This document shows, piece by piece, positions 1 to 64,000 of a stretch of DNA of 64,000 bases. The stretch's first letter is position 1, and the number at the start of each line of letters is the position of its first letter. The position numbers and the translations under genes are program-made. Source of the stretch: Frankia sp. AiPa1 (GTDB lineage Bacteria > Actinomycetota > Actinomycetes > Frankiales > Frankiaceae); assembly GCF_023243075.1 (NCBI RefSeq), contig NZ_JALKFZ020000140.1:62001-126000 (forward strand). The letters are read 5' to 3'. Under the pieces are notes generated by a model, which saw only the letters and a list, made by a program, of their open reading frames with translations, made no database searches and had not been told where the DNA came from.

Positions 1-1506
1 GGTACCCGCGGAGCCGCCGCTGGAGCCGGTCGAGCCGGTCGAGCCGCCTGTGGTTGCCGTGGCGCCGGAGGCTTCCCTGCCGGTGTTACGGTCGAAGCCT
101 CGCAGCGGGAACGTCCGCTCGTAGTCGTGGTCGTGGCCGGTGACCACGAGGTCGACCTGGTAGCGGTCGAACAGCGGCAGCCAGGCCTGGCGGATGCCGA
201 GGTCCGAGCCGTTGCCGGTGGACGAGCTGGAGACCGGGCACTGGTGCATCTGCACGATGATCCAGTCGATGCTGTGGTCGGCCCGCGCGGCGGCGAGGGT
301 GTGCTCCAGCCAGCGGGTCTGCCGGTTGCCGCCCGGGGCGAGGGTGCCGTTCGGGCCGGCGGCGAGCGTGCCGGTGTAGAGGCGGTTGTAGCGGCTGGTG
401 CCGCCGGGGATGGTGGGCGTGCCGTTCGGCGGGACGATGTCGGTGCCGGCGAACGCGCCGCCGTCCTGGTAGATGACGTCGTCGGCGTCCAGGGAGAGGA
501 ACAGCGCCGAGCCGACGCGGTAGCTGTAGAAGTTCCCGACCAGGCCCGGGATACCGTTGGACGGCAGGCTGAAGCGGGTCAGGTACGCCTCGTAGCCGTG
601 CGGCCCGTTGCCGAACTCGATCTCGTGGTTACCCAGCGCCGGCATCCATGGCCGGTTCGCCGCGGACCGGGCCACGTTGACACCGAAGTCCCGCCAGACC
701 GCCGGCTGCTGGGCGAACGTCAGGTTGGCGTAGCACAGGTCCCCGTTGAGCAGGTGGAACAGCGGCGCGAACCGCTCGACGGCGTTCACCGCGTGGTAGG
801 CGTTCGGCGAGGAGATCGTCCACGACTTGTCGGTGGCGAGGTCGCCGTAGCTGGTGAACCGGAACGGGAACCGCCCCTGGCGCGCGGTGGTGAACGTGCC
901 GGTACTGGTGCCGGCGGCGGCGCCGGTCAGGCTGGCGCTCGGACCGCCGTCCGCGATGTCAACCTGGTAGGTGTAGGCGGTTCCGGGCTTCAGCCCGCGC
1001 AGATGAGCGTGGTAGACGACGGTCCGCTGGCCGTTCACCCCGTCGACGTAGGTGCGCTCCTCGGCGTCCACGTACCGCCCGAATCCGCCGGTCGCCGTGC
1101 CGAGCCGCACCCGCGGCCGGCGTACCGCCGCCGGCGACACCCAGGAGACGGTCACCGAGGTCGCCGGGTCGTCCCCCCAGGCAAGATGCACCTGCTCCGG
1201 GATGGTGCTGGCGCTCGTGCCGGCGAACGCCGGCCGCCGCCACAACACCGGCCCGCCGTGCCCGCCCGCCAGCGTCGTCCCACCGACCAGCGCGAGCCCC
1301 CCGCCGATCACCCCGGCCCGCAGCAACGTCCGCCGCGACGCCTCGAGCGTCGGGCGCGCGCCGTCGCCAGCCACAGGCCCAGCGGTTGCCGGTGCGCCGG
1401 CCGTGCGGGGACCGCTGGAGGTATCGGCGCCACCGGGTACGGCCGCTGCCGCGGGGCTGGCCGCACGGACGGAGTGAGTCGCGGAGCTGGCGGGGTTCGC
1501 GTCCAT
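1..1506 (-). CDS. Tat-exported purple acid phosphatase-like metallophosphoesterase (3' end outside window)
   Basis: This is an exported phosphoesterase of the purple acid phosphatase type, predicted to hydrolyse phosphomonoesters or diesters outside the membrane with a dinuclear metal centre. About 502 residues are visible and the reading frame is still open at base 1, so the C-terminus is missing. The N-terminus carries a twin-arginine-type segment (SRRTLLRAG, about residues 58-66) followed by a hydrophobic Gly/Ala/Leu stretch. A fibronectin-like N-terminal domain (about 104-215) precedes the catalytic domain. Metal-binding motifs are visible in order: GD near 221, NGDLCYAN (254-261), GNHE (292-295), QMHQ (419-422) and GHDHDYER (457-464). 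The ATG start at 1506 is the first in frame. It is divergent from the quinone reductase gene. The tail visible at the window edge is Gly/Ser/Thr-rich. The fold is confident; the physiological substrate is unknown. Confidence 0.9.
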   Translation of the reverse strand, partial: MDANPASSATHSVRAASPAAAAVPGGADTSSGPRTAGAPATAGPVAGDGARPTLEASRRTLLRAGVIGGGLALVGGTTLAGGHGGPVLWRRPAFAGTSASTIPEQVHLAWGDDPATSVTVSWVSPAAVRRPRVRLGTATGGFGRYVDAEERTYVDGVNGQRTVVYHAHLRGLKPGTAYTYQVDIADGGPSASLTGAAAGTSTGTFTTARQGRFPFRFTSYGDLATDKSWTISSPNAYHAVNAVERFAPLFHLLNGDLCYANLTFAQQPAVWRDFGVNVARSAANRPWMPALGNHEIEFGNGPHGYEAYLTRFSLPSNGIPGLVGNFYSYRVGSALFLSLDADDVIYQDGGAFAGTDIVPPNGTPTIPGGTSRYNRLYTGTLAAGPNGTLAPGGNRQTRWLEHTLAAARADHSIDWIIVQMHQCPVSSSSTGNGSDLGIRQAWLPLFDRYQVDLVVTGHDHDYERTFPLRGFDRNTGREASGATATTGGSTGSTGSSGGSAGT

Positions 1507-1676
1507 GACCGCTGATGCTGTCGCCCTCGGCGGACAGTCAGTCATCCACCACATGGCGTCAACCCAACCATCCGGTGAACCCGGCACGTCCTGGGCCAGA
1601 CGAGACGCCGGCCCGACGGGCGTGGAAGGCCATGGCGACCGGCGGGGTGATGCCTCGGACGAGCTGTGCCGCGCAC

Positions 1677-1713
1677 TTGACCTGAAGCCGGGTTCAGCCT
1701 GCAGGCTGGGGGC
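1677..1713 (+). promoter_or_regulatory. MerR/SoxR-type promoter with 19-bp spacer and dyad, probably leaderless
   Basis: A -35 hexamer TTGACC (1677-1682) is separated by exactly 19 bp from a -10-like CAGGCT (1702-1707). The spacer contains the dyad CTGAA-6-TTCAG (1682-1697). An overlong spacer with a dyad inside it is the hallmark of promoters untwisted by MerR-family activators. The ATG of the next gene lies seven bases after the -10, so the transcript would be leaderless. No MerR gene is in the window, so the regulator must act in trans. Confidence 0.6.
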
Positions 1714-2685
1714 ATGCGAGCGATCAAGGTCAGTCGGTTTGGTCCATCTGATGTTCTCGAGCTGGTGGAGCTGCCCGCGCCGGTTGCGCGGGCGGGGGAG
1801 CTTGTGATCGGGGTGGAGGCCGTGGGCGTGGGCTGGCTGGACGTCCAGATCCGGGCGGGCAACGGGCCTGAGGTGTTCGGGGTGGAGCCGCCGTACGTGC
1901 CCGGGGGTGCGGTCGCGGGCACGGTCACCGCGGTCGGGGTGGGGGTCGGCGGCGAGTGGCTCGGCGCCCGGGTCGTGGGTCGCCCGGTGGGCGGTGCGTA
2001 CGGCGGAGGTTATGCCGACACGGTCGTCGCCACGCCGGAGACGGTCTATCCGATCCCCGCGGACCTCGGTCTGCGCGACGCCACCGCGTTGCTGGACGAC
2101 GGCAGCACCGCACTCGCCCTGCTGGAGCGGACCCCGGTGCACAAGGGGGACCGCGTCCTGGTGGCACCAGGCGTGGGTGGTCTCGGTAATCTCCTGGTGC
2201 AGCTCGCCGTCACGGCGGGGGCGACGGTCATCGCCGGGGTGCGGGGCGAGGAGAAGCGCGCGCTCGCGCGGGAGCTGGGTGCCGAGACCGTCGACTATTC
2301 CGCCCCGGACTGGCCCGACCAGCTGCGGGCGCTCACCGGCGGGCAGGGGTTGGACGTGGTGTTCGACGGGATCGGCGGCGCGGTCGGGGCGGCGGCGGTG
2401 GCGGTGCTCGTCGACGGCGGCCGGTTCTCCGGCTATGGCATGACCAGCGGTACGCAGACCGCGATCGGCGAGTCCGACCGGAGGCGGCTGACCGTTGTGG
2501 ACATGGCGCAGCTGCCGGAGTTCTGGCCGGACAACCCCCGCCGGATCCGCCACGTGCTGGACGAGGCCGCGGCGGGACGCCTGACCCCGGTGATCGGCCG
2601 GACCTACCCGCTGGCCGAGGTGGCTGCCGCACATGCGGACATCGAGGCCCGGCGCTTCACCGGCAAGATCCTGCTGCTGACCTGA
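1714..2685 (+). CDS. Zinc-independent medium-chain dehydrogenase/reductase (NADPH:quinone oxidoreductase-like)
   Basis: The 323-residue product is a medium-chain dehydrogenase of the quinone oxidoreductase branch, expected to reduce quinones or electrophilic enones with NADPH in the cytosol. The N-terminal GroES-like domain runs to about residue 115. The cofactor domain has the Rossmann signature GVGGLG followed by a strand and helix (about 150-180). The cysteines and histidines that bind zinc in alcohol dehydrogenases are not seen. Length is normal for the family. The ATG at 1714 directly follows a MerR-type promoter, which fits induction by redox stress or an electrophile. It converges on the alpha/beta hydrolase gene, and a strong hairpin lies between them. 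The substrate cannot be read from sequence. Confidence 0.9.
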   Translation: MRAIKVSRFGPSDVLELVELPAPVARAGELVIGVEAVGVGWLDVQIRAGNGPEVFGVEPPYVPGGAVAGTVTAVGVGVGGEWLGARVVGRPVGGAYGGGYADTVVATPETVYPIPADLGLRDATALLDDGSTALALLERTPVHKGDRVLVAPGVGGLGNLLVQLAVTAGATVIAGVRGEEKRALARELGAETVDYSAPDWPDQLRALTGGQGLDVVFDGIGGAVGAAAVAVLVDGGRFSGYGMTSGTQTAIGESDRRRLTVVDMAQLPEFWPDNPRRIRHVLDEAAAGRLTPVIGRTYPLAEVAAAHADIEARRFTGKILLLT

Positions 2686-2725
2686 CAGCCGCGGCGGCGG
2701 CGGTCGGCGTTGGGGCGTCGGTTTC

Positions 2726-2750
2726 CGGCGGCCCGGGTCCCGGGCCGCCG
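2726..2750. terminator. GC-rich perfect hairpin between convergent genes
   Basis: A perfect 12-bp inverted repeat (CGGCGGCCCGGG / CCCGGGCCGCCG) is separated by a single T. It lies 40 bp past the quinone reductase stop and 45 bp past the hydrolase stop. It probably acts as a bidirectional terminator, although no T-tract follows, which is common in high-GC actinomycetes. Confidence 0.5.
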
Positions 2751-2795
2751 CGGAACGAGACGTTCGCCGACCTGGCGGGACAGCGGACGTACCGC

Positions 2796-3770
2796 CTACC
2801 GGAGCTCGGCGGCGGTCCCGGGTCCAGTCGAGGGGGTGGCTGAGGATGCCTTGGCGGGGCGCTCCGCGCGGGCGAGGAAGGCCACCAGACGGCGGTTGAC
2901 GTCGGCGCCCTGCTGGAAGCCGGGGCCGTGGCCGACGCCGGGGAGGATCTCGGCGTGGCCATGGGGCAGCTGCGAGATCCGGGCCTGGGCACGCGGCGGG
3001 TGCAGCAGTGGGCTGTGCTGGCCGATCAGGACGAGCGTCGGGGTCCCGATGGCGCGCAGCTCGTCGTCGCGCAGCGGGGCCGGCGCCGGACGGCGGGTGC
3101 GGAACGTTCGAGCGCCGGTCAGCAGGACCCTGCGGAGCTCGGGGACGAGCAGGACGGGGTTGTCCAGCCAGACCGCGAGCCGTCGGCGAAGCGGCGGCGG
3201 AGCGAGGCCGGCCAGGCCGTTGAGGTACATCAGCCAGATGAACCGGGCGCTGACCTTCTCCAGTCCGCCGGGGTCGAGCGCGGTGACGCTGATCAGCCGG
3301 TCGGGTGCGTGGACGGCCTGGTTGAGCGCCAGCCATCCGCCGTAGGAGTGGCCGACGAGGTGCGCGTGGCGCACGCCGAGGGCCGCGAGGGTCTGGTCGA
3401 GCCAGGCGGCGCTGTCCGCCGGGTGGTGGATCGGGCGGCGGGCGACGCTACGCCCGGGATCGCCGAGGGTGTCCAGGGCGATGACCGGATGCCGGGCGCC
3501 GAGCGCGGCCAGGAACGGGTACCACTGCACGGCGTTCGAGTTCGCCCCATGCAGCAGCACCACGGGGGCACCGACGGTCGCCGATGCCTGCCTGCCCGAC
3601 ACAGGGCCATAGCGATGGACGTGGGTGGTGCCGAACTCGGTCTCGACCTCCGTTTCCTCCCAGGGTGTGGGCCACAGGGCGGTGAAGGCCCCGTCGTAGG
3701 CCGCGAGGAATCTGGCACGCTGCTTCTCGCCGCGGAACCGCCCGACGGCGGGGCTCTCTCGAGCTGTCAT
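2796..3770 (-). CDS. Alpha/beta-fold hydrolase
   Basis: The 324-residue protein is an alpha/beta hydrolase. The oxyanion-hole segment VVLLHGANSNAVQW (about residues 70-83) and the nucleophile elbow GHSYGG mark the family. A catalytic Asp near DPGG/LVLIG and a late His near GVGHGPGFQ complete the expected triad. It is predicted to be cytosolic with an ester, lactone or epoxide-like substrate; I cannot choose among them. The gene is divergent from a TetR regulator with only 27 bp between start codons, so the regulator very likely controls it. No clear Shine-Dalgarno sequence precedes the ATG at 3770, so the start may be slightly downstream or the mRNA leaderless. The last residues (TGPGTAAELR) are low complexity. 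Confidence 0.88.
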   Translation of the reverse strand: MTARESPAVGRFRGEKQRARFLAAYDGAFTALWPTPWEETEVETEFGTTHVHRYGPVSGRQASATVGAPVVLLHGANSNAVQWYPFLAALGARHPVIALDTLGDPGRSVARRPIHHPADSAAWLDQTLAALGVRHAHLVGHSYGGWLALNQAVHAPDRLISVTALDPGGLEKVSARFIWLMYLNGLAGLAPPPLRRRLAVWLDNPVLLVPELRRVLLTGARTFRTRRPAPAPLRDDELRAIGTPTLVLIGQHSPLLHPPRAQARISQLPHGHAEILPGVGHGPGFQQGADVNRRLVAFLARAERPAKASSATPSTGPGTAAELR

Positions 3771-3785
3771 GGTACATGTGTATCA
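3770..3785. promoter_or_regulatory. Candidate TetR operator
   Basis: An imperfect 16-bp palindrome (TGGTACATGTGTATCA) has six of eight base pairs complementary, with mismatches at the centre and at the G/T pair. It fills the 27-bp gap between the divergent hydrolase and TetR genes and touches the hydrolase start codon. Binding there would block both genes. This is inferred from position and symmetry only. Confidence 0.45.
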
Positions 3786-3797
3786 CGAAAGGACGCG

Positions 3798-4439
3798 ATG
3801 CCGAAGCGGGTCGACCACGAGCAGCGCCGCCGTCACATCGCCGACGCGCTGCTGCGGGTCGCGGCCAGCCGGGGCCTGCACACGGCGGGGTTCCGGGAGG
3901 TCGCGGCCGAGGCGGGTGTGTCGGTGCGGCTCGTCCAGTACTACTTCGAGACCAAGGAGGGGCTGCTCCTGTTCGGTCTGCGCCGGGTGGGTGAACTGTT
4001 CGCCGAGCGGGTGGCGCCTCGGCTCGTGGCCGAACGGGCGGTGGCGCAGGAGTCTCCGCCCGCGGGCGGACGGCCGGCGTCCACCGGGCGGGCACGGATC
4101 GAGGTCGTCCTCGCGGCGACCCTGCCGTTGGACGACGAGAGCCGCATGTTGTACGTCCTGTACAACCAGTACTTCGCGCTGGCGCTGACCGACCCCGCGC
4201 TCGCGGCCCAGCCGTACGCCAACGACCCGGACGTTCTCGAGACCTGGCTCGTCGAGCGGTTGCTGATCTGCCAACGCGAGGGCCTGCTCGCTCCCACGCG
4301 CGACCCCCGGGACGAGGCGAGTGCCCTGCTGGCGCTGACCGTCGGGCTCGGCACCGCCGTACTCGCCGGCCGGCACACGCCCGACGACGCCCGCCGCCTG
4401 CTCGCCCGCCACCTCGACGACCGCCTCGCTGGCCACTGA
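3798..4439 (+). CDS. TetR/AcrR family transcriptional regulator
   Basis: The 213-residue protein is a one-component repressor. The N-terminal DNA-binding domain (about residues 1-55) contains the helix-turn-helix FREVAAEAGVSVRLVQYYFE, where the YYF motif is typical of TetR proteins. The remaining all-helical region should bind a small ligand and dimerise. The ATG at 3798 is preceded by AAAGGA at 6 bases, which decides this start over an upstream open frame. It is divergent from the alpha/beta hydrolase and the palindrome between them is a likely autoregulatory operator. The ligand is probably a substrate or product of the hydrolase, which is an inference from gene pairing. Confidence 0.92.
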   Translation: MPKRVDHEQRRRHIADALLRVAASRGLHTAGFREVAAEAGVSVRLVQYYFETKEGLLLFGLRRVGELFAERVAPRLVAERAVAQESPPAGGRPASTGRARIEVVLAATLPLDDESRMLYVLYNQYFALALTDPALAAQPYANDPDVLETWLVERLLICQREGLLAPTRDPRDEASALLALTVGLGTAVLAGRHTPDDARRLLARHLDDRLAGH

Positions 4440-4526
4440 CCTCGTCCCGCCGGGCACGTCAGTGCGGGCGGGGGCGGCGGAGTGCGGATGGCCGCGGGAC
4501 GTAGTCGGTCGTCCCTTTTCGGGTGA

Positions 4527-4585
4527 TATGGGTGCCATACCCCGTCTGAACTAGACCCTGACGTAAGAGTATGGTCGAGCCCATA
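4527..4585. promoter_or_regulatory. Two spaced TATGG/CCATA dyads upstream of the acyltransferase
   Basis: Two inverted repeats built from the same half-site are visible: TATGG-3-CCATA at 4527-4539 and TATGG-6-CCATA at 4570-4585. Their centres are about 44 bp apart, close to four helical turns, which would put both on one face of DNA. The rest of the 339-bp gap between the TetR gene and the acyltransferase start contains no gene I can support. Confidence 0.4.
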
Positions 4586-4778
4586 TTCGCCGAGGTGGCT
4601 GGCCGGGGTCATGAAAGGAGACGTTCCATCTCTCCGTCTGCGTGGTCGGGCCGCGGCTGAGGCTACCTCGGGTCATGAACAGCGCAGTTCCGCCGGTCTG
4701 ATCAGCACACTCGTCCCCGTGCGAACGGCCCCACCCGGGCCTGCGCCGCAGGAGCGAGCAAGAGCGAGAAAGGACGCG

Positions 4779-6068
4779 GTGACCGAGAGAATGCCGCCTC
4801 GACCACGCGGCCGGCACCGGAGGGATACCGGGACGCGGGCCGCTCCACCGCCGCCGCCGCCACCGCACGCTCGGCCCGATCTGCCCGCGCTGACGGGTCT
4901 GCGCGGAGCCGCCGCCACCCTCGTGTTCCTCCGCCACATCGACGCGGACGTGGGGGACACCCTGCCCGTCGCTCCGCTCGGCAACATCGGATATACCGGC
5001 GTCTCGTTCTTCTTCGTGCTCTCGGGTTTCGTCCTCACCTGGGCCGCCGGCCCGGTGTCCCGGGCCCGGTTCTACTGGCGTCGGTTCGCCCGGATCTACC
5101 CGCTGTATCTTGTCGCCGTACTGCTGTGGTTCCCCGTCGCCTGGTCACTGGGAATGATCGGCGAATTCGGCTCGAAACCCGTCGCCCTCCTCCCGAGCCT
5201 GCTCTTGGTCCAGGCCTGGATTCCCACCCAGTCGATCTACTTCGGTTGGGGCGGAGCGGTGCTGTGGTCGCTGTCCTGCGAGGCGTTCTTCTACCTCGTC
5301 TTCCCGCTTGTCCACCCACGGCTGGCCGCTCGGGCCAACGCGGGCCGGATCCGGCTGGCCCTGCTCGTTCTGCTCCCGGCCGCGGCTGTGTCCTGCCTGG
5401 CCGGCGTGGTCGATCCCCGCGTCGACCTCGCCGCCTACGCCAATCCGGCGGTGCGGCTGGGCGAGTTCATCCTCGGCATCGTCCTGGGACTGCTGGCGCG
5501 GGAAGGCTCCCGCGGCACGACCGGGCAACGCCGGACACTGGCCCTTCTCGCCGCCGCCTGGCTCGCCGTCCCGATCGGCCTCGGATTCCCCTACGGCGAC
5601 CGCCAGGGTCTCATCGACACCCTCGCCCTGCCGTCCTTCGCGGTGGCCATCTTCCTGGTCGGTACCCGCGAAGCCGACGGCTGTCGGGTGCCCGGAGCGA
5701 GTGCCCGCCCGATGGTGTATTTCGGCGCGATCTCCTACGCCTTCTACCTGGCTCATCCCGCCGCACTCGCCGTCGGCAGCGAACTTGGCTGGCTCGACGC
5801 GGCCACCGCACCCGCGGCGGCACTCGGCGTCACACTCTGCTTCCTCCTCGCGTTCGCGCTGGCCGCGGCTCTGCATCACGCCGTGGAACAGCCCGCCCTG
5901 CGATACCTGCTCCACAAGGCCCACCGCTCTGCCGGCCAGCAGACCATCAGCGCACCCGGTCAGCAGACCATTCCCCTCCCGCGTCAGTTCGGTGCACCGC
6001 CCCAGGCCGGTCCGGGAATCCCCGAACCGGGAATCCCCGGTCATCGGCTGGTTCGCCGTGATCTGTAA
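4779..6068 (+). CDS. Acyltransferase 3 family integral membrane protein (OafA/YrhL-like)
   Basis: The product (429 residues from the GTG at 4779) is a multi-pass membrane acyltransferase, of the type that acetylates or acylates surface polysaccharides, lipids or antibiotics. The family signatures are visible: LTGLRGAAATLVFLRH near the N-terminus (the His is the catalytic candidate), then GVSFFFVLSGFVLTW and FYWRRFARIYPLY. About ten hydrophobic segments follow. The start is chosen because AAAGGA lies four bases upstream; an upstream ATG at 4611 is in frame but would add a poor leader. A Pro-rich stretch (eight prolines) precedes the first membrane segment. The C-terminal tail repeats the motif GQQTI twice. 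The neighbouring lipoprotein gene starts 88 bp later, possibly in the same transcript. The acyl donor and acceptor are unknown. Confidence 0.88.
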   Translation: MTERMPPRPRGRHRRDTGTRAAPPPPPPPHARPDLPALTGLRGAAATLVFLRHIDADVGDTLPVAPLGNIGYTGVSFFFVLSGFVLTWAAGPVSRARFYWRRFARIYPLYLVAVLLWFPVAWSLGMIGEFGSKPVALLPSLLLVQAWIPTQSIYFGWGGAVLWSLSCEAFFYLVFPLVHPRLAARANAGRIRLALLVLLPAAAVSCLAGVVDPRVDLAAYANPAVRLGEFILGIVLGLLAREGSRGTTGQRRTLALLAAAWLAVPIGLGFPYGDRQGLIDTLALPSFAVAIFLVGTREADGCRVPGASARPMVYFGAISYAFYLAHPAALAVGSELGWLDAATAPAAALGVTLCFLLAFALAAALHHAVEQPALRYLLHKAHRSAGQQTISAPGQQTIPLPRQFGAPPQAGPGIPEPGIPGHRLVRRDL

Positions 6069-6155
6069 CAAGCTGTGCGCGGCGGCTGGTCTGCTTGCCG
6101 ATGGCCGAACCGAGCCGTCGCCGTGATCTGTCGCAGGCCGGGCAGGGGGAGCGGT

Positions 6156-7223
6156 GTGCCGCCGGTCGTGCTGATCGCGACGCTGGCTCTTGTGCTGGCC
6201 ATCGCTGCCTGCTCCGGCCAGTCCGGCCAGGCCAGCCCGACCAGCCAGGCCGAGCGCGCCGGCCGCCCCGCGACGGCGTCGCCGGCCGTTCCGTCGGCGA
6301 GCGCCTCCGGATCGCCGCGGCAGCCGGCCATCCGATCCGGCCTGGGGTGGGCGTCCGGCGCCAACGGGAACCACCCGGCGGATGTCAACGCGTGGGCGTC
6401 GTGGACAGGTCGTCCGGTCGACGTGGCCGTCGTGTTCACCACCCGCAATGACTGGCCGAGCCTCACCACGGCGTCCTGGCCGGTCGGCGCGTTCACCCGG
6501 GCCCAGTTTCCCGGGCAGCTGTCGGTGGCCCAGCCGCTGTACCCGGTGAGCGGCAACGAGCTGGCCTGCGCCCGTGGAGACTACGACGGCTCCTGGGCCC
6601 AGTTCGGCTCGACCCTGACTCGGTACGGCCGCGGGGACGCCTATGTCCGGCTCGGCTGGGAGTTCAACGGGGCCTGGATGTACTGGCACGTTCGAGACCC
6701 GCAGGCCTGGAAGAGCTGCTTCGTGCACGCGGTCACCGCGATCAGGTCGACCGCCCCCCGGGTGCGGATCGAGTGGACCCTGAGTGCGCACAGCGACACG
6801 CTGCCCGGCGGTGACACCGACGTCTGGGCGGCATATCCGGGGGACGCCTACGTTGATGTCGTCAGCATCGACGACTACGACATCTACCCCGCCTCCACGA
6901 CCCAGAATGCCTGGGACCAGCAATGCCACCAGCCCTCCGGGCTGTGCACCGTCGCGGACTTCGCCCGTGCCCATCACAAGAAGCTCGCGGTCCCTGAGTG
7001 GGGGCTGTCGTACTCGAACGGTGGCGGTGGCGACAACCCGTTCTACATCGAGAAGATGCACGACTTCTTCACGCGAAACACCGGCCTGTTGGCCTATGAG
7101 GCATATTTCAACACATCCGAAGCGGGCAACGTCCGCTCCTCGCTCCACAACCCCGACCTGAACCCGGACAGTTCCCACCGCTACCTGGACCTCTTCGGAA
7201 CGAGCCGCGGCGCAGGCGGTTGA
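6156..7223 (+). CDS. Glycoside hydrolase family 26-like lipoprotein
   Basis: The 355-residue product is predicted to be a lipid-anchored extracellular glycosidase of the GH26 (beta-mannanase/lichenase) type. The GTG at 6156 is chosen because an excellent ribosome-binding site, AGGGGGA, sits at 6144-6150; the resulting N-terminus is a short signal peptide with the lipobox AIAAC (lipidated Cys19). A Ser/Pro/Ala linker (22-58) precedes the TIM-barrel domain. The candidate catalytic acid/base is Glu169 in RLGWEFNG and the candidate nucleophile is Glu281 in AVPEWG, the spacing expected for clan GH-A. The gene follows the acyltransferase, suggesting shared work on a surface or environmental polysaccharide. 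The exact substrate cannot be fixed from sequence. Confidence 0.82.
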   Translation: MPPVVLIATLALVLAIAACSGQSGQASPTSQAERAGRPATASPAVPSASASGSPRQPAIRSGLGWASGANGNHPADVNAWASWTGRPVDVAVVFTTRNDWPSLTTASWPVGAFTRAQFPGQLSVAQPLYPVSGNELACARGDYDGSWAQFGSTLTRYGRGDAYVRLGWEFNGAWMYWHVRDPQAWKSCFVHAVTAIRSTAPRVRIEWTLSAHSDTLPGGDTDVWAAYPGDAYVDVVSIDDYDIYPASTTQNAWDQQCHQPSGLCTVADFARAHHKKLAVPEWGLSYSNGGGGDNPFYIEKMHDFFTRNTGLLAYEAYFNTSEAGNVRSSLHNPDLNPDSSHRYLDLFGTSRGAGG

Positions 7224-7410
7224 CGGGCCTGCCCCCGCACGGTCCCCGCGGCGGGAGCGCGAGCGGGGTCGTCCGGCGTAACGTCCAGGAAGCCGGCGTG
7301 CGTGGCCGGTTCCTGGCGGTGTGTGCCTGGTCAGGGCATGGGTAGCTGTGCGTGCTTGCTGGGATATTTTCTGGTGGGACGAGCGGTGCCGGGGCGGACG
7401 GGAGAGGGAC

Positions 7411-8298
7411 ATGGACGGGCGGGCGAGGGTCGCCGGGGCGCTGCTGTTCTGTCCGGCGGACCGGCCGGAGCGGTTCGGCAAGGCCGTCGCGGCGGCCGAC
7501 CTGGTGATCCTTGACCTGGAGGACGGCGTGGCCGCGCAGAACCGGGCGCGGGCGCGGGAGGCGCTGGTCAGGGCCGCCCCCGACCTCGACCCGGACCGCA
7601 CGGTCGTGCGGGTCAACCCGGCGACCAGCGCGGATTTCGCCGCCGATCTCGCCGCGCTGGACCGCACCGGCCTGCGGCTGGTCATGCTCGCCAAGACCGA
7701 GTCCGCCGACCAGCCCGCCCGGCTCGGGCCCGCCCGCGACGTGATCGCCCTGTGCGAGACCCCCGCCGGTGTGCTCGCCGCCCCGGCGATCGCCGCCGCC
7801 GCGAACGTGGTCGCGCTGATGTGGGGTGCGGAGGACCTGCTCGCCGCGATCGGCGGCCGGTCCAGCCGGCATCCGGACGGCCGTTACCGTGATGTTGCCC
7901 GGCATGCGGCATCATCCGTCCTGCTGGCCGCCGCCGCCCGTGGGCGGGCCGCCATCGACGCCGTCTACCTGGACATTCCCGACCTTGACGGCCTTGCGGC
8001 CGAGGCCCGCGACGCGGCGGCGACTGGATACGCGGCCAAGGCGTGCATTCATCCCAGCCAGGTGGCGGTGGTGCGGGAAGCGTTCCGGCCGGGCGAGACG
8101 GAGCTCGCCTGGGCCGACCGTGTCCTGCGAGCGGCCGAACAGGCCGGTGGCGGTGTGTTCGCCTTCGAGGGCCAGATGGTCGATGCCCCCGTCCTGCGGC
8201 ACGCCGAGCACCTGCTGCGCGCCGCGGGCCTCGACCCGGAATCCGACCTCGGGCGGCTGCCACCTCTGAAGCAGGCCGCGCGGCCACGCGAGGGCTGA
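7411..8298 (+). CDS. HpcH/HpaI aldolase / citrate lyase beta-subunit-like protein (CitE-like)
   Basis: The 295-residue protein is a TIM-barrel lyase of the CitE-like group, which cleaves or hydrolyses 3-hydroxyacyl-CoA or malyl/citramalyl-CoA-type substrates using a divalent metal. Signatures are LLFCPADRPERFGKA at the N-terminus, DLVILDLEDGVA, and GYAAKACIHPSQVAVVREAF near the C-terminus. The acidic residue of ALMWGAEDL is the expected metal ligand. The ATG at 7411 is preceded by GGAGAGGG; upstream in-frame starts lack a site. It stands 31 bp before the molybdoenzyme gene, on the same strand, so the two are probably co-transcribed. No citrate lyase alpha or gamma subunit is nearby, so a stand-alone CoA-ester lyase is more likely than citrate lyase. 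Confidence 0.9.
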   Translation: MDGRARVAGALLFCPADRPERFGKAVAAADLVILDLEDGVAAQNRARAREALVRAAPDLDPDRTVVRVNPATSADFAADLAALDRTGLRLVMLAKTESADQPARLGPARDVIALCETPAGVLAAPAIAAAANVVALMWGAEDLLAAIGGRSSRHPDGRYRDVARHAASSVLLAAAARGRAAIDAVYLDIPDLDGLAAEARDAAATGYAAKACIHPSQVAVVREAFRPGETELAWADRVLRAAEQAGGGVFAFEGQMVDAPVLRHAEHLLRAAGLDPESDLGRLPPLKQAARPREG

Positions 8299-8329
8299 GT
8301 AACGACGGTGTTCGGCCTCGCGGGCGAGG

Positions 8330-10909
8330 ATGGTGGACGGGATGGCTGCCGACGACGATGCTGAGCCGCGGATCGGGGCGCCCGCCAACTGGGCGGCGGG
8401 GGTGCCCGGGGTCGGGCACGCCCTGGCGCAGTCGTGGCGGCGGATGGGTGCCGTACGGTCGGTGCGGACGTTGCGGCTGGTCAACCAGGACCACGGGTTC
8501 GACTGTCCGGGCTGCGCCTGGCCGGAGCCGCCGCCCGGAGAACGCTCGGCGTTCGAATTCTGCGAGAACGGTGCGAAGGCGGTGGCCGAGGAGGCGACCC
8601 GGGCGCGAGTGACCAGGGAGTTCTTCGCCGCGCACAGCCTCGCCGACCTCGCCGGGCGCAGCGGGCACTGGCTGGGCAGCCAGGGGCGGCTCGTCGAACC
8701 GATGTACCGCCCGCCGGACGCCGACCACTACGTCCCGATCAGCTGGGACGACGCGTTCGCCGTCATCGCCGGTGAACTCGCCGCGCTCGAGCATCCGGAC
8801 GAGGCTGCCTTCTACACCTCCGGACGGACGAGTAACGAGGCCGCATTCGTCTACCAGCTGTTCGCCCGCGTTCTCGGCACGAACAACCTGCCGGACTGCT
8901 CGAACATGTGCCATGAATCGTCCGGTACGGCGCTGACCTCGACCATCGGCATCGGCAAGGGTTCGGTGACGCTCGCCGACCTCGAGGCCGCGGACCTGGT
9001 GCTCGTCGTCGGGCAGAATCCGGGGACGAACCATCCGCGGATGCTCAGCTCGCTGGAGCGGGTCAAGCGCGGCGGCGGGCAGATCGTCGCCGTCAACCCG
9101 CTGCCGGAGGCGGCGCTGCTGCGTTTCCGCAACCCGCAGAATGCCCGTGGCATCGTCGGGCGTGGCACGGCGCTCGCCGACCAGTTCCTGCAGATCCGCC
9201 TCGGCGGAGATCTCGCGTTGTTCCAGGCGCTGGGCCGCCGGCTGCTCGCCGCCGAGGACGCCGCCCCCGGCACCGTGCTCGACCACGACTTCATCGCGCG
9301 GCACACCACCGGCTTCGACGACTACGTCCGCCATCTACGCGGCGCCCGGCCTGGCGGCGCCCCGTCTGGTGGTGCCCCGTCCGGTAGCGCTCCGTCTGGC
9401 AGTGCTCCGTCTGGTGGTGCGCTGTCCGACGACGAGATCGCCGCCGCGACGGGCCTGTCGGCCGCCGAGATCGACGAGCTCGCCGGGCGGCTGCTCGCCG
9501 CCGACCGGGTCGTCGTCTGCTGGGCGATGGGCCTCACCCAGCATGCCGGTGCGGTCGCGACCATCCAGGAACTCGTCAACGTCCTGCTGCTACGCGGCAA
9601 CATCGGGCGTCCCGGCGCCGGGGTGTGCCCGGTGCGGGGACACTCGAACGTCCAGGGTGACCGGACGATGGGCATCTGGGAGCGTCCTACGACGGCGTTC
9701 CTGGACGCGCTCGGCGCCGAGTTCGGCTTCGCGCCACCCCGGCGGCACGGGCTGGACGTTGTCGGCACGATCCGGGCGATGCGTGACGGCCGGTTGCGGG
9801 TGTTCGTCGGGATGGGCGGAAACTTCGTGGCCGCGACCCCGGACTCGGCCGTCACCGAGGCGGCGATGCGGGGCTGCCGGCTGACCGTCCAGGTCTCCAC
9901 CACCCTCAACCGCTCGCACGCGGTGACCGGTCGGGCTGCGTTGATCCTGCCGGCACTCGGGCGCACCGAGGTCGATGTCCAGGCCGGCGGTCCGCAGCAG
10001 GTCAGCGTCGAGGACTCGATGGGCATGGTGCACGCCTCTCGCGGCCGGCTCGCCCCGGCCGGTCCTGACCTGCGCTCCGAGGTCGCCATCGTCTGCGGCA
10101 TCGCCCAGGCCACGCTTGCCGCCACGTCCGAACAGGCAGGGACGGCGGACCTGGCGCGAACGGGGACTGCGGAGGCGGGGACAGCGCAGGCGGGGACAGC
10201 GAGGGCAGCGAGTGTCGGCGGCGGCGTGCGGCCGGCGGATGCGAAGGTCGACTGGGCGCAGTTCGCCGCGGACTATGCGCGGATCCGCGAGCGCATCTCC
10301 CGGGTCGTGCCGGGCTTCGAGGACTTCGAATATCGTCTCGCCGAATCCGGCGGCTTCGCACTGCCGCATCCCCCGCGGGACAGCCGGACCTTCCCGACGC
10401 CGAGCGGCCGGGCCGCGTTCACCGTGAACACGGCCGAACCGCTCCTGGTACCGCCCGGCCACCTGCTGCTGCAGACCATCCGATCCCATGATCAGTACAA
10501 CACGACGGTCTATGGGCTTGACGACCGCTACCGCGGCGTGCGCGGCGGACGGCGGGTCGTCCTCGTCCATCCGGACGATCTCGCGACCCTCGGGGTCGCG
10601 GACGGCTCACATGTGAATCTGGTCAGTGTCTGGACGGACGGGTCGACGCGTCGGGCGGAGAACTTCCGCGCCGTGGCCTATCCGACCGCACCCGGCTGCG
10701 CCGCCGCCTACTTCCCCGAGACGAACGTCCTGGTGCCGCTGGACGCGACGGCGAAACGCAGCAACACCCCGGCGTCCAAGTCCCTGGTCGTCCGTCTGGA
10801 ACCCACCGGCCTCGAGCGCCCGGTGCCGGACGGGCCGGACGGGCCGGACGGGCCGGACGGGCCGACGGGAGGAGCCGGATGGGACGCGCCAGCGCCCGGC
10901 GGACGGTGA
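8330..10909 (+). CDS. FdhF/YdeP-type molybdopterin-dependent oxidoreductase
   Basis: The 859-residue protein resembles the formate-dehydrogenase-H/YdeP group of molybdopterin (bis-MGD) oxidoreductases. An N-terminal segment with FDCPGCAW holds two cysteines in CxxC spacing. It is followed by the molybdopterin domain (WDDAFAVIAGEL, TSGRTSNEAAFVYQLFAR, CSNMCHESSG, VLVVGQNPGTNHPRM) and a C-terminal dinucleotide-binding domain (about 700-830). The canonical four-cysteine iron-sulfur motif of catalytic formate dehydrogenases is not obvious, so calling it a formate dehydrogenase is unsafe. Two low-complexity inserts occur: five GAPSG-like units (9351-9425) and a Gly/Thr/Ala stretch near 10141-10200. 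The 3' end encodes a (PDG)n tail. It overlaps fdhD by 31 bp, and FdhD is needed to sulfurate the Mo site in this family. Alternative start: ATG 8342. Confidence 0.88.
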   Translation: MVDGMAADDDAEPRIGAPANWAAGVPGVGHALAQSWRRMGAVRSVRTLRLVNQDHGFDCPGCAWPEPPPGERSAFEFCENGAKAVAEEATRARVTREFFAAHSLADLAGRSGHWLGSQGRLVEPMYRPPDADHYVPISWDDAFAVIAGELAALEHPDEAAFYTSGRTSNEAAFVYQLFARVLGTNNLPDCSNMCHESSGTALTSTIGIGKGSVTLADLEAADLVLVVGQNPGTNHPRMLSSLERVKRGGGQIVAVNPLPEAALLRFRNPQNARGIVGRGTALADQFLQIRLGGDLALFQALGRRLLAAEDAAPGTVLDHDFIARHTTGFDDYVRHLRGARPGGAPSGGAPSGSAPSGSAPSGGALSDDEIAAATGLSAAEIDELAGRLLAADRVVVCWAMGLTQHAGAVATIQELVNVLLLRGNIGRPGAGVCPVRGHSNVQGDRTMGIWERPTTAFLDALGAEFGFAPPRRHGLDVVGTIRAMRDGRLRVFVGMGGNFVAATPDSAVTEAAMRGCRLTVQVSTTLNRSHAVTGRAALILPALGRTEVDVQAGGPQQVSVEDSMGMVHASRGRLAPAGPDLRSEVAIVCGIAQATLAATSEQAGTADLARTGTAEAGTAQAGTARAASVGGGVRPADAKVDWAQFAADYARIRERISRVVPGFEDFEYRLAESGGFALPHPPRDSRTFPTPSGRAAFTVNTAEPLLVPPGHLLLQTIRSHDQYNTTVYGLDDRYRGVRGGRRVVLVHPDDLATLGVADGSHVNLVSVWTDGSTRRAENFRAVAYPTAPGCAAAYFPETNVLVPLDATAKRSNTPASKSLVVRLEPTGLERPVPDGPDGPDGPDGPTGGAGWDAPAPGGR
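9351..9425 (+). repeat. Five in-frame 15-bp tandem repeats inside the molybdoenzyme gene
   Basis: Five 15-bp units (first unit CTGGCGGCGCCCCGT) encode a Gly-(Gly/Ser)-Ala-Pro-Ser linker. The copies have diverged at third positions. The linker probably sits on a surface loop of the molybdopterin domain. Confidence 0.85.
10825..10860 (+). repeat. Four perfect 9-bp repeats at the 3' end of the molybdoenzyme gene
   Basis: The unit GCCGGACGG is repeated four times without a mismatch and encodes (Pro-Asp-Gly)n. It lies just before the fdhD start codon at 10879, so copy-number change would alter only the enzyme tail. Confidence 0.85.
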
Positions 10910-11736
10910 CCCGGGTCCGGGCGGGGGTGGCGACGGCAGTGCGGCCGGACACCGTGGCCGGTGAGGAACCGTTGGAGATCCGCGTTGATGGTCGGCCGCT
11001 CGCGGTGACGATGCGCACGCCCGGCGACGACATGGACCTCGCCCTCGGCTTCCTGCTCGGTGAGGGCCTGATCGCCGGCGGCGCCGACGTCGCCGCGATG
11101 CGCTACTGCGTCTCCCGCACCGGGCCCGGCGGAGACGGGGCGCTCGACGAGGACGGTCGGCCCACGTACAACGTCCTGGACGTGACACTCGCCCCGGGTG
11201 TGCCCGCGCCGGACGTCGGCGCCGCCCGCACCTTCTACACGACCAGCTCCTGCGGGCTGTGCGGCAAGGCGAGCATCGACGCGGTGCGGTTGCGGGGCCG
11301 GTACACCATCGCCGACGATCCGCTGCGGGTCGCACCACAGGTCGTCACCGCGCTGCCCGAGGCGCTGCGGGCGGCGCAGCGGCTGTTCGCCGCCACCGGC
11401 GGCCTGCACGCGGCGGGCCTGGCCGGGCCGGACGGTGTGCCGTGGGCGGTGCGGGAGGACGTCGGGCGGCACAACGCCGTCGACAAGGCCATCGGCGCGG
11501 CCGCCCGCGCGGGCCGGATCCCGCTGTCGGGGCAGATCCTGGTGGTCAGCGGGCGGGCATCGTTCGAACTGGTGCAGAAGGCGCTGCTCGCCGGCGTGCC
11601 GATGCTCGCCGCGGTGTCCGCGCCGTCCACCCTGGCCGTCGACCTGGCCGAGGAGTCCGGCATGACGTTGGCCGGATTTGTCCGCGGCGACACGATGAAC
11701 CTCTACGCCGGTGCCCACCGCGTCACCTGCACCTGA
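10879..11736 (+). CDS. fdhD: Formate dehydrogenase accessory sulfurtransferase FdhD
   Basis: The 285-residue protein is FdhD, which passes sulfur from a cysteine desulfurase to the molybdenum cofactor of FdhF-type enzymes. The catalytic loop CGLCGK (residues 125-130) with its CxxC pair, the EEPLEIRVDGRPL strand near the N-terminus, and the late REDVGRHNAVDK and VSGRASFELVQKA segments are all present. Length is normal. The start codon lies inside the end of the molybdoenzyme gene (31-bp overlap), so the two are translationally coupled, and that enzyme is the likely client. The final residues (MNLYAGAHRVT) match the conserved FdhD C-terminus. Confidence 0.96.
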   Translation: MGRASARRTVTRVRAGVATAVRPDTVAGEEPLEIRVDGRPLAVTMRTPGDDMDLALGFLLGEGLIAGGADVAAMRYCVSRTGPGGDGALDEDGRPTYNVLDVTLAPGVPAPDVGAARTFYTTSSCGLCGKASIDAVRLRGRYTIADDPLRVAPQVVTALPEALRAAQRLFAATGGLHAAGLAGPDGVPWAVREDVGRHNAVDKAIGAAARAGRIPLSGQILVVSGRASFELVQKALLAGVPMLAAVSAPSTLAVDLAEESGMTLAGFVRGDTMNLYAGAHRVTCT

Positions 11737-11894
11737 CGACCTGGCTTGGCCTGGCTTGGCCTGGGCTCGCGGACCGTGGGTGCGGGGGGGATTTCCCGTG
11801 CCGGAGCGCGGGAACGACAGGCAGATGACGTCCCGTCGGGCACCGTCTCGTCGGGCGTGCGGCCAGGGGACATCTCACCCGAAGGGAGTGACTG

Positions 11895-13619
11895 GTGACG
11901 GTCACCCACGAGGTCGAGCACACGTTCGCCGTCGACGAGACGTTCCGCGTTCCCGCCTTCGACACGGTCGACGGCGTCGCGTCCGTCGGCGAGCAGGCCC
12001 AGGTGGAGCTGGACGCGGTCTACTACGACACCGACGATCTGCGGCTGGCACGCAACCAGCTGACCCTGCGTCGCGGGGAGGGCGGCAGCGACGCCGGCTG
12101 GCACCTGAACCTGTCCACCGCCGACGGCGCCCGCGAGGAGATCGGCCGCCCCCTGGACGCCGCCGACTCGGGCGGCCCCGGTCCGAGGGTTCCGGACGAC
12201 CTCGCGGATCTGGTCGCGGTCTGGGTGCGGGGGGCGTCGCTGCGGCCCGTGGTGCGGGTGAGCATCGTGCGGCGGACCCGCCGTCTGCGCGACGCGGCCG
12301 GGCATGATCTGCTGAAGGTCGCCGACGACCATGTCCAGGCGCGCACGATGGGGCGGCCGCCGACGGGCAGCCGGCGGATCGTCGTCTCGCGCTGGCGGGA
12401 GATCGACGTCGAGGCGCTCGACCCGGCGGGGCATGATCTGCTGGTCACCGCCGACCACATCCTGCGCGATGCCGGTGCCCGGGTGGCGGTGGGCGCGTCC
12501 ACGCTGCGCCGCGCCCTCGCCGTGGACGTCGGCCCGCCCGACCTGCCCGTCGCCGCCGCCCTGTCCGGCCCCGCCGCCCCGTCCAGCCCCGTCGCCGGTC
12601 CCGCCCGTCGCGCCCAGGGTGAGCTGAGCGCCGGCCAGGTCGTCCACGCCTACCTGGCCCGCAACACCGCGGCGCTGCTCGCCGCCGACCCGGCGGTGCG
12701 GCTCGGCGCGTCGGAATCCGTGCACGACCTGCGGGTGGCGGTCCGCCGGCTGCGCAGCACCGTGCGGACCTTCCGCCCGCTGTTCGAACGGGACCGCGCG
12801 ACGCGGATCGAACGCGGTCTGCGGGAGATCGGCGAGATGCTCGGTCGCCCTCGCGATGCCGAGGTGCAGCTTGCCGGCCTGCGGGACGCGCTCGACGCCC
12901 AGCCCGGAGAGCTCGTTCTCGGCCCGGTGGCCGCCCGGATTCAGGAGACCCTGCTCGGCGAGATGATGCGGGCACGCGAGGAGGCGCTCGTGTTTCTGCG
13001 CGGCGAGCGCTATCTCGTGTTCATCGACGAGTTGCTCGCCTTCGTCTCCGATGTCGGCGCCAGCGCCGTCGGTGGCAGTGCTGTCGGTGTCGGTGTCGGT
13101 GGCGGTGACGTTGGCGGTGCCGGTGCCGGTGCCGGTGACTGGCATGGTCGCTCGGAGCGCGGCGCCGGGATGACCGGCCTCGCCGGAGCGCCGGCCTGCC
13201 GCGTGCTGCCGAAGCTGGTCCGCCGGGCCGATCGGCGGCTGACCCGTCGCGTCCGCGCGGCCCGCTCGGCGGCACCCGGCCCCGGCCGAGACGTTGCCTA
13301 CCACCGCGCCCGCAAGGCCGCGAAGCGGCTGCGCTACGCCAGCGAAGTGATGGTGCCCCTGGCCGGCAAGGCCGCGCAGCGGCTCGCGAGCCGGGCCCGC
13401 CGCGTCCAGGAGCAGCTCGGCGCGCACCAGGACAGCGTCGTCGCCCTCGGGCGCCTGCGGGTCCTCGCGGTGGCGGCGCATCGTGCCGGCGAGTCCTCCT
13501 TCACCTACGGTCTGCTGGCCGAGCAGGAACGCAACCGTGCCGCCGCACTGCGTCGTGACTTCGCGCGGAGGTGGGCGAAGGCGTCTCGTCCCGGAATCCG
13601 CCGCTGGCTGAGCTCCTGA
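11895..13619 (+). CDS. CYTH and CHAD domain-containing protein
   Basis: The 574-residue protein joins an N-terminal CYTH (triphosphate tunnel metalloenzyme) domain (about 1-210) to a C-terminal CHAD domain (about 250-560), a fusion often linked to inorganic polyphosphate. The CHAD signature VHDLRVAVRRLRSTVRTFRPLF and the later RKAAKRLRYASEV, rich in His and Arg, are clear. In the CYTH domain the usual ExExK start is EVEHT (residues 6-10), so the catalytic Lys is replaced by Thr and triphosphatase activity may be lost. A Gly/Val/Ala-rich repeat insert (about residues 390-420) splits the CHAD domain. The GTG at 11895 follows GAAGGGAG. The upstream 158 bp hold only short CTTGGCCTGG repeats. The likely role is polyphosphate binding. 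Confidence 0.93.
   Translation: MTVTHEVEHTFAVDETFRVPAFDTVDGVASVGEQAQVELDAVYYDTDDLRLARNQLTLRRGEGGSDAGWHLNLSTADGAREEIGRPLDAADSGGPGPRVPDDLADLVAVWVRGASLRPVVRVSIVRRTRRLRDAAGHDLLKVADDHVQARTMGRPPTGSRRIVVSRWREIDVEALDPAGHDLLVTADHILRDAGARVAVGASTLRRALAVDVGPPDLPVAAALSGPAAPSSPVAGPARRAQGELSAGQVVHAYLARNTAALLAADPAVRLGASESVHDLRVAVRRLRSTVRTFRPLFERDRATRIERGLREIGEMLGRPRDAEVQLAGLRDALDAQPGELVLGPVAARIQETLLGEMMRAREEALVFLRGERYLVFIDELLAFVSDVGASAVGGSAVGVGVGGGDVGGAGAGAGDWHGRSERGAGMTGLAGAPACRVLPKLVRRADRRLTRRVRAARSAAPGPGRDVAYHRARKAAKRLRYASEVMVPLAGKAAQRLASRARRVQEQLGAHQDSVVALGRLRVLAVAAHRAGESSFTYGLLAEQERNRAAALRRDFARRWAKASRPGIRRWLSS
13061..13140 (+). repeat. Six-base-period coding repeat in the CHAD gene
   Basis: Tandem GGTGTC/GGTGGC/GGTGCC hexamers encode a Gly-Val/Gly-Ala dipeptide linker. 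The array interrupts the CHAD domain between conserved helices, suggesting a slippage-grown insertion tolerated in a loop. Confidence 0.8.
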
Positions 13620-13850
13620 GACGATCGGTGGTCCGCAGGTCTGAACCGGCTGGTCCGCACCCCGGCGGCCGGTTGGGGCCGGACCGTGCGGCGGCCACGG
13701 AGCCCGCCGTCCCGAGTCCGGATGTCCTGTGTTCTGGCGACGTTCGACGCATGGTGTGGGCCGCGCCACGGATGTCCACTGGGTTACGGGCGTGCGACGG
13801 TCGTGTGCGGTCGACGCTGACGGAGCGCAGCGGCAAGGTTGGAGGACGCG

Positions 13851-14564
13851 GTGACGCGAGCTCTGGTGGTCTACGGGATACGCGGCGGGGGAGCGGAGGA
13901 ACTGGCCCGGACGATGGGCGCGGCCCTGATCGGACGCGGGGTGGCCGTCGATGTGCACCCGTCCCGGCAGGTGATCGGGTTCGACGGGTACGACGCGGTG
14001 ATCGTCGCCGGCGCGGTGCGGGCCGGACGCTGGTCGGGCGACGTCCGCCGGCTGGTCCGGCGCCGCCGGGACGTCCTGGACGGAATGCCCGTGTGGCTGG
14101 TGGCCGCGGAGGCCGGCATCAACCCCCGCCAGGCCGCCATCCGCACCCCGTCCGCCCAGCTGGCCGACCTGGCCGCGCTGGTCCGCGCCCGCGCCGCCCT
14201 GAGCCTGGCGCTCACGCCGGCCCCGGCTTCGGCGTCCGCGCAGGTCCTCGACCCGGGTCCTGCGCAGACCCTGGACTCGGGTCCTGCGCAGGACCCGGGC
14301 TCGGGGGAGCCGTGGGCGGGACTCGTCGAGGCGATCGTCGCTCTCGGCGCTGCCACCCCGGCGCGGACCCTTTACGCCGTTCCCGGCCGGTGCTCGGATG
14401 CGGCCCAGCGCCGACCGGCCGGATCACCTCGCACCCGCCGGTCAGCCGCAGCCAGGCAGGGCAGCCACCTGCGGCTGGTCACCGCCGATGCTGATGGTTG
14501 CGCCCACCGGCCGCCGGCGCCGAGCGGACCCTCCCCTGACGGCACCACCCGCGTGACCGGATAG
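13851..14564 (+). CDS. Flavodoxin-domain protein
   Basis: The 237-residue product begins with a flavodoxin-like fold (about residues 1-115): ALVVYGIRGGGAEELARTMGAAL replaces the usual T-x-T/S-G-x-T phosphate loop, and YDAVIVAGAVRAGRWSGDVRRLV resembles the HemG-type/menaquinone-dependent protoporphyrinogen oxidase branch. It may bind FMN, although the altered loop makes this uncertain. The second half is Ala/Pro/Ser-rich and carries 24-bp coding repeats (14241-14288). The GTG at 13851 is chosen because GGAGGA is four bases upstream. It converges on the FAD oxidoreductase gene with only 14 bp between stop codons. The 231 bp upstream, after the CHAD gene, hold no gene I can see. Function is unknown beyond likely redox chemistry. 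Confidence 0.72.
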   Translation: MTRALVVYGIRGGGAEELARTMGAALIGRGVAVDVHPSRQVIGFDGYDAVIVAGAVRAGRWSGDVRRLVRRRRDVLDGMPVWLVAAEAGINPRQAAIRTPSAQLADLAALVRARAALSLALTPAPASASAQVLDPGPAQTLDSGPAQDPGSGEPWAGLVEAIVALGAATPARTLYAVPGRCSDAAQRRPAGSPRTRRSAAARQGSHLRLVTADADGCAHRPPAPSGPSPDGTTRVTG

Positions 14565-14578
14565 TTGCCTGCGGCTCG

Positions 14579-16255
14579 TCAAGTCCCTGTTCGGCGGTCC
14601 CGCCGCCCGGGGCGGGCCGCGTTCCGCCCCGCATCGCGAGGGATCACCGGAGCGTCGCGGCCGGTTCCGCCATTGCCATCGCCATTGTCACCGCCATTGC
14701 CATCGCCATTGCCGGCGCTCGTGGCCGAGGTGCGCTGTTCGTGGTACTCCTGCTCGACGTTGACCGTCCAGACGTCATGACCGCATCCGTCGAGAATATT
14801 CTCGACGGTCAGCATCGCGGTCAGCATCGAATGATCGGCGTTGTTGTATCGGTGCATTCCGTTGCGGCCGACCGGGTGCACGTTCGGGGCGTTCTCGGCC
14901 AGCCATTCACGGATCACGGTCACATTGTTCTGGTAGTACTGGTCGTACGTCGGATAGGCCTTGGGGATGCGTACGACGTAGCCGCTCTCGACGGCGCCCG
15001 GGCGCACGAGTCCAAGCTCTTCGAGCTCCCCGGTCGCCAGCGCGATCAGATCGTCGTCCGAGCGGGTCCACATGCCATCCCCCTCGAAGACGAAGAACTC
15101 CAGGCCGAGACAGGTGCGTCCATCCTTGACCAGGAATGGTGACCAGGACCCGTAGTTCTGGATCCGCCCCACCCTCACCTCCGGGTCATGGATGTAGATC
15201 CAGTTGTCCGGGAAGCTGAAGGCACTCGGAACGACGAGGGCGACGGTGAGGTAGTCCCGGTAGCGCAGGTCGCGCGCGGCGGCCAGGACCGGCTCCGGCG
15301 GCGGCGGGTCCATGCAGGCGACCAGGGTGGCCAGCGGCGTCGAGGAGATCACATGGTCGGCCGGCAGGCGGTATGGTGCGCCCGAGGAAGGTGTGACCGT
15401 CACCGCGACCGCCCGGCCGGTGCTGTTCGTGTCGCCGTCGTCGGCGTCTCCGCCGGTGCGGTGGATGGCGGTGACCGCGGCATTCAGGGTGAGCGTGCCG
15501 CCGTCCTTCCCCACCCTGCGGGCAGCCTCCTCCCACATCATTCCCGGGCCCAGCCGCGGATAGTGGAACTCCTCGATGAGGCTCGTGATGTCCGTGCGCC
15601 GACCACCGGGCCGTAGGGCGTCCACGATCGCGGCGCCAAGCGAGAGATTCTTCACCCGTTGGGCGGCCCAGTCCACCGGCATGTCGCTGACCGGAATGCC
15701 CCAGACTTTTTCCGTGTAGGTCTTGAAAAACGTGCGATACAGTCGCCAACCGAACCGGGACACCAGCCAGGATTCGTAGTCGGCGTCCGGGTCCCGTGGT
15801 GGCCGCAGCCGTGCCCGCAGGTAGGACCCCACCGCGAGGGCGGCCTCACGCAGGCCCAGGTTGCGCAGCGCGTTCATCGGGCGCAGCGGATAGTCGTACA
15901 GCTTTCCGCAATAGAAGATGCGACTCATCCTGGGGCGGAGCAGGAAGTCGTCCGGACCGAGAAGATCGTGCCAGAGGCTTTCGACCCGGGGCACCTTGGT
16001 GAAGAAGCGGTGGCCGCCGATGTCGAATCGCCAGCCGTCCCGCTCCACCGTGCGGCTGATCCCACCGACGACGTCGTCGGCCTCCAGCACCGTGACCGGA
16101 GCGTCTCGCCGGGTGAGCTCGAGCGCGGCCGTCAGCCCGGCCGGACCCGCGCCGATGACCACGGTCCGTGGGGTCACCCCGACTTCTCCGCCGCCGGGGC
16201 TGGAATCCGGGCTTGGCCGCGGGGTGGCGGGTCGAGCTGGATCTGGGCCTGGCAT
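14579..16255 (-). CDS. FAD-dependent oxidoreductase (amine oxidase / UDP-galactopyranose mutase-like)
   Basis: The product (about 558 residues) is a flavoprotein with the dinucleotide-binding motif GAGPAGLTAALELTRR near residue 37 and the second glycine motif VVGGISRTVERDGWRFDIGGHRFFTK. This pattern places it with amine-oxidase/protoporphyrinogen-oxidase-like enzymes and with those that act on glycans or isoprenoid-type substrates. YESWLVSRFGWRLYRTFFKTY and the late DHSMLTAMLTVENIL are family-like. ATG 16261 touches the GGAG ribosome site, so the next ATG at 16255 (six bases away) is the better start. The tail is a (Gly-Asn/Gly-Asp)n repeat encoded by six-base units. A divergent TetR gene and a 36-bp palindrome sit at its promoter, so it is probably repressed by that regulator. 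The substrate is unknown. Confidence 0.85.
   Translation of the reverse strand: MPGPDPARPATPRPSPDSSPGGGEVGVTPRTVVIGAGPAGLTAALELTRRDAPVTVLEADDVVGGISRTVERDGWRFDIGGHRFFTKVPRVESLWHDLLGPDDFLLRPRMSRIFYCGKLYDYPLRPMNALRNLGLREAALAVGSYLRARLRPPRDPDADYESWLVSRFGWRLYRTFFKTYTEKVWGIPVSDMPVDWAAQRVKNLSLGAAIVDALRPGGRRTDITSLIEEFHYPRLGPGMMWEEAARRVGKDGGTLTLNAAVTAIHRTGGDADDGDTNSTGRAVAVTVTPSSGAPYRLPADHVISSTPLATLVACMDPPPPEPVLAAARDLRYRDYLTVALVVPSAFSFPDNWIYIHDPEVRVGRIQNYGSWSPFLVKDGRTCLGLEFFVFEGDGMWTRSDDDLIALATGELEELGLVRPGAVESGYVVRIPKAYPTYDQYYQNNVTVIREWLAENAPNVHPVGRNGMHRYNNADHSMLTAMLTVENILDGCGHDVWTVNVEQEYHEQRTSATSAGNGDGNGGDNGDGNGGTGRDAPVIPRDAGRNAARPGRRDRRTGT
14669..14713 (-). repeat. Hexanucleotide repeat in the FAD oxidoreductase tail
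   Basis: Repeats of GCCATT, GCCATC and related units (plus-strand reading) run for about 45 bp. They encode an Asn/Gly/Asp-rich tail outside the catalytic fold. Confidence 0.8.
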
Positions 16256-16280
16256 GGGCATCTCCTGTCGCGACAGTCAT

Positions 16281-16316
16281 GGACATCAGCGTCCAGTAAT
16301 CTAGACGATGATGTCC
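16281..16316. promoter_or_regulatory. 36-bp palindromic operator between divergent FAD oxidoreductase and TetR genes
   Basis: The arms GGACATCAGCGTC (16281-16293) and GACGATGATGTCC (16304-16316) pair at 12 of 13 positions around a 10-bp centre. The element fills the divergent promoter region and overlaps the first possible ATG codons of the TetR gene. Its length and symmetry fit binding by two TetR dimers or one long-footprint repressor. Confidence 0.65.
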
Positions 16317-16334
16317 AACACTAGGCTTGGGGGC

Positions 16335-17030
16335 ATGTCCAGACCGGTGGATGGGGCGTCCCGGGGCGCCCCTCGTGGGCTGCCGGCGAAGCGGCAGGCG
16401 ATCATCGAGGCGGCGCTGCGGCTGTTCGCCCGGCAGGGCTTCGCATCGACGACGCTGGAGGACATCGCCCGCGAGGCGCCCACCTCCCGGCAGACGGTCT
16501 ACAGCCACTTCGGTGACAAGGAGTCCCTTTTCCAGGCGGTCATCGACACGCACCTGTCGGCGACCCTCGACCGGCTGCACGCGGCCGCCACGGACTTTCC
16601 GCGCCCGGCTGGTCCGGGCCTCGCGGGTGGGCATGGTGAGCCTGAGCCTGACCCCGTCGCCCACCTCGACACCCTCGCCCAGCGGCTGGCCGCGATCGCC
16701 CGTGATCCACGCAGCGTGCTGCTGCGTCAGCTCCTGCAGGCCGAGGGGTCGCGCCGGCCCGAGCTGTTCGAGCTGTGGCGGACCCGGGTCGCCCGTCCGG
16801 TCTTCGCGGAGGTCGCCGCCCACCTCGGCATGCTCATTGGGGCGGGCGTGCTACGGATCGACGACCCGTTGCGCGCCGCCGGTCAGTTCATCGCCCTGGT
16901 CTGGGGGACGGCGTGGCAGATGAGTGCACTCGGGGACGTCGCCGGTGCGGTCGGCAGCGCGGCGGGTGCGGCTGAGCTCGACGCCGCGCGGGAATCAGCG
17001 GTTCGGCTGTTCGTCCGCGGCTACAGCTGA
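16335..17030 (+). CDS. TetR/AcrR family transcriptional regulator
   Basis: The 231-residue protein has a TetR DNA-binding domain: RQAIIEAALRLFARQGFASTTLEDIAREAPTSRQTVYSHFGDKESLF, with the helix-turn-helix at about residues 35-60. The C-terminal region resembles TetR_C domains with a WRTRVARPVFAEVAAHLG stretch. ATGs at 16308 and 16311 are also in frame, but they fall inside the palindromic operator and have no ribosome site; the ATG at 16335 follows a G-rich stretch and is preferred. It is divergent from the FAD oxidoreductase, its probable target together with itself. The inducer is unknown. Confidence 0.9.
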   Translation: MSRPVDGASRGAPRGLPAKRQAIIEAALRLFARQGFASTTLEDIAREAPTSRQTVYSHFGDKESLFQAVIDTHLSATLDRLHAAATDFPRPAGPGLAGGHGEPEPDPVAHLDTLAQRLAAIARDPRSVLLRQLLQAEGSRRPELFELWRTRVARPVFAEVAAHLGMLIGAGVLRIDDPLRAAGQFIALVWGTAWQMSALGDVAGAVGSAAGAAELDAARESAVRLFVRGYS

Positions 17031-17717
17031 CGATCTCGGCGCGCATACGGTCGGGCCACCCGGCTCACCGCCAGCCGAAGCGGGAGAAGGGCTCGGCCTG
17101 CCGGTGAAGACGGATGATCTCCCGCGTGTACGGCAGGGTACGGCCGGGCAGCGTGGGGAGCGGTGCTCAGCTCGTACCTGCACCGATCCCCTCTCGCTCC
17201 CGCCGGTCGGGTGGACGTGCCGCGTGTCGGCCATCCGGTGCCGGGGCCCTGCTTCAGGGTCCTGCGTCAGGGTGGGTCCCGCGTCAGCATTCGAACGGAC
17301 GCTACCCCTGTTGTCCCCGTCTCGGGCGGCGGTGGGACAACGAGAGCCGAAGGCATGTAAGCATTGTCACGCCCACACCGTCGCTGGTGACGCGTCGTTG
17401 TCGGGTGGGTGGGATTCGGCGGTGTCCGGGATTCGGGCCGGCGGACATGATGTGTGGCTCGTGACTCCGCAGTGAACGGTCAAAAAACTTCTGCCCAGAT
17501 CCGCGTAGTGACTTTGGCAGCCGATCCGTATGGGCGCCGTTGGCGGGCTTTCTGCCGGATGTCCTCGATCGGGCAGAGAAAACGCGTTTGGTAGCGTTCG
17601 GTCCCGCGGGAACCGGGCGATGTAATCGCCTGGTCCGATCGGTCGAGACCGGCCCTCGACGCCTCGGCGCATCGCCCGCCCCACCCGTTCTGCCCACCTG
17701 ACAGTGCAGGGGGACCT
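17031..17717. other. Long intergenic region without a supported gene
   Basis: These 687 bp contain short open frames on both strands, but none has a ribosome site together with a recognisable protein. CAGGGTCCTGCGTCAGGGTGG shows imperfect direct repeats of CAGGGT near 17250-17275. The stretch 17480-17600 is lower in G+C than its surroundings (a run of six A at 17481) and may hold a promoter for the binding-protein gene. No tRNA-like or riboswitch-like structure was recognised. Confidence 0.5.
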
Positions 17718-19106
17718 GTGTTCTCTGGACCTGGTGTGCCTACGCGGCAGCCCCTGTCCCGCAAGCGGAAGTTGGCTCTTGTGCGAGACGTGCGCAGCCG
17801 GCGACGTGCGCCGCGTCAGTGTGAACTCTCGCGTCGAGAATGTGCTCTCGATCACCTTACGGTTTTTTTGTGCCGCTCTATAGGACTGCCGGGCATAATC
17901 CGGCCGACCGGATTCGGGTCGGGTCGGCGTGCACCGGTCGTGGCCGTCATGTCGGTTGTCGCGGTGCTCTCGGCATCGTCGGTGCTGACCGGCTGCTCGT
18001 CGACGGATTCGGCCTCCTCGGCCTCGGTGTGCGGTTCACCAGGCGTCGATGACCACCAGATCAACCTTGGCGTGATCTCTCCCGTGTCGGGGCCGGCATC
18101 GGGAATGTTCGATGCCGTCCGGGCCGGGGTCGATGCCCGGCTGGGCGCGGCGAACGCCGTCGGCGGCGTCCACGGCCGCAAGATCGTCTACCGCTGGCGT
18201 GATGACCAGGGGGCGCCGCAGAGCAACGTCGCCGCGGCCCGTGACCTCGTGGAACAGCAACGCGCCTTCGGCCTCATCGAACTGTCGGTGGCTGCCTCCG
18301 GGAGCACCGACTACCTCACCCATCAGGGTATTCCGGTCACCGGCACCGCGTACGGGCAGGACCGGACGAATGTTGTCACCGCCGACACCCAGGGCCGGTT
18401 CGTCCACGAACAGGGCGGGCGGCGGGCGGTGATCCTGCAGCCAGCGCTCTCACCGGCCGTGGCGAACAGCGCCGCGTCGTACGCCCGCAGCCTGACCGCC
18501 GCCGGAGTGCGGATGCTCGACACGATCACCTACACGGCCGGCGTCGACGACCCGGCCGTCATCGGTCACCGCATCGCCGCCAGCGGCGCGGACACGGTCG
18601 TCGGCGTTCTCGCGCCCAAGGACCTCATCACGGTGGTCGACGCCATACGCGGCGGTGGATACTCGCTGAAGGTCGTCCTGTCCGCCACCGGCTACGACCA
18701 CGAACTGTTGCGTACGTTCGGTTCCCGGATGGCCGGAATCAGCGTCCCCGTGTTCTACCGGCCGTTCGAACTCGGCGGCCGTGGCGTCCAGGCCTACGTG
18801 GACGCGATGCGCCGCTATGCGCCGCAGATCACCGAGCCGCAACAGGACACCGCGGTCGCCGCCTACATCAGCACCGATCTGTTCCTGCGCGGTCTGCAGC
18901 TCGCCGGCGCCTGCCCGACCCGGGGCGGGTTCGTGGCCGCGCTGAGCACGGTGAACAGTTATGACGCCGACGGTCTGATCAGCCCGATGAGCCTGCGTGC
19001 CGCGGCCGGCCAGGTGACGACCTGCTACTCGTTCGTCCAGGCGAATCCCGCCGGCGACGGGTTCGTCGTCGTGGAACCGAACCTGTGCGGACAGAACCTG
19101 GCCTGA
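17718..19106 (+). CDS. Branched-chain amino acid-type ABC substrate-binding lipoprotein
   Basis: The mature domain is a type I periplasmic-binding fold of the LivK/urea-binding type: NLGVISPVSGPASGMFDAVRAGVDARLGAANAVGGVHGRKI is the family's opening. A lipobox (VLTGC, Cys93 from the GTG at 17718) follows a hydrophobic segment, so the protein should be a lipoprotein. The start is a problem. The GTG at 17718 has a good ribosome site (AGGGGGA), but it places about 70 residues before the signal peptide; no well-supported start lies close to the Arg-Arg n-region, and the ATG at 17949 would leave no charged n-region. No permease or ATPase is adjacent. It is a paralogue of the lipoprotein at 24593-25822. 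The ligand is unknown. Confidence 0.82.
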   Translation: MFSGPGVPTRQPLSRKRKLALVRDVRSRRRAPRQCELSRRECALDHLTVFLCRSIGLPGIIRPTGFGSGRRAPVVAVMSVVAVLSASSVLTGCSSTDSASSASVCGSPGVDDHQINLGVISPVSGPASGMFDAVRAGVDARLGAANAVGGVHGRKIVYRWRDDQGAPQSNVAAARDLVEQQRAFGLIELSVAASGSTDYLTHQGIPVTGTAYGQDRTNVVTADTQGRFVHEQGGRRAVILQPALSPAVANSAASYARSLTAAGVRMLDTITYTAGVDDPAVIGHRIAASGADTVVGVLAPKDLITVVDAIRGGGYSLKVVLSATGYDHELLRTFGSRMAGISVPVFYRPFELGGRGVQAYVDAMRRYAPQITEPQQDTAVAAYISTDLFLRGLQLAGACPTRGGFVAALSTVNSYDADGLISPMSLRAAAGQVTTCYSFVQANPAGDGFVVVEPNLCGQNLA

Positions 19107-19220
19107 CCTTCGTCCGCTGTGCCCAGGTCGGGACCGTGGAGGCACCTATCCCACGAAGGGGCGCTCCCGGGATAGCGGCAGACCGTCCTCCGGGCCGACG
19201 CCGGCCTATCCGGGGGCCGG

Positions 19221-19835
19221 TCAGGCGGTGGTGCGCCGATGGCGGGCCAGCATCCCGTCACGCATCGCCGCGAGGAACCCCGCGGCGACCGCCTGATTGG
19301 TGAACACATCCCGGTAGGGCAGGGGGAGGAGCGCGTTTCCCAGGTAGGTGGCACGAACCGTGCGGGTGAGCAGCGTCGTACGGGCTTGCGGCGTGACCGC
19401 GTCGGGTCCGGCCTCGGCCTCGGCCGCCAGGTCCGCGGCGTGCCCCGTCGGATCGGGGGCATGGCCGCTCGGACCGTCGCCGTCGCCGTCGCCGTAGGTG
19501 TAGGTGTAGGTGTAGGTGTACGTGTAGGTCACCGTGACGTGAATTCGGCCGTCCACCGGGTCGGTGCTGGCCGGTGGGTTGGCGGAGATCTGCCAGGCGA
19601 CGCCGGGATCGTCCCGGGTGACGGTCCACCGCACTGTGGTGGTCGCGTCCGGGCCGAGCCGCAGCACGTCCGCGAAGGTCTGCCCCAGCGTGGCGGGGCG
19701 GTCGGTGCGCTCGCCCTCGATCCGCTCGGTCACCGCGGATGCGGCGGCCCAGTGATCCGGCGTGGCCATGAAGGCGTGGACGTCCCTGCCGGGAAGGGGA
19801 ACGGCGACACTGACCTCAAGGGTCGTCTCGAGCAC
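19221..19835 (-). CDS. SRPBCC-family (START-like) protein
   Basis: The 204-residue product resembles SRPBCC/polyketide-cyclase-like hydrophobic-ligand binders: an N-terminal LETTLEVSVAVPLPGRDVHAFMATPDHW is the usual first strand and helix. It may bind a lipid or aromatic ligand; no catalytic residue can be assigned. The GTG at 19835 is preceded by GAGG at six bases. The middle contains a repeated Thr-Tyr dipeptide stretch followed by Gly-Asp repeats, both encoded by six-base tandem units, which would extend an exposed strand. It is divergent from the carotenoid oxygenase gene, with an inverted repeat between them. A role next to carotenoid or apocarotenoid metabolism is an inference from position. 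Confidence 0.65.
   Translation of the reverse strand: MLETTLEVSVAVPLPGRDVHAFMATPDHWAAASAVTERIEGERTDRPATLGQTFADVLRLGPDATTTVRWTVTRDDPGVAWQISANPPASTDPVDGRIHVTVTYTYTYTYTYTYGDGDGDGPSGHAPDPTGHAADLAAEAEAGPDAVTPQARTTLLTRTVRATYLGNALLPLPYRDVFTNQAVAAGFLAAMRDGMLARHRRTTA
19474..19530 (-). repeat. Two adjacent hexanucleotide arrays in the SRPBCC gene
   Basis: Three GTCGCC-type units are followed by six TAGGTG-type units (19495-19530, one TACGTG variant and one TAGGTC end unit). On the coding strand they give (Thr-Tyr)n then (Gly-Asp)n. A length change would stay in frame. Confidence 0.88.
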
Positions 19836-19880
19836 CGGATACCTCGTTTCCTGGCCGGTGGCCGGGTGCCATGCGTCGTT

Positions 19881-19916
19881 CCTCGTTCCCACGAACGTAC
19901 GATCCTGGGAACGAGG
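19881..19916. promoter_or_regulatory. Perfect 11-bp inverted repeat in the SRPBCC/carotenoid oxygenase divergent region
   Basis: CCTCGTTCCCA (19881-19891) and TGGGAACGAGG (19906-19916) pair perfectly around a 14-base loop. A partial third copy, CCTCGTTTCC, lies nearer the SRPBCC start at about 19842. The 393-bp divergent region holds no gene; this element is the clearest operator candidate in it. Confidence 0.5.
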
Positions 19917-20228
19917 TCGCGGGCAATATTGGCGCATACAGCAGACGGGACGGATCCATCGTGCCGGAAGATGTCGTCCGTCCGCTCGTCGTTCCGCACG
20001 ATCCCTATGGTCTGATTCTGCTTTGTGATGGCCCTGTACGGCCTCGGCGCCGATAATATTCTCAGCTGATGGCGCAGCTTTTTGCGGGCTGGCGGATCCT
20101 GATGATGCCCGGATTACCGGCGCTGTCTCGACCTGTCCTGCGGATCTGTTTTCCTGAGCATCCCCCTGTTCTCCAGACGTTGCCCCGGTCCGTCCGGAGA
20201 GCGGCGTTCTGGCCGGCGAGGAGGTCAG

Positions 20229-21989
20229 ATGGACCACGCGCTGCACCATCTTCTCGAACCGAGCATGGAACATGACGTCGAGCTGACCGTGACCGCCGGT
20301 GCCTGGCCCGAGAAAATATCGGGGCGTGCCCTGTTCATCGGGCCGGCACAGCCGACCGCGGTGGACTTCATGTTCGCCGGGCCCGGCATTCTCAGCCAGG
20401 TCGACCTGGCCAGCCGGCACTGGCTCACCACCCGGGTGGTCACCCCCGATCTGGCGATTTTCGCGGGGCTCAGCCAGATACTGCCACCGGCGGACCTGGC
20501 CCCACTGCTGGCCACCTCCCGCCCGGCGATGACCAACGTCGCGCCGCATTCCTTCGGCGACCGCCTCCTGCTGACCGGGCTGGCCCAGCGGCCGGTCGAG
20601 GTCGATCCGGCGACCTTCGCGTTCCACTCCTACCTCGGCGGAGTCGCCGAGTATCCGCAGGTCGTCGAGCATCCGCTGTGGCCGGGGGTGCGCACCGCCG
20701 CCCATCCGGTGGAGGACCTCGACGAGGGCTGCCTGTGGTGGTGCAACACGAACCTGCAACCCCGCGGCACGTCCCGCACGGACGTGGAGGGACCGTTGTG
20801 GGTCGTCCGCTGGGACGGCCAGGGCGACATCGACACCTGGTATGTCCCGGGCGCGCACCTGGTGCAGGGGGTGCACGAGGTGACGGTCACCGAGGATTAT
20901 GTGATCTTCACCGAGATAGGTTTCCAGCCGGAGCCGGGCAGCGTCGCCGGCCGCAACCGTACCCGGCCGCACCACCCGTTCACCGATATCTACCTGGTCG
21001 CCAAGCGTGATCTGACGGCGGCGCGGCGGGGACGGGCCGTTCCGGTCACCCACGCGCGGGTGCCGCGCGAGTCGCTCCATCATTTCGCCGACTATCGGCA
21101 GGACGGCGACAACGTCACCCTGTACCTGGCGCATTCCAACGGTTGGGACCTGAACTACTCGCTGCGGGATTCCGACCGGGTGTGGGGAACCGGTGAACCG
21201 GTGGCGAAGGGACTGCGCGGATTTGTGTCCGCGCCGGTCGACGCGTCACCGGTGGGCCGCTATGTCATCGACGGTCGGACGGGCGAAGTCCGCGACAGCC
21301 GGCAGTTCCTCGACTCCGACCGGCACTGGGCGACACTGCTCTACGCCCGGGACATGCGCCCCGCGGGTCTGGAGACCGGGCGTCACCTGTGGCAGGCGTA
21401 CTGGGGATGCGACCCGGACATGCTCGTCACCCGGGTGGTGGATCTCTACCGGGACCATCCCCATCGGGAGGTGCCGATCGCGCGCCTGCCCACCCGCGAG
21501 ATACCCTCCTCGCTGGTCCACCTGGATCTCGAGACGATGACGGAGAAATCCGCCTGGCCGTTTCCGTCCGGTACCGCCGGCGAGTCGCCGGTGTTCGTTC
21601 CTGACACCGACGGCGGACCCGGCTGGGTGGCGATCGTCGTGCACCATCCCGATCGCACCGAACTGCAGCTCTTTGACGCGCATTCCCTCGGGGCGGGCCC
21701 GGTCGCAGTGGCGACGGCGCCGGGTCTCAGACTGTCGATCCAGTTCCACTCCCTCCACCTGCCCGCGCCACGCCCACTCGGCTCGCGGGTGGGTACGTCA
21801 GCGTCGGGCCTGGCCCCGGCGTCGCCTGTCCCTGTCCCGGCGCCGGTAGCGGCCGGACCGGCCCCGAAGTCGGCAGTGACCGGACCGGCCTACCGGCGTT
21901 CCTACGCAGACGATCTCGGTAATGCCTGGCAGGATCTCCCCACCGCGGTGGGCGAGGTCGTGCGCGCCGTTCTCGAACGGCATTCCTGA
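20229..21989 (+). CDS. Carotenoid oxygenase (apocarotenoid/stilbene cleavage dioxygenase family)
   Basis: The 586-residue protein belongs to the RPE65/carotenoid cleavage oxygenase family, seven-bladed propeller enzymes that use a four-histidine non-haem iron to split a conjugated double bond with O2. Likely iron ligands are the His of TAAHPVED, of GVHEVTVTEDYVIFTE, of ESLHHFADYRQDGD and of IQFHSLHLP. The ATG at 20229 follows GAGGAGGT. A low-complexity Pro/Ala/Ser stretch (about 520-555) precedes the C-terminus. The next gene, an FAD oxidoreductase of the geranylgeranyl-reductase type, begins 71 bp later, and the two probably form an operon. Substrates could be a carotenoid, an apocarotenal or a stilbene; sequence alone does not decide. 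Confidence 0.88.
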   Translation: MDHALHHLLEPSMEHDVELTVTAGAWPEKISGRALFIGPAQPTAVDFMFAGPGILSQVDLASRHWLTTRVVTPDLAIFAGLSQILPPADLAPLLATSRPAMTNVAPHSFGDRLLLTGLAQRPVEVDPATFAFHSYLGGVAEYPQVVEHPLWPGVRTAAHPVEDLDEGCLWWCNTNLQPRGTSRTDVEGPLWVVRWDGQGDIDTWYVPGAHLVQGVHEVTVTEDYVIFTEIGFQPEPGSVAGRNRTRPHHPFTDIYLVAKRDLTAARRGRAVPVTHARVPRESLHHFADYRQDGDNVTLYLAHSNGWDLNYSLRDSDRVWGTGEPVAKGLRGFVSAPVDASPVGRYVIDGRTGEVRDSRQFLDSDRHWATLLYARDMRPAGLETGRHLWQAYWGCDPDMLVTRVVDLYRDHPHREVPIARLPTREIPSSLVHLDLETMTEKSAWPFPSGTAGESPVFVPDTDGGPGWVAIVVHHPDRTELQLFDAHSLGAGPVAVATAPGLRLSIQFHSLHLPAPRPLGSRVGTSASGLAPASPVPVPAPVAAGPAPKSAVTGPAYRRSYADDLGNAWQDLPTAVGEVVRAVLERHS

Positions 21990-22060
21990 CCGCACCTCCG
22001 GCACTGTTCGACGTTCGATGCTCGACGTTGCCAGGACCGTTTGGATCACGGGAGGGCGCT

Positions 22061-23308
22061 ATGTATGACGTCATTGTTGTCGGGGCGCGCTGCGCCGGGG
22101 CACCGGTGGCCATGCTGCTGGCACGGCACGGATACCGGACCCTGGTCGTCGACCGGGCCGCGTTTCCCAGCGACACGGTGTCCACGCATCTGATCCACCA
22201 GGCGGGTCTCGCTCGCCTGCATGCCTGGGGACTGCTCGACCGGCTGCGGGAGACCGGTGTTCCGCCGGTGCGGCACATGGGTTTCTCCAACGGTGATCTC
22301 GGCGTCGAGGGATTCGCCGATCCGATCGAGGGGATCACTGAGGTGTACTGCCCTCGGCGGACCGTGCTTGACGCACTGCTGGTCGACGCGGCGCGGGAGG
22401 CCGGTGCCGAGGTCCTCGAGCGCTGTGCCGTCGAGGATGTTCTGTTCAGCTCGGACGGCCGTGCGTGCGGGATCCGAGCCAGAACTGCCGACGGTGCCGA
22501 GCATGATTTCCGCGCGCGGTTTGTCGTGGGCGCCGACGGTGCGAATTCCACGGTGGCCGCAAAGGTCGGCGCCGAAGCGTACGGCACCGTACCGGCGACT
22601 GGCTTCGTCTACTATTCCTATTTCTCCGGCCTTGACTGGGACTTTCAGAATCGGACGCGCGACGAACGGCAGTTCGCCTCCTGTCCCACCCACGACGGTC
22701 TGACCATGCTGGTCGTCATGCGGAAACGGGACGCGTACCGGGAGTTCCGCGCCGACGCCACGGTCGGATTCCAGGCCGTGATCGACCATGTGCGGCCCGA
22801 ACTCGGCGCCGATCTGCGCGCCCGCGGCCGTCGGGAGGAGCCGTTCCGCGCCGTGCGTTACCCGGACAACTTCTATCGCCGCTCGCACGGCCCCGGCTGG
22901 GCACTTGTCGGCGACGCCGGCTACCACAAGGACCCGCTGACCGCCCGAGGCATCACGGATGCCTTTGTGTATGGCGAGATCCTCGCCGACCAGCTGCATC
23001 GGGGGCTGTCGGGCGCCGGGCCGATCGACGAGGCCGTCGCCGACTATGCCCGCGAGCGTGACCGCGACAGCGCCGGCAGCTTCGCCCTGACCGTCGCCCT
23101 GTCCGACCTGACCCTGCCACCGTTGCTCGCCGCCGTCGTGACCGCGCTCAGCCAGAGCCCCCGGCACCTGCGGAGGTTCTTCACGATGGTCGGCGGCGGT
23201 TGTTCCAGCGAGGAGTTCTTCGACCCGGGCAACCTCGCGGAGCTCTACGATGCCGCCGGCACGCCCCCGGCCGCGCGACTCCTGCCGGCCGGCGCCGGAG
23301 TGTCCTGA
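22061..23308 (+). CDS. FAD-dependent oxidoreductase, geranylgeranyl reductase/aromatic hydroxylase type
   Basis: The 415-residue flavoprotein starts with the dinucleotide fold DVIVVGARCAGAPVAMLLARHGY. It has the DG motif FVVGADGANSTVAAKVG and the GD motif WALVGDAGYHKDPLTARGITDAF, which bind FAD. The set is shared by geranylgeranyl reductases and class A monooxygenases. The ATG at 22061 is preceded by GGGAGGG. It lies downstream of the carotenoid oxygenase, so reduction or hydroxylation of an isoprenoid-derived product is plausible. A single-component reductase using NAD(P)H is expected, and no separate reductase partner is nearby. Confidence 0.87.
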   Translation: MYDVIVVGARCAGAPVAMLLARHGYRTLVVDRAAFPSDTVSTHLIHQAGLARLHAWGLLDRLRETGVPPVRHMGFSNGDLGVEGFADPIEGITEVYCPRRTVLDALLVDAAREAGAEVLERCAVEDVLFSSDGRACGIRARTADGAEHDFRARFVVGADGANSTVAAKVGAEAYGTVPATGFVYYSYFSGLDWDFQNRTRDERQFASCPTHDGLTMLVVMRKRDAYREFRADATVGFQAVIDHVRPELGADLRARGRREEPFRAVRYPDNFYRRSHGPGWALVGDAGYHKDPLTARGITDAFVYGEILADQLHRGLSGAGPIDEAVADYARERDRDSAGSFALTVALSDLTLPPLLAAVVTALSQSPRHLRRFFTMVGGGCSSEEFFDPGNLAELYDAAGTPPAARLLPAGAGVS

Positions 23309-23406
23309 GCGGCGTCGCCGCCGTCCCTCGCCAGGCCACCGCCGCGGCTCCCGGTGTGCATCGCCGATGTTCGCCTCCCCACTGATTGCCGGTGGCGAGG
23401 CTCGTC

Positions 23407-24264
23407 TCAGAACAAGGTGGGAGGCGACGCTGGCAGGGGAGAGGGCAATGATGCAAGATCGAGATACGGTACGCGGGATCGGACGTCGTCGTGGAACTGG
23501 CGGGCGAGCCGCGGGGCGTCCGCGTTGTCCGGTGTGTGGATGAAGACGGTGGGGGAGCGGCCCTCGCGCAGCCATTCGGCGCAGAGGTCCGCCCAGCGCT
23601 GCCAGCCTTCGGCCGTGCGCGCGGCGTCGTCACGGCCCAGGTAGCGGATGATCGGGCGGTCGGTCAGCGCCCGAGCGCGCAGTGGCATGCGCGGCTTCTT
23701 CGCCCAGGCGTCGCGTTCGGCGTCGCTGGTCGGCGGGCTGGCGAAGAACGCGGTGGTGTCGAACGGGATCCATTCCGCGCCCATGGTCAGCAACATGCGT
23801 TCCAGGGCGAGCGCGGCGTCCGGGTCGGTAAAGAACGCCGGGTGACGGACCTCGACGGCGTACCGGTAGGTCCGTGGCAGCCTGCGTAGGAAGGCCGCCA
23901 GCGCCGGTACGTCCACGGGTGTGAACGCGGGCGGAAACTGCAGCCAGATCGCCTCGAGCCGCGGACCCAGCGGTTCGGCCGCGCCCAGGAACGCCCGCAG
24001 TGGAACACCCACGTCGGTCAGGCGCTGATCATGAGTGATCAGCTTTGGGAGTTTGAGAACGAAGCGGAAGTCCTCGTCGGTCTGCCGCGCCCAGGAGCGG
24101 GCAGTGTCCGGACTCGGGATCGCGTAGAACGTGGTGTTGCCCTCGACCGCCGTGCACCAGCTCGCATAGTGCCGCAGCCGAACGGCGGCGGGCAGGGCGG
24201 GCGGGAAGTACCGGCCGTTCCACGACGAGTGCGTCCACATCGCGCAGCCGACGTGCAGGCGCAT
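23407..24264 (-). CDS. DUF72 (YecE-like) protein
   Basis: The 285-residue protein belongs to DUF72, a TIM-barrel-like family without an agreed function. The signature residues are visible: LHVGCAMWTHSSWNGRYFP at the N-terminus, EGNTTFYAIPSPDTARSWARQT, FRFVLKLPKLITHDQRL and YAVEVRHPAFF. The ATG at 24264 is chosen because the conserved domain starts immediately; upstream codons extend into a region without family similarity. It converges on the FAD oxidoreductase gene with about 100 bp between stops. Nothing in the context identifies a partner. Confidence 0.88.
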   Translation of the reverse strand: MRLHVGCAMWTHSSWNGRYFPPALPAAVRLRHYASWCTAVEGNTTFYAIPSPDTARSWARQTDEDFRFVLKLPKLITHDQRLTDVGVPLRAFLGAAEPLGPRLEAIWLQFPPAFTPVDVPALAAFLRRLPRTYRYAVEVRHPAFFTDPDAALALERMLLTMGAEWIPFDTTAFFASPPTSDAERDAWAKKPRMPLRARALTDRPIIRYLGRDDAARTAEGWQRWADLCAEWLREGRSPTVFIHTPDNADAPRLARQFHDDVRSRVPYLDLASLPSPLPASPPTLF

Positions 24265-24364
24265 GGGGCGCGACGGCCTCCGGCTCGGGCGGTGTCGGGA
24301 CGTGGTTGACGCTACCGCACCGCGGTCCGCGGCCGGAGCGGCGTGGCAGGAAGCTGTCAGGACT

Positions 24365-24391
24365 TTGGACAAGCCGTCATAAGGGTAGAAT
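24365..24391 (+). promoter_or_regulatory. Candidate promoter for the second binding lipoprotein
   Basis: TTGGAC (24365-24370) and TAGAAT (24386-24391) stand 15 bp apart, slightly short for a sigma-70-type promoter. They sit at the start of the most A+T-rich stretch in the window (24380-24430), which also has T-runs and TAGATATAT. The rest of the 328-bp gap upstream of the lipoprotein start has no gene. Confidence 0.35.
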
Positions 24392-24592
24392 TTCGCCTTT
24401 TTGCTAGATATATCCTTTTTGTTCCACCCGTAGCGGTGAGAATGACGTGATTGGTCCGGATTCGACAGGGATGACGCGCCCATAGTCCACTGAGGCGGCC
24501 GATCCGGCCGCCGGAGCCGGGGCAGGTCAGGAGCGGTGCGGCGCCTGGCCACCACGGCCAGATCACAGGCTCGCCTCAGGGAGGCCCATCGC

Positions 24593-25822
24593 ATGAGGAT
24601 GCGCGCACTGTCAGCGTTGCCCGCAGCACTGTTGTTCCTGGCCTCCCTCGCGGCCTGCAGCGGCGGCCCGGCCTCGACGACCGCGGCCTGTGACACCCCC
24701 GGAGTCACGGCGGACGAGGTCAAGGCCGGATTCATCTATCCGTATACCGGGCCACTCTCGGCCACTTTTATCGCGGCCCGCGCCGGACTGGCGGCGAGAA
24801 TCGGCGTGGCGAACGCGGCGGGGGGTGTGAACGGCCGGAAGATCACCTATGACTGGGCGGATGACAGGGGTCAGCCGGACACCAACCTGGTGGTCGCGCG
24901 GAATCTGGTGGAGAACAAGAAGGACTTCGCCGTCATCGAGGTGACCCCCGTGTCGAGCGGTGGGGCCCAGTATCTCTCCGACCAGAAGGTCCCCGTGCTC
25001 GGCATGGCCGTGGAGCCGGTGTGGTCGAAGTACCGGAACATGTTCACCTACTTCCATTACCTGACGGCCGTCAGTTCCTCGACCTCGGTCACCACCTTCG
25101 GGAAATACGTTCAGGAGCATGGTGGCACCCGCGTCCTTTTCGTCACCGACGCGGCCGGTCTCAAGGTTTCTGACGTCATCGCCAATCAGATCAGGACGAG
25201 TCTCGCGTCGACTGGAATGACGGTCACGATCGGAGTCGCGGACCAGACGCCGACCGATGGCCAGATCCGGGAGATCGCCCGCCAGCTGAAGGCGAACAAC
25301 CTGGATGTCCTGGCGAGCACCCTGACGACGGACGCGTTCGCCCGGATCGTCGCCGGCGTGCGGTCGCAGGGGCTGGCACCGAAGGTCATTCTCAGTGGCG
25401 GTCAGAAGATCGGTGCGCAGCTGCTGCAGAAATACGGCTCCCTGATCGCGGGCCTCACGACCTACTCGTCCGCGCCCGTCGACCCGAAAGACCCGGCCAT
25501 CGCCGCCTACAAGCAGGCGCTGGCCCGCTACGCCCCCGAACTGCAGGACCTCGATGATCCCATCGCGGAGATCGGATACGTCGCCGGGGACATGCTCGTC
25601 CGCGGCCTGCAGGCGGCCGGACCGTGTCCGACCAGGGAGAGCTTCATCAACGGCCTGCGCGCGGTCAAGGGCTACGACGCCGGGGGCATCATCCCGACCG
25701 TCAACTTCGAGGCGGACTTCGGCAAGCCGGACGTGTGCTATCCCTTCGTCGCGGTCAACGCTGAGGGCACCGGGCTGACGACGATTGACCCCAACTACTG
25801 CGGCGAGCGGATCGAGAACTAA
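24593..25822 (+). CDS. Branched-chain amino acid-type ABC substrate-binding lipoprotein (paralogue)
   Basis: The 409-residue lipoprotein has a textbook signal (MRMRALSALP, hydrophobic core, lipobox SLAAC with Cys22) and a type I periplasmic-binding fold. The start of the mature domain (FIYPYTGPLSATFIAARAG), the later NAAGGVNGRKI, and the C-terminal Cys pair shared with the paralogue at 17718-19106 (GPCPTRESF and PDVCYPF) support close kinship. The ATG at 24593 follows GGGAGG at eight bases. No permease or ATPase is adjacent. Its stop codon overlaps that of the convergent ABC exporter. The ligand may be a hydrophobic amino acid, amide or aromatic acid; it cannot be fixed. Confidence 0.88.
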   Translation: MRMRALSALPAALLFLASLAACSGGPASTTAACDTPGVTADEVKAGFIYPYTGPLSATFIAARAGLAARIGVANAAGGVNGRKITYDWADDRGQPDTNLVVARNLVENKKDFAVIEVTPVSSGGAQYLSDQKVPVLGMAVEPVWSKYRNMFTYFHYLTAVSSSTSVTTFGKYVQEHGGTRVLFVTDAAGLKVSDVIANQIRTSLASTGMTVTIGVADQTPTDGQIREIARQLKANNLDVLASTLTTDAFARIVAGVRSQGLAPKVILSGGQKIGAQLLQKYGSLIAGLTTYSSAPVDPKDPAIAAYKQALARYAPELQDLDDPIAEIGYVAGDMLVRGLQAAGPCPTRESFINGLRAVKGYDAGGIIPTVNFEADFGKPDVCYPFVAVNAEGTGLTTIDPNYCGERIEN

Positions 25823-27795
25823 TCCGCGTCGACGAACTGGCGGGCCTGGATGGTGAACAGGTCGTAGTAGATGCCGAGGCGGGCCATGAGGTCGAGATGG
25901 GTGCCCTCCTCGACGACGACGCCCTCGTCGAGGACGTAGATGCGGTCGGCACCCCGGACGCTGGCGAGACGGTGGGTGATCAGCAGGACGATGCGGTCGC
26001 GGCCAAGCTCCCCGATGAGATCGAACAGCGCCTGCTCGGCCCGCGCGTCCAGGGCGGCGGACGGTTCGTCGGCGATCAGGAAAGGGGCGTCCCGGTAGAC
26101 GGCGCGCGCACAGGCGATGCGCTGCCACTGGCCACCGGACAGGTCATGACCGGAGTTGTACTGGCGGGCGAGCGAGGTGTCGTAGCCATGCGGTAGGCGG
26201 TCGACGACCTCGTCCGCGCCGGTGGCGACGGCGGCCGGCACGACGCTGTCGGGGCCGTCGGCGGCCAGGCGGTCGACCCGGCCGACGGCGATGTTCATCC
26301 GGGCGGACATCGGCCAGCGGGTGTACGACTGGGGAATCAGGCCGACCCGGTCGCGGACGCTGTCCGGGTCGACACCGGCGAGGTCGACCTCGTCCCACCG
26401 CACGGTGCCGGAGTCGGGAACGTACAGGCCGGCGAGGATCTTCGCCAGCGTCGACTTGCCGCTGCCGTTCATCCCGACGAAGGCGACCACCTGCCCACGG
26501 CGTAGTTCCACCGAGACCCCGCGCAGAGCGACGGTGTCCGTGTGCGGGTAGGTGTACGTGGCGTTCTCGACTCGGATAACGTCCGGGTCCGTCGGCGCCT
26601 TTGTCGAACGCGGTGCGGGAATTCGCTGGGCCGCCTCCTCAGTCCATGATCGGTATTCCGCGAAGTAGAGGAAGTTCTCGTACGCTTCGGTGAGGCTCGA
26701 CAGCGCGGTCTCCAGGGCGCCGCGCCCGGTGCGGATCGCGAGGACGGCGGTGCCGGCGGCTGCCAACGGCATCACCCCGTGGTCGAGGAGCAGCACGAGC
26801 GTGGCGTAGGTGGCGCCGAGAGCAAGGCCCGCCACGCTCTCGCCGATCAGACGGTAACGGGCCTGGCCGCGGCCGACGCGCAGTTGCTCGTCCTCGAGGT
26901 CGCGGGCGAGCCGGGTGTACTCGTCGAGCAGGAACGCACCCAGGCCGAACGAGCGGATCTCGGCGGCACATTCCCGTTCGCTCATGTGGTGCGCCAACAT
27001 GTACTGACGCCGGACCTGGCGGATGCGGCTGAGCCAGGAGGTATACCGTAGCCGGGCCGAGCGGGCCGTCGCCCAGCCGTCCGGCACGATGGACAGCACC
27101 AGCAGCGGCACCAGCACCGGGTGCAGCACCCCGAGCACACTTCCGGCGGCGATCATCCGGACCGCGGCGGTGAACACGTCCATGGCGTTGTCCACAAGCT
27201 GGCGCCCGCCGGCCGCACCGCGCTCGGCGGCTTCCAGGTCGTCGACGAAGCGCGGGTCGTCGAAGGCCATCACCGACGTCCGGGTGGCCAGCTGGAGCAG
27301 CCGCACCGTGCAGACCCGATCGATGCGTGGCCCGAACCGGCTGCGCAGCAGGTTCTCGACCAGCGACAGTCCGGTGCGCGTCGTCCCGGCGCCGACGACG
27401 AGCACCAGCGCCGGCAACGCCGCGTGCAGTCGCTGCGGCGTCGGCCCTTCGGCCAGCAGCCCGGTGAGTGCCCCGGCTACTGCCAGCAGCCCCGCAGCCT
27501 CCAGCAGGCCCGACAGCACCCGTACGGCAACCAGTGCGATGAGTCCGGTTCGGTCGGCCTCCCAGGCCAGCGACCAGGACAGACGCAGCAGCCCCGGAAG
27601 CTGGCGGGCCATGGTGCGCACACCTGTGCGTTCCATCGTGCGCATGTGCTTCGTCCACGCTCCGGTGGCATCACCGTCCTCGCGGCCGTACGTGAGAACC
27701 GGATCATTCATGCCCGACGGGGGTGGATGCGCGGCGGCAGCGGGAGCGTCGCGTTGGGCTGGTATGGCCTCTACGGGGCCCGGTCGGTCGTCCAT
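25819..27795 (-). CDS. ABC exporter half-transporter (membrane and ATPase domains fused)
   Basis: The 658-residue protein joins an N-terminal six-segment membrane domain (about 60-390) to a C-terminal ATPase (about 410-650). The ATPase has Walker A GMNGSGKST, the Q-loop LIPQSYTRW, the signature LSGGQWQR, Walker B FLIADEPSA and the H-loop His in LITHRLASV, so it should be active, probably as a homodimer exporting a peptide, lipid or drug. The start is uncertain: GTG/ATG at 27795 and the ATG at 27711 are both in frame, and neither has a strong ribosome site. It ends against the binding-protein gene with overlapping stops. The imperfect 26-bp palindrome upstream may regulate it. The substrate is unknown. 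Confidence 0.88.
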   Translation of the reverse strand: MDDRPGPVEAIPAQRDAPAAAAHPPPSGMNDPVLTYGREDGDATGAWTKHMRTMERTGVRTMARQLPGLLRLSWSLAWEADRTGLIALVAVRVLSGLLEAAGLLAVAGALTGLLAEGPTPQRLHAALPALVLVVGAGTTRTGLSLVENLLRSRFGPRIDRVCTVRLLQLATRTSVMAFDDPRFVDDLEAAERGAAGGRQLVDNAMDVFTAAVRMIAAGSVLGVLHPVLVPLLVLSIVPDGWATARSARLRYTSWLSRIRQVRRQYMLAHHMSERECAAEIRSFGLGAFLLDEYTRLARDLEDEQLRVGRGQARYRLIGESVAGLALGATYATLVLLLDHGVMPLAAAGTAVLAIRTGRGALETALSSLTEAYENFLYFAEYRSWTEEAAQRIPAPRSTKAPTDPDVIRVENATYTYPHTDTVALRGVSVELRRGQVVAFVGMNGSGKSTLAKILAGLYVPDSGTVRWDEVDLAGVDPDSVRDRVGLIPQSYTRWPMSARMNIAVGRVDRLAADGPDSVVPAAVATGADEVVDRLPHGYDTSLARQYNSGHDLSGGQWQRIACARAVYRDAPFLIADEPSAALDARAEQALFDLIGELGRDRIVLLITHRLASVRGADRIYVLDEGVVVEEGTHLDLMARLGIYYDLFTIQARQFVDAD

Positions 27796-27823
27796 CCGCC
27801 CAGGGTGCGGGCCGCGACCGCCT

Positions 27824-27849
27824 CCAACATCGGATTAATCGGGGATTGG
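27824..27849. promoter_or_regulatory. Imperfect 26-bp palindrome upstream of the ABC exporter
   Basis: CCAAC at one end and ATTGG at the other frame a perfect GATTAATC core (27833-27840); 9 of 13 base pairs match. It lies about 30 bp before the exporter start, between it and the regulator gene. Confidence 0.3.
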
Positions 27850-27938
27850 TGGTCTACGCTGCCTGGTCGCCCGCACGATCCGTACCTCGCCAGCACCCGC
27901 CGGCGGCAGGCCGATGTGGTTGTTTCGGATGCTCACCA

Positions 27939-28823
27939 TCACGTTTCACGTGCGGCCACCGGGGTGCTCGAAGCGGCGGATGCGCCGGGAGCGTGCAGGC
28001 TCGCGAGCAGGGAGAGCCGCTCGGCGCTGGTCGAGCCCGGCTCGGCAATGAGCATGACCAGCCGCAGGCCCGGGTCGTCCGGCAGACGCAGCAGCTCCTC
28101 GGCCAGGCTCACCTCGCCGACCAGCGGGTGGCGGAACTCGCGCACCATCGCCCGGCAGTCCCGGACTCCGTGACGGGCCCAGGCCGAGGCGAACACCTGG
28201 CTTTTCACGCACAGCTCGCCGATCAGCGCGGTGAGCGCCTCGTCGTCGGGATGCTGCCCGGAGGCCAACCGCAGATAGCTGACCAGGTCATCCACCTTGC
28301 GCTGCCAGTGCACGTAGAGATCGCGGGTGTGGGCGTCGAGCAGAATGAGCCGGGCCATGTTCGGCCGGATGGCGCACTGCGCCGGCGCGGAGAACTCGAG
28401 ATGCGGCGCGATCATCGCATGCCCGAGTCGATTCCAGGCGAGGATGTCGGTACGCCGGCCGAGCACCAGCGCCGGCACGTCGCGTACCGCCTCCAGCAGC
28501 GTCATGACACCCGGGCGTACCCGCTCCGGGCGAGCCGATCTGCGGGCCGCCCGGGTCGGCCGGGCGAGCGAGCGCATGTGCTGGTGCTCGTCGTCGCTGA
28601 GCAGCAGTACGCGAGCCAGGGCGTCGAGCACCGCGTCGGAGGCGTTGCGGCTCTGCCCCTGCTCGAGCCGGATGTAGTAGGTGACGCTGACTCCGGCAAG
28701 CTGCGCGAGCTCCTCCCGGCGCAGCCCGGGGACGCGTCGGCGATCCCCGGGCCGGCTCAGCCCCACGTCCGCCGGGGTGAGCCGGTCGCGGCGGGAACGG
28801 AGAAACTCGCCGAGTTCCGTCAT
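27939..28823 (-). CDS. XRE-type regulator with MmyB-like ligand-binding domain
   Basis: The 294-residue protein has an N-terminal helix-turn-helix (about 5-75; LGEFLRSRRDRLTP, RREELAQLAGVSVTYYIRLEQGQ) and a C-terminal MmyB-type PAS-like domain (about 110-265) with LGRRTDILAWNRLGHAMI and RNMARLILLD-type segments; the family may bind fatty acids. The gene is divergent from the MFS exporter, and four spaced copies of GGCTCCGTC lie just in front of its start. It probably controls the exporter and itself. The C-terminal Ala/Ser-rich tail is not conserved. Confidence 0.9.
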   Translation of the reverse strand: MTELGEFLRSRRDRLTPADVGLSRPGDRRRVPGLRREELAQLAGVSVTYYIRLEQGQSRNASDAVLDALARVLLLSDDEHQHMRSLARPTRAARRSARPERVRPGVMTLLEAVRDVPALVLGRRTDILAWNRLGHAMIAPHLEFSAPAQCAIRPNMARLILLDAHTRDLYVHWQRKVDDLVSYLRLASGQHPDDEALTALIGELCVKSQVFASAWARHGVRDCRAMVREFRHPLVGEVSLAEELLRLPDDPGLRLVMLIAEPGSTSAERLSLLASLHAPGASAASSTPVAARET

Positions 28824-28826
28824 GAT

Positions 28827-28879
28827 GGCTCCGTCAAGATGGCTCCGCGAGTGGAGGCTCCGTCAGTGGTGGCTCCGTC
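28827..28879. repeat. Four spaced GGCTCCGTC direct repeats between regulator and MFS exporter
   Basis: Copies start at 28827, 28841, 28856 and 28871 (the second reads GGCTCCGCG), with a 14-15 bp period. They sit immediately upstream of the regulator's ATG on its own side and about 120 bp before the exporter start. Regularly phased direct repeats of this kind often bind repressor monomers, so this is a candidate operator array. Confidence 0.5.
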
Positions 28880-28995
28880 CTTGGAGGCATTGTCCCCGCG
28901 GTGGACGCTCTCCCACCGCAGTCAGGGTGACCCTGTCAGTACCACTCTCCGCAGGGATGGCATCCGCAGGGATGTGGCTGGCGCGGCCTGACGGG

Positions 28996-30576
28996 ATGAA
29001 TGTTTTCCGCGTGACCGCATCCTCCTTCTCCTCCGCTACCCGGATGACCCCACGGCAACGGCTCGCGCTCGTCCTGCTGTTGGGCAGCCAGTTCATGCTG
29101 GCGATCGACTTTTCGATCCTGAATGTGGCCCTGCCCTCGATCGGGCGGGGCGTCGGGATCGGCGACCGGGATCTGCAGTGGATCGCGACCGCGTTCGCGC
29201 TGCCATCCGCCGGTTTCACCCTGCTGTTCGCCCGGGTCGCCGACCTCGCCGGTCGACGACGGCTGTTCCTGGGCGGACTCGTCCTGCTGGTCGTCGCGTC
29301 CCTGGTCGGCGGGATCGCGCAGTCTCCCGCGGAGCTGCTCGTCGCCCGGGTCGGGCAGGGCCTGGCCGCGGCGATCGCCGTCCCGGCGGCGCTGTCGCTG
29401 CTGGTGACCATCTTTCCGGAAGGGCCGGTGCGCCAGCGTGCGCTCAGCCTCAACGGTGCGCTGCTCCCGGCCGGGTTCACCGTCGGCGCGCTGGTCGGCG
29501 GCCTGCTCACCGGCTACCTGAGCTGGCGCTGGGCATTCCTGGTGAACGTTCCCGTGGCGGTCGCGATCATCGTGCTGGCGCCACGGGCCATTCCGGCCGG
29601 CCGCGGGACGCCGGGGCAGCGCCTGGACGTACCGGGTGCGCTGAGTGTCACCGCGGGTCTCGTCGCGTTCGTCTTCGGTGTCTCCCGCGGCGGCGAGGAC
29701 GGCTGGACGGACCCGCTGGTGTGGATCGCGATCGGTCTCGGCCTGGTCCTGCTCGCGGCGTTCTGGCGGATCGAGCGGACCAGCCCACATCCGCTGGCGT
29801 CCCTGGACGTCATGCGGCTGCGCCACGTCGGATGGGGAAACGCGGGCGGTTTCGGCGTCTTCGCGCTGGGCAGCTCGATCGTGTTCATTCTGACGCTCTA
29901 CCTGCAGCAGGTCCTCGGCTACTCGGCGGTCACCACGGGCCTGATCTTCGGGGTCCCCGGGGCCGCTGCCTTCACCGCCGGAATGCTGTCCCCGCGGATC
30001 CTCGCGGTTGTTCCCTCCCGGCCGATGCTGGTGCTTGGTCTGATCCTGCAGGGGTTGTGCGCGCTGGCGCTGGTGTTCATCGGGCTCGGCCGTGGTTCGC
30101 TGACGCTGGTCCTGCTGGCCTCGGTCGTCGGCTTCTTCGGGCACGCCTGCGGCATCGTCGCCTACCTGGTCACCGCCACCTCCGGCCTCCCGGATGCGCA
30201 GCAGGGCCTGGCCACAGGTCTGACCACGATGACGCAGCAGGTCGCGCTGACCCTCGGTATCCCCGTGATGTCAGCGATCGCGAACGCGCGCACCGTCGCG
30301 CTGCAACACGCCGGCGGCCACTCGTCGGCCGAGGCCACGCTCGGTGGTCTGCACCTGGCCCTCGGCGTGAACGCCGCGGTCACCGCCGTCGTCGCCCTTC
30401 TGGTCGTCGCTTTTCTCGTCCGTCCGGGACGGCGGCGCCCGACCGGTCTGGCCGACCGCCGGACGACGGCCGAGGCGGGCACTGACGCACGGACCGACCG
30501 AACGCCGGGACGGGCAGCCGAGGGGACGACCGGCGCACCAGGCAGGCACCCGGCCGATGTGCCGGTGCCCGGATGA
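28996..30576 (+). CDS. MFS drug:H+ antiporter, 14-helix DHA2 type
   Basis: The 526-residue membrane protein is an MFS exporter of the DHA2 group, expected to pump small amphipathic molecules out using the proton gradient. Signature segments are FMLAIDFSILNVALPSIGR (motif D1-like), the loop RVADLAGRRRLFLGG (motif A), and LSWRWAFLVNVPVA (motif C region). About 14 hydrophobic segments run to residue 475, followed by a disordered Thr/Arg/Ala tail. The ATG at 28996 has only a weak ribosome site. The divergent XRE/MmyB gene is the likely regulator. It converges on the P450 gene, so its substrate might be the neighbouring RppA/P450 pigment, but that is a guess. Confidence 0.88.
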   Translation: MNVFRVTASSFSSATRMTPRQRLALVLLLGSQFMLAIDFSILNVALPSIGRGVGIGDRDLQWIATAFALPSAGFTLLFARVADLAGRRRLFLGGLVLLVVASLVGGIAQSPAELLVARVGQGLAAAIAVPAALSLLVTIFPEGPVRQRALSLNGALLPAGFTVGALVGGLLTGYLSWRWAFLVNVPVAVAIIVLAPRAIPAGRGTPGQRLDVPGALSVTAGLVAFVFGVSRGGEDGWTDPLVWIAIGLGLVLLAAFWRIERTSPHPLASLDVMRLRHVGWGNAGGFGVFALGSSIVFILTLYLQQVLGYSAVTTGLIFGVPGAAAFTAGMLSPRILAVVPSRPMLVLGLILQGLCALALVFIGLGRGSLTLVLLASVVGFFGHACGIVAYLVTATSGLPDAQQGLATGLTTMTQQVALTLGIPVMSAIANARTVALQHAGGHSSAEATLGGLHLALGVNAAVTAVVALLVVAFLVRPGRRRPTGLADRRTTAEAGTDARTDRTPGRAAEGTTGAPGRHPADVPVPG

Positions 30577-30686
30577 TCTCGGCCGGGTCTGGCTGGGTCT
30601 GGACTCGGCCGTCCCGGGCGCTGCTCCCATCCGATACTTCCCATCTCGGTTGGGAGCTCGTGGCGCGGGAAGGCGCAGCCGGGGGT

Positions 30687-30703
30687 ATCGGCGGAGAGCC
30701 GAT
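30687..30703. terminator. Short hairpin after the P450 stop codon
   Basis: ATCGGC-GGAGA-GCCGAT forms a perfect 6-bp stem with a 5-base loop directly beyond the P450 stop. It is small, so it is a weak terminator candidate for the convergent P450 and MFS genes. Confidence 0.3.
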
Positions 30704-31996
30704 CTACCAGGTTATAGGCAGGCGCTCGGGGTAGCGCCAGATCGAACCGGTGTGCCAGGGGATCTCGGCGGCGGGAACGGCCAGGCGCAGCGCGGGCAGG
30801 CGGTGCAGCAGACTGGCGACGGCGAGGCGCAGCATCGCTCGGGCCAGGTTCGCGCCCAGGCAGAAGTGGGTGCCGTGCCCGAAGGTCAGGTTCGTGGTGG
30901 GGGGACGGTCGAGGTCGAGCTCACCGGGCCGGTCGAACACTTCCGGATCGCGGTTCGCGGCCAGGTAGGAGACGTGCACGGCCTCGCCCGCGCGGATCGT
31001 CACCCCGCCGAGCTCCACGTCGGCCCGCGCGATCCGGGCGATGCCGACGCCCCGGCGGAAGGGGATCTGACGCAGCAGTTCCTCGAGCGCCCGGTCGAGC
31101 AGCTCGGGCCGGGCCCGCACCCGGGCAAGCGCGTCCGGACGGGTGAGCAGGGTGTAGAGGATGTTGCTGAGCTGGTAGGTGCTGGTGTCGTGGCCGCTCA
31201 CGGTGAGCACCTGCGCCATCATGGCGAGCTCCGTGTCATCGAGGGCGTCCTCGCCGTCGCGGGCGGTGGCGAGCAGACTGATCAGGTCCTCGCCGGGGTC
31301 ACGGCGGCGACGGGCAGCGAGCTCGTCGAAGTGGGCGCGCAGTGCTGCCTTGGCCGCGCGGCTCGTGTCCGCGCCGCTGCGGGTGGACATGATGTCGAGG
31401 ACCCAGCGGCGGATGCGGGGCCGGTCATGCGGGGCGATCGCCATGAGTTCGCAGATCGTGTCCAGCGGCAGCCGGGCGGCGAACTGCCGGGTGAACTCGG
31501 CCGGCGGTCCCGCGGCGGCCAGCTCGTCGAGCAGCCCGTCCACGATGGACTGGATGGCCGGGGTCATCCGGGCGACCTGGCCCGCGGTGAGCGCCTGCGC
31601 GGCCAGGTGACGCAGGCGGGTGAGGTCCGGCGGGTCCAGAAGGTTGATCGCGTCGGGTTGCGCGATCGGTTCGGGCGTCATGCGTGGCAGGTCACGGCCC
31701 ACCCCCGCGGCCCGGCTGAACCGCGGATCGCTCACCACCCGGCGGACGTCGTCGTATCGCGTGACCAGCCAGGCCCAGCCCACGCCATACTGCATCGTGA
31801 TCCGCGTGATCGGACGTTCGTCGCGCAGCCGTTCCAGCAACGGATCGGGTTCGAGCGCGTCACCCTGGTCGAACGGGCAGTGCACCGCCGGGGGCGGCAG
31901 CGGGTCAGACGGCGTCGTGTCCGACGGCATCGCGTCGGGTGACGTCGCGCCGGAGGGTGCCTCGCGGTCCGGCCTCACACGGGTCTCGGAGTGCAT
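30704..31996 (-). CDS. Cytochrome P450 (CYP158-like, downstream of rppA)
   Basis: The 430-residue haem monooxygenase has the cysteine-ligand loop FGHGTHFC (Cys379), an I-helix VSGHDTST and the ExxR helix EELLRQ. In other actinomycetes a P450 next to rppA dimerises or crosslinks flaviolin into pigments; here gene order suggests the same. The start at 31996 has GAAGGGA seven bases upstream, which is the best site, and this start lies inside the 3' end of rppA (92-bp overlap), so translation is coupled. An ATG at 31933 would shorten the N-terminus by 21 residues. A redox partner (ferredoxin and reductase) is not visible nearby. Confidence 0.92.
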   Translation of the reverse strand: MHSETRVRPDREAPSGATSPDAMPSDTTPSDPLPPPAVHCPFDQGDALEPDPLLERLRDERPITRITMQYGVGWAWLVTRYDDVRRVVSDPRFSRAAGVGRDLPRMTPEPIAQPDAINLLDPPDLTRLRHLAAQALTAGQVARMTPAIQSIVDGLLDELAAAGPPAEFTRQFAARLPLDTICELMAIAPHDRPRIRRWVLDIMSTRSGADTSRAAKAALRAHFDELAARRRRDPGEDLISLLATARDGEDALDDTELAMMAQVLTVSGHDTSTYQLSNILYTLLTRPDALARVRARPELLDRALEELLRQIPFRRGVGIARIARADVELGGVTIRAGEAVHVSYLAANRDPEVFDRPGELDLDRPPTTNLTFGHGTHFCLGANLARAMLRLAVASLLHRLPALRLAVPAAEIPWHTGSIWRYPERLPITW

Positions 31997-33164
31997 GCGC
32001 GCGTCCCTTCTCGCGGAACTGCTCGGGGCGGCCGCGGCGGCTACCCGGGTCGGTGCGTTGGGAGTCCGGGATCCGGGCGCTGCCGTGGGGGGCTTCGAGC
32101 CGGGCGGGGCCGCGGGTCCAGCTGCCGATGCTGGTCTCGGCGGTGATGCCCGGGCCGAAGCCGGCGATCATGCCGCGGGCGCCTGGTTCGAGGACGTCGT
32201 CGTCGAACATGCGGCGCAACGCGTCGAACACGACGGCACTCGCGATGTTGCCGTAGTCGGTGAGGGTGGCCCGGCTGTAGCGGAAGGCCGAGGCGTCCAC
32301 GCCGAGGATGTCGCGCAGGTCGTCGAGGATGCGCGGACCGCCGGCGTGGATGATGTAGAAGTCGAGGTCGGCGGCCTCCCAGCCGTGGCTTCGGGCCAGG
32401 GTGTGCAGCGCGGGGGCGAGCATCGACATGGTCCTCGGCACGCGCCGGTCGAGCTGGAAGTGGAAGCCGGTCGACCGCACCGCATAGGAGATCCACTCCT
32501 CGGTGCCCGGCACCAGGTACGAGCTGTTGCGTTCAAGGTCGATGCCGCACACGCCGCTGCCGTCACGCCCGCGCACCACCGCGGCGGCCACCGCGTCGCC
32601 GAACAGCCCGTTGGCCAGCAGGTTTCCCACCTCGACGTCGTCCGGCTGATAGCAGAGCGAGCAGAACTCGCACGCGACGAGCAGAACGTTCGCGTCCGGG
32701 TAGGCGGTGCAGAAGTCGGCCGCCCGGTTGATCGCGGCCCCGCCGGCCGCGCAGCCGAGCTGGGCGATCGGGATCTGCCGGGTGTCGGACCGGAACCCCA
32801 GATTATTGATCATCCAGGCGGTCATCGACGGCATGAGGAAGCCGGTGCAGGACACGAAGATGATCGCGTCGACCTTCGCGGCATCGATCCGCGCGGCGGC
32901 GAGCGCACCGCGCACCACCGCGGGGACCCGACGGCGTGCCTCCCGCGCGTAGACGTCGTTGCGGGCCTCGAACCCCGGGTGGCGCAGCGTCTGCGCGAGT
33001 GGCTGGACGAGATGACGCTCCCGCACCCCGGTGTGCGCGATCAGCTGCAGGACCAGATCGAGTCGGGGATGGTCGGCGTGCAGTCGGCGGGCCAGTTCCA
33101 GGGTCTGCGCCATGGAGATCACATGCTCCGGCACCGCGATGGACGGGCGGCAGAGGATCGGCAT
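31905..33164 (-). CDS. rppA: Type III polyketide synthase, RppA-like tetrahydroxynaphthalene synthase
   Basis: The 419-residue enzyme should condense five malonyl-CoA into 1,3,6,8-tetrahydroxynaphthalene, which oxidises to flaviolin. The catalytic triad is Cys138 (QLGCAAGG), His273 (IIHAGGPRI) and Asn306 (DYGNIAS), spaced as in chalcone-synthase-fold enzymes, and CEFCSLCYQPDD is typical of RppA proteins. Residues after about 355 are an extra tail (rich in Arg, Asp, Gly) that is encoded by DNA also used for the P450 N-terminus in another frame. Known RppA proteins are roughly 350-375 residues long, so the tail is long. It is the first gene of an rppA-P450 unit. The CGGATAC/GTATCCG dyad upstream may be its operator. 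Confidence 0.95.
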   Translation of the reverse strand: MPILCRPSIAVPEHVISMAQTLELARRLHADHPRLDLVLQLIAHTGVRERHLVQPLAQTLRHPGFEARNDVYAREARRRVPAVVRGALAAARIDAAKVDAIIFVSCTGFLMPSMTAWMINNLGFRSDTRQIPIAQLGCAAGGAAINRAADFCTAYPDANVLLVACEFCSLCYQPDDVEVGNLLANGLFGDAVAAAVVRGRDGSGVCGIDLERNSSYLVPGTEEWISYAVRSTGFHFQLDRRVPRTMSMLAPALHTLARSHGWEAADLDFYIIHAGGPRILDDLRDILGVDASAFRYSRATLTDYGNIASAVVFDALRRMFDDDVLEPGARGMIAGFGPGITAETSIGSWTRGPARLEAPHGSARIPDSQRTDPGSRRGRPEQFREKGRAHALRDPCEAGPRGTLRRDVTRRDAVGHDAV

Positions 33165-33574
33165 CCGAGCGCCTTTCTGACGAATGCGTCGACGGGCACG
33201 TTGGTCGTGACGCCTGCTCCCGTGCTCCGTGCCGGATACCTACCCTCCTGTTGCATCGAGTATCCGCAAGGTCGCTTTTTGTGTCGGCGCCATGTCGGGG
33301 GCCCGCGTTCGGGGGACGGAAACACGACAATCCGGACCCACTTCGTGTGGTGGACGGCAGGATCGATTGAATGTCCGGGTGGGAAGTGCCCCAGCATCGC
33401 GCCCGGCGGCGGGCGGCGCTGCGGTGAACGACGGGGTCACTGTGCGCGCGGGTGGGTAGCCAGATGGATGGAGCAGTATCGGCCCACGGCAACGGGTGAG
33501 CCGCAGGTGGATCGCTCGGCGGCGGGTGGATCGGGCAACGGGTGGATTGAACGGCGGACGCGGAGGGGCGCAGG
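33165..33574. other. Divergent intergenic region between rppA and the DDN-type reductase gene
   Basis: No gene was recognised in these 410 bp. A 7-bp inverted repeat, CGGATAC (33233-33239) and GTATCCG (33260-33266) with a 20-bp spacer, lies 70-100 bp before rppA. Three imperfect copies of GGTGGAT(C/T)G lie at about 33507-33552, in front of the reductase gene. Confidence 0.5.
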
Positions 33575-34009
33575 ATGGCAAGAGACCGAATGTTCAAGGT
33601 GCTGAACCGGGCTCATGGCGTCGTCGTCCGGTTGACGGGGGGCCGGCTGGGCTGGCGGGCCGCGGGCATGCCCGTGCTGGAAGTGATCACCATCGGTCGG
33701 CGCTCGGGACGTCCGCACACGCTGCGGTTGACCTCGCCGCTTCGGGAGGGGTCCACGATCGTCCTCGTGGCCTCCCGCGGCGGTGACGATCGTGATCCCG
33801 ATTGGTTCCTCAACATCTGCGCCAACCCCCAGGTCCAGGTGCGGGCCAGGGGTGAGCAGTGGCGGTCGATGCGTGGCCGACCCGCCACCGCGGACGAACG
33901 TGGCCGGCTCTGGCCCGCCGTGGTCGCCAACCGCTGGTACCGCGGGTATGAGACGAAGACGCAACGGGTGATCCCGCTCATCCTGCTCGAGCCCGAACTG
34001 ACCGGGTAG
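33575..34009 (+). CDS. DDN-type F420-dependent nitroreductase-like protein
   Basis: The 144-residue protein has the split beta-barrel pattern of the deazaflavin-dependent nitroreductase family: VLEVITIGRRSGRPHTLRLTSPLREGSTIVLVASRGGDDRDPDWFLNICANPQVQVRARG. These proteins use coenzyme F420 as a hydride donor and act on quinones or nitro compounds, or have no known activity. The ATG at 33575 follows GGAGGGGCG. The C-terminal WPAVVANRWYRGYETKTQRVIPLILLEP is typical. It precedes the SDR gene by 68 bp, so the two may be co-transcribed. A redox role is likely; the substrate is unknown. Confidence 0.9.
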   Translation: MARDRMFKVLNRAHGVVVRLTGGRLGWRAAGMPVLEVITIGRRSGRPHTLRLTSPLREGSTIVLVASRGGDDRDPDWFLNICANPQVQVRARGEQWRSMRGRPATADERGRLWPAVVANRWYRGYETKTQRVIPLILLEPELTG

Positions 34010-34076
34010 CGGGGCGGAGCGGGGGCGGAGCGGAGCGTGGCGGGGCAGCGGGGGCGCGGGAAGGGGAGGCAGGCAC

Positions 34077-35099
34077 ATGGGCGGTCGTGACCGCGATGTT
34101 CTGGGCTGGAGTCCCGCAGACGTACCCGACCTGGGCGGACGGCGTGTTGTGATCACCGGCGCCGACTCCGGCCTCGGTTTCGAGACCGCGCGAGTTCTCG
34201 CCGGGCACGGCGCCACCGTCGTTCTGGCCTGTCGTGATGTGCCCCTGGCTGAGGCGGCCGCCGCCCACATCCGCTCGGAGGTCGCCGCGGCCGGCGGCCC
34301 GTCCACCGCCGATGTGCGGGTGCAGCACCTGGACCTGGCCTCGCTCGGGTCGGTGTACGCGGCGGCCGGGCGGATCCGGGCGGAGCATCCCCGGATTGAC
34401 CTGCTGATCAACAATGCCGGGGTGATGCGGCCGGATCCGGCCGCCACCCAGGACGGTTTTGACCCGACGCTGGGCATCAACTACCTCGGGCATTTCGCCC
34501 TGACCGGCCTGCTGCTCGACCGTCTGCTCGCCGCCACGGACTCGCGCGTCGTCATGGTGAGCAGCCTCGCGCATCACATCGGCCGGATCAGCCCCGTCGA
34601 CCTGGCCCGTGTCCCCGCCTTCTCGGCCGGCCAGTCGGACCGTCCTCGCGTGATCTCGCCGGCCGCCAACGGCTCCGCGGGCGGGCGGCTGCCGTATCCG
34701 GCGTCGAAACTCGCGATGCTGATGTTCGCCTTCGAACTGCAGCGGCGTCTGGACGCGGCGGGCGCGTCGACCATCGCGGTGGCGGCGCATCCGGGAGTGG
34801 CCCGGACCGGCCTGGGGCGTGGCCTGCCCACGGTCATGCGGGCGTTCATGGCGGATCGGATGCAGCCGGTGATGGGCTGGCTCATCCACGGTGCGCAGGC
34901 CGGGGCGCTTGCCTCCATCCGGGCCGCGGTGGATCCGTCCGTGCGCGGTGGCGAGTTCTATGGGCCGAACGGACTGTTCGGCGCGACGGGGACGCCGGCG
35001 CCCGCGCGAGCAGGCCGGGCCGCCCTTCACCGCGACCGCCAGCGCCTCCTGTGGGCCGAGTCCGAGCGGATCACCGGCGTCACCTACCGGCTCGGCTGA
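34077..35099 (+). CDS. Short-chain dehydrogenase/reductase (SDR)
   Basis: The 340-residue protein has the classical SDR pattern: cofactor motif TGADSGLGF (near residue 30), LDLASLGSV, the NNAGVM motif, catalytic Ser in VVMVSSLAH, and the YPASK active site (Tyr and Lys). The length and an inserted loop before the active site place it near the 'extended/classical' retinol-dehydrogenase-like SDRs. The ATG at 34077 follows GGGGAGG. It follows the DDN-type gene on the same strand. Oxidation or reduction of a carbonyl using NAD(P)(H) is expected; the substrate is unknown. Confidence 0.9.
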   Translation: MGGRDRDVLGWSPADVPDLGGRRVVITGADSGLGFETARVLAGHGATVVLACRDVPLAEAAAAHIRSEVAAAGGPSTADVRVQHLDLASLGSVYAAAGRIRAEHPRIDLLINNAGVMRPDPAATQDGFDPTLGINYLGHFALTGLLLDRLLAATDSRVVMVSSLAHHIGRISPVDLARVPAFSAGQSDRPRVISPAANGSAGGRLPYPASKLAMLMFAFELQRRLDAAGASTIAVAAHPGVARTGLGRGLPTVMRAFMADRMQPVMGWLIHGAQAGALASIRAAVDPSVRGGEFYGPNGLFGATGTPAPARAGRAALHRDRQRLLWAESERITGVTYRLG

Positions 35100-35347
35100 C
35101 GAGGCGCCCTCAGGGTCTTGCTGCGCACGCCTGTCGGCTCGCGGCTGGCATGCGTCTACCAGCTCGCCTGGTCGGGCGAGCCGGTTGCCAGGCGCGGCGT
35201 GAAGAAATAAAGTAACCCTAACTTAAGATGACGAACTGCGTCGGGGTGGCGGTGTCCTGACAACCGTCTGACCGGCGAGAACGAGCCGAGCCGCCACTGG
35301 TCGGCGAGGTCGCGGCCATCGACGTCACAGACCAGGCGGGACAGACC
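35100..35347. other. Intergenic region with a hairpin and an orphan iron-box-like site
   Basis: After the SDR stop, GCTCGCC-TGGTCG-GGCGAGC (35162-35181) can form a 7-bp hairpin that may end SDR transcription. A 19-bp element at 35208-35226, TAAAGTAACCCTAACTTAA, matches the DtxR/IdeR iron box at 14 of 19 positions, but no gene starts nearby, so the match may be chance. No other feature was recognised. Confidence 0.35.
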
Positions 35348-35391
35348 GATCAGGGACGCGGGGCCGGATGGGCGGCCCCGCGTCCCTGATC
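35348..35391. terminator. Perfect 19-bp hairpin terminator downstream of cbtA
   Basis: The arms at 35348-35366 and 35373-35391 pair perfectly around the 6-base loop GATGGG, giving one of the strongest hairpins in the window. It begins 24 bp past the cbtA stop. It probably terminates both cbtBA and readthrough from the SDR gene. No T-tract follows. Confidence 0.75.
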
Positions 35392-35414
35392 GAACGGACG
35401 GGCGTATCCCCGTC

Positions 35415-36323
35415 TCAGCCGGCGGCGGAAGGCGCCGCGGGCGCTGTTGCCGACGGACGGTCGGTGGCTGCCTCGGTCAACCCACGCCGCGTGGCACGGG
35501 CACGGACCGGGGCGACGGCAAGGCGTTCGGCAAGGGCGCCGAAACCGAACCCGATCGTCAGCCACATGATCAGCTGGCTGATGACGGAGTAGAACCGGAA
35601 TCGGAACAGCACGTCGGCCGGGAAGCCCGGGTAGACGATCGCGCCCTTCGCGTCCCGCAGCGGTTGCGGGGTCTCGGTGGCGAACGTGCCGTACTCGGCC
35701 TTGTTCGACGCGAGATGCCCCAACGGCGGCAGCAGCGCCATGGCCACCCCGACCAGCACGAGAAACACCACCGCGGCGAGCAGGCTCGCGTTCCACGCCC
35801 CGACCCGGCCGGCCAGCCAGCGCCCAGCGAACACGGCGAGCGTCAGCGACACCACCGACACCGCGACCATCGTCACGTACAGGGCACTGCGGTCCCCGAT
35901 CGTCTCCTCGTGGCCGATCGCCGGCGGGTTCGCCGGGTACTTGGCGAACGGCACCAGGTAAAGGCTCACGAACCCGGCCCCGGCCAGCAGCGCGGCGAGC
36001 ACCCGCGGGCGGATCCGCGGGTACCGCCGGGAAAGGATCAGGTAGACGACGACGAACAGCCCGCCGATGGCCAGCCCGAAAGCCGCCATGCCCACCCCGA
36101 CGCCGATGTTGCGCTGCACCGAGCGGCTGAACACCTCCGCCCCCTCATGCCCGTGCCCGAGACCGGCGGCATGACCGAGTGCGTCCTGAGCGGCGTCGCG
36201 CCCGCTCTCGTAGTCGATCGCGTCCTGGATGAACGGCTCGGCGAAGATGCGGGCGAACACGAACGCCAACAGCCCGCCGACCAGCCCCACACCAAGGCCG
36301 CGGTAAATGTGACGAAGTTCCAT
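35415..36323 (-). CDS. cbtA: CbtA cobalt transporter subunit
   Basis: The 302-residue membrane protein matches CbtA, a subunit of a cobalt uptake transporter whose genes are commonly under cobalamin-riboswitch control. Visible segments include the first helix RGLGVGLVGGLLAFVFARIFAEP, a His-rich loop GHAAGLGHGHEGAEVF that may bind the metal, and about six hydrophobic helices. Conserved LSRRYPRIRPR and YPGFPADVLFRFRFYSVISQ follow. The gene is 15 bp downstream of cbtB and shares its promoter and riboswitch. The Ala/Pro/Thr-rich C-terminus is disordered. Confidence 0.92.
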   Translation of the reverse strand: MELRHIYRGLGVGLVGGLLAFVFARIFAEPFIQDAIDYESGRDAAQDALGHAAGLGHGHEGAEVFSRSVQRNIGVGVGMAAFGLAIGGLFVVVYLILSRRYPRIRPRVLAALLAGAGFVSLYLVPFAKYPANPPAIGHEETIGDRSALYVTMVAVSVVSLTLAVFAGRWLAGRVGAWNASLLAAVVFLVLVGVAMALLPPLGHLASNKAEYGTFATETPQPLRDAKGAIVYPGFPADVLFRFRFYSVISQLIMWLTIGFGFGALAERLAVAPVRARATRRGLTEAATDRPSATAPAAPSAAG

Positions 36324-36338
36324 CGCGGCGGCCCCCGC

Positions 36339-36551
36339 TCAGTGGCAGGGGAAGCCGAGGAAGTGGCGCGCGTCATGCACGAACTCGTGGATGTGCGTGT
36401 CCGAGCCGAACAGCGACGTCGCGCCCTGGTCGACGCCGATGAAGTACAGCAGCGCCAGGGAGAGCAGCGCCGTCAGACCCAGCGCCAGGTGGCGGGCGGT
36501 CAGCGGGAGGGCGATCGCGCGCTGCCGTGACTCGGCGGCAGGTGTCGTCAT
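36339..36551 (-). CDS. cbtB: CbtB cobalt transporter subunit
   Basis: The 70-residue protein has one hydrophobic helix (ALGLTALLSLALLYFIGVD) and a C-terminal metal-binding tail, HEFVHDARHFLGFPCH, with four His and a Cys, matching CbtB. It pairs with CbtA for Co2+ import. The ATG at 36551 is preceded by AGGAGG. The cobalamin riboswitch lies immediately upstream. Confidence 0.93.
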   Translation of the reverse strand: MTTPAAESRQRAIALPLTARHLALGLTALLSLALLYFIGVDQGATSLFGSDTHIHEFVHDARHFLGFPCH

Positions 36552-36599
36552 GAAGGGAAAACCTCCTGGGGGATCGTGCGTCCCGAATGAACGGACTCA

Positions 36600-36715
36600 C
36601 CTGCGCTTGGGTCTGGCTCCCGGCCCCCACCACGCCTGGCGGGCGGACCGGTCACAGTGGCGCGACCGCGCCGGATTTCCACCGGCTTCCTTACACAGGC
36701 GTTCGCAGTATGCGG
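36600..36715 (-). promoter_or_regulatory. Cobalamin (AdoCbl-type) riboswitch
   Basis: On the minus strand the leader contains GGAAGCCGGTGGAAATCC, the GCGGTCGCGCCACTGTGA B12-box-like core and GAGCCAGACCC, in the order expected of the cobalamin riboswitch. It lies 50-165 bp before cbtB. When cobalamin is plentiful it should reduce cbtBA expression, so the cell would take up cobalt only when short of B12. The boundaries are approximate. Confidence 0.88.
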
Positions 36716-36984
36716 TCCGCCCACATCGTTGTCAACGCGCCGAACGGTACGAACAGCCCGCTCCCTCCCGTTACACCCGTTCCCGCCTGTCCGTCCGCTC
36801 CGACTGTCGAGCCGGTGGCGCGCGTTCCGGCCTGTAACGCTTATTCCCCCACGTCACGCCTGTTTCGCCCGTAACACCCGTTTTCGCGCGTTCCGCCTGG
36901 CCCTGCCCGCCCTGCCGTCACCCGGCTCCCACCGCGAGAGTGCCCGGAGCCGGGACGCGTCACCTTCCGCGTTGGGTGGAAGAG

Positions 36985-37060
36985 CAAGATCCCGCTATCT
37001 AGGTCGCCGTGGGGGGCAAATCGGACACGAATCCCCCCATGGCGACCTCTTTGGATCTTG
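36985..37060. repeat. Large two-tier palindrome
   Basis: An inner pair of 16-bp arms (37001-37016 and 37033-37048), complementary at 15 positions with one G/T, surrounds a 16-base loop. An outer pair CAAGATCC (36985-36992) and GGATCTTG (37053-37060) frames it with asymmetric internal loops (8 and 4 bases). It lies between the riboswitch leader and the Lrp-type remnant. Also nearby are two 19-bp direct repeats (36769 and 36869, 16 of 19 identical) with core CCGT(T/A)ACACCCGTT. Confidence 0.7.
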
Positions 37061-37113
37061 GCGCGGTCCGGGGCTGGGAATTCCGTCGCGGAACGTGACT
37101 CTGATCGTCTGGA

Positions 37114-37580
37114 GTGAAGGCAGGCGAGCTGGGCCGCCGTCGGCCATTCCGGCTCGTAGTCGCCCGGGAGCCATGCGTCGGGCTCCTGCGGACGGGCGGG
37201 ACACGGGGACATGTCAGCCTGGGCGCGTCCGTCCGGCTCTCCGAGCCCAGCGTGCGGCGCAGGCTCGCCCGCCTGCGTGCCAGTGGCGCGGTGTACTTCG
37301 ATCTGCAGATCGACCTCGACAGGCTCGGCTATCACAGGTCGCGCTGCTCTGGTTGACGGTGACGCCGGCCGCGCTGGACGCCACCGGAGCGGCCCTCGCC
37401 CGGCATCCCGAGGTCGCGTTCGTCGCGGCCACCACCGGCGGCAGCAACCTGGTCGCCGCGGTGATCTGCCGCGACACCGAGGATCTTTACGGGTATCTCA
37501 CGCGACGGATCGCGTCCGTCCCGGGAATCACCGGGATCGAGACCGCCACCGTGATGCGCCAGTTCAAGCAGCGCCAATAG
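37114..37580 (+). pseudogene. Lrp/AsnC-type regulator remnant with frameshift
   Basis: The first part encodes VRLSEPSVRRRLARLRASGAVYFDLQIDLDRLGY, the end of an Lrp-type helix-turn-helix and linker. After about 37335 the similarity continues in a different frame: SQVALLWLTVTPAALDATGAALARHPEVAFVAATTGGSNLVAAVICRD and GITGIETATVMRQFKQRQ, the ligand-binding domain. One base gained or lost near 37333-37345 would restore the frame. Actinobacterial homologues usually have two such modules; only the second is seen, so this is a truncated, frameshifted relic. A sequencing error remains possible. No ribosome site and no complete start were found. Confidence 0.75.
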
Positions 37581-37598
37581 TCCACCGGTAGCCCGACC

Positions 37599-38246
37599 TC
37601 AGGGAGTTGGCACCCGGTGGGCGAGGCGGCGGCGGACCCTGCGCCGGATGTCCGTGGGCAGAACATCGGCGACGGCGCCAAGCTCGGGCAGGCGCTCTGG
37701 CTCGGTTGTCAGTGCACGGAACACGGATCCGATGGTGATGTCGTGATTCGGTCGGTGAACGATCGTGATCGCATCACCGGCGGTGACCTCACCCGGCGTC
37801 CGGACCCGCAGGTAAGCGCCGGGCTCGGCCCGCTGGGTGAAACGGGCGATGAGATCGGGGACATCCCAGAACCCGGCGAATACCCGGCAGGGCACCCGCG
37901 GCGCCGACACCTCGAACACGGCCGAGCCGATCGCCCACAGCTCGCCGATCCGGGCACCGGTGACGTCGAGTTCCGCCGTCGTGAGATTCTCGCCGAAATT
38001 ACCCGGGATGATGCGCCGCCCAAGCGTCTCCATCCACCAGGCGTAATCCTCGTGCGCGAAGGCATAACCGGCCCGGTCGACACCGCCGTGGAACCGCCGG
38101 TCGACGACGGTGTCGCCACCGAGGCCCTCCGGCCCCGCCCGCACCGGGCCGCTGACCGGACGTTTGTCGATGCCGCTGCGGCCCATGGCGCCCGTCCACG
38201 CGCCGTCCCGGACGACGGCGAGGTTGACCGTCAGTAGACGTCCCAC
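37599..38246 (-). CDS. MOSC domain protein (YiiM-like)
   Basis: The 215-residue protein is a MOSC-domain protein. The domain is found in molybdenum-cofactor sulfurases and in YiiM-like reductases. Segments GDTVVDRRFHGGVDRAGYAFAHEDYAWW, PGNFGENLTT, IGELWAIGSAVFEVSAPRVPCRVFAGFW (with the conserved Cys) and YLRVRTPGEVTAGD are typical. The GTG at 38246 is preferred because GGTGGA is five bases upstream and the family begins with this strand; a GTG at 38321 would add 25 residues. It converges on the Lrp relic. Function is likely handling of a Mo-bound or N-hydroxylated substrate. Confidence 0.92.
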   Translation of the reverse strand: MGRLLTVNLAVVRDGAWTGAMGRSGIDKRPVSGPVRAGPEGLGGDTVVDRRFHGGVDRAGYAFAHEDYAWWMETLGRRIIPGNFGENLTTAELDVTGARIGELWAIGSAVFEVSAPRVPCRVFAGFWDVPDLIARFTQRAEPGAYLRVRTPGEVTAGDAITIVHRPNHDITIGSVFRALTTEPERLPELGAVADVLPTDIRRRVRRRLAHRVPTP

Positions 38247-38776
38247 AGGTTCCACCGGCCAGCCCACCCGTCCCAGAACCCGGAGCGGATCACGGTCTCC
38301 CACCTCCGGCGAACGTACCACCGGCCGCCCGGAGTGGTGGTCGTCGCGGTCGTCGCGGCCGCCGCTGCCGCTGCCGGTTGCGCCCTGGCCCAGGCGGTCT
38401 CGCGCTGACGCCGAGCGACGGGCAGCCCTTCGTTGTGGGCACGGCGGGAGCGTGACGGGTGCGCGGCCGGGGGGGATCGTCCTGTGGACACCAAGTGGAG
38501 CGTTTACCGGGGGAAAGGACGGTCCGATGGGCGGACGTGCTGGTCAGGCGCCGGTGGGAAGCGGCTTAGGGTGGGAGCCTCGGGAGGGAGCCCGTGTGCC
38601 TGTCCACGTTCCGTGGGGTCGGGTGAGGTCGGTGTGAGGGGTGGCGTCGATAGTCCGCCGCGGGCCGTCGTGGGGCGGTGTGGATATGGGAATCGCGGCG
38701 GTTGGATCCCGCCGGCGGGGAGTATCCTGCTGGTGCGGAGTCGCTACGGGGGACGCGGCCTGCTGGGGAGTTGGCC
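38247..38776. other. Intergenic region upstream of the DUF4407 gene
   Basis: No gene was recognised with confidence in 530 bp. A plus-strand stretch at about 38336-38408 could encode a short Val/Ala-rich hydrophobic peptide ending at TGA, but there is no ribosome site or homologue. TTGGAT (38702-38707) and TATCCT (38723-38728) are 15 bp apart and could be the promoter of the DUF4407 gene. Confidence 0.4.
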
Positions 38777-40999
38777 ATGCGGGGGATCGGCTCAGGAGTG
38801 CGCAGAGTGTCAGGTGCGGTCGGCCGCTTCGTGCGCGCGCCGTTCCATACCATGGGCCAGTTCATGCTGTGGCTGTCCACGGCGAACCTGAGGGTGCTCG
38901 AACGGTTTCCGTCCGACCGGCCGAAATACGTCGGTCTCGGCAGCGCGGTGTTCATCACCTCGTCGATGGCGGCGATCTCCAGCGGTTTTGCCCTGCGGAT
39001 GGGCCTGAACCTGCCGATCCCGGCGTGCGCCGTTCTCGGGCTGCTCTGGGGCCTCGCCATCATGGGATTCGACCGGTGGCTACTGGCGACCGCGGGCCGT
39101 TCCAACATCTGGATGCTGTTGCCGCGTGCGGCGCTGGCTTTCCTCATCGGCCTCGTGGTCTCCACGCCGTTCGTGCTGCGCATCTTCCAGCCGGAGATCA
39201 TGCAGCAGGTCGCGCTGATCCAGGCCTCGGCGGCCACCAGCCAGCAGGAGAGCTGGAACGACCCGAGGAATCCGATCGTCAGCCAGATCAACCGGCTCAG
39301 CGGCGACATCGGTAGGCAGACGGTGCTCGTCAACACCAAGGGTGGCGCGACCGTCGAGAACGACCCGGCGGTGAGCTCGCTGGTGGCGAAGCTGAGCCCG
39401 GACGTCGACCCGATGAAGACCTACAACCGGCTCCAGCAGCAGATCAACTGCGAGGAGTCCGGCAGCACCAACTGCGGTGACGGCGTGGGCTCGGGCCGGC
39501 CGGGAGACGGTTTCCGAACCCAGCAGCTCAAGCAGCAGCGGGACGACTACTTCCAGAACTTCGTTCAGCCGCTGCAGACCCAGCTGGCCGCGGCCCGGAC
39601 AACCGCGGGGAACGCTCTTCCCGCCCGGCAGCAAAAGGCCGTGCAGGACGCCAAGGACCAGATCGCCGCTGACCAGAAGGAGCTTGCTCCGCTGCTCGTG
39701 AAGCGGGACCGACTGCGGCGCTCGTTCGACACGTCGAACACGGAGAACACCGGCCTGCTGATCCGTATGCAGGCCCTCGGCGACCTGACCAAGCACAACG
39801 CGACGATGCGCACCACGCACTACACGCTGCTGGCATTCATCACCGCGATCGACTGTCTGCCGATTCTGTTCAAACTGTTCATGCTGCTTGGGCGTAAGAA
39901 CAAATACGAGGAGGGCCTGGAGGCGGAGGAACGCGAGCACCTGGCGATCTCCCGGCAGTTCAGCCGCCGGCTGCGGGCCGAGCAGACGATCTACCAGACG
40001 GACACGCTGCGCGAGGCGCAGGCCGCCCGGGACGAGCGCGACGAGGCCATCGAGGAGCTGGCCCGCCGCACCGTGCGGGATCAGGTCGAGATCGCCGAGC
40101 GCACCCTCGACCGCTGGAAGCGCGAGGAGTTCGACCGGGTCGACCAGGACCCGAACTACCGCACCACCCGGCAGGTCCCCGCCCCGAACGTCCTGCCCGC
40201 CTACCAGCGTTCGGCCAGCGTCGACGAGGTGCTCGGCGCCCCGCCGCAGCGCTCGTGGCCGCCGACTGGACGCAGTCGGGACGAGCTGCGCCGGGCCCGT
40301 CGGGGCCCGGAGCGTCCCACCAGCGGTCGCGATGTCGACGCCGGCCGGAGCACCAGCGGCCGGGGCGCCGACACGGCGAGCTGGGACCTGGTGAACGGCC
40401 GACGCACCGCCTCCGGACATGATGTCGTCCCGGACCGGGACCGGGACCGGGATGGCCGGGGCCGGTCGGGCGACGCAGGCCAGGGCACGACTGTCTCGGA
40501 TCGTCGGGCGCAGGACGCGGAACCCTCGCGCCACCAGGATTCCCCAGGCCGGTACGAACGGTCGAGTGCCTCGAGTGTGCTGGGCTTCTCGGATCCAACC
40601 TGGCAGGACGCGGACGAGGCCACTGTGATCCCCTCCCGGTCGCCCTCCGACCCGCTGTTCGAACAGCCGGTCGGGCGCGGGCCAGCGGTGGGCGAGCCTA
40701 CCGACGGGTCCCGGGCCTATGCGGGCGGTGTGGCGGCGAACGGTCACGCCGAGCCCGCCGCCGCGGTCAACGGCGCCACGGCGCACGGTGGCGACGCACA
40801 CGGCGGCGGGACGCAGGACGGCCCCTCGTACGGCGGCTCCGCGTATGGCGGCCGCGCGAACAGCAGCCACGCGAGCGGCAGCGCGGTGTACGGCGCCGCC
40901 GAGGACGACACGGTGCACGGCGCCGCCAGGGACGGCGCGGTGGACGAGACCGTGCTCATACCGCCGCCCGGTGAGGAACCCGGCAGCGACCTGTGGTGA
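38777..40999 (+). CDS. DUF4407 membrane protein with long disordered tail
   Basis: The 740-residue protein has a DUF4407-like core: three early membrane helices (about 52-75, 80-97, 115-135) with the motif GFDRWLL between the second and third, a coiled-coil periplasmic/extracellular region (about 140-355; QTQLAAARTTAGNALPARQQKAVQDAKDQ), and a fourth helix (about 363-385). A cytosolic segment with charged coiled coil (ERDEAIEELARRTVRDQVEIAERTL) follows. The last about 270 residues are Ser/Gly/Arg-rich and end in the acidic motif DETVLIPPPGEEPGSDLW. The ATG at 38777 follows GGGGAG. It converges on the GTPase/tubulin operon 19 bp away and is likely part of that system. The biochemical function of the family is not established to my knowledge. 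Confidence 0.85.
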   Translation: MRGIGSGVRRVSGAVGRFVRAPFHTMGQFMLWLSTANLRVLERFPSDRPKYVGLGSAVFITSSMAAISSGFALRMGLNLPIPACAVLGLLWGLAIMGFDRWLLATAGRSNIWMLLPRAALAFLIGLVVSTPFVLRIFQPEIMQQVALIQASAATSQQESWNDPRNPIVSQINRLSGDIGRQTVLVNTKGGATVENDPAVSSLVAKLSPDVDPMKTYNRLQQQINCEESGSTNCGDGVGSGRPGDGFRTQQLKQQRDDYFQNFVQPLQTQLAAARTTAGNALPARQQKAVQDAKDQIAADQKELAPLLVKRDRLRRSFDTSNTENTGLLIRMQALGDLTKHNATMRTTHYTLLAFITAIDCLPILFKLFMLLGRKNKYEEGLEAEEREHLAISRQFSRRLRAEQTIYQTDTLREAQAARDERDEAIEELARRTVRDQVEIAERTLDRWKREEFDRVDQDPNYRTTRQVPAPNVLPAYQRSASVDEVLGAPPQRSWPPTGRSRDELRRARRGPERPTSGRDVDAGRSTSGRGADTASWDLVNGRRTASGHDVVPDRDRDRDGRGRSGDAGQGTTVSDRRAQDAEPSRHQDSPGRYERSSASSVLGFSDPTWQDADEATVIPSRSPSDPLFEQPVGRGPAVGEPTDGSRAYAGGVAANGHAEPAAAVNGATAHGGDAHGGGTQDGPSYGGSAYGGRANSSHASGSAVYGAAEDDTVHGAARDGAVDETVLIPPPGEEPGSDLW

Positions 41000-41018
41000 C
41001 AGACAGGCTGGATCCGGG

Positions 41019-43373
41019 CTAATAGGTGCGGCGGGTGGTCGGCCCGTCGACGTAGGTCGTGAGCATGGCCGGCCAGGCCTGGAGCCACTTGTCGTCGACC
41101 CCGTGGCGGTAGCCGCCGGAGGCGCCCCGCTCGCTGACGAACACGTTCATGACGATCCGCAGTCTCGGCGGAATCCAGTGCACGGACTCGACCATCCAGG
41201 TCAGCAGCTCGAGGATGAGGTTCTTGGCCACCGGGTCGTACGGCCATCCGGTGCGCTCCAGCGAGGCCGCGAGGCCGTCCATCACCAGGCCGGCGAGACG
41301 GACCGCGCGGATGCCCCGGCCATATCTGTCCACCATGAGGTGGTAGGCGCCGAACATCGCCGAGCGATAGGCGCGCCGGTAGGAGGTGGTCATCCGGTCC
41401 CGCAGCGGCTCCACCGGCTCTGCGTCGAGCAGCAGGCAGGCGAAGTCGAGCCGGGCCTCCCCCTCCCCGTCGCCGCCGGAGGCCCGGTGCAGCTCCTCGG
41501 CCCAGCCGGCCTTCTCGGCCGGTGAGAGCGCGCGGGGGGTGACGGCCGCGGTGGTGAGCCAGGTCCACAGTGGCTCGGCCAGCGCCCGGCCCTGCCCGGT
41601 GAGCCGGGCGAGCCGGACCGCCGCCAGCGAGTAGCGGCTGTCCTGCCACAGATCCTGGCCCCTGGCGGCGAGCTCGTCGAAGTCCACCGCATCGTGCCGC
41701 CGGGCCAGCAGTCCGGTGAACGGACGTAGCGTCTCGCCCAGTGAGGGCGCGCTGGTCAGCCAGCCAAGCCAGCCTGCCGTGTGGGGGGCAGCCTCGATCG
41801 TGCCGGCCACGACCGGCCCGCGTCCGCCCGCTTCGAGGCGCAGGTCGTCCTCGACGGCGCGCCGGACAAGCTCCAGGGCGACGGCGGGCCCGCCGGGGTG
41901 CGCGGCCAGCTGTCCGAGCACCGCATCGTCGGCCAGGGCGCTCGACGGACCCGACAGCAGCCGGCGGCGGACCCGCTGGGCCCGGATCAGCGCCACGGTG
42001 TCCGAGACCAGCTCACGGGTGATCAGGCTCCGCTCGCCCGCGCCGCCCGCCGCCGCGCCGCCGACCGTCACCGCGCCGCCCGTCACAGCACGGGACGTGG
42101 ACGTCACGGCCGGTGTGGCACGGGACAGCCGCACGGGTGCGGTACCGAAGGGCGCCGCGGCAAGGTCGGCAGAGCCGGCGGCTACCGACGCCGCGGCCGG
42201 GTTGGACGCCGGGCCACTGGGCGCCGCGACGAGCAGGCGAGTGGTGAAGAACCTCGGACCGGGCAGGTCAGCCAGACTCAGCAGCGCGTGCTCCGGGTCG
42301 CCGAGGTGATGTCCTGGCCGGTAGGGCGCCTCGGCGAGATGCCGGATGATCTCCGCCGCGGGTATTTTCCGGCGCTCCCGCAACTCGAGGAGCAGCGCGA
42401 AGTACTCGGCGGCACCGTGGGGCAGCGGCGGTAGCCGGAAGCCCCGGCGCGGGCCGCCGAGGTGCACCGCGGCATCGCCTGGCCGAGCCCGATTGGTGAA
42501 GGCGAGCCGGATCCGATGTGTGCTGCCGGAATCCGCCCAGGTGCTCGCGACCAGCCGGGAACGCTGGCCGTACGGCAGCAGCGCGGCCACCGTGTCGAGG
42601 AACCACAACCGGTGGCGAAGTCTCGTCTGCGGGTCCGACGACGCCGGCCCGAGCAGTGCCACCGGCTGGCACAGCAGCAAGGCGGCGACGGCGGCCGCCT
42701 GCCGGAAGACGCCCCCGTCGGCGTTGAGCTCAGCGGCGTCCAGGCGCCGGGCGATCGCCTCGGCGTCGAATCCGGGCGAGAACTCCAGGGACAGCGACCC
42801 GCCCGGCGGCCGTCGCGGAGCGGATGCCGCTGTCGGCGGGAGCGCGGGCGGAGATGCCCCACCCGGTCGGGGCTCTGCTGGACGCGCGCCGCCGTGATCG
42901 GCCTCCAGCAGCGGCACCGGCCCGCCACGCTGGATGCCACGCGGCTGCGGCGTGAGCGCGGCGGCCAACGTCGCGTCGTCGCGCACCGTCCGGTACAGGC
43001 TCTGATAGCTCACGGGGACGGCGGCGAGACGCGCGAACGGTGCGCAGAGGTAGGTGGTCGCGGAGACCGGCCGGCCGGCGGCGTCGCTGCGGTTCGTCCA
43101 GGTGCACAGCGCGATTCCCAGCACGCTGCCGCTCCCCGCCGCGGACGCGGTACTGGGAGGAAGGGGGGCGTAGCTGATCGTGACCCAGGGCAGGGCGGCC
43201 GGGTCGGACTGCTGGGACGGGGTGGGCGGAGTGCCCGGGACGAACCGGCGCAGGATCGCGTCATAGTCGTCGCGGCTGAAGTAGGCGCCACCCGCGCGCA
43301 GCACCCGGTAGTCATCGGCACTGCCCGCGGTCTTGCTGTAGATCGCCCAGTCGGCCTCGATCCGCGTCGTCAC
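41019..43373 (-). CDS. GAP1-like (GTPase-associated) protein A
   Basis: The 784-residue cytosolic protein begins ADWAIYSKTAGSADDYRVLRAGGAYFSRDDYDAILRRFVPG, followed by a strand-rich region ending LPWVTISYAPLP. This opening resembles the type 2 N-terminal domain of GTPase-associated protein 1 (GAP1). A Pro/Ala linker (about 160-190) leads to a middle domain with many charged residues and helices, and a C-terminal helical domain. No enzyme motif is visible. The GTG at 43373 directly follows TAAGGA, so the ribosome site overlaps the start; the domain starts at once, which supports it. It is the last gene of the operon, 3 bp after the GTPase it probably works with. The family call is from memory and pattern; it would need a profile search. 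Confidence 0.55.
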   Translation of the reverse strand: MTTRIEADWAIYSKTAGSADDYRVLRAGGAYFSRDDYDAILRRFVPGTPPTPSQQSDPAALPWVTISYAPLPPSTASAAGSGSVLGIALCTWTNRSDAAGRPVSATTYLCAPFARLAAVPVSYQSLYRTVRDDATLAAALTPQPRGIQRGGPVPLLEADHGGARPAEPRPGGASPPALPPTAASAPRRPPGGSLSLEFSPGFDAEAIARRLDAAELNADGGVFRQAAAVAALLLCQPVALLGPASSDPQTRLRHRLWFLDTVAALLPYGQRSRLVASTWADSGSTHRIRLAFTNRARPGDAAVHLGGPRRGFRLPPLPHGAAEYFALLLELRERRKIPAAEIIRHLAEAPYRPGHHLGDPEHALLSLADLPGPRFFTTRLLVAAPSGPASNPAAASVAAGSADLAAAPFGTAPVRLSRATPAVTSTSRAVTGGAVTVGGAAAGGAGERSLITRELVSDTVALIRAQRVRRRLLSGPSSALADDAVLGQLAAHPGGPAVALELVRRAVEDDLRLEAGGRGPVVAGTIEAAPHTAGWLGWLTSAPSLGETLRPFTGLLARRHDAVDFDELAARGQDLWQDSRYSLAAVRLARLTGQGRALAEPLWTWLTTAAVTPRALSPAEKAGWAEELHRASGGDGEGEARLDFACLLLDAEPVEPLRDRMTTSYRRAYRSAMFGAYHLMVDRYGRGIRAVRLAGLVMDGLAASLERTGWPYDPVAKNLILELLTWMVESVHWIPPRLRIVMNVFVSERGASGGYRHGVDDKWLQAWPAMLTTYVDGPTTRRTY

Positions 43374-43376
43374 TCC

Positions 43377-45131
43377 TTACACTCCGCGGCCGTCGTCACG
43401 GCCACCGAAATCACCGCCGCCGCCACTGCCGTCGCCGCCACTACTATGACCGCCGCCGTAACCGTCGCCATCACCGTTGTCGAGGAACCAGCCAGGCCGA
43501 TACCCGTCGGGCTGGCTGCCCTCGACTCGGAAACCGCCCGGCGACGCCTCGTCCGGCCAGATCTCGTCCGCGGAGGTCTGACCCGGCGGGGCTGCGTCCG
43601 GCCAGGTGCTGGTCCGCGCATCGGGCTGGGCATGGGTCCGCACGTCACCGATCTCGAACTTCTGCAGGCGGACCGGCTCGCTGCGGTAGCCGTCGGTCCC
43701 GTCGCCGTCGCGATCGTCGGAGTGGCGGTCGCCGACGTTGGGCGAGCTGGCATACGGCGGGCTGCTATGGGGACGGACGGGGTCGAGCCGGAAGCCGCCG
43801 TCCGAGGGGTCGGCCGGGAACGCGTCCGGATCCAGGCCCGGAGCGGGAGAGGGGAGGGGGAGTGGGCCGGTGGTGGTGACGTCGTCGTCGCGGTGCCAGA
43901 GCGGGGGCGGGCCGTAGTCGGCGGGGGCGAACGCCTCGTCCTCGCTGCGGCGGGGAGTCCGCGGCGAGCGGAGCGCCGTGCGGCGGCTGGCGGGCCCGGC
44001 CTGGTCCTCGTCCTGCGGTCCCGGCTGCGCCGACGGCCCGTCGGACGTGATGGCCTCGGCGGCTGGCGGCGGGTCGGACCGGATCGACTCGACCAGCCAG
44101 AGGACTGGCTCGAGCACACCGGTAGGACGGACGTCGCCCCGGATACGGGTGCGGCCATCGACCTTTTCGACGTTCTCGAAGTCCTGGACGCGGAACATCC
44201 CGGTACGTCCGACGTAGAACCCGATCGACGAGCTGGCGAAGTACCGCACCCGGCCCGGATGGAAGTGCCGTTCGATGCTGCCGCGTACCTTCGGGCCGCT
44301 GCCGGCGTGGCGGCCCATCGTCTCCCGCGAGCACAGGTACTGGAAGAAGTCGGCGGCGTCCTCGCTGGTGACGACCGGCATCATCGCGTCGTCGTCGCCG
44401 GCGGAGACGAACCCGCCGTCGTAGGCCCGGTGGAACACCCGCCGGTCGTCGAGCTTGCTGATGCAGACCGCGAGGTAATGCGGCAGCTTCCCGTCGGGCA
44501 TCCGGCCGAGCTCGTCGGCACGTTGCAGCACCCGCTCGAGCATTGTCTCCAGGTACTGATAGGAATCCTGGTTGTCCAGCTCACGCACCGGGTCGAACAG
44601 GTAGACCAGGCCATCGGCCCGGGCAAGATGGTCGACGAGTTTCTCGACGGCGTCCCCGGCCTCCGACTCGTCCGCATAGAGGTCGGGATTGTCGCCCAGC
44701 ACGGTCGGGTTGTACATCTGACCGCTGACGTCCATCAGGGTGAGCTCGAACTCGGTTCGGAGCGGGGGACGGCGCGTCAGCCGTCGCAGCAGGCCGGAGC
44801 GCCGTGGCCGCATCATGCGCAGCGAGAGATCGCGAGCCTCGTAGAGATTGGCGGCCGGGAACTCCCGGCGGGCGATGTCACTGCGCGCCTTGGCCAGGAA
44901 GTCCGAGGTCCTCGTGTTCCCGGCGAACAGGATCCAGTCCTGTTTCTCGTCCTCGCCGCTCTGCTGGGTCATGGCGGCGTGCAGGGCGGCGAGCATCGTG
45001 GTCTTCCCACTGGTCTGCGCGCCCCACAGCCCGATTCGGCTGGCCATCCGGCTGTCGCCGCCCCGCCGCCGGGCCGGCCGCATCGGCACGTCCGGCCCGG
45101 GAGCCCCGGCGGGCCCAGCAGGCTCGGTCAT
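43377..45131 (-). CDS. TRAFAC-like P-loop GTPase A (double-GTPase type)
   Basis: The 584-residue protein has Walker A GAQTSGKT (37-44), the G3-like DVSG (134-137), and the G4-like SKLD (225-228), arranged as in small TRAFAC GTPases. GRTGMFRVQDFENVEKVDG and HFHPGRVRYFASSSIGFYVG later give a second, weakly GTPase-like half, in keeping with the 'double-GTPase' families. The C-terminal third is Pro/Gly/Asp-rich and disordered. The ATG at 45131 overlaps the previous gene's stop (TGATG), so translation is coupled. It is paired with the GAP1-like protein A. Cytosolic, with membrane partners on both sides in the operon. Confidence 0.8.
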   Translation of the reverse strand: MTEPAGPAGAPGPDVPMRPARRRGGDSRMASRIGLWGAQTSGKTTMLAALHAAMTQQSGEDEKQDWILFAGNTRTSDFLAKARSDIARREFPAANLYEARDLSLRMMRPRRSGLLRRLTRRPPLRTEFELTLMDVSGQMYNPTVLGDNPDLYADESEAGDAVEKLVDHLARADGLVYLFDPVRELDNQDSYQYLETMLERVLQRADELGRMPDGKLPHYLAVCISKLDDRRVFHRAYDGGFVSAGDDDAMMPVVTSEDAADFFQYLCSRETMGRHAGSGPKVRGSIERHFHPGRVRYFASSSIGFYVGRTGMFRVQDFENVEKVDGRTRIRGDVRPTGVLEPVLWLVESIRSDPPPAAEAITSDGPSAQPGPQDEDQAGPASRRTALRSPRTPRRSEDEAFAPADYGPPPLWHRDDDVTTTGPLPLPSPAPGLDPDAFPADPSDGGFRLDPVRPHSSPPYASSPNVGDRHSDDRDGDGTDGYRSEPVRLQKFEIGDVRTHAQPDARTSTWPDAAPPGQTSADEIWPDEASPGGFRVEGSQPDGYRPGWFLDNGDGDGYGGGHSSGGDGSGGGGDFGGRDDGRGV

Positions 45132-48100
45132 CAGCCCCCCGTCCCATACAGCGCTCTGTTCACCGCGGTGGCGAGGTCCGATGCTGGGGTTGGGGCCCCC
45201 GAAGCGGGTGTGCCGGGTGCGGTGTAGGCGACGATGACGAACGGGTCGTGCCCGTCGCTTTTCGGGGCCGTCCGTATGGACCAACTCCCGCCGCCGTCGG
45301 CCTGGACGTCGATGGCCTGGTTGATGCCGTTCCAGAACTGGGGCAGCGACCTGGACATGCCGGCGGTCTTCAGCACGCCCGCGAGATCACTCCCTTCCGT
45401 TCCGTTCTGGCCTGTTTTGCCCTGGTCGCTGTTCGCCGCGGGCCAGGGGGACGCGCCGTGCGGTGCCTGAGCCGCTGAGCTGTTCTGAGCACCGATGAGA
45501 AAGGGTATCGGCGCGGCCGCGGTGCCGGATTTGTTCTGGGTGAGGAGCGCGGCGAAGGTGGTGGCGAGCTGGATCGGGCTGATCCGCAGACACGCGGTTC
45601 CTCCGGTGCAGGCTGTGTCGGAGCTGCTCTGCTGTCCGGAGGCCTGTGCGGTGTAGGTGCCCAGGCCTTCGGCGCGCAGCGCGGCGCCGGCGGTCCTGGA
45701 AAGATCCCAGTTGTCGACCAGTGACCGGACGGCGGGATGCCCGGTGGTGGGCGTGCTGGCTTCGGGCTGGCCCTCGTCGTTGGTGGGCAGGATGAAACTG
45801 ACCAGCTGTGGTAGGGGGCACTTGTCGCCGTCGGCGAGTTTCATGGTGCCGCTGCCGGGTTGATCGATGGTGACGCAGTCCTTGAACTGGTCTTTGATGA
45901 TGTTGTCGACGGCGGTCAGGAGATCGTGGAGTCCGTGGTCGCCGGACAGAGGCTCGTGGATGGCCTGAGCGATCCGCTCCTGGTCCGCGGTGAGGTCCTT
46001 CGGCAGTTTGTCGCCGCTGTGGAGCAGTGTGTTGCGGCGCAGGTCGGCGAGCAGGGCAGAACCGAGGGCGGGGCTTCGGCCGAGGAGTTCCCGGACCAGG
46101 GACATGCCGACCGGCTGGGGGGTCCACCAGGTGGGCTGCGCGACTGGCGTCTCCGTGGCTGGCGTGGTGGGGCTGGTGGCGAGGGTGAGGAGCCGGCCGT
46201 CGCTGGCGTCGAGCGCGACGACCACCCCGTTCGTGCCTGCCGGGAGAGTTCGCAGGGCGTGGTCCGCGGCGTTCTGGGCGGCGGCGGCGAGGGTGTACAC
46301 CAGGTGGGAGGGCGGGCAGCCTGGCCCCAGGCCGGCGCCAGGGACACTGCCTGAGGCTATCGCTGGGCAGCGTCGCGTCGCGGCGATCGTTCTGGCGTCC
46401 GTGGCAGACGTCAGTTTCTTGATTACTTCCTGGGTGGCGCCGTCGAGGCCGACGGTCGTACTGGTCAGGACCCGAGCGGGACGCACCTGGTTGGCCACCT
46501 CGACGGCATGCCTGTCGTCCTTGTCGAAAAGATTGCGGTCGTGGGCGGCGTGATCGGCGGACACCACAACGGCCGCCGCCATGGCTATGATGCACAGTCC
46601 CGCGATCAGCGGAGTCCGTGCTGGTCCCGCGAGGATGGCCCGCAGGTGTCCGCCGAAGGAATCGGCCGGCGCAGTGGTGGGCCGCCTAATGGCGGGCGCG
46701 CGGGTCTCGGCTACCCGGCTGGCCGCGCCGAGCAGCGCGCCGACGGTCCACAGCAGGGCGATGAGACCGACCCCGTCGGGGGCGATGCCCGGCAGTGCCA
46801 CGTCGACGTCGTAGTCCGGCCAGACCAGCGGGAGCGTGGGAATCGCGAGCGTGACCAGGGTCGCGGCAGCCAGGCCCTGTGCCCAGGCGCCGAGTTCCCC
46901 ACACCCGCAGCGGGCCGCGAGCCGCGTGAGGAAAAGGCCGGTCAGAACCACGGTGGCCAGGACCAGCAGGATACCGGCTGTGCCGAGTTCCTCGGCGACC
47001 ACGTTCAGCGCGTAATGGCCCGGCGCCCTGCCGGATGCGTAGGACTCGACCAGACCCTGTCCTGGTCCGCTGCCGGCGGCTCCGGCGCGCGCCAGCGCAT
47101 GGGCGGCGTATCCGGAAGGCTGTCCCTCGGGCCGATAGGGATTGTGGACGATGTTCCCGTTGACCCACGCGTACACCGCATACACCGCGAGGACCGCGAC
47201 CAGGCCGAGCGCCGGGATCCAGCGTCTGCCGGTGCTCGAGGCGATGAGCCAGGCCATGCCGACCGCGGCGGCCAGGGCCTGCGCCGGTTGGCCAGGCCCG
47301 AGGGCGGCGACCAGCGCGATGCTGATGACGATGGAGCACGTCGTCAGGTACGCGGCGACGTCGGTCGGGCTGTGGTGGGCGTACCACCGCCTCCACAGCG
47401 TGATGAGCAGGGCGACGGCGGCGACAGCCAGTGCCGGGAGCAGCGCGGCGGGCTGGATCCGTTCTGTGCCCAGCACGAACGTGGAGCCGCCGAAGTGGTT
47501 GATCGTGCAGACGAGGGCGACCGCCGGGAGGGCTCCGACGAGCATGATCCCGAGCGGATCAAGGGTCTCCCGCCGACGCGCGGTGGCCCCGATGAGCCGC
47601 CCGCGCGGCATGGTCCGCACCAGCACGGCGAGGGCGAGCAGCCCCGCACTGCCAAGACCGAGTGACACGGCGAGCCCGACAAGCGGGAACCGGGTGCTTC
47701 CCGGCAGGCCCGACATACGCAGCCGCACCAGCACGCCGAAGGCGACGAGTAGGTAGACGGCGCCGACCAGCGGCACCGCCAGCCGGGCCAGCGGGCCGAA
47801 CGACCGAGGTCGCCGGGCTGACGGACGGTCCGCGACGACGACGACGCCCTGCAGCGTGATCCATCCGGCGAGCCCAATGATCAGTGCCACGGGAAGCGGG
47901 CTGGGAACGCTCAGGTCGGGCCGGTGGTGGCGTAGCCCGACGACGAGAATCCAGGCGGTCAGCGTCGGCAGGTACGCCAGCAGACCGGTGCGTGCCCAGG
48001 TCCAAGGGTCTCGCAGGGTGGACCAGACATCGATGGGGACGTCGTCGGCCGCAAGGGGCCGCTCCGGTCGGGGTACCCAGCCGCCGCTGCCCACGTCAGG

Positions 48101-48142
48101 AGCGGATACGGCCCCGGGGGCGTTCGGGGGCTGTGGAGTCAC
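45131..48142 (-). CDS. SEDS (FtsW/RodA)-like membrane domain fused to a degenerate penicillin-binding-like domain
   Basis: The 1003-residue protein starts with about ten membrane helices (45-475). GQGLVESYASGRAPGHYALNVVAEELGTAG (361-390) and ALPGIAPDGVGLIALLW (449-465) match the SEDS peptidoglycan-polymerase signatures, with substitutions. A signal-anchor-like helix at 512-530 leads to an extracytoplasmic region. There, NGVVVALDASDGRLLTLATSP (638-658) and LRISPIQLATTFAALL (about 866-881) match flanking motifs of class B penicillin-binding proteins, and GKTG appears near 930. The Ser-x-x-Lys nucleophile motif is missing from its expected place (QPTWWTPQPVGMSLV) and no SxN was found. The GTG at 48142 overlaps the previous stop (GTGA). 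So this is a SEDS/PBP fusion that is probably inactive as a transpeptidase and could be a sensor of wall synthesis. Confidence 0.75.
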   Translation of the reverse strand: MTPQPPNAPGAVSAPDVGSGGWVPRPERPLAADDVPIDVWSTLRDPWTWARTGLLAYLPTLTAWILVVGLRHHRPDLSVPSPLPVALIIGLAGWITLQGVVVVADRPSARRPRSFGPLARLAVPLVGAVYLLVAFGVLVRLRMSGLPGSTRFPLVGLAVSLGLGSAGLLALAVLVRTMPRGRLIGATARRRETLDPLGIMLVGALPAVALVCTINHFGGSTFVLGTERIQPAALLPALAVAAVALLITLWRRWYAHHSPTDVAAYLTTCSIVISIALVAALGPGQPAQALAAAVGMAWLIASSTGRRWIPALGLVAVLAVYAVYAWVNGNIVHNPYRPEGQPSGYAAHALARAGAAGSGPGQGLVESYASGRAPGHYALNVVAEELGTAGILLVLATVVLTGLFLTRLAARCGCGELGAWAQGLAAATLVTLAIPTLPLVWPDYDVDVALPGIAPDGVGLIALLWTVGALLGAASRVAETRAPAIRRPTTAPADSFGGHLRAILAGPARTPLIAGLCIIAMAAAVVVSADHAAHDRNLFDKDDRHAVEVANQVRPARVLTSTTVGLDGATQEVIKKLTSATDARTIAATRRCPAIASGSVPGAGLGPGCPPSHLVYTLAAAAQNAADHALRTLPAGTNGVVVALDASDGRLLTLATSPTTPATETPVAQPTWWTPQPVGMSLVRELLGRSPALGSALLADLRRNTLLHSGDKLPKDLTADQERIAQAIHEPLSGDHGLHDLLTAVDNIIKDQFKDCVTIDQPGSGTMKLADGDKCPLPQLVSFILPTNDEGQPEASTPTTGHPAVRSLVDNWDLSRTAGAALRAEGLGTYTAQASGQQSSSDTACTGGTACLRISPIQLATTFAALLTQNKSGTAAAPIPFLIGAQNSSAAQAPHGASPWPAANSDQGKTGQNGTEGSDLAGVLKTAGMSRSLPQFWNGINQAIDVQADGGGSWSIRTAPKSDGHDPFVIVAYTAPGTPASGAPTPASDLATAVNRALYGTGG

Positions 48143-49632
48143 GCGTGCCCACCGAGGCTGACAAGGAAGAGCAGGACGAAAACGCCGACCACGGCGCCGA
48201 GGACCCACATGTCGCGCCGCCAACGCGCGGCGAGCTCTTCCGGCGTGGCTTCGATGCCCTGGCCACGCCGCTGCGCGGCGACGGGCGTGGGTATCCGGGT
48301 CGGGCCGGTCTCGGCCGCCCCACCCGGGACCCGTGTCGGGAGACCACGGGCGGGAGTGCCGGGGGATTCTCCGGCGCCCGGATTTCCCCCGGGCAGCGGT
48401 GCGAGCTGAGGCTGGCCGGCTGGCCAGCGATCGGTCGTCTCCTGTGGGGGCCGGACGGGTGACTGCGCCATTCGGCGCGCGGCGGCCTCGAGCTTGACTC
48501 GCAGGTCCTCGTTTTGCTGTGCGAGCTGGGTCTGTGTATCCACGCGTTCCTTGAGCTGAGCCTCGAGCCGCCGCGCGCGCATGGCCTGATCATCGCGTTC
48601 ATCGGTCAGCGTGTCGATCTGGTTTTCCAGCGTCTCGCGTTCGTCGAGTATTTCGTCGAGCTCTCGCTGTTTCAGGTCGAGGATGGTGCGGGCGTTTTCG
48701 CGTTCCTGGTTCAGAACCTTGTTGTGTTCTTCGCCGAGTCTGCGTGTGATGGTGGCTTCGTCGCTGGTGGGGGTGAAGCCCTGTGCCCAGGTGAGGAGGC
48801 TTTCGCGGCTGGTGATGCCGGCGTCTCTGAGGAGTTGTGACCAGGCGGCGGCGTCGTGCGAGTTGGTGTAGGCGCGCACGAGGTTGGCGGCGGTGATGAG
48901 GTGGGGTGCCTCTGCCGGGTAGGTGGCGAGGTTGACGTGGTTCTCGGAGTGGATGCGGCCTTCGGGGAGCATGAAGGTGATGTGGATGCCGCCGTTTTGT
49001 TCGGGGTCTCCGGTGGAGAAGGTCCAGTCGGGGCTGACCCATTCGCGGAGTATTTCGCGGGCGGCGATGAGCAGGTGGACGGGGTGGGAGCGGTGGGGGG
49101 TGACCGCGAGTGGTCGGTCGCGGGCCTCGATGAGGGCGACGATGAGGCGGGTGAGTTCTTCCTCGTGTTCGATTGCTCGGGCGCCGCCGAGTCGGTCGCG
49201 GTTGCGTTCGAGGTTGAGATGGCCTTCGGCCTCGTCGACGAGGTGCTGGCGGTCGAGGACGTGCAGTTCTGGGGGCGGTCCGCCGTTCCACCAGCCTGGC
49301 CAGCCAGCGAACAGGCCGAGGGCGAGGCCGGCGCCGACCTTGGGTTTGTGGCCGATGAGGACGTGGGCGGCGGAGGCGGGTCGCCCGGAACTCGCGTCGT
49401 AGAAGCGGCGGATCACCATCCCGCGGCCGTCCGGGGCGTCGGCGAAGCACAGGGTGGATTTCGACTCCGCGTCCTGATGCCGGTAGGGAGCATCGGCGAG
49501 CGACGTCAGCGCAGGGCTGGCCAGCGCGCTGTCGGTCTCCGGCAGAGTGCTGACGACCGCGCGGAAACCGTTGGTCCGCGTGTCGTACAGCATGATCGCC
49601 TGGTGGACCCACCGCGGGTCATTGCCGTCCAT
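48139..49632 (-). CDS. GAP1-like protein B with coiled coil and C-terminal membrane anchor
   Basis: The 497-residue protein begins VHQAIMLYDTRTNGFRAVVSTLPETDS, resembling the type 1 N-terminal domain of GTPase-associated protein 1. A helical middle region is followed by a long coiled coil (about 300-400; QRELDEILDERETLENQIDTLTDERDDQAMRARRLEAQLKERV), a Pro/Gly linker, and a single C-terminal helix (WVLGAVVGVFVLLFLVSLGG), so it is tail-anchored with its bulk in the cytosol. It is downstream of GTPase B with 7 bp between, and the next gene overlaps its stop by 4 bp. Compared with neighbours it uses more GAA and AAA codons in the coiled coil. The family call rests on the opening motif only. Confidence 0.55.
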   Translation of the reverse strand: MDGNDPRWVHQAIMLYDTRTNGFRAVVSTLPETDSALASPALTSLADAPYRHQDAESKSTLCFADAPDGRGMVIRRFYDASSGRPASAAHVLIGHKPKVGAGLALGLFAGWPGWWNGGPPPELHVLDRQHLVDEAEGHLNLERNRDRLGGARAIEHEEELTRLIVALIEARDRPLAVTPHRSHPVHLLIAAREILREWVSPDWTFSTGDPEQNGGIHITFMLPEGRIHSENHVNLATYPAEAPHLITAANLVRAYTNSHDAAAWSQLLRDAGITSRESLLTWAQGFTPTSDEATITRRLGEEHNKVLNQERENARTILDLKQRELDEILDERETLENQIDTLTDERDDQAMRARRLEAQLKERVDTQTQLAQQNEDLRVKLEAAARRMAQSPVRPPQETTDRWPAGQPQLAPLPGGNPGAGESPGTPARGLPTRVPGGAAETGPTRIPTPVAAQRRGQGIEATPEELAARWRRDMWVLGAVVGVFVLLFLVSLGGHA

Positions 49633-49639
49633 CGGACCG

Positions 49640-50773
49640 TCAGCCCCCCCGTACGTACTGCACGTCGCGCTCCCCGATCATGGCCAGGAGGGCCACGAGC
49701 GGTTCCAGGACCCGGCGCGGGCGCGCCGGCCGAACAAACCTGCCCGGGGGCGCCTCCTCGCCGGGACCGGCGGGGCCGGACCTGACGGCGGACGACCCGC
49801 TGGCCGAGACGAAGTGCAGCGTGCACCACTGGAACTGGTCCACCGGCGCGAGCCAGGCGGTGGCCCGACGTTGGTGCAGGAACGCGTAGGCATCCTGGCT
49901 CTCCTGGCGGAACAGGAAGCGGTCGACGGCACTGGGCACCGGACGGCTCAGCCAGCGGTCGACCGGCGGGGTGAAACGCAGCCGGTCCGACTTGGTGATC
50001 GCCAGCGCGGCCGGGATGAGCAGGCGGCCATCCTTCTTGTCCCGGAAACGCAGCCCGGCGACGGTGGCGCTGTAGGTCGGGTCGTCCAGGGTGGTGGCGT
50101 CCGACAACTCGTCGTCCTCGACGCCGTCCCGGCTGTCCTCGCCGCCGATCTTCGTCGGGTCGACCACGAAGATCAGACCGTCGACCCGGTGCAGAAAGCG
50201 CAACGCCATCGCGTGTTTCTGCAGGCCCAGCAGCTGCTCGCCGGCGGCGTCGAAGAAGACCAGCGGGAACGTGAGCCCGGCGCCCGTGGTCAGCAGCACC
50301 GCGTCCGCGTAGGAGACCAGCGCGGCGTTGCGGGTGTGCGGGGGGGCGATGCCCTTCTCGAAGAACGGGTCGACCACGTTGGACCGGTAGGTGTTGTGCT
50401 CGGTCAGGTTCACCGGCATGGTGCGCAGGCCGCGCGGGCCGAGCCGCTGCCGGTCGATCTCGCCGGACATCGCGGCCAGCAGGCAGGTCTTGCCGGCCCG
50501 GGAAGCCCCGACGAAACCGATCACGATCGGTCGTTCGTGCAGGACGAAGTCCACCGGGAAGTAGTGCGGCACGCGGTTGATCTCGTTCGGGCAGCGCAGG
50601 ACCGCGCCCTGGATCTCCGGCGCCCACCGCGCGCTGGTCCGGGGCGGCAGAGTGACGTGGGACGGGGGGCCGTTGTCGTCGCGACGGTAGGCCTCACGGC
50701 CGTTCCAGTCGAACTCCTCCAGACAGATCACGCAGGTGACCTTCTGCTTTCCCGCGGTGTCGGTCACGGTCAC
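49640..50773 (-). CDS. TRAFAC-like P-loop GTPase B with N-terminal zinc-type cysteines
   Basis: The 377-residue protein has a short Cys-rich head (CVIC at 14-17, RCPN at 60-63), probably a zinc ribbon, then a GTPase domain: Walker A GASRAGKT (89-96), DAAGE (175-179, G3-like), ITKSDR (259-264, G4-like). A late segment LEPLVALLAMIGE resembles a closing helix. The GTG at 50773 follows GGAGGT at seven bases. It lies 5 bp after the pseudokinase gene and 7 bp before the GAP1-like protein B, with which it probably pairs. It differs from GTPase A in having the zinc head and lacking the long disordered tail. No catalytic effector domain is present. Confidence 0.82.
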   Translation of the reverse strand: MTVTDTAGKQKVTCVICLEEFDWNGREAYRRDDNGPPSHVTLPPRTSARWAPEIQGAVLRCPNEINRVPHYFPVDFVLHERPIVIGFVGASRAGKTCLLAAMSGEIDRQRLGPRGLRTMPVNLTEHNTYRSNVVDPFFEKGIAPPHTRNAALVSYADAVLLTTGAGLTFPLVFFDAAGEQLLGLQKHAMALRFLHRVDGLIFVVDPTKIGGEDSRDGVEDDELSDATTLDDPTYSATVAGLRFRDKKDGRLLIPAALAITKSDRLRFTPPVDRWLSRPVPSAVDRFLFRQESQDAYAFLHQRRATAWLAPVDQFQWCTLHFVSASGSSAVRSGPAGPGEEAPPGRFVRPARPRRVLEPLVALLAMIGERDVQYVRGG

Positions 50774-50778
50774 GGCGC

Positions 50779-51903
50779 TCACCTCCGATCCCGTCGGCGG
50801 ATGCGGGGCAGCCGAGCGGACGGCGATCCGTCCGTGGGCGGCGGCTGGGTGGGAGTTTCGGGGTCGGTCAGCCCGGCCGCGCCACCGGGATTGGTCGGCC
50901 GGGTCGGGGTGATGCGTCCGATCGTGGGCTGCTCCGCGGTCGGATGGACACGCGGGGACGGGGGAGCCGCCAGCCCCTGGCCCTTGGCGATCATAAGCTG
51001 CTCGAACGCCCGGCGTCCCTCGGCCAGTGGATCCGGCTCCGAGCGGGGCAGTTCGTCCTGGGTGAGGACCACGCCGAGCCGACGCAGTACCTGCTCGGCG
51101 CTCGGGCGGCCAGGCAACGGGTCGAAGACGCCGTGCAGGATCTGCCCGAGCCAGGGGATGTTGCTCGCGGCGATGTCGGGATTGCCGCCCGGGCCGATGT
51201 GCAGCCGGTTGGGCGTCACGCTCAGCAGGGCGCATCCGGCGCTGTACAGGTCGTCGCGGGCGTCGATGACGCCGCCGCCGAGGATCTGCTCGGGTGGTGC
51301 CCACTCGCGGGGGGTCCGCTCGGCCGGGGTGGCGACCTGGGCCAGGCGCGTGCGCGGCTCCCCGATGAGCCGGGCGTACTCGAACCGGTTGATCTGCAGC
51401 GTCCGGCTGGGAGAGTGCCAGTACAGCGTGTTGGCCCGCAGCTGCCGGTGGGAGATCCCGAGGTGTTCCAGCAGGACGAGCCCGCGGATCAGGCCCCGGG
51501 CGAACTCCTGCTGGTCGTCCGGCGAGGACAGCGGGACGGGCAGTCTGTCGACCGGCACGCCCCACTCGACGGTGACCGCGAACGGCCGCCTCTGGTCCAC
51601 GTCGTAGCCGAACAGCTGGGAGAGGTGCCACGGGTAGCGGGACCCGGACCCGTCCCATGGCAGGCGCCGGTCGGCGTCGAAGCGGCGCAGCATCCGCAGT
51701 CCGGTGGCGATGGCGTTCTCCAGGGCGAGCTCGGCGCTCTCCCCGCCCACCGCATAGCGGATCGCGAGCTGGTAGTCGCGGTACCGGCCACGCTTGGTGA
51801 CGAAGTTCCTGGTCTCATCGGTCGCGTCGGAATCCATCTCGACCTGCCAGACGACCGTCCCCCCGCCTGGCCGATGGAACCGCAGCTCCTCGACGTCACC
51901 CAC
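50779..51903 (-). CDS. Protein pseudokinase
   Basis: The 374-residue product resembles the C-lobe of a Ser/Thr protein kinase without the catalytic residues. HRQLRANTLYW (152-162) corresponds to the catalytic loop HRDLKxxN, with the Asp replaced by Gln; INRFEYARL (171-179) replaces DFG; the APE-like PPEQ (203-206) and DDLYSAGC (217-224) that anchor the lobe remain. A Gly-rich ATP loop and an active Lys are not obvious. It probably acts as a scaffold or ligand-sensing pseudokinase. The Pro/Thr-rich tail (about 320-374) is disordered. The GTG at 51903 overlaps the preceding gene by 8 bp and has GGAGGGG upstream. A larger in-frame extension would be disordered. Confidence 0.72.
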   Translation of the reverse strand: MGDVEELRFHRPGGGTVVWQVEMDSDATDETRNFVTKRGRYRDYQLAIRYAVGGESAELALENAIATGLRMLRRFDADRRLPWDGSGSRYPWHLSQLFGYDVDQRRPFAVTVEWGVPVDRLPVPLSSPDDQQEFARGLIRGLVLLEHLGISHRQLRANTLYWHSPSRTLQINRFEYARLIGEPRTRLAQVATPAERTPREWAPPEQILGGGVIDARDDLYSAGCALLSVTPNRLHIGPGGNPDIAASNIPWLGQILHGVFDPLPGRPSAEQVLRRLGVVLTQDELPRSEPDPLAEGRRAFEQLMIAKGQGLAAPPSPRVHPTAEQPTIGRITPTRPTNPGGAAGLTDPETPTQPPPTDGSPSARLPRIRRRDRR

Positions 51904-52504
51904 TGCCTGGACCCCTCCACGGCGGTTTCTCTCCCCCGGTGTCCGCGCCGCCGGTGGGCCTCGGCGGACGGAACCCGTCTGGACGCCCGGCGGCACCAGT
52001 GCCGGGGCTGCCCGGCCCGCCGCCCAAACCGGGCAGGCCCGGCTGGCCGCGCTGGTAGTTCGGCGAACCTGGCCGGTTCCCGGCCCGCGGACCGGCCTTG
52101 CCTGCTGGCCCGGCCTTGTCTGCTGGCCTGGGCTGGCCTGCTGGCCTGGGCTGGCCGACCGGGCCGGCGTTGCTGACCCGTCCGGGGGCGGCGGTACGGC
52201 TCGTGGGGACGGTGCGGTTCGTGGGGGCGGTGCGGTTCGTGGGGGCGGTGCGGTTCGTGGGGGTGGCGCGGTTCGGATCGCCGGGCCGGCGTCCAGCGGT
52301 GCCGGTCCCACCGCGGCCCGGACGCAGGGGAAGCTCGAGACCCGGCGCGTCGCCCGCCCGCTGACGGGTGAGTGGGCGCCCGGACTGTGACCCGCCGGAC
52401 CGTGACCAGCCGGCCCGTGGCCATGCGGCCCGTGGCCACGCCGTGTAGACCAGCAGGCCCAGACCGGCCAGACCCGAGAGGAGGATCAGAACCTGGAAGA
52501 TCAC
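51896..52504 (-). CDS. Small single-helix membrane protein with repeat tail
   Basis: The 202-residue product has one N-terminal helix (MIFQVLILLSGLAGLGLLVYTAW) followed by a disordered Arg/Pro/Gly-rich cytosolic tail. The tail contains about five (Ala-Pro-Thr-Asn-Arg-Thr) units encoded by an 18-bp repeat. The GTG at 52504 overlaps the previous stop by 4 bp (GTGA), which is the best evidence that it is translated. No homologue was recognised. A role as a membrane adaptor in the operon is a guess. Confidence 0.55.
   Translation of the reverse strand: MIFQVLILLSGLAGLGLLVYTAWPRAAWPRAGWSRSGGSQSGRPLTRQRAGDAPGLELPLRPGRGGTGTAGRRPGDPNRATPTNRTAPTNRTAPTNRTVPTSRTAAPGRVSNAGPVGQPRPAGQPRPADKAGPAGKAGPRAGNRPGSPNYQRGQPGLPGLGGGPGSPGTGAAGRPDGFRPPRPTGGADTGGEKPPWRGPGSG
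52202..52273 (-). repeat. Four 18-bp tandem repeats in the small membrane protein gene
   Basis: The unit CGTGGGGGCGGTGCGGTT occurs four times, the first with one base change and the last with two. On the coding strand it gives the repeated hexapeptide. The repeat is in frame, so unit gain or loss would change tail length only. Confidence 0.88.
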
Positions 52505-55500
52505 CAGAGATCATCCTCCTCGTCCACGGTGCGGTCCGCCCGCGCCGAGGTCTGCTCGCTTCCCGGCGGCGCAGCGTCCGCGACGGGCGACGGCGGCGTG
52601 GGCAGGGCCGGCCGGCCGTCGTGTGCCGCTGTGGGGAGCGGTGCCGTTGAGGGGAACGGCGCCGTGGAGGGAGGCTGTGCCGCGGACGGGACCTGTGCCG
52701 GTGGGACGGGTCCCCACGGAGGTACCGGTGCCGCGAACCGCGGGAGTTCCGAGGTGGGCAGGTGATTGGTGGGCGGGGCCGCCCCGGGCACAGGCTCCGT
52801 GGACGGGGCGGTCCCGCCCAGCGAGGCCGCTGGCGCAGTGGGGTTCGGCGGCGCGGCGGGGATCGGCGGTGGGTTTCGGGCCGGCGCCGGCCTGGGCGGC
52901 GCGGGAATATCGGCCGTCGGAGGGGCGTCGCCCGCGGGCCCTGTCGCCACCGGCGGCTCGGTGCCGGCCGGAGATCCCTTGCCGACTGAAAACTCCGTGC
53001 CGACTGGAGATGCGTTGCCGACTGGAGATTCCGGGCCGGCCGGGGATTCCGGGCTGAAGGGGTCGTGGTGGCTTGTCTCGCCGGACCAGACGTCGTCGGC
53101 GACGGAACGCCGTGCCTCACCCGGTGTTTCCCGTGGCGCCGGCTCGGACGCCGCGGGTGTTGCCCCGCGCGCGTCGGCGGACCCGGCCTGGGCGAGTGCG
53201 GGGGACGGGTCGTTGTTGCCCGTCGACGCCGGGCCGGACGCGACCGCATCGGGCCCGGCGGCCTCAGGCCCGCCGTCACCGGGCTCGGCGGGATGGGTGG
53301 GCGGCGAGGTGGCCCCGGCGCGTGACAGTGCGGACGGGGAGCTCGCGCGTGTTGCGGACCTGGGGTTCAGCTCGGTCAGCCGGATGATGCCGGCGATGTC
53401 GGGGGAGCCGGTGCCCTCGTCCAGGCCGGGGTCGGCGATGCTCGGGATGAACCGCACGAACGGTGCCGTGTCCGGGGTCTGGTTGAGCAGCCGCAGGTCC
53501 TCCTCGTTGGTGAGCTGCAGCAGGTCCGGGAAGCTGGCGGTGGCCCGACGCAGCCGGCCGAGCTCCTGGGAGTTCAGCCAGACCCGGCGGGCGAGTTCGG
53601 TGCGTCGGCCCAGGTCCGCCTCGAACGGCGGCGGCGCCAGCGGCCCGCGCCGCTCCAGGTGCTCGTCGTAGGCGGCGAGCAGGGTGCGCAGATTGTTCTG
53701 GACGTCCCGGTCGATGTCGTCGCGACGCATCCCGGCGATCTCGTAGCCGTGCTCGTTGAGCACGGTGCGGATGGCGGCGGCGACGTCGTCGGTGACGATC
53801 TCGGCGAGTGCGCCGCGGTTGGCCAGCAGCTGCCGGCCCACCGCGGAGCCGACGCCGAGGGTCGAACCGTCGCCCGGCAGGCCTGCGGCGGGGAAGGCCG
53901 GCCCGCCGCCGGGCGGTCCGAAACCGCCTGGATGCCCCGGCCCGCCCAGCGGTCCGTACCCGCCGGGTATGCCGGTGCGGCCGGCTGGGCCGACAGTGGC
54001 GGACGGGCCGGCCGGGCCGAAACCGCGTGGGCCGGCGGGGGCTGGGCGCAGCCCGGCGAGGGTCGCCTCGGCGGCGTCGACCGCGTCGGCGACGGCGCTG
54101 GCCAGACGCGCCCCGCCGAGCCGGGCCTCGGCCAGCACCCACTCGTTGAGACCGACCGAGACCAGCAGCGCGCCGAGGCCCCCGACGGCGGCCTTCGCGT
54201 CACCGAGTCGCAGCCGGCTCTGCCAGGTGGACACCGCCCGGCGCCACCAGATCAGTGGCGCGAACGCCAGCGCCAGTCCTGCCAGCAGCAGCACCACGCC
54301 GATCGCCGTCCCGAGCCTGGGCAGGCCCGCGCCGCCCGCGATGCCGGCGATGCCGCCGATCAGCGCGTCCAGCCCGTACCAGACGAGGGCGCTGCGCGGC
54401 ATGTCCCGCGGGTCGCCGGGCTGACGAGGCTGGGGGATCGGCCGGCGCTGGTAGAGCCGTACGGCGAGCCCGACGGTGAGCAGCAGGGCGAGCAGCGCAC
54501 CGATGATCCCGATCGGGAACCAGAGTCCGGCGAGCAGCGTGCCCAGGAAGGCGGTGGACAGCATGCCGGGATGCAGCCAGCGCGGGAACAGCGGCGGCGT
54601 CCGCAGCGCCGCGACGAGCTGCGGCGGGCAGATCTGGCCGACCTGGTCGGCCCGGGGTGTGCTGCCGGCGGGACGGGCGCGTCCGGCGAGGTCGCGCAGC
54701 CAGCGGGCGGTGGCGGCCAGTGGCTCGCGGTGGTCGAGCGCCGCATCGGTCTGCTGGCGTAGCGCCTGGCGCACCGCGGCGGGCGCCGCCGCTTCCACGG
54801 GCACCATGGAGACGCCGAGGACGGCGAGGGCCTGCCGCTGCTGCGGGCCGATGCCCTCGTGGCCGCCGATGTCACGCAGCGCCGTGTGCAGCCGCTCGGC
54901 GAACTGGCCCAGCTGTTCGCCGGCCGCGACGATCTCCGTCCACACGAGGGAGCCGGCGGGGACCGGGCCCTGGCCGGTGACCTGACGGCGGCGCCCGAAC
55001 GGCTCCTCGCGCAGCGCTGCGAGCAGAGTCTCAGCCCTGGTGAGATGCGCGAGCGCGCCCCGGGCGGCCGTGGGCAGCTGGCCGGCGTCGTTGATGATGG
55101 TTCCGACCCCGGCGTCGTTTTCGGTCGCGGCGCCGGTGAGCAGACGGTCGATCTTGAGCGCTTCCTCGGGCAGGGCCGTGCGGACCCCGCCCGGGTGCGC
55201 CGAACCGCCGACGGGCCCCGAGCCGCCGAGCAGCCCCGAGCCGCCAGCCAGGCCGGGCCCGCCGGACAGGGCGCCGGTGTCGGGCTGGGTGAAGTGGCCG
55301 AACGCGTGGCCGGCGGCCTCGTCGAGAATCTCGCGGCTCACCCGGCCGAGCAGCAGGTGGATCGCGGGCGCCGCGGCCTGGTGGTTGCAGCCCAGCACCT
55401 CGGTGCGCACTCGGCTGAACACACTGGGGATGCCGAGCGCCTGCAGCAGCGCGGCGAGGTTGGGTTCGGCGTCCTCGTCGGGGCCGAGTATCCGCCCGGT

Positions 55501-55923
55501 GCGACCGGGGCTCCAGCGCAGGCCGCGCAGGTCACCGACCCAGAGCACGGGCAGCTCGGAGACGGGCGGCAGGTAGAGCCGGTCACTGTCCGGGCGCGCG
55601 CCGAGTGCCAGGACCAGCAGTTGCGTGACCGACGCCGACCCGGACAGGCGGACGAGCAGCTCCCGGTACTCGTCCAGCCGCTCCACGTCGCTGACGACCA
55701 GCACCCGTCCGGTGTCCACGCCGCGACGGCCCAGCCGGCCCGCGAACTCGCGCTGGAGTGCGCCGATCGAGGTGGACAGCACCCGGCGCGGGTCGTCGCG
55801 CAGGTCGAGGACGACCACCGCGCCGTCGTCGTCCTGGCGGCTCGGATAGCCACTCCCGGCGCGGCCTGCGCCGCCGGAGCCGCCGGAGCTCCCGGAGCTG
55901 GGCGGGCCCAGGTGAGTCGTCAT
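52501..55923 (-). CDS. Large membrane protein of the tubulin/GTPase operon
   Basis: The 1140-residue protein starts with a Gly/Ser linker and a Rossmann-like alpha/beta segment (about 34-130; GAVVVLDLRDDPRRVLS, TGRVLVVSDVERLDEYRELLVRL, VTQLLVLALG). A helical region leads to four membrane helices (about 454-476, 471-489, 518-535, 537-558). A second soluble helical region (about 565-880) includes DDVAAAIRTVLNEHGYEIAGMRRDDI. The last 250 residues are Pro/Ala/Gly-rich and end TVDEEDDLW, an acidic tail like that of the DUF4407 protein. The ATG at 55923 overlaps the tubulin gene's stop (ATGA). No catalytic motif was identified. It may form the membrane hub of the complex. Confidence 0.6.
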   Translation of the reverse strand: MTTHLGPPSSGSSGGSGGAGRAGSGYPSRQDDDGAVVVLDLRDDPRRVLSTSIGALQREFAGRLGRRGVDTGRVLVVSDVERLDEYRELLVRLSGSASVTQLLVLALGARPDSDRLYLPPVSELPVLWVGDLRGLRWSPGRTGRILGPDEDAEPNLAALLQALGIPSVFSRVRTEVLGCNHQAAAPAIHLLLGRVSREILDEAAGHAFGHFTQPDTGALSGGPGLAGGSGLLGGSGPVGGSAHPGGVRTALPEEALKIDRLLTGAATENDAGVGTIINDAGQLPTAARGALAHLTRAETLLAALREEPFGRRRQVTGQGPVPAGSLVWTEIVAAGEQLGQFAERLHTALRDIGGHEGIGPQQRQALAVLGVSMVPVEAAAPAAVRQALRQQTDAALDHREPLAATARWLRDLAGRARPAGSTPRADQVGQICPPQLVAALRTPPLFPRWLHPGMLSTAFLGTLLAGLWFPIGIIGALLALLLTVGLAVRLYQRRPIPQPRQPGDPRDMPRSALVWYGLDALIGGIAGIAGGAGLPRLGTAIGVVLLLAGLALAFAPLIWWRRAVSTWQSRLRLGDAKAAVGGLGALLVSVGLNEWVLAEARLGGARLASAVADAVDAAEATLAGLRPAPAGPRGFGPAGPSATVGPAGRTGIPGGYGPLGGPGHPGGFGPPGGGPAFPAAGLPGDGSTLGVGSAVGRQLLANRGALAEIVTDDVAAAIRTVLNEHGYEIAGMRRDDIDRDVQNNLRTLLAAYDEHLERRGPLAPPPFEADLGRRTELARRVWLNSQELGRLRRATASFPDLLQLTNEEDLRLLNQTPDTAPFVRFIPSIADPGLDEGTGSPDIAGIIRLTELNPRSATRASSPSALSRAGATSPPTHPAEPGDGGPEAAGPDAVASGPASTGNNDPSPALAQAGSADARGATPAASEPAPRETPGEARRSVADDVWSGETSHHDPFSPESPAGPESPVGNASPVGTEFSVGKGSPAGTEPPVATGPAGDAPPTADIPAPPRPAPARNPPPIPAAPPNPTAPAASLGGTAPSTEPVPGAAPPTNHLPTSELPRFAAPVPPWGPVPPAQVPSAAQPPSTAPFPSTAPLPTAAHDGRPALPTPPSPVADAAPPGSEQTSARADRTVDEEDDLW

Positions 55924-58900
55924 CGTTCGTCCACCCACTCGACGTCGGTGGTGTACGCGTAGAGGTCGCGCAGATTGCCGCGGATCGCGCCCTCCTCGGT
56001 GAACGGGCGGGTGAGCGCCGCGGGCACGGTGGTCGACCAGAACTCGAGGACCTGGTCCAGGCGGCTGCGGCTGGCCGGCGGCAGTCCCTCGCGGAACTTC
56101 TCGATCCGGGCTCCCTCGGCGCCGGCCATGTCCACGAAGATCCGGAAGACCTTCGCCGGCGGCACTGGTTCGCTGGTCAGGCCGTCGGGGCGGATCAGCC
56201 GCAGGCTGCGGGTGAAGGCGCGGCGGGCCTCGTCGTCGTCCTCGACGATCGCCTGCTCGTAGACCCGCAGCAGCGACCCCCAGGAGGAGGTCTGCCCGAT
56301 GCGGTGCAGCGGCAGGTACATCGACTGCGCCTCGTCGTACTCGACCGCGCTGACCTGGATGGACTCCGGGGAGTCGAGCTGCCCGTTGACCACGACCCGG
56401 CCGTTCCACATCGCGCAGAGCAGACGGTGCAGGATCGTCGTGCGATTGTCCTCCGTCATCGCGAGCCAGCCGTAGTTGTAGCTCAGGCGTTGCCGCCAGC
56501 GCAGGTAGTCCGTCGGGTCGTGGTGGGCGACCGACTGCGACCAGTAGCGCAACAGCTCGCGGACCTCGCGGACCTCGTTGACGGCCATCGAGCTGCGAAA
56601 GAGCACGACGACGATCGAGTCGGGCTGCCCGGGGCGCAGGCTTGGGCTGACCCCCTGGTCGGCGGGCAGCGCCAGCTCCCGGCGCAGGCAGGACTCCACC
56701 TCGCCCGCCCCGGCGTGCTTCACCGCCGGATGCGCGATGAGGATCTTGAGCTTGCCGGCACCGTCGGGGCTGAATCCGCCGGGCAGCAGCGCGCGCAGCT
56801 GGTCGAGGAACTGGCGCAGGTCCAGCGGGTCGACGTCGGGCGCGGCGCTGGTGGCGGCCCGGGCGAGCAGCCGGCCCATCGACGGCAGCAGCGGCACCGC
56901 GGCGCCCTCGGCCTCGGCGAACAGCGCACGGACCTCCTGCTTGAGCCGGTCGCGCAGAAGGGCGACCGCCCGCTGCGGCGACGAACGCTCGGTGATCTCC
57001 TCGAAGGCCTTCTGCCAGTCGGCGCCGCGCAGCAGCAGCCGCAGCACGTCGGCCTCACCGGCGCCCTCGGGCAGGCCGCCGCGCTGCAGGAACGCCCGCA
57101 GCACGGTGCGGTAGAAGACGTCGAGGTTGCCCCCGGCGGGCAGCAGCGCCCGGATACCGGTGCGGTCCTGGCTCAGCGCGATCGTCCGCCGGTCGAACTC
57201 GTCCGGCTCGGCGCGGGCGAACACCCACATCGCCTCGGCGAGGTCGTCGACATGACCGGCGGCGGTGTTCACCTTCGGCTGCCACACCCGCGACTGGCGG
57301 CTCCACGCCTCGTGCCACAGCCGCCAGGTGTTCCAGCGGTGCCAGTGCTGCAGGGTGGCCACCGCCAGCTGCACGGGCGGGTCGCCCCACTTGGCCTTGC
57401 TCGCGAACCGGTTGCGGATGTCGGGCAGCACGGGCGCCGCGGCGCTGACCGGTGGCCGGTTCGGCACCTGCGGCGGGGTGTTCTTGCGCGCCTCGAGCAG
57501 GCCCAGCAGGCCGGAGCGGTCCGGCGGGTCGAGCAGTTCCGGATGCCCGCGGATGATCCGCCGCAGCCGGAACACGTCGGTCTCGCCGAGCATCATCCCG
57601 GCGGCCTGCACCGGCTGGAACCGCTGCGCCGCGATCTCCTGCACCAGCCCGGTGAGCTGCGCCGACTGGGCGCGCAGGACCGCGCCGATGCCCTCGGAGT
57701 AGTCGCTGAGCGAGCGCTTGATCTCCGCGGCGCCGTCGGTGACCCGCGGCGAGCCGACCGGCAGGTCGGGCCGGTCGAGGATCTCGCCGAGGTTCGCCGC
57801 CCGGGCCATCCGCCCGATCAGCGGGACGTTGCGCTCCCCGCCCGGGTTCGGGGCGTCGAGCTGCGGGACGGCGCGGGCCAGCAGCCGCCCGGCGACCAGT
57901 TCCGCGAGCGCGTCCCCGGGCACCGTCAGCGAGGCGACCAGCGCGGTGGACACTCCCCGGTGGCCGATGCCGGAGTCGGCGGCGGTGTGCCGTTCCGCCG
58001 CACTGTTGATGAACGAGTCGGCGAACGACTGGAACGACTGGCCGACCGCCGCCGACTTCTCGGACTGCTGCTCGGAGGTGATCAGCGAGAGCACCAGCGA
58101 GGCGATCGAGCGGTGGATGTCGTCCTTGTCCATGCCCGGGGTGCGGCTGAACAGGAAGCCGGTCTGCACCGTGCCCGAGGCGATCTGGATCTTCCGGCCG
58201 GGGTAGGCGACGTCGATCGGGCGGCCGATGTTGTCCGAATGGCCCAGCACCCGCTGGGCCTTGCGGGCGTTCTGGTCGTCCACCAGCCGGTAGAGGTCGA
58301 GCAGGGCTCGGCCGGCGTTGAGCTGCGCCGACCGGCCGCCGCCCCGGCCCTCGTCGAAGGCGCTCGGCATGAGCACCAGCGGGTAGATCTGCGCGCCGAT
58401 CCGGGCCCGGTCGAACGCGTCGGCGATCAGGTGCAGGTAGTCGTAGAAGATGCCGGCACCCGTGCCGCCGGCCACCGAGAAGGCGACGAACACGTCGCAG
58501 GAGCGGTTGGAGCGCCCACCGAGCACCCCGAGTTCCGCCCCGGCCCGGCTGACGGCGTCGATGGCGTCGCGCAGCGGCTGCTGGGCCGGGCCGATGTCCT
58601 CGCGCACCGTCTCGAACAGCGCGGCCCGGCCCACCGTCGGCAGCTGGCCGGCGCCCTTGGTGATCGGTGCGACCAGCGGCTCGTCCAGGATGGGCGGCAG
58701 CCAGGACTGGATGAACGGCCCCGCGGTCATCCGCAGGTTGGCGGCGACCTCCGCATAGGTCTGGAACTTCGGCACCAGGCCACGGACCAGATGAGCGTTG
58801 CGCGCCGCCGCCTGATGGTGGCTCGCCGCCGGCACGGTCGCGCCGTGGATGCGGTCGAGTTCGGCCTCGTTGAGATCGGCGTAGACGAACTGCAGGCAGC

Positions 58901-59117
58901 CGGGCAGCTGGTAGGGCAGGTAGCCCGAGTTGCCGTGGGTGCCCATCCGCTCGGCGAACGCGCTGCCGTCCGGCCCGCACAGCGATTCCCGCAGCCGCCG
59001 CTCGAGCTCCGTGCCGATGGCGCAGCCAGTTCCCCCGAGCCCCACGAAGACCAACGGCTGGTAGATGTTCAGCCCGAAGGCGGTGTCGCGTGTCTCCATG
59101 CGTGTCCGATCCGTCAT
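55920..59117 (-). CDS. Tubulin-like GTPase protein
   Basis: The 1065-residue protein has an N-terminal tubulin/FtsZ-type nucleotide-binding domain: LVFVGLGGTGCAIGTELERRL (about 23-43) and the tubulin signature loop SVAGGTGAGIFYDYLHLIAD (214-233), with AGGTGAG at 216-222. The C-terminal 700 residues are helical and have no enzyme motif; the length is well beyond FtsZ (about 380), so it belongs with the large tubulin-like proteins. GTP binding is likely. Filament formation is an inference. The ATG at 59117 has only a weak site; ATG 59099 is an alternative. It lies 37 bp after the vWA gene. In the operon it is the only candidate cytoskeletal NTPase, so it could drive movement or assembly of the membrane proteins. 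Confidence 0.85.
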   Translation of the reverse strand: MTDRTRMETRDTAFGLNIYQPLVFVGLGGTGCAIGTELERRLRESLCGPDGSAFAERMGTHGNSGYLPYQLPGCLQFVYADLNEAELDRIHGATVPAASHHQAAARNAHLVRGLVPKFQTYAEVAANLRMTAGPFIQSWLPPILDEPLVAPITKGAGQLPTVGRAALFETVREDIGPAQQPLRDAIDAVSRAGAELGVLGGRSNRSCDVFVAFSVAGGTGAGIFYDYLHLIADAFDRARIGAQIYPLVLMPSAFDEGRGGGRSAQLNAGRALLDLYRLVDDQNARKAQRVLGHSDNIGRPIDVAYPGRKIQIASGTVQTGFLFSRTPGMDKDDIHRSIASLVLSLITSEQQSEKSAAVGQSFQSFADSFINSAAERHTAADSGIGHRGVSTALVASLTVPGDALAELVAGRLLARAVPQLDAPNPGGERNVPLIGRMARAANLGEILDRPDLPVGSPRVTDGAAEIKRSLSDYSEGIGAVLRAQSAQLTGLVQEIAAQRFQPVQAAGMMLGETDVFRLRRIIRGHPELLDPPDRSGLLGLLEARKNTPPQVPNRPPVSAAAPVLPDIRNRFASKAKWGDPPVQLAVATLQHWHRWNTWRLWHEAWSRQSRVWQPKVNTAAGHVDDLAEAMWVFARAEPDEFDRRTIALSQDRTGIRALLPAGGNLDVFYRTVLRAFLQRGGLPEGAGEADVLRLLLRGADWQKAFEEITERSSPQRAVALLRDRLKQEVRALFAEAEGAAVPLLPSMGRLLARAATSAAPDVDPLDLRQFLDQLRALLPGGFSPDGAGKLKILIAHPAVKHAGAGEVESCLRRELALPADQGVSPSLRPGQPDSIVVVLFRSSMAVNEVREVRELLRYWSQSVAHHDPTDYLRWRQRLSYNYGWLAMTEDNRTTILHRLLCAMWNGRVVVNGQLDSPESIQVSAVEYDEAQSMYLPLHRIGQTSSWGSLLRVYEQAIVEDDDEARRAFTRSLRLIRPDGLTSEPVPPAKVFRIFVDMAGAEGARIEKFREGLPPASRSRLDQVLEFWSTTVPAALTRPFTEEGAIRGNLRDLYAYTTDVEWVDER

Positions 59118-59154
59118 CTGCGCTGGTCGTGCCCGCTGTCTGGGTGGAGATGGG

Positions 59155-62028
59155 TCAGAACTGGGTCTCGTTCCAGGGGTCGGACGACGGGGGTGCCGGG
59201 GGCGTCGGGGGCGCCGGTGACGGCCGGCGGGGGACACCGCCGGGCTGGAGTGTCGGCGCCTCGGAGATCGTCCCGTACTCGTCCCCGCCGCCCGGGGCGA
59301 CGTGCCCCGGGTCGTGGGCAGCGGAACCGTAGCCGGGCGGCGGGCCGTACCCGCCGCCCCCAGCGGGCTGGCCGGCGCCGAACGGGCCGTTGGCCCCGTA
59401 CTGGCCGTTGCCGCCGAATCCGCTGGGAGCGGGCCCAGGCCCGGGCGGATTCGGGCCCGGGATGGTGGCCCAGGGATCGTCGCCGTACTGGCCGCCGTAT
59501 GGGCCGCCGCCGTACTGGTCGCCGCCGTACTGGTTACCGTCGAACGGGTTACTGTCGAACGGGTTGCCGTTCGGGTCGGCGCCGCCCGGGATCGGGTTGC
59601 CGAAGGCGTCCACAGCGGTGCCCCCGGAGATGGGGTTGCCGAAGGCGTCGGCGCCGACGCCCCCGGTGCCCTGGGAGCTCGCCGTGCTCCCGACCCGCCG
59701 GTCCGCGATCCACAGCTGACCGCCGTTGCCCGCGGGGACGCGGGCGCCGGCCGAGACCGTGCGCGTCTCCCCGGCCGGGGTGGAGATGGTGAGCTGACCG
59801 TGCTTGGCGCGGCGCACGGTGTAGGCGCCGCCCTCGCCGGCACCGGCCAGGACGAGGGAGAACTGGCCGGGCACGTCGTTGATCACGAATCGGAACGCCG
59901 ACGCCCACATCTGGGAGGCCGGCAGGTCGGCCGTCGTCCCGTCGCTACGGGCCGCGAAGGCCTGCAGGTCGGAGACGTTCACCGCGCGCCGCCACCGGGC
60001 ACGCGCCAGCAGTGCCGCGACGATCGCGAGCAGTAGTACCACGGCGGCGATCAGCAGGAACGGCCAGATCTTCTCGAGCGTGCCGGGTGGCGCTTCGACC
60101 TCGAAGCTCACCGGCTCCTCGGTGAGCACGACCCCGGACCCGGAGCCCGGGGATCCCTCGGTGGTGTCGGAGACCCGCACGACACCGGTGCGCCTGCCAT
60201 AGCCCGTGTCGGAGGCGACGGACAGCTTCAGCGCCTGGGCGAAGCCGCTGGCTCCGGCCGGCACCGTCACCGTCGACGGGCTGACGCCGACGCCGGCCAG
60301 GCCGTCGGGACGTAGCTCGATCTGACGGGGGCTCCCGGTGGGGTTGTCCGCCCGAAGCGTGCCGCTGACCGTCGCCCCGCGGTGGACGTGACCGGGCGGG
60401 CGGAGCTCGACGACCGCCCCGCCGCCGCTGCGCCCCGGAATCCGATAGGTGGCGTGCTGCACGGTGCCCCGCAGACCGGAGCCCATGATCCTGCCGGTGA
60501 CGGACAGCAGCCCGGAGGCCGTGGCCGGGACGGTGATCTGACCGGCGTAACCGCCGTCGCCGGCGTTGTCGTCGCCACCCTGTCCGTTGTCGGCGAGAGG
60601 CACCGGCACGGGGGCGAACCCGTCGCCGGTCAGCTGGGCATCGAAGACGAGTCCGGTCAGGTCCCTGGGGTTGACCGGCTCGTTGCGGCTGGTCTGCAGG
60701 GTGATGTGCACCGTCGCCCGCTCGCCCGGCTTCGGTGAGGCCGGGGTGAGGCGGACCGTCGAGGAGAGCTGGCCGATCCAGGAGAGGTCGGCCTGCACCG
60801 TCTGCGCCCTGGCGTTCGCCGGCCAGGTGAACCGGATCTTCCAGGTGCCCGGGTAGGGGCTCGTGACGAACAGCGACTCGGAGTTGGCCGCGCTGTTGTT
60901 GAGGGTGAAGAACGAGCCGTCCTGGCTGCCGCTGCCCCGCACGCTGTGCCCCCGCGGGTCGATGTACTCGACCTTGATGCCGGGATCGCGCTTGAGCGCG
61001 TTGATGGTGGCGCTGGACGCGATCGCCGGGATGCTCAGCGAGAGGGTCACCGGGCTGCCGGGCCCGCCGTTGTCCTGGTCGGTGTCGAAGCCCATGCAGC
61101 TCGCGTTCGCCAGCGCCCGGTCGAGGGACAGGGCGATGTCCGCGGCTGTGTTCGCGTAGGAGGCGGCGGGCGCCGCCACCGGCACCTTCTGACAGTTCTG
61201 GCTGGTGCCGGCGCCGAAGCCGGGCAGGCGCCGCATCCAGTCCCGGTTGAGCACGGTGCCGAACCCGACCGGCCAGATCTGCGCGCCCAGGGCTCTGGCC
61301 CGCGGCGCGATGACGGTGGCCGTCTCGTTCATGGCCGCCGTCCCGCGCTCCTGCTCCCGGGCCTGCTGGTCGGGCAGCCGGGTGCCATAGCGCTGGACGT
61401 TGTCCACGCGCAGTCCACCGTCGGTGAGCAGGAACACGACGTTGAAGAAGCCGGGGTCCTTCGCCGCCTCGAGGATGTCGAGCGCCTTGGTCAGCGCCGC
61501 GGCGTGGTCCGTGCCGTTGCCCTCCTCCTCGGTGCGCCGGTGCAGGCTGGCGAGGCAGGTACGGAAGCCGGCGCTGCCGACGGTCGCGAGCGGGCAGACC
61601 TCGTCGGTCGCCCCATGCTGCTGCCTGCTGACCTCGGGGAAGTCGTCGGTGCCGAAACCGACCACCGCGACCTTGGAGTCCTTGTCCAGCTGTTGGCTGG
61701 TGGCGATCAGTCCGGCGGCGTCAGCCTCCTGGCGGACGGTCCCGGGGGTCTCGCTGTTCGACTCGTCGACGAGCACCACGGCATGCACCCGCGGCCGCCC
61801 GTCCGCACCCACCGTGGCGGGACCGCCGGCCGCACCGGCGCCCTCGGCAGGGCTGGCGGCGCTGGCAGGGCTGGTGACGCTCGGTGAGGGAGCCGGCAGA
61901 GCGCTCTTGGGTACCGGCGTGGCGGCAAGCGCGGGCACGCCCAGCGGGGCTACCAGGAGAAAGGCGCTGGCCGCCGCCGTCAGAACGCGGACAATCCAGC
62001 GGGCTTCCCCGGCCGGTTGGTTCGCCAT
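59155..62028 (-). CDS. Signal-peptide-bearing vWA-domain membrane protein
   Basis: The 957-residue protein has a signal peptide (to about residue 36, ending PALAA) and a linker. The vWA domain (about 80-300) has the MIDAS metal site DESNS (88-92, DxSxS), the Thr of EEGNGTDH (near 173) and the acidic FLLTDGG (203). Immunoglobulin-like strand regions run to about 645, and one helix (about 655-677, WPFLLIAAVVLLLAIVAALL) crosses the membrane, so the vWA part is outside. The cytosolic end (about 280 residues) holds a strand-rich domain and Gly/Pro/Asn repeats such as DAFGNPI and NPFD. The start at 62028 has GGGGGAGG at ten bases. It is the first gene of the operon. It probably binds a ligand or matrix outside and signals inward. 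Confidence 0.85.
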   Translation of the reverse strand: MANQPAGEARWIVRVLTAAASAFLLVAPLGVPALAATPVPKSALPAPSPSVTSPASAASPAEGAGAAGGPATVGADGRPRVHAVVLVDESNSETPGTVRQEADAAGLIATSQQLDKDSKVAVVGFGTDDFPEVSRQQHGATDEVCPLATVGSAGFRTCLASLHRRTEEEGNGTDHAAALTKALDILEAAKDPGFFNVVFLLTDGGLRVDNVQRYGTRLPDQQAREQERGTAAMNETATVIAPRARALGAQIWPVGFGTVLNRDWMRRLPGFGAGTSQNCQKVPVAAPAASYANTAADIALSLDRALANASCMGFDTDQDNGGPGSPVTLSLSIPAIASSATINALKRDPGIKVEYIDPRGHSVRGSGSQDGSFFTLNNSAANSESLFVTSPYPGTWKIRFTWPANARAQTVQADLSWIGQLSSTVRLTPASPKPGERATVHITLQTSRNEPVNPRDLTGLVFDAQLTGDGFAPVPVPLADNGQGGDDNAGDGGYAGQITVPATASGLLSVTGRIMGSGLRGTVQHATYRIPGRSGGGAVVELRPPGHVHRGATVSGTLRADNPTGSPRQIELRPDGLAGVGVSPSTVTVPAGASGFAQALKLSVASDTGYGRRTGVVRVSDTTEGSPGSGSGVVLTEEPVSFEVEAPPGTLEKIWPFLLIAAVVLLLAIVAALLARARWRRAVNVSDLQAFAARSDGTTADLPASQMWASAFRFVINDVPGQFSLVLAGAGEGGAYTVRRAKHGQLTISTPAGETRTVSAGARVPAGNGGQLWIADRRVGSTASSQGTGGVGADAFGNPISGGTAVDAFGNPIPGGADPNGNPFDSNPFDGNQYGGDQYGGGPYGGQYGDDPWATIPGPNPPGPGPAPSGFGGNGQYGANGPFGAGQPAGGGGYGPPPGYGSAAHDPGHVAPGGGDEYGTISEAPTLQPGGVPRRPSPAPPTPPAPPSSDPWNETQF

Positions 62029-62600
62029 GTATGTGTGGCCTCCCCCAAGGCTCACGCAGCGCCCGACCCCCCAGGTGCCAGGTCGCTCATGCGCTCACGA
62101 GCCGACCGCGGGATACCCACCGAAACACGTCCCGGTGCGGCACGGCGAGGTATGGCAGCGCACGGACGCAAGATACACCGTGTTCTGTCGTGTTGCGTGC
62201 GTCGATGGGCCAACTTGTCGGCCACTTTTGACGATCATGCTGCATCGCAGTGGGTTCAGTCTGTCCCATGACCCCCTGTCGCGGAAATTCATGCAGGTCA
62301 GAGGCCATATTTTGCTTGCCGTCAGAATGGCGGTCGGAGTTGTCCGACCAACGTACGGACATGTACCGGTAACGGGTGGCCGGTCGCCGTTGGGAAGGCT
62401 GTGGCGGCCGGTCAGGGCAACCGGCGACTGTCGCGACAACGTCGTGGCTCGACGTCGTGGCTCGACCGGTTCCACGGCCGCGGATGACAAGTCAGAATGT
62501 CGTTGCCGCGTCGGCGCAATTCCTCGGCCTGCGCACGGCATAGGGCGTCGTCCTACGCCGTCTCCCGGCCCCGGCCCCCGCGAACAACCTCCCGCCGTGC
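62029..62600. other. Intergenic region upstream of the vWA-tubulin operon
   Basis: No gene was recognised in these 572 bp. A perfect 6-bp inverted repeat, TGTCCG (62341-62346) and CGGACA (62356-62361) with a 9-bp spacer, and a 13-bp direct repeat ACGTCGTGGCTCG (62439-62451 and 62452-62464) are the main structures. A less G+C-rich stretch at about 62290-62330 (CATATTTTGCTTGC) may hold the operon promoter, but I could not choose -35 and -10 boxes confidently. Confidence 0.45.
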
Positions 62601-62861
62601 TTAGCCGCGCCCCAGACGCGTGTTGACGCGGTCGAGCAGGGCCCGGGGGGTGGTGATGACCTCCAGGTCGTCGTCGGTGAGGGTGACGCCATACTCGACG
62701 CCGAGGCGGGACGCCGTTTCCAGCAGGGCCAGCGAGTCGTAGCCGAGGGTGGCGAACTCGGTGTCCAGGATGTCGCCGTCGAGGTCCACCCCCTCCTCCT
62801 CGCCGGCCGCCGAGCGCAGGAGGTGTGTCAGGTCGTCGATCGTCAGTTCTCTGGTTGCCAT
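62601..62861 (-). CDS. Acyl carrier protein of a type II polyketide synthase
   Basis: The 86-residue protein is an acyl carrier protein. The phosphopantetheine-attachment Ser is residue 43 in LGYDSLALLE; the DSL motif and the four-helix pattern fit type II aromatic polyketide synthases. It has an extra acidic stretch (EEEGVDLDGDILD). It lies 6 bp after the chain-length factor gene, the usual order KS-CLF-ACP. GGAAGGTGA lies upstream. Confidence 0.94.
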   Translation of the reverse strand: MATRELTIDDLTHLLRSAAGEEEGVDLDGDILDTEFATLGYDSLALLETASRLGVEYGVTLTDDDLEVITTPRALLDRVNTRLGRG

Positions 62862-62867
62862 CGGTTG

Positions 62868-64000
62868 TCACCTTCCGTCAGGATTGGCGTGCTCTGGGTT
62901 GGCCGGTGACCCGCTCGGCGTTGCCGCGATCGCGGGCGGCCGGCGTACGACGAGAGCCGTGTTGAAACCGCCGTGGCCGCGGGCGAGGACGAGTGCGGAA
63001 CGCGGCCGGTCCGCCGGGCGGCGGGGTGCGCCGACGACCAGGTCGATCTGGTGGTCGGGATCGACCTCGCGCACGTGCACCGTCGGCGGGATGACGCCGT
63101 CGCGCAGGCTGAGCAGCGCGGCGGCGACGTCCAGCGCTCCCGCGCCGGCGCACAGCCGCCCGGTGGCACTCTTCGGCGCGGTCACCGGCACGCCGCCCGG
63201 GCCGAACAGGGCGACGAGCGCGGCGGCCTCGGCCCGGTCGGCGTCCGGCCGCCCGGCCGCGTCACCGAAGACCACATCGATGTCGGCCGGCGCCAGGCCC
63301 GCGTCGGCGAGTGCCTGCCGGGCGGCGCGCAGCAGCCCGTCGGCGTCAGGATCGTCGGGGGACAGGTCGAAGGTCGACGCGTAGCCGGCGATCTCGCCGT
63401 GGATGGTCGCGCCTCGGGCGTGGGCGAAGGCCGGATCCTCGAGGATCAGGAACGCCCCGCCCTCGCCTGGTACATGCCCGGACGCGGCCCGGTCGAAGGG
63501 CAGGTACGCGTGGCTAGGATCGTCGCTGGCCGTGAGCTCACCGGTGCTCAGCTGCCCGGCGAGGCCCAGCGGGCACAACGCGCTGTCGACCCCGCCGGCC
63601 AGCACCGCCGCGGTGCCCTTGCGGATCTGCCGCCGGGCGGCGCCCAGCGCATCCAGGCCGCCGGCCTGGTCCGAGACCACGGTGGCGCCGGGCCCGCGCA
63701 GTCCGTGGCGGATCGAGAGCTGGCCGGTGTTCACCGCGTAGAACCAGGCGAACGACTGGTAGGCGCTGACATGCTGGGCGCCGAGCGCCCAGAGATGGCC
63801 GAGTTCCCGCTGGCCGAACTCGAATCCGCCCATCGAGGAGGCGGTCGCGATCCCGATGCCGAACTCGGGGGCGTCATCGGCGGTCAGGCCGCTGTCGGCC
63901 AGGGCCTGTGCCCCGGCGGCCAGAGCGAGCCGGGTGGAGTGGTCGGTCTGGGGCAGCAGCCGGGACGGCACATGCTGCTCAGCGACGAACCCGTCGACCT
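62868..64000 (-). CDS. Chain-length factor (ketosynthase beta subunit) of a type II polyketide synthase, 5' end outside window
   Basis: The visible 376 codons carry a thiolase-fold ketosynthase whose nucleophile Cys is replaced by Gln (TVVSDQAGGLDAL), the hallmark of the beta subunit that sets chain length. FDRAASGHVPGEGGAFLILED, FGDAAGRPDADRAEA, and the end SALVLARGHGGFNTALVV match the family. The frame is open at base 64000, so the N-terminus and the partner ketosynthase alpha lie outside. It is followed by the carrier protein. Such sets make aromatic polyketides such as spore pigments; the product cannot be predicted from this fragment. Confidence 0.93.
   Translation of the reverse strand, partial: VDGFVAEQHVPSRLLPQTDHSTRLALAAGAQALADSGLTADDAPEFGIGIATASSMGGFEFGQRELGHLWALGAQHVSAYQSFAWFYAVNTGQLSIRHGLRGPGATVVSDQAGGLDALGAARRQIRKGTAAVLAGGVDSALCPLGLAGQLSTGELTASDDPSHAYLPFDRAASGHVPGEGGAFLILEDPAFAHARGATIHGEIAGYASTFDLSPDDPDADGLLRAARQALADAGLAPADIDVVFGDAAGRPDADRAEAAALVALFGPGGVPVTAPKSATGRLCAGAGALDVAAALLSLRDGVIPPTVHVREVDPDHQIDLVVGAPRRPADRPRSALVLARGHGGFNTALVVRRPPAIAATPSGSPANPEHANPDGR

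What the first reader, a model, noticed from the sequence alone, without database searches (positions are those of the whole stretch)
36985..37060. Two-tier palindrome between riboswitch and Lrp-type relic
A 16-bp stem with one G/T and a 16-base loop, framed by a second 8-bp stem, is larger than most operators or terminators in the window. It could be a folded RNA, a MITE-like relic (the nearby gene is broken), or a transcription-termination site of the relic's old operon.
Basis: seen in the sequence. Interest (0 to 1): 0.5.

Follow-up and report, generated by a model that had tools for sequence, protein, structure and literature searches.

The report
Repeated Frankia hairpins sharing one loop
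The palindrome is one of roughly a hundred copies of a DNA hairpin scattered between genes of this Frankia bacterium, and relatives in other species keep the same loop while swapping the whole stem for another matching pair, so something probably recognises the loop.

Summary
The palindrome is real: 16-bp inner stem with one G/T, 16-nt loop, 8-bp outer stem. It is not single-copy. The own genome, a Frankia, holds 98 copies by my count, a lower bound, none inside a predicted ORF. All 13 Frankia genomes held have members. Their 17-bp stems differ largely between subfamilies yet stay complementary, while a 17-nt loop (AYAAATCGGRCRCSGAA) persists. The same loop on another stem occurs in 6 of 41 genomes of an unnamed genus in another family of the class. 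In the one-contig genome G005 the unit is a bare ~52-bp hairpin: 26 of 49 copies lie between convergent genes and 2 between divergent ones, a median 48 nt from a facing stop codon. I read it as a REP-like dispersed palindrome tagged by its loop rather than by a GTAG/CGTC end. Partner protein and effect are unknown. Rfam has no match, and the listings and passages I saw describe no such family.

The parts
37001..37016 (+). 5' arm of the inner stem
   Evidence: 37002-37047 is the R3 model match on the + strand
37017..37032 (+). apical loop CAAATCGGACACGAAT, carrying the genus-wide loop motif
37033..37048 (+). 3' arm of the inner stem
36985..36992 (+). 5' arm of the outer stem (CAAGATCC); positions 36988-36990 unvaried in 37 of 37 gapless own-genome copies
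37053..37060 (+). 3' arm of the outer stem (GGATCTTG)
36959..36971 (+). left arm of a third, outermost inverted repeat (GTCACCTTCCGCG)
37087..37099 (+). right arm of the third inverted repeat (CGCGGAACGTGAC)
36918..37114 (.). approximate extent of the copied unit in this genome, inferred by offset from the most similar pair of copies (C44:73458 / C44:76501)
   Evidence: boundaries approximate, indels ignored
36539..36736 (-). neighbour: cobalamin riboswitch of cbtBA (not part of the element)
36339..36551 (-). neighbour: cbtB (cobalt transporter subunit)
37114..37580 (+). neighbour: frame-broken Lrp/AsnC relic; begins about where the element ends
37599..38321 (-). neighbour: MOSC-domain gene

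Best explanation
It is one copy of a REP-like family of dispersed intergenic palindromes in Frankia. SHOWN: it is high-copy, intergenic and concentrated at gene 3' ends; there are many subfamilies whose stems differ but stay complementary; the 17-nt apical loop is kept, also in a second actinobacterial genus. INFERRED: the loop on top of a long stem is the recognition signal ('loop-tagged' rather than GTAG/CGTC-tagged). The hairpin, probably as folded single-stranded DNA or a cruciform, is recognised and copied in trans by an unidentified enzyme, possibly of the HUH/Y1 single-strand transposase kind, some of whose known members contact hairpin loops. Copies settle and survive mainly just after stop codons, where they do little harm and may secondarily block read-through or 3' decay. 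The window copy is an old, probably immobile member sitting 5' of a dead Lrp gene; no role for it in cbtBA or relic expression is indicated.
For: Copies: 40 of 123 first-look candidates scored, 40 strong matches at E about 2e-20 or better; 98 in the own genome after removing overlaps; lower bound because 150 candidates were scored. Extragenic: 0 of 98 inside a predicted ORF although 75% of the fetched own-genome sequence is predicted coding. Genus-wide: 13 of 13 Frankia genomes. Stem covariation: 15 stem-diverse Frankia hairpins, 13 of 17 pairs changed on both sides, 94.5% of cells paired against 73.2% in shuffles and 37-56% when slid; 24 hairpins of two genera, 15 of 17 pairs, covariation score 0.905 against 0.250 in shuffles. 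Places picked by the loop and its closing CCC alone: 10 of 10 genomes had the motif, 0 matches of the reversed control pattern; of 29 distinct places read, 22 had a stem score of 7 or more and 19 of 9 or more, against 20% and 5% of 4350 random places in the same loci. Placement: G005 26 convergent against 2 divergent (copy-free spacers of 60 bp or more, window included: 7 against 28, Fisher p 4e-9), own genome 30 against 14 (18 against 46, p 6e-5), median 48 nt to a facing stop in G005. Unit: no clear flank conservation around 29 same-stem copies in G005. Copying: C44 pair, 75 of 76 core bases identical, shared unit ~195 bp then abrupt divergence, opposite orientation 3 kb apart. Presence/absence: the convergent spacer at C122:28097 is 353 bp with the hairpin in the own genome and 3 bp without it in G006. 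Loop contacts by group-3 TnpAREP, IS608 and ISDra2 transposases: passages of PMC8266576.
Against: No partner protein: among 80 proteins flanking or lying between G005 copies, Pfam gave 147 families and no transposase among the 25 best-represented that were shown; the other 122 were not listed and no genome was searched for Y1 transposases. The same paper reports that the E. [quoted passage not shown] No target-site duplication: at the filled/empty pair the difference (353 against 3 bp) is larger than the ~195-bp unit, so a precise insertion is not shown and a deletion is possible. The C44 pair lies on one contig, so local duplication or conversion is possible, and only 3 pairs of own-genome copies reach 95% core identity. 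At the window locus G001 and G006 lack both the repeat and most of the Lrp gene, so insertion and deletion cannot be told apart. Within the own genome the variable stem positions do not covary. No expression data. The DNA-level reading rests on weak asymmetries (p 0.04 and 0.09, copies not independent).
Confidence: 0.55

Rival explanations
1. RNA-level 3'-end element: the hairpin is transcribed at the end of mRNAs and a protein binding the conserved loop promotes termination or protects the 3' end from exonucleases.
For: Placement a median 48 nt after stop codons and mostly between convergent genes in G005; stable fold on either strand; stems maintained by compensatory changes.
Against: No T-run directly after the stem: T 5-15% at positions 1-8 (35% at position 9 and 29% at 11). 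Loop orientation is not clearly fixed: 42 sense against 27 antisense tandem copies, p 0.09. G.T mismatches are not favoured over A.C in the loop strand (81 against 111). 2 of 49 and 14 of 98 copies, the window's among the latter, lie between divergent genes. No match in 20 of 22 genomes of other Frankiaceae genera, the other two weak.
Confidence: 0.25
2. A chromosomal DNA site: the palindrome extrudes as a cruciform or is bound as duplex between convergent genes, where positive supercoils collect, by a gyrase or nucleoid protein, as proposed for E. coli REP/BIME (recalled).
For: Strong excess between convergent genes; both orientations used; mismatches not strongly favouring a wobble strand.
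Against: A duplex-binding protein would be expected to need conserved arm sequence, yet the arms change largely between subfamilies while the loop is kept. Copy number is uneven (12 matches in G010 to 69 in G003).
Confidence: 0.12
3. Ordinary MITE: internally deleted remnant of an insertion sequence with terminal inverted repeats, unrelated to hairpin recognition.
For: ~195-bp shared unit and outer inverted arms in the own genome.
Against: In G005 the unit shrinks to the bare hairpin with nothing clearly conserved outside; no target duplication seen; a MITE does not explain swapped but complementary stems under one loop.
Confidence: 0.08

Closest known systems
GTAG- and CGTC-tagged REPs (repetitive extragenic palindromes; Di Nocera et al. 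2013, PMC3733652; abstract, section 15 and passages read)
   Same: High copy, extragenic, palindromic; stems differ between families and species around a conserved tag; mostly between convergent or unidirectional genes, close to 3' ends.
   Different: The tag here is a 17-nt apical loop; stems are about 17 bp (that paper's Table 1: 5-13 bp, loops 2-20 bp); no GTAG/CGTC end shared in the subfamily tested; no RAYT gene seen nearby. The words Frankia, Micromonospora, Salinispora and Actinobacteria do not occur in that paper's main text.
IS200/IS605 and TnpAREP single-strand DNA hairpin recognition (PMC8266576, passages read)
   Same: Enzymes read loop bases or stem irregularities of a folded hairpin; several tolerate changed stem sequence.
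   Different: No such enzyme has been tied to this family; the loops tested there were 3-4 bases, and the E. coli REP loop was not read by sequence.
ERIC/IRU-type long imperfect palindromes (recalled, no call)
   Same: The own-genome unit is a nested palindrome of comparable size, intergenic.
   Different: Shared sequence reduces to one hairpin with a conserved loop in other Frankia; no sequence comparison with ERIC was made.

Membership tests
REP (GTAG/CGTC-tagged) | high-copy extragenic palindrome | tested here: met
   98 copies, 0 of 98 inside predicted ORFs; G005 49 copies in the fetched regions, 1 overlapping the end of an ORF
REP (GTAG/CGTC-tagged) | GTAG or CGTC tetranucleotide at the foot of the stem | tested here: not met
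   29 same-stem copies in G005: 0.1-0.9 bit per position in the 40 nt on either side, no shared tag visible; other subfamilies not tested this way, and some (e.g. L086) do have GTAG after the stem
REP (GTAG/CGTC-tagged) | 20-40 bp size | tested here: not met
   hairpin of about 52 nt in G005; ~76-nt two-tier core in the window
REP (GTAG/CGTC-tagged) | RAYT (TnpAREP) gene flanked by copies | tested here: inconclusive
   none among the 25 shown of 147 Pfam families in 80 G005 neighbour proteins; no genome-wide search for Y1 transposases
REP (GTAG/CGTC-tagged) | excess between convergent and unidirectional genes, near 3' ends | tested here: met
MITE | terminal inverted repeats plus target-site duplication | tested here: inconclusive
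   outer inverted arms present in the own-genome family, not seen in G005; no duplication seen at the one filled/empty pair nor noticed
Intrinsic terminator | G+C-rich hairpin followed by a T-run on the transcript strand | tested here: not met
   T 5-15% at positions 1-8 after 102 hairpins (35% at position 9); A 4-24% at positions 1-8 before them
Any Rfam family | covariance-model match at the gathering score | tested here: not met
   gathering; window and 12 loci; the only match is the neighbouring cobalamin aptamer; E up to 5: only a chance-level ar7 match, 12.3 bits against a 60-bit cut-off
IS200/IS605-type single-strand mobile element | hairpin recognised and cut by a Y1 HUH transposase | not testable with these tools
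   biochemical; no candidate enzyme identified

The most novel reading that the evidence does not exclude
A previously undescribed class of dispersed bacterial palindromes read by their loop: a 17-nt apical sequence conserved across at least two actinobacterial families, carried on freely changing but complementary stems, and served by an unknown loop-recognising protein that spreads the hairpin (or uses it) in Frankia and in a second genus.
Probability: 0.45. Interest if true: 0.75.

Novelty: new variant of a known kind. Interest (0 to 1): 0.6.

Why it matters
Tagged REPs are known by a conserved tetranucleotide beside the hairpin. A family that instead conserves the loop and lets the stem change is a natural selection experiment on hairpin recognition: the loop sequence, the tolerated stem length and the spread of stems are given by the genomes, and a binding or cutting assay could identify the partner. 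It also supplies a marker family for strain typing in Frankia and a candidate for what marks gene 3' ends in these GC-rich genomes.

Tried and rejected
Single-copy operator or terminator: rejected by the copy number. Riboswitch expression platform: the hairpin is 249 nt from the aptamer, on its 5' side. Plasmid or phage origin: the window element gave no match in plasmids or phages and the loop pattern none in viral contigs; for the g65-type hairpin, plasmid and phage hits covered at most 42% of the query at E 0.04-0.6, and the one read (Nonomuraea) shows no such hairpin. Naming genus g65 by a plasmid comparison failed.

A plain DNA search of 40 genomes (own and relatives) saw the element only in 3 Frankia genomes, because the stems differ; this is why structure models were used. 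R1, built on own-genome copies, matched 11 of 13 Frankia genomes.

RNA-strand test by G.T against A.C: no excess in the loop strand; pooled p 0.04 points, if anywhere, to the opposite strand; copies are not independent, the window copy is counted in both calls, and the 119 rows include the L237 palindrome without the loop.

Orthologous conservation as proof of constraint: first taken as strong (my notes), then weakened. For L145/L177 and L138/L178 the core identities (0.72, 0.74) exceed the flanks (0.58-0.64; shuffled 0.66, 0.64), and for L187/L195 0.71 against 0.67 (shuffled 0.65), but two unrelated copies of two genomes could look as similar, so independent insertion into one spacer is not excluded. 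L072/L194 is a true ortholog (core and left flank 99%), too close to test constraint. L045/L175, L124/L186 and L163/L171 were dropped as not orthologous or not alignable. Other pairs (L076/L189, L077/L081, L078/L079, L089/L159) were not examined further.

Pattern AAATCGGACRCNGAA across the phylum: 2 of 396 genomes, one place each, no stem seen by eye; the pattern cannot match the window's own loop variant, so it says little about that variant. G201's R2 match is a perfect palindrome without the loop. Alignments A2 and A3 were misregistered in some rows, chiefly those with 18-nt loops, and were not used for models. Rows dropped: 3 of 40 copies with indels; 7 of 49 G005 hairpins not 51 nt long in the clusters.

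Bias to state: the Frankia rows of A4 and A5 were chosen from candidates already required to pair in part or from model or pattern matches, and the 8 g65 rows are model matches (8 of 13), so the percentage paired is inflated; the places were picked by the loop and CCC alone, and 19 of 29 read had a stem score of 9 or more (22 of 29 at 7 or more, a level that 20% of random places also reach).

Full report
WHAT WAS CHECKED. Inner arms 37001-37016 / 37033-37048 pair over 16 positions with one G/T around a 16-nt loop; outer arms 36985-36992 / 37053-37060 pair perfectly over 8. Both strands fold far better than shuffles: z -6.24 and -5.09, 0 of 200 shuffles as good in each case. A third inverted repeat, 36959-36971 / 37087-37099, surrounds both.

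IT IS A REPEAT FAMILY. A DNA search of the own genome (G000, 6.98 Mb, 198 contigs) scored 40 of 123 first-look candidates, all 40 strong matches. A covariance model of these (R1) and nhmmer over the fetched loci gave 98 non-overlapping copies in G000. Two of the 98 are weak (C118:377 at 21 bits, C13:10489 at 31 bits), and the number is a lower bound because only 150 candidates were scored. None of the 98 lies within a predicted ORF, although 75% of the fetched own-genome sequence is predicted coding. ORFs came from my own codon-usage caller, so starts are uncertain. The window copy is the only R3 match in the 64-kb window; another copy (C154:61355) lies about 0.6 kb before its start.

HOST. 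The own genome is therefore a Frankia; the collection holds 13 genomes of the genus, own included. G005's single contig of 7,497,934 bases is, from memory, the length of Frankia alni ACN14a; this was not checked by a call.

WITHIN THE OWN GENOME. 37 gapless copies show conserved loop and arms against variable bulges. The variable stem positions 37007/37008 and 37041/37042 do not covary. The most similar pair, C44:73458 and C44:76501, has 75 of 76 core bases identical, lies 3 kb apart in opposite orientation, and shares about 195 bp that end abruptly. This points to copying of a discrete unit, though a local duplication is not excluded; only 3 pairs reach 95% core identity. Transferred by offset, the unit would span about 36918-37114 in the window and end about where the broken Lrp frame begins. 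The median nearest-neighbour core identity of 0.91 suggests that most copies are older.

BETWEEN SPECIES. Matches in other Frankia genomes revealed different stems under the same loop, for example CTGCTTATCCGGAGGG/CCCTCCGGATAAGCAG in G005 and TGTTCCTTCTGGGGG/CCCCCAGAAGGAACA in G002, against AGGTCGCCGTGGGGGG/CCCCCCATGGCGACCT in the window. A pattern made of the loop and its closing CCC alone found places in 10 of 10 other Frankia genomes, with no match of the reversed control. Of 29 distinct places read (30 loci returned), 22 carry a stem with score 7 or more and 19 with 9 or more; 20% and 5% of 4350 random places in these loci do. On 15 stem-diverse hairpins 13 of 17 pairs have changes on both sides and 94.5% of cells pair, against 73.2% in shuffles. 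A model from these (R2) matches 13 of 13 Frankia genomes, with 4 to 69 matches each at E up to 0.001, both strands of one palindrome sometimes counted, and weakly 2 of 22 genomes of other genera of the family.

BEYOND FRANKIA. Of 197 class genomes, R2 found besides Frankia only G215 and G201 at E up to 1e-4. G201 is a perfect palindrome without the loop. G215, of a different family, carries TCATGAAGTTGGCGGCG[ACAAATCGGACGCCGAA]CGCCGCCAACTTCATGA. In its genus (g65) 6 of 41 genomes matched R2 with 13 places; reading all 13 confirmed the loop, some with one to about three changes. A model including 8 of these (R3: 15 of 17 pairs with double changes) matched 13 Frankia genomes and G215 among 393 class genomes at E up to 1e-5. 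These large searches used stricter filters and scored 30 or 15 candidates per genome, so absence elsewhere is not proof. The genus g65 is unnamed here; Micromonospora is my guess from genome size and position, not a result.

LOOP. Over 97 rows of 51 nt the loop reads A-Y-A/G-A-A-T-C-G-G-A/G-C-R-C-S-G/A-A-A/G, with C7, G8, G9 and C11 at 96-99%. The own-genome variant has one base fewer before GAA and extra bases after it.

PLACEMENT. In G005, 49 copies were found in the 40 fetched regions: 26 convergent, 2 divergent, 12 tandem with the loop in the gene's sense, 8 tandem antisense, 1 overlapping the end of an ORF. The median distance to a facing 3' end is 48 nt (72 ends), to a facing 5' end 166.5 nt (24 ends). 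In the same regions plus the window, spacers of 60 bp or more without copies are 7 convergent, 28 divergent and 39 tandem; Fisher p 4e-9 for convergent against divergent. The 60-bp floor leaves out short convergent spacers, so the contrast is somewhat flattered. In the own genome the figures are 30 convergent, 14 divergent, 49 tandem and 5 at contig edges, against 18, 46 and 103 copy-free spacers, p 6e-5; the median distance to a facing 3' end is 143 nt, to a 5' end 287 nt. The window copy is one of the 14 divergent ones. The dominant G005 subfamily, 29 of 42 full-length hairpins, has no clear conserved sequence outside the stem, and no two of the 42 are identical.

RNA OR DNA. No T-run directly follows 102 hairpins (T 5-15% at positions 1-8, 35% at position 9). 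G.T stem mismatches do not exceed A.C in the loop strand: 61 against 75 over 119 rows and 20 against 36 in the inner stem of 37 own-genome copies. Tandem copies are 42 sense to 27 antisense (p 0.09). A transcript-level role with a loop-binding protein would predict the opposite of the second and a stronger bias in the third. None of these tests is decisive alone.

THE WINDOW LOCUS. In the relatives G001 and G006 the riboswitch-cbt region and the MOSC gene are neighbours with only about 60 and 233 bp between the matched ends. G006 retains about 70 bp matching the end of the Lrp gene; both lack the repeat. Whether the repeat was inserted in the own lineage or lost with the Lrp gene cannot be told. 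At another site (C122:28097) the convergent spacer is 353 bp with the hairpin in the own genome and 3 bp in G006: a presence/absence difference, larger than the unit itself.

LITERATURE. Nine searches of the open-access library showed, in the listings I saw, no paper describing such a family in Frankia. Passages on repeats were read in PMC4447401, PMC2770080, PMC3188489 and PMC5768760: they concern palindrome counting, IS elements and CRISPRs, none describing this. PMC4447401 has a supplementary table of palindrome counts in four Frankia genomes, which I did not see. PMC6006769 (HuH endonucleases) does not mention Frankia, Micromonospora or Actinobacteria in its main text. The best comparison is the REP survey PMC3733652 (abstract, section 15, passages), with the recognition study PMC8266576 (passages). 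Most subscription papers are not in the library.

VERDICT. Established: a high-copy, genus-wide, stem-variable, loop-conserved hairpin family with a strong 3'-end and convergent-gene preference, shared with at least one other genus. Likely: REP-like dispersal with loop recognition. Open: the protein, mobility today, and any effect on transcripts.

Noticed in passing
window 35415-36736 (-): Cobalamin riboswitch ahead of cbtB-cbtA, an expected B12-controlled cobalt transporter arrangement. A 44-nt piece of the aptamer (36648-36691) is 86-91% identical to places elsewhere in 11 other Frankia genomes, probably other B12 riboswitches.
   Followed up: partly
window 37114-37580: The Lrp/AsnC gene is frame-broken here, reduced to about 70 bp in G006 and not matched in G001: the same gene is decaying next to cbtBA in several lineages.
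   Followed up: partly
L123 (G000:C44:70900-79100): Two nearly identical copies (75 of 76 core bases) in opposite orientation 3 kb apart, sharing about 195 bp with abrupt ends.
   Followed up: partly
L168:386-436 (G000:C118): The own genome also carries a member of another subfamily (GGGTCCTTCTGGGGGG stem), so several subfamilies coexist.
   Followed up: no
G001 and G006 copies, e.g. L072 and L194: There the outer CAAGATCC/GGATCTTG stem is in many copies replaced on the 3' side by GTGCACCCTGCAC, which can form a small second hairpin.
   Followed up: no
L191, L192 (G006:C208, C168): Contigs of the draft genome end inside the repeat, so the assembly breaks at it in places and copy numbers in drafts may be too low.
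   Followed up: no
L236:1501-1551 and 1662-1712: In G215 two hairpins of the family lie about 110 bp apart; the start of this locus matches gndA genes on plasmids.
   Followed up: no
window 38678-40999 (+): DUF4407 protein gene beyond the MOSC gene.
   Followed up: no

Follow-up and report, generated by a model that had tools for sequence, protein, structure and literature searches.

The window, by which we mean the whole 64,000-nucleotide stretch of Frankia sp. AiPa1 DNA analysed, carries an operon on its minus strand. The genes run in the order vWA, tubulin, hydrophobic protein, pseudokinase, DO-GTPase A, GAP1-N2-like protein, fusion, DO-GTPase B and GAP1-like protein, with a DUF4407 gene on the opposite strand:

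59155-62055, minus strand: vWA-domain protein (Pfam VWA_2, E 4e-5, under the cut-off)
55920-59099, minus strand: tubulin homologue (Pfam Tubulin_2, PF13809, E 2.8e-61)
52501-55923, minus strand: large protein with hydrophobic segments, kept in relatives
50779-52311, minus strand: pseudokinase (HRD changed to HRQ, DFG to NRF)
49640-50773, minus strand: DO-GTPase A (Pfam DO-GTPase2, PF19993, E 4e-8, over the cut-off; start codon uncertain)
48139-49632, minus strand: GAP1-N2-like protein with a C-terminal TM helix, overlapping the fusion gene
45131-48142, minus strand: SEDS-class B PBP fusion, 1003 aa, predicted to be catalytically dead in both halves
46706-48031, minus strand: SEDS-like (RodA/FtsW) membrane domain of the fusion, with His376 (about 47015-47017) at the position of the Asp of FtsW D297/RodA D262
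45134-46648, minus strand: single TM helix and extracytoplasmic pseudo-transpeptidase domain of the fusion
43377-45131, minus strand: DO-GTPase B (Pfam DO-GTPase2, E 5.6e-5, under the cut-off)
41019-43373, minus strand: second GAP1-like protein, adjoining GTPase B in relatives too (weak assignment; one homologue has a GAP1-M match, E 0.013)
38777-40999, plus strand: DUF4407 protein (E 9.5e-68), in convergent orientation with respect to the operon

This gene order is kept in relatives up to the ends of their contigs, and the DUF4407 gene adjoins the operon also at loci L019, L022 and L095. The GAP1-N2-like protein gave no direct Pfam match; it is related by BLAST (2.8e-6) to a protein of L091 that itself matches GAP1-N2 at 6.5e-7. 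The C-terminal TM helix of GAP1 was seen in the tubulin-type and G019 members examined. Among the ten proteins scanned with Pfam, none matched FNIII repeats. The kinase-like protein has lost the HRD aspartate and the DFG motif in all nine aligned homologues and represents a second pseudoenzyme of the operon.

The fusion gene translates without interruption into a single polypeptide. Its GTG start overlaps the stop codon of the upstream GAP1-N2-like gene as GTGA, and its own stop codon shares one base with the ATG of DO-GTPase B. A query with the single protein over the genome contigs found no relatives of the fusion, and the search for relatives on plasmids also found none; a profile scan of the contigs identified four Frankia records (Frankia sp. 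R82, Frankia sp. AgB32, F. canadensis and F. nepalensis). The dead-fusion family as analysed here comprises seven members, namely that of the window and six relatives from Frankia and a sister genus, the C-half of the F. canadensis member being interrupted by a contig end. Weak matches in other families proved to be ordinary PbpA proteins and were rejected as relatives of the fusion.

Divergence between members is highest at third codon positions, lower at first and lowest at second positions. Many residues are invariant, including a PxG turn, and six cysteines, which likely form three disulfides, are invariant across the six complete C-halves. In two draft relatives the gene shows a frame break (L021, G006) or a run of Ns (L022, G021), both probably assembly faults. 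These two cases are what could be said for a decaying pseudogene or an assembly artefact in the window. We rejected that explanation as hardly credible, given that open frames, the codon-position pattern, the invariant residues and the GTGA junction are all conserved across independent genomes.

The N-terminal half is related to RodA and FtsW. It carries the EELG and PGIAPDG motifs on which the earlier note had based its recognition of SEDS-like helices. The Pfam family FTSW_RODA_SPOVE matches it at E 0.0024, under the cut-off, and the family profile searched against the PDB matched E. coli RodA (E 0.004). An AF2 model (mean pLDDT 58) matched RodA/FtsW structures at E 2e-6 to 1e-4, the match at E 2e-6 being RodA from T. 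thermophilus. Fold and sequence together establish that the homology is real. We then aligned the SEDS halves with E. coli RodA and FtsW and with the three SEDS proteins of the host itself. The catalytic aspartate (FtsW D297/RodA D262; residue roles according to PMC8765783 and PMC10449877) is lost in all seven members, being replaced by histidine in the window, arginine in five relatives and threonine in one. Residues W138, E150, K153, Y379 and G380 are likewise replaced in every member that has the position. The SEDS half thus looks dead too, as judged from its residues. This loss goes beyond what the earlier note had seen, and a loss confined to the PBP half was rejected, the SEDS aspartate being gone as well.

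The C-terminal half is derived from a PBP. A profile of the family C-halves matches actinobacterial PbpA proteins, and the strand and helix order of the AF2 model agrees with that of a transpeptidase. With this model, 50 of the 50 matches listed by Foldseek were PBP or beta-lactamase folds, none of them reaching E 1e-3; the model itself is weak (pLDDT 48) and too poor for mapping a ligand site. The description of this region as a penicillin-binding-like outer domain was borne out. The serine position of the SxxK motif is occupied by Met680 in the window (about 46103-46105), right after the PxG turn, and across the seven members the position reads M, E, D, A, D, D and G. The lysine is lost in 7/7, so that both residues of the dyad are consistently missing from the alignment, and the SxN motif, already noticed as absent from the window together with SxxK, is missing along with KTGT in every member whose sequence covers the region. 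The pedestal region is much shortened. Because the serine is lost in all seven members, sensing of beta-lactams by acylation, one of the roles that the earlier note had raised, is essentially excluded; with neither serine nor lysine present in any member, we rejected covalent sensing. Read at the sequence level, the locus thus encodes a SEDS-PBP fusion with both active sites apparently lost, in a conserved ORF with a defined slot in the operon, and the earlier view of a fused, dead pair inside a GTPase operon was correct, the neighbours being two DO-GTPases, GAP1-like proteins and a tubulin homologue.

A retained enzymatic activity with a different chemistry or substrate is beyond what sequence alone can exclude, and conservation persists at some positions close to the lost sites. 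We nevertheless consider it highly improbable, as no conserved replacement is seen at the positions of the Ser, the Lys, the SEDS Asp, SxN or KTGT, where residues differ freely from member to member. The host genome encodes three full SEDS proteins, and the contig of each also carries a full class B PBP close by. Because of these three complete pairs elsewhere, the fusion is not the housekeeping synthase, and a role as stand-in for absent housekeeping synthases was rejected.

The same operon slot is occupied by different variants in three genomes (G019, G022 and G014) that belong to the taxonomic family of the host and to other genera. In G019, a SEDS-PBP fusion (L045, 8883-11789, minus strand) stands directly after GTPase A and GAP1. 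It retains SxxK, SxN, KTGT and the SEDS aspartate intact, and its SEDS half is already without W138 and Y379. In G022, a highly diverged SEDS remnant (L092, 13175-14449, plus strand) follows GAP1, without a PBP half; further GAP1-like and cell-surface-like ORFs come after it. In G014 (L101, 4980-8594, minus strand), the GAP1-N2-like protein is extended by a dead PBP domain, joined to it by a single TM helix; this domain has PGELTA at the SxxK site and matches Pfam Transpeptidase at E 7e-4; no SEDS part is present. We read ten neighbourhoods around DO-GTPase matches and eight around tubulin matches for SEDS and PBP genes, and only the G022 remnant and the GAP1-fused dead PBP of G014 added anything. 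The GTGA overlap between the GAP1 and SEDS genes is identical in all eight loci examined.

In the SEDS tree the slot members grouped against canonical SEDS proteins at 100/100, a value to be read with a warning for long branches. The PBP tree, where branches are long as well, grouped G014 among the dead forms, and G019 fell in with canonical PBPs (96/94). Two features link G019 to the dead forms and are missing from the canonical class B PBPs that were aligned: two cysteines ahead of the TLDxxAQ strand, where G019 and F. nepalensis alike read ALGRRC, and one cysteine ahead of SPIQLA/TPLQMA. We read these common cysteines as a sign of common descent; G019 and the dead forms probably derive from one functional-looking fusion, and their independent capture is less likely.

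Among the 21 genomes of the family scored for both features, the dead fusion occurs in five of seven with tubulin and in none of the 14 without it (Fisher p 0.001, with kinship ignored). A search of the G019 genome for tubulin gave no match; since this genome has an intact fusion, the fusion does not depend on tubulin as a partner. In another actinobacterial genus with large genomes, three tubulin operons (Streptomyces-type) contain no SEDS or PBP gene.

We propose that the GTPase system took up a fused wall synthase, which lost its catalysis and now serves at the membrane as a receptor or scaffold, a model to which we give about an even chance of being correct. The ancestor would have been a peptidoglycan synthase in which SEDS and class B PBP were already fused; it would have come to stand beside GAP1 in a membrane DO-GTPase system, and catalysis would then have been lost from both halves. 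A wall component may be engaged, without chemistry, by the outer pseudo-transpeptidase domain and perhaps also by the SEDS cavity, candidate partners being stem peptides, lipid II or the wall synthases of the cell itself. The membrane part may relay this state, or tether it, to GAP1 with its TM anchor, and through GAP1 to the GTPases; tubulin and the pseudokinase would be cytoplasmic partners. Of these steps, we infer ligand binding, signalling and direct contact between the fusion and GAP1.

The model is favoured because the catalytic residues are lost in 7/7 members while PxG, the six cysteines and other residues are invariant, and because operon order and the overlap with GAP1 are conserved (8/8 loci). 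The dead PBP joined to GAP1 in G014 and the intact fusion in the G019 slot also speak for it, as do the co-occurrence with tubulin and the possession by the host of its own three pairs. It is weakened by the tubulin-less G019, by the Streptomyces-type tubulin operons without a fusion, by the low confidence of the structure models and by the long branches of the trees. A non-covalent sensor or scaffold role is plausible in place of the acylation that was essentially excluded, and it gains support from the single-helix linkage of the dead PBP domain to GAP1 in G014.

The receptor or scaffold model competes chiefly with two others, a dominant-negative role and a passive anchor. In the first, the dead synthase would act as an effector or decoy: by pairing with or sequestering lipid II, RodA/FtsW or class B PBPs, it would stop wall growth once the GTPase system fires. 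In E. coli, FtsW variants without catalytic activity exert a dominant-negative effect (PMC8765783), and the host offers three target pairs; however, the SEDS residues lining the lipid II site are replaced, and the slot retains only the PBP part, on GAP1, in G014 and only the SEDS part in G022, so neither half is always needed. We regard this role, which includes the decoy raised by the earlier note, as possible yet unlikely. The same holds for a passive anchor that would hold a tubulin/GTPase complex at membrane and wall without sensing: the tubulin neighbour and its co-occurrence with the fusion, together with the many other TM proteins of GAP1/DO-GTPase systems, are consistent with it, but GAP1 has a TM anchor of its own, G019 carries its fusion without tubulin, and a large ectodomain with conserved cysteines exceeds the needs of an anchor.

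A more specific form of the receptor or scaffold model, which we advance tentatively as somewhat short of probable, is that an entire peptidoglycan synthase, polymerase and cross-linker together, turned into a dead receptor reporting the state of the wall through the membrane to a GTPase/tubulin switch, and that living, half-decayed and fully dead versions persist in related genera. If true, a GTPase system proposed to be immune-like would have taken over a central wall-building machine as a non-catalytic part, and the steps from active enzyme to dead receptor would be kept among related species. The locus would offer a concrete handle on what GAP1/DO-GTPase systems sense, and a natural, doubly dead SEDS-PBP pair with which structural and catalytic roles could be dissected.

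SEDS-PBP fusions and GAP1/DO-GTPase systems are already known. What appears new, going by the sequences, is that a system of this kind includes a doubly dead SEDS-PBP whose slot is filled, in relatives, by intact or partly degraded forms, a combination that we did not find described; our search of the open-access literature on inactive SEDS/PBP proteins returned no described case. Of natural SEDS-PBP fusions we know of no dead one and, apart from the G019 relative with its intact motifs, of none tied to a GAP1/DO-GTPase operon.

The Frankia operon fits the tubulin theme of actinobacterial GAP1-N2 systems (PMC7159879; Kaur et al, 2020). It shares with them two DO-GTPases, a single tubulin with a C-terminal extension, a vWA membrane protein and probably also the GAP1-N2-like protein. 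As described, these systems are without a SEDS-PBP component, unlike the Frankia operon; FtsW, penicillin and transpeptidase are nowhere mentioned in that work (PMC7159879), which reports other peptidoglycan-binding domains on GAP1-N2 systems and in which their role in biological conflict is a prediction. The statement of the earlier note that SEDS proteins and PBPs are normally separate partners stands as a general rule, with the qualification that natural fusions of both in a single ORF, as in Frankia, have already been reported (PMC10449877), and the fusion itself is therefore not the novelty.

Compared with RodA-PBP2 and FtsW-FtsI, the fusion has the same layout, a TM helix and a transpeptidase-type ectodomain coming after the SEDS fold, but as one polypeptide, with both active sites lost and the pedestal much shortened. 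BlaR1 and MecR1, which sense beta-lactams by acylation of an intact serine, resemble the fusion in carrying an ectodomain of the penicillin-recognising fold on a membrane protein; the fusion differs from them in having neither the serine nor the lysine and in having a GTPase/GAP1 module as its putative partner.
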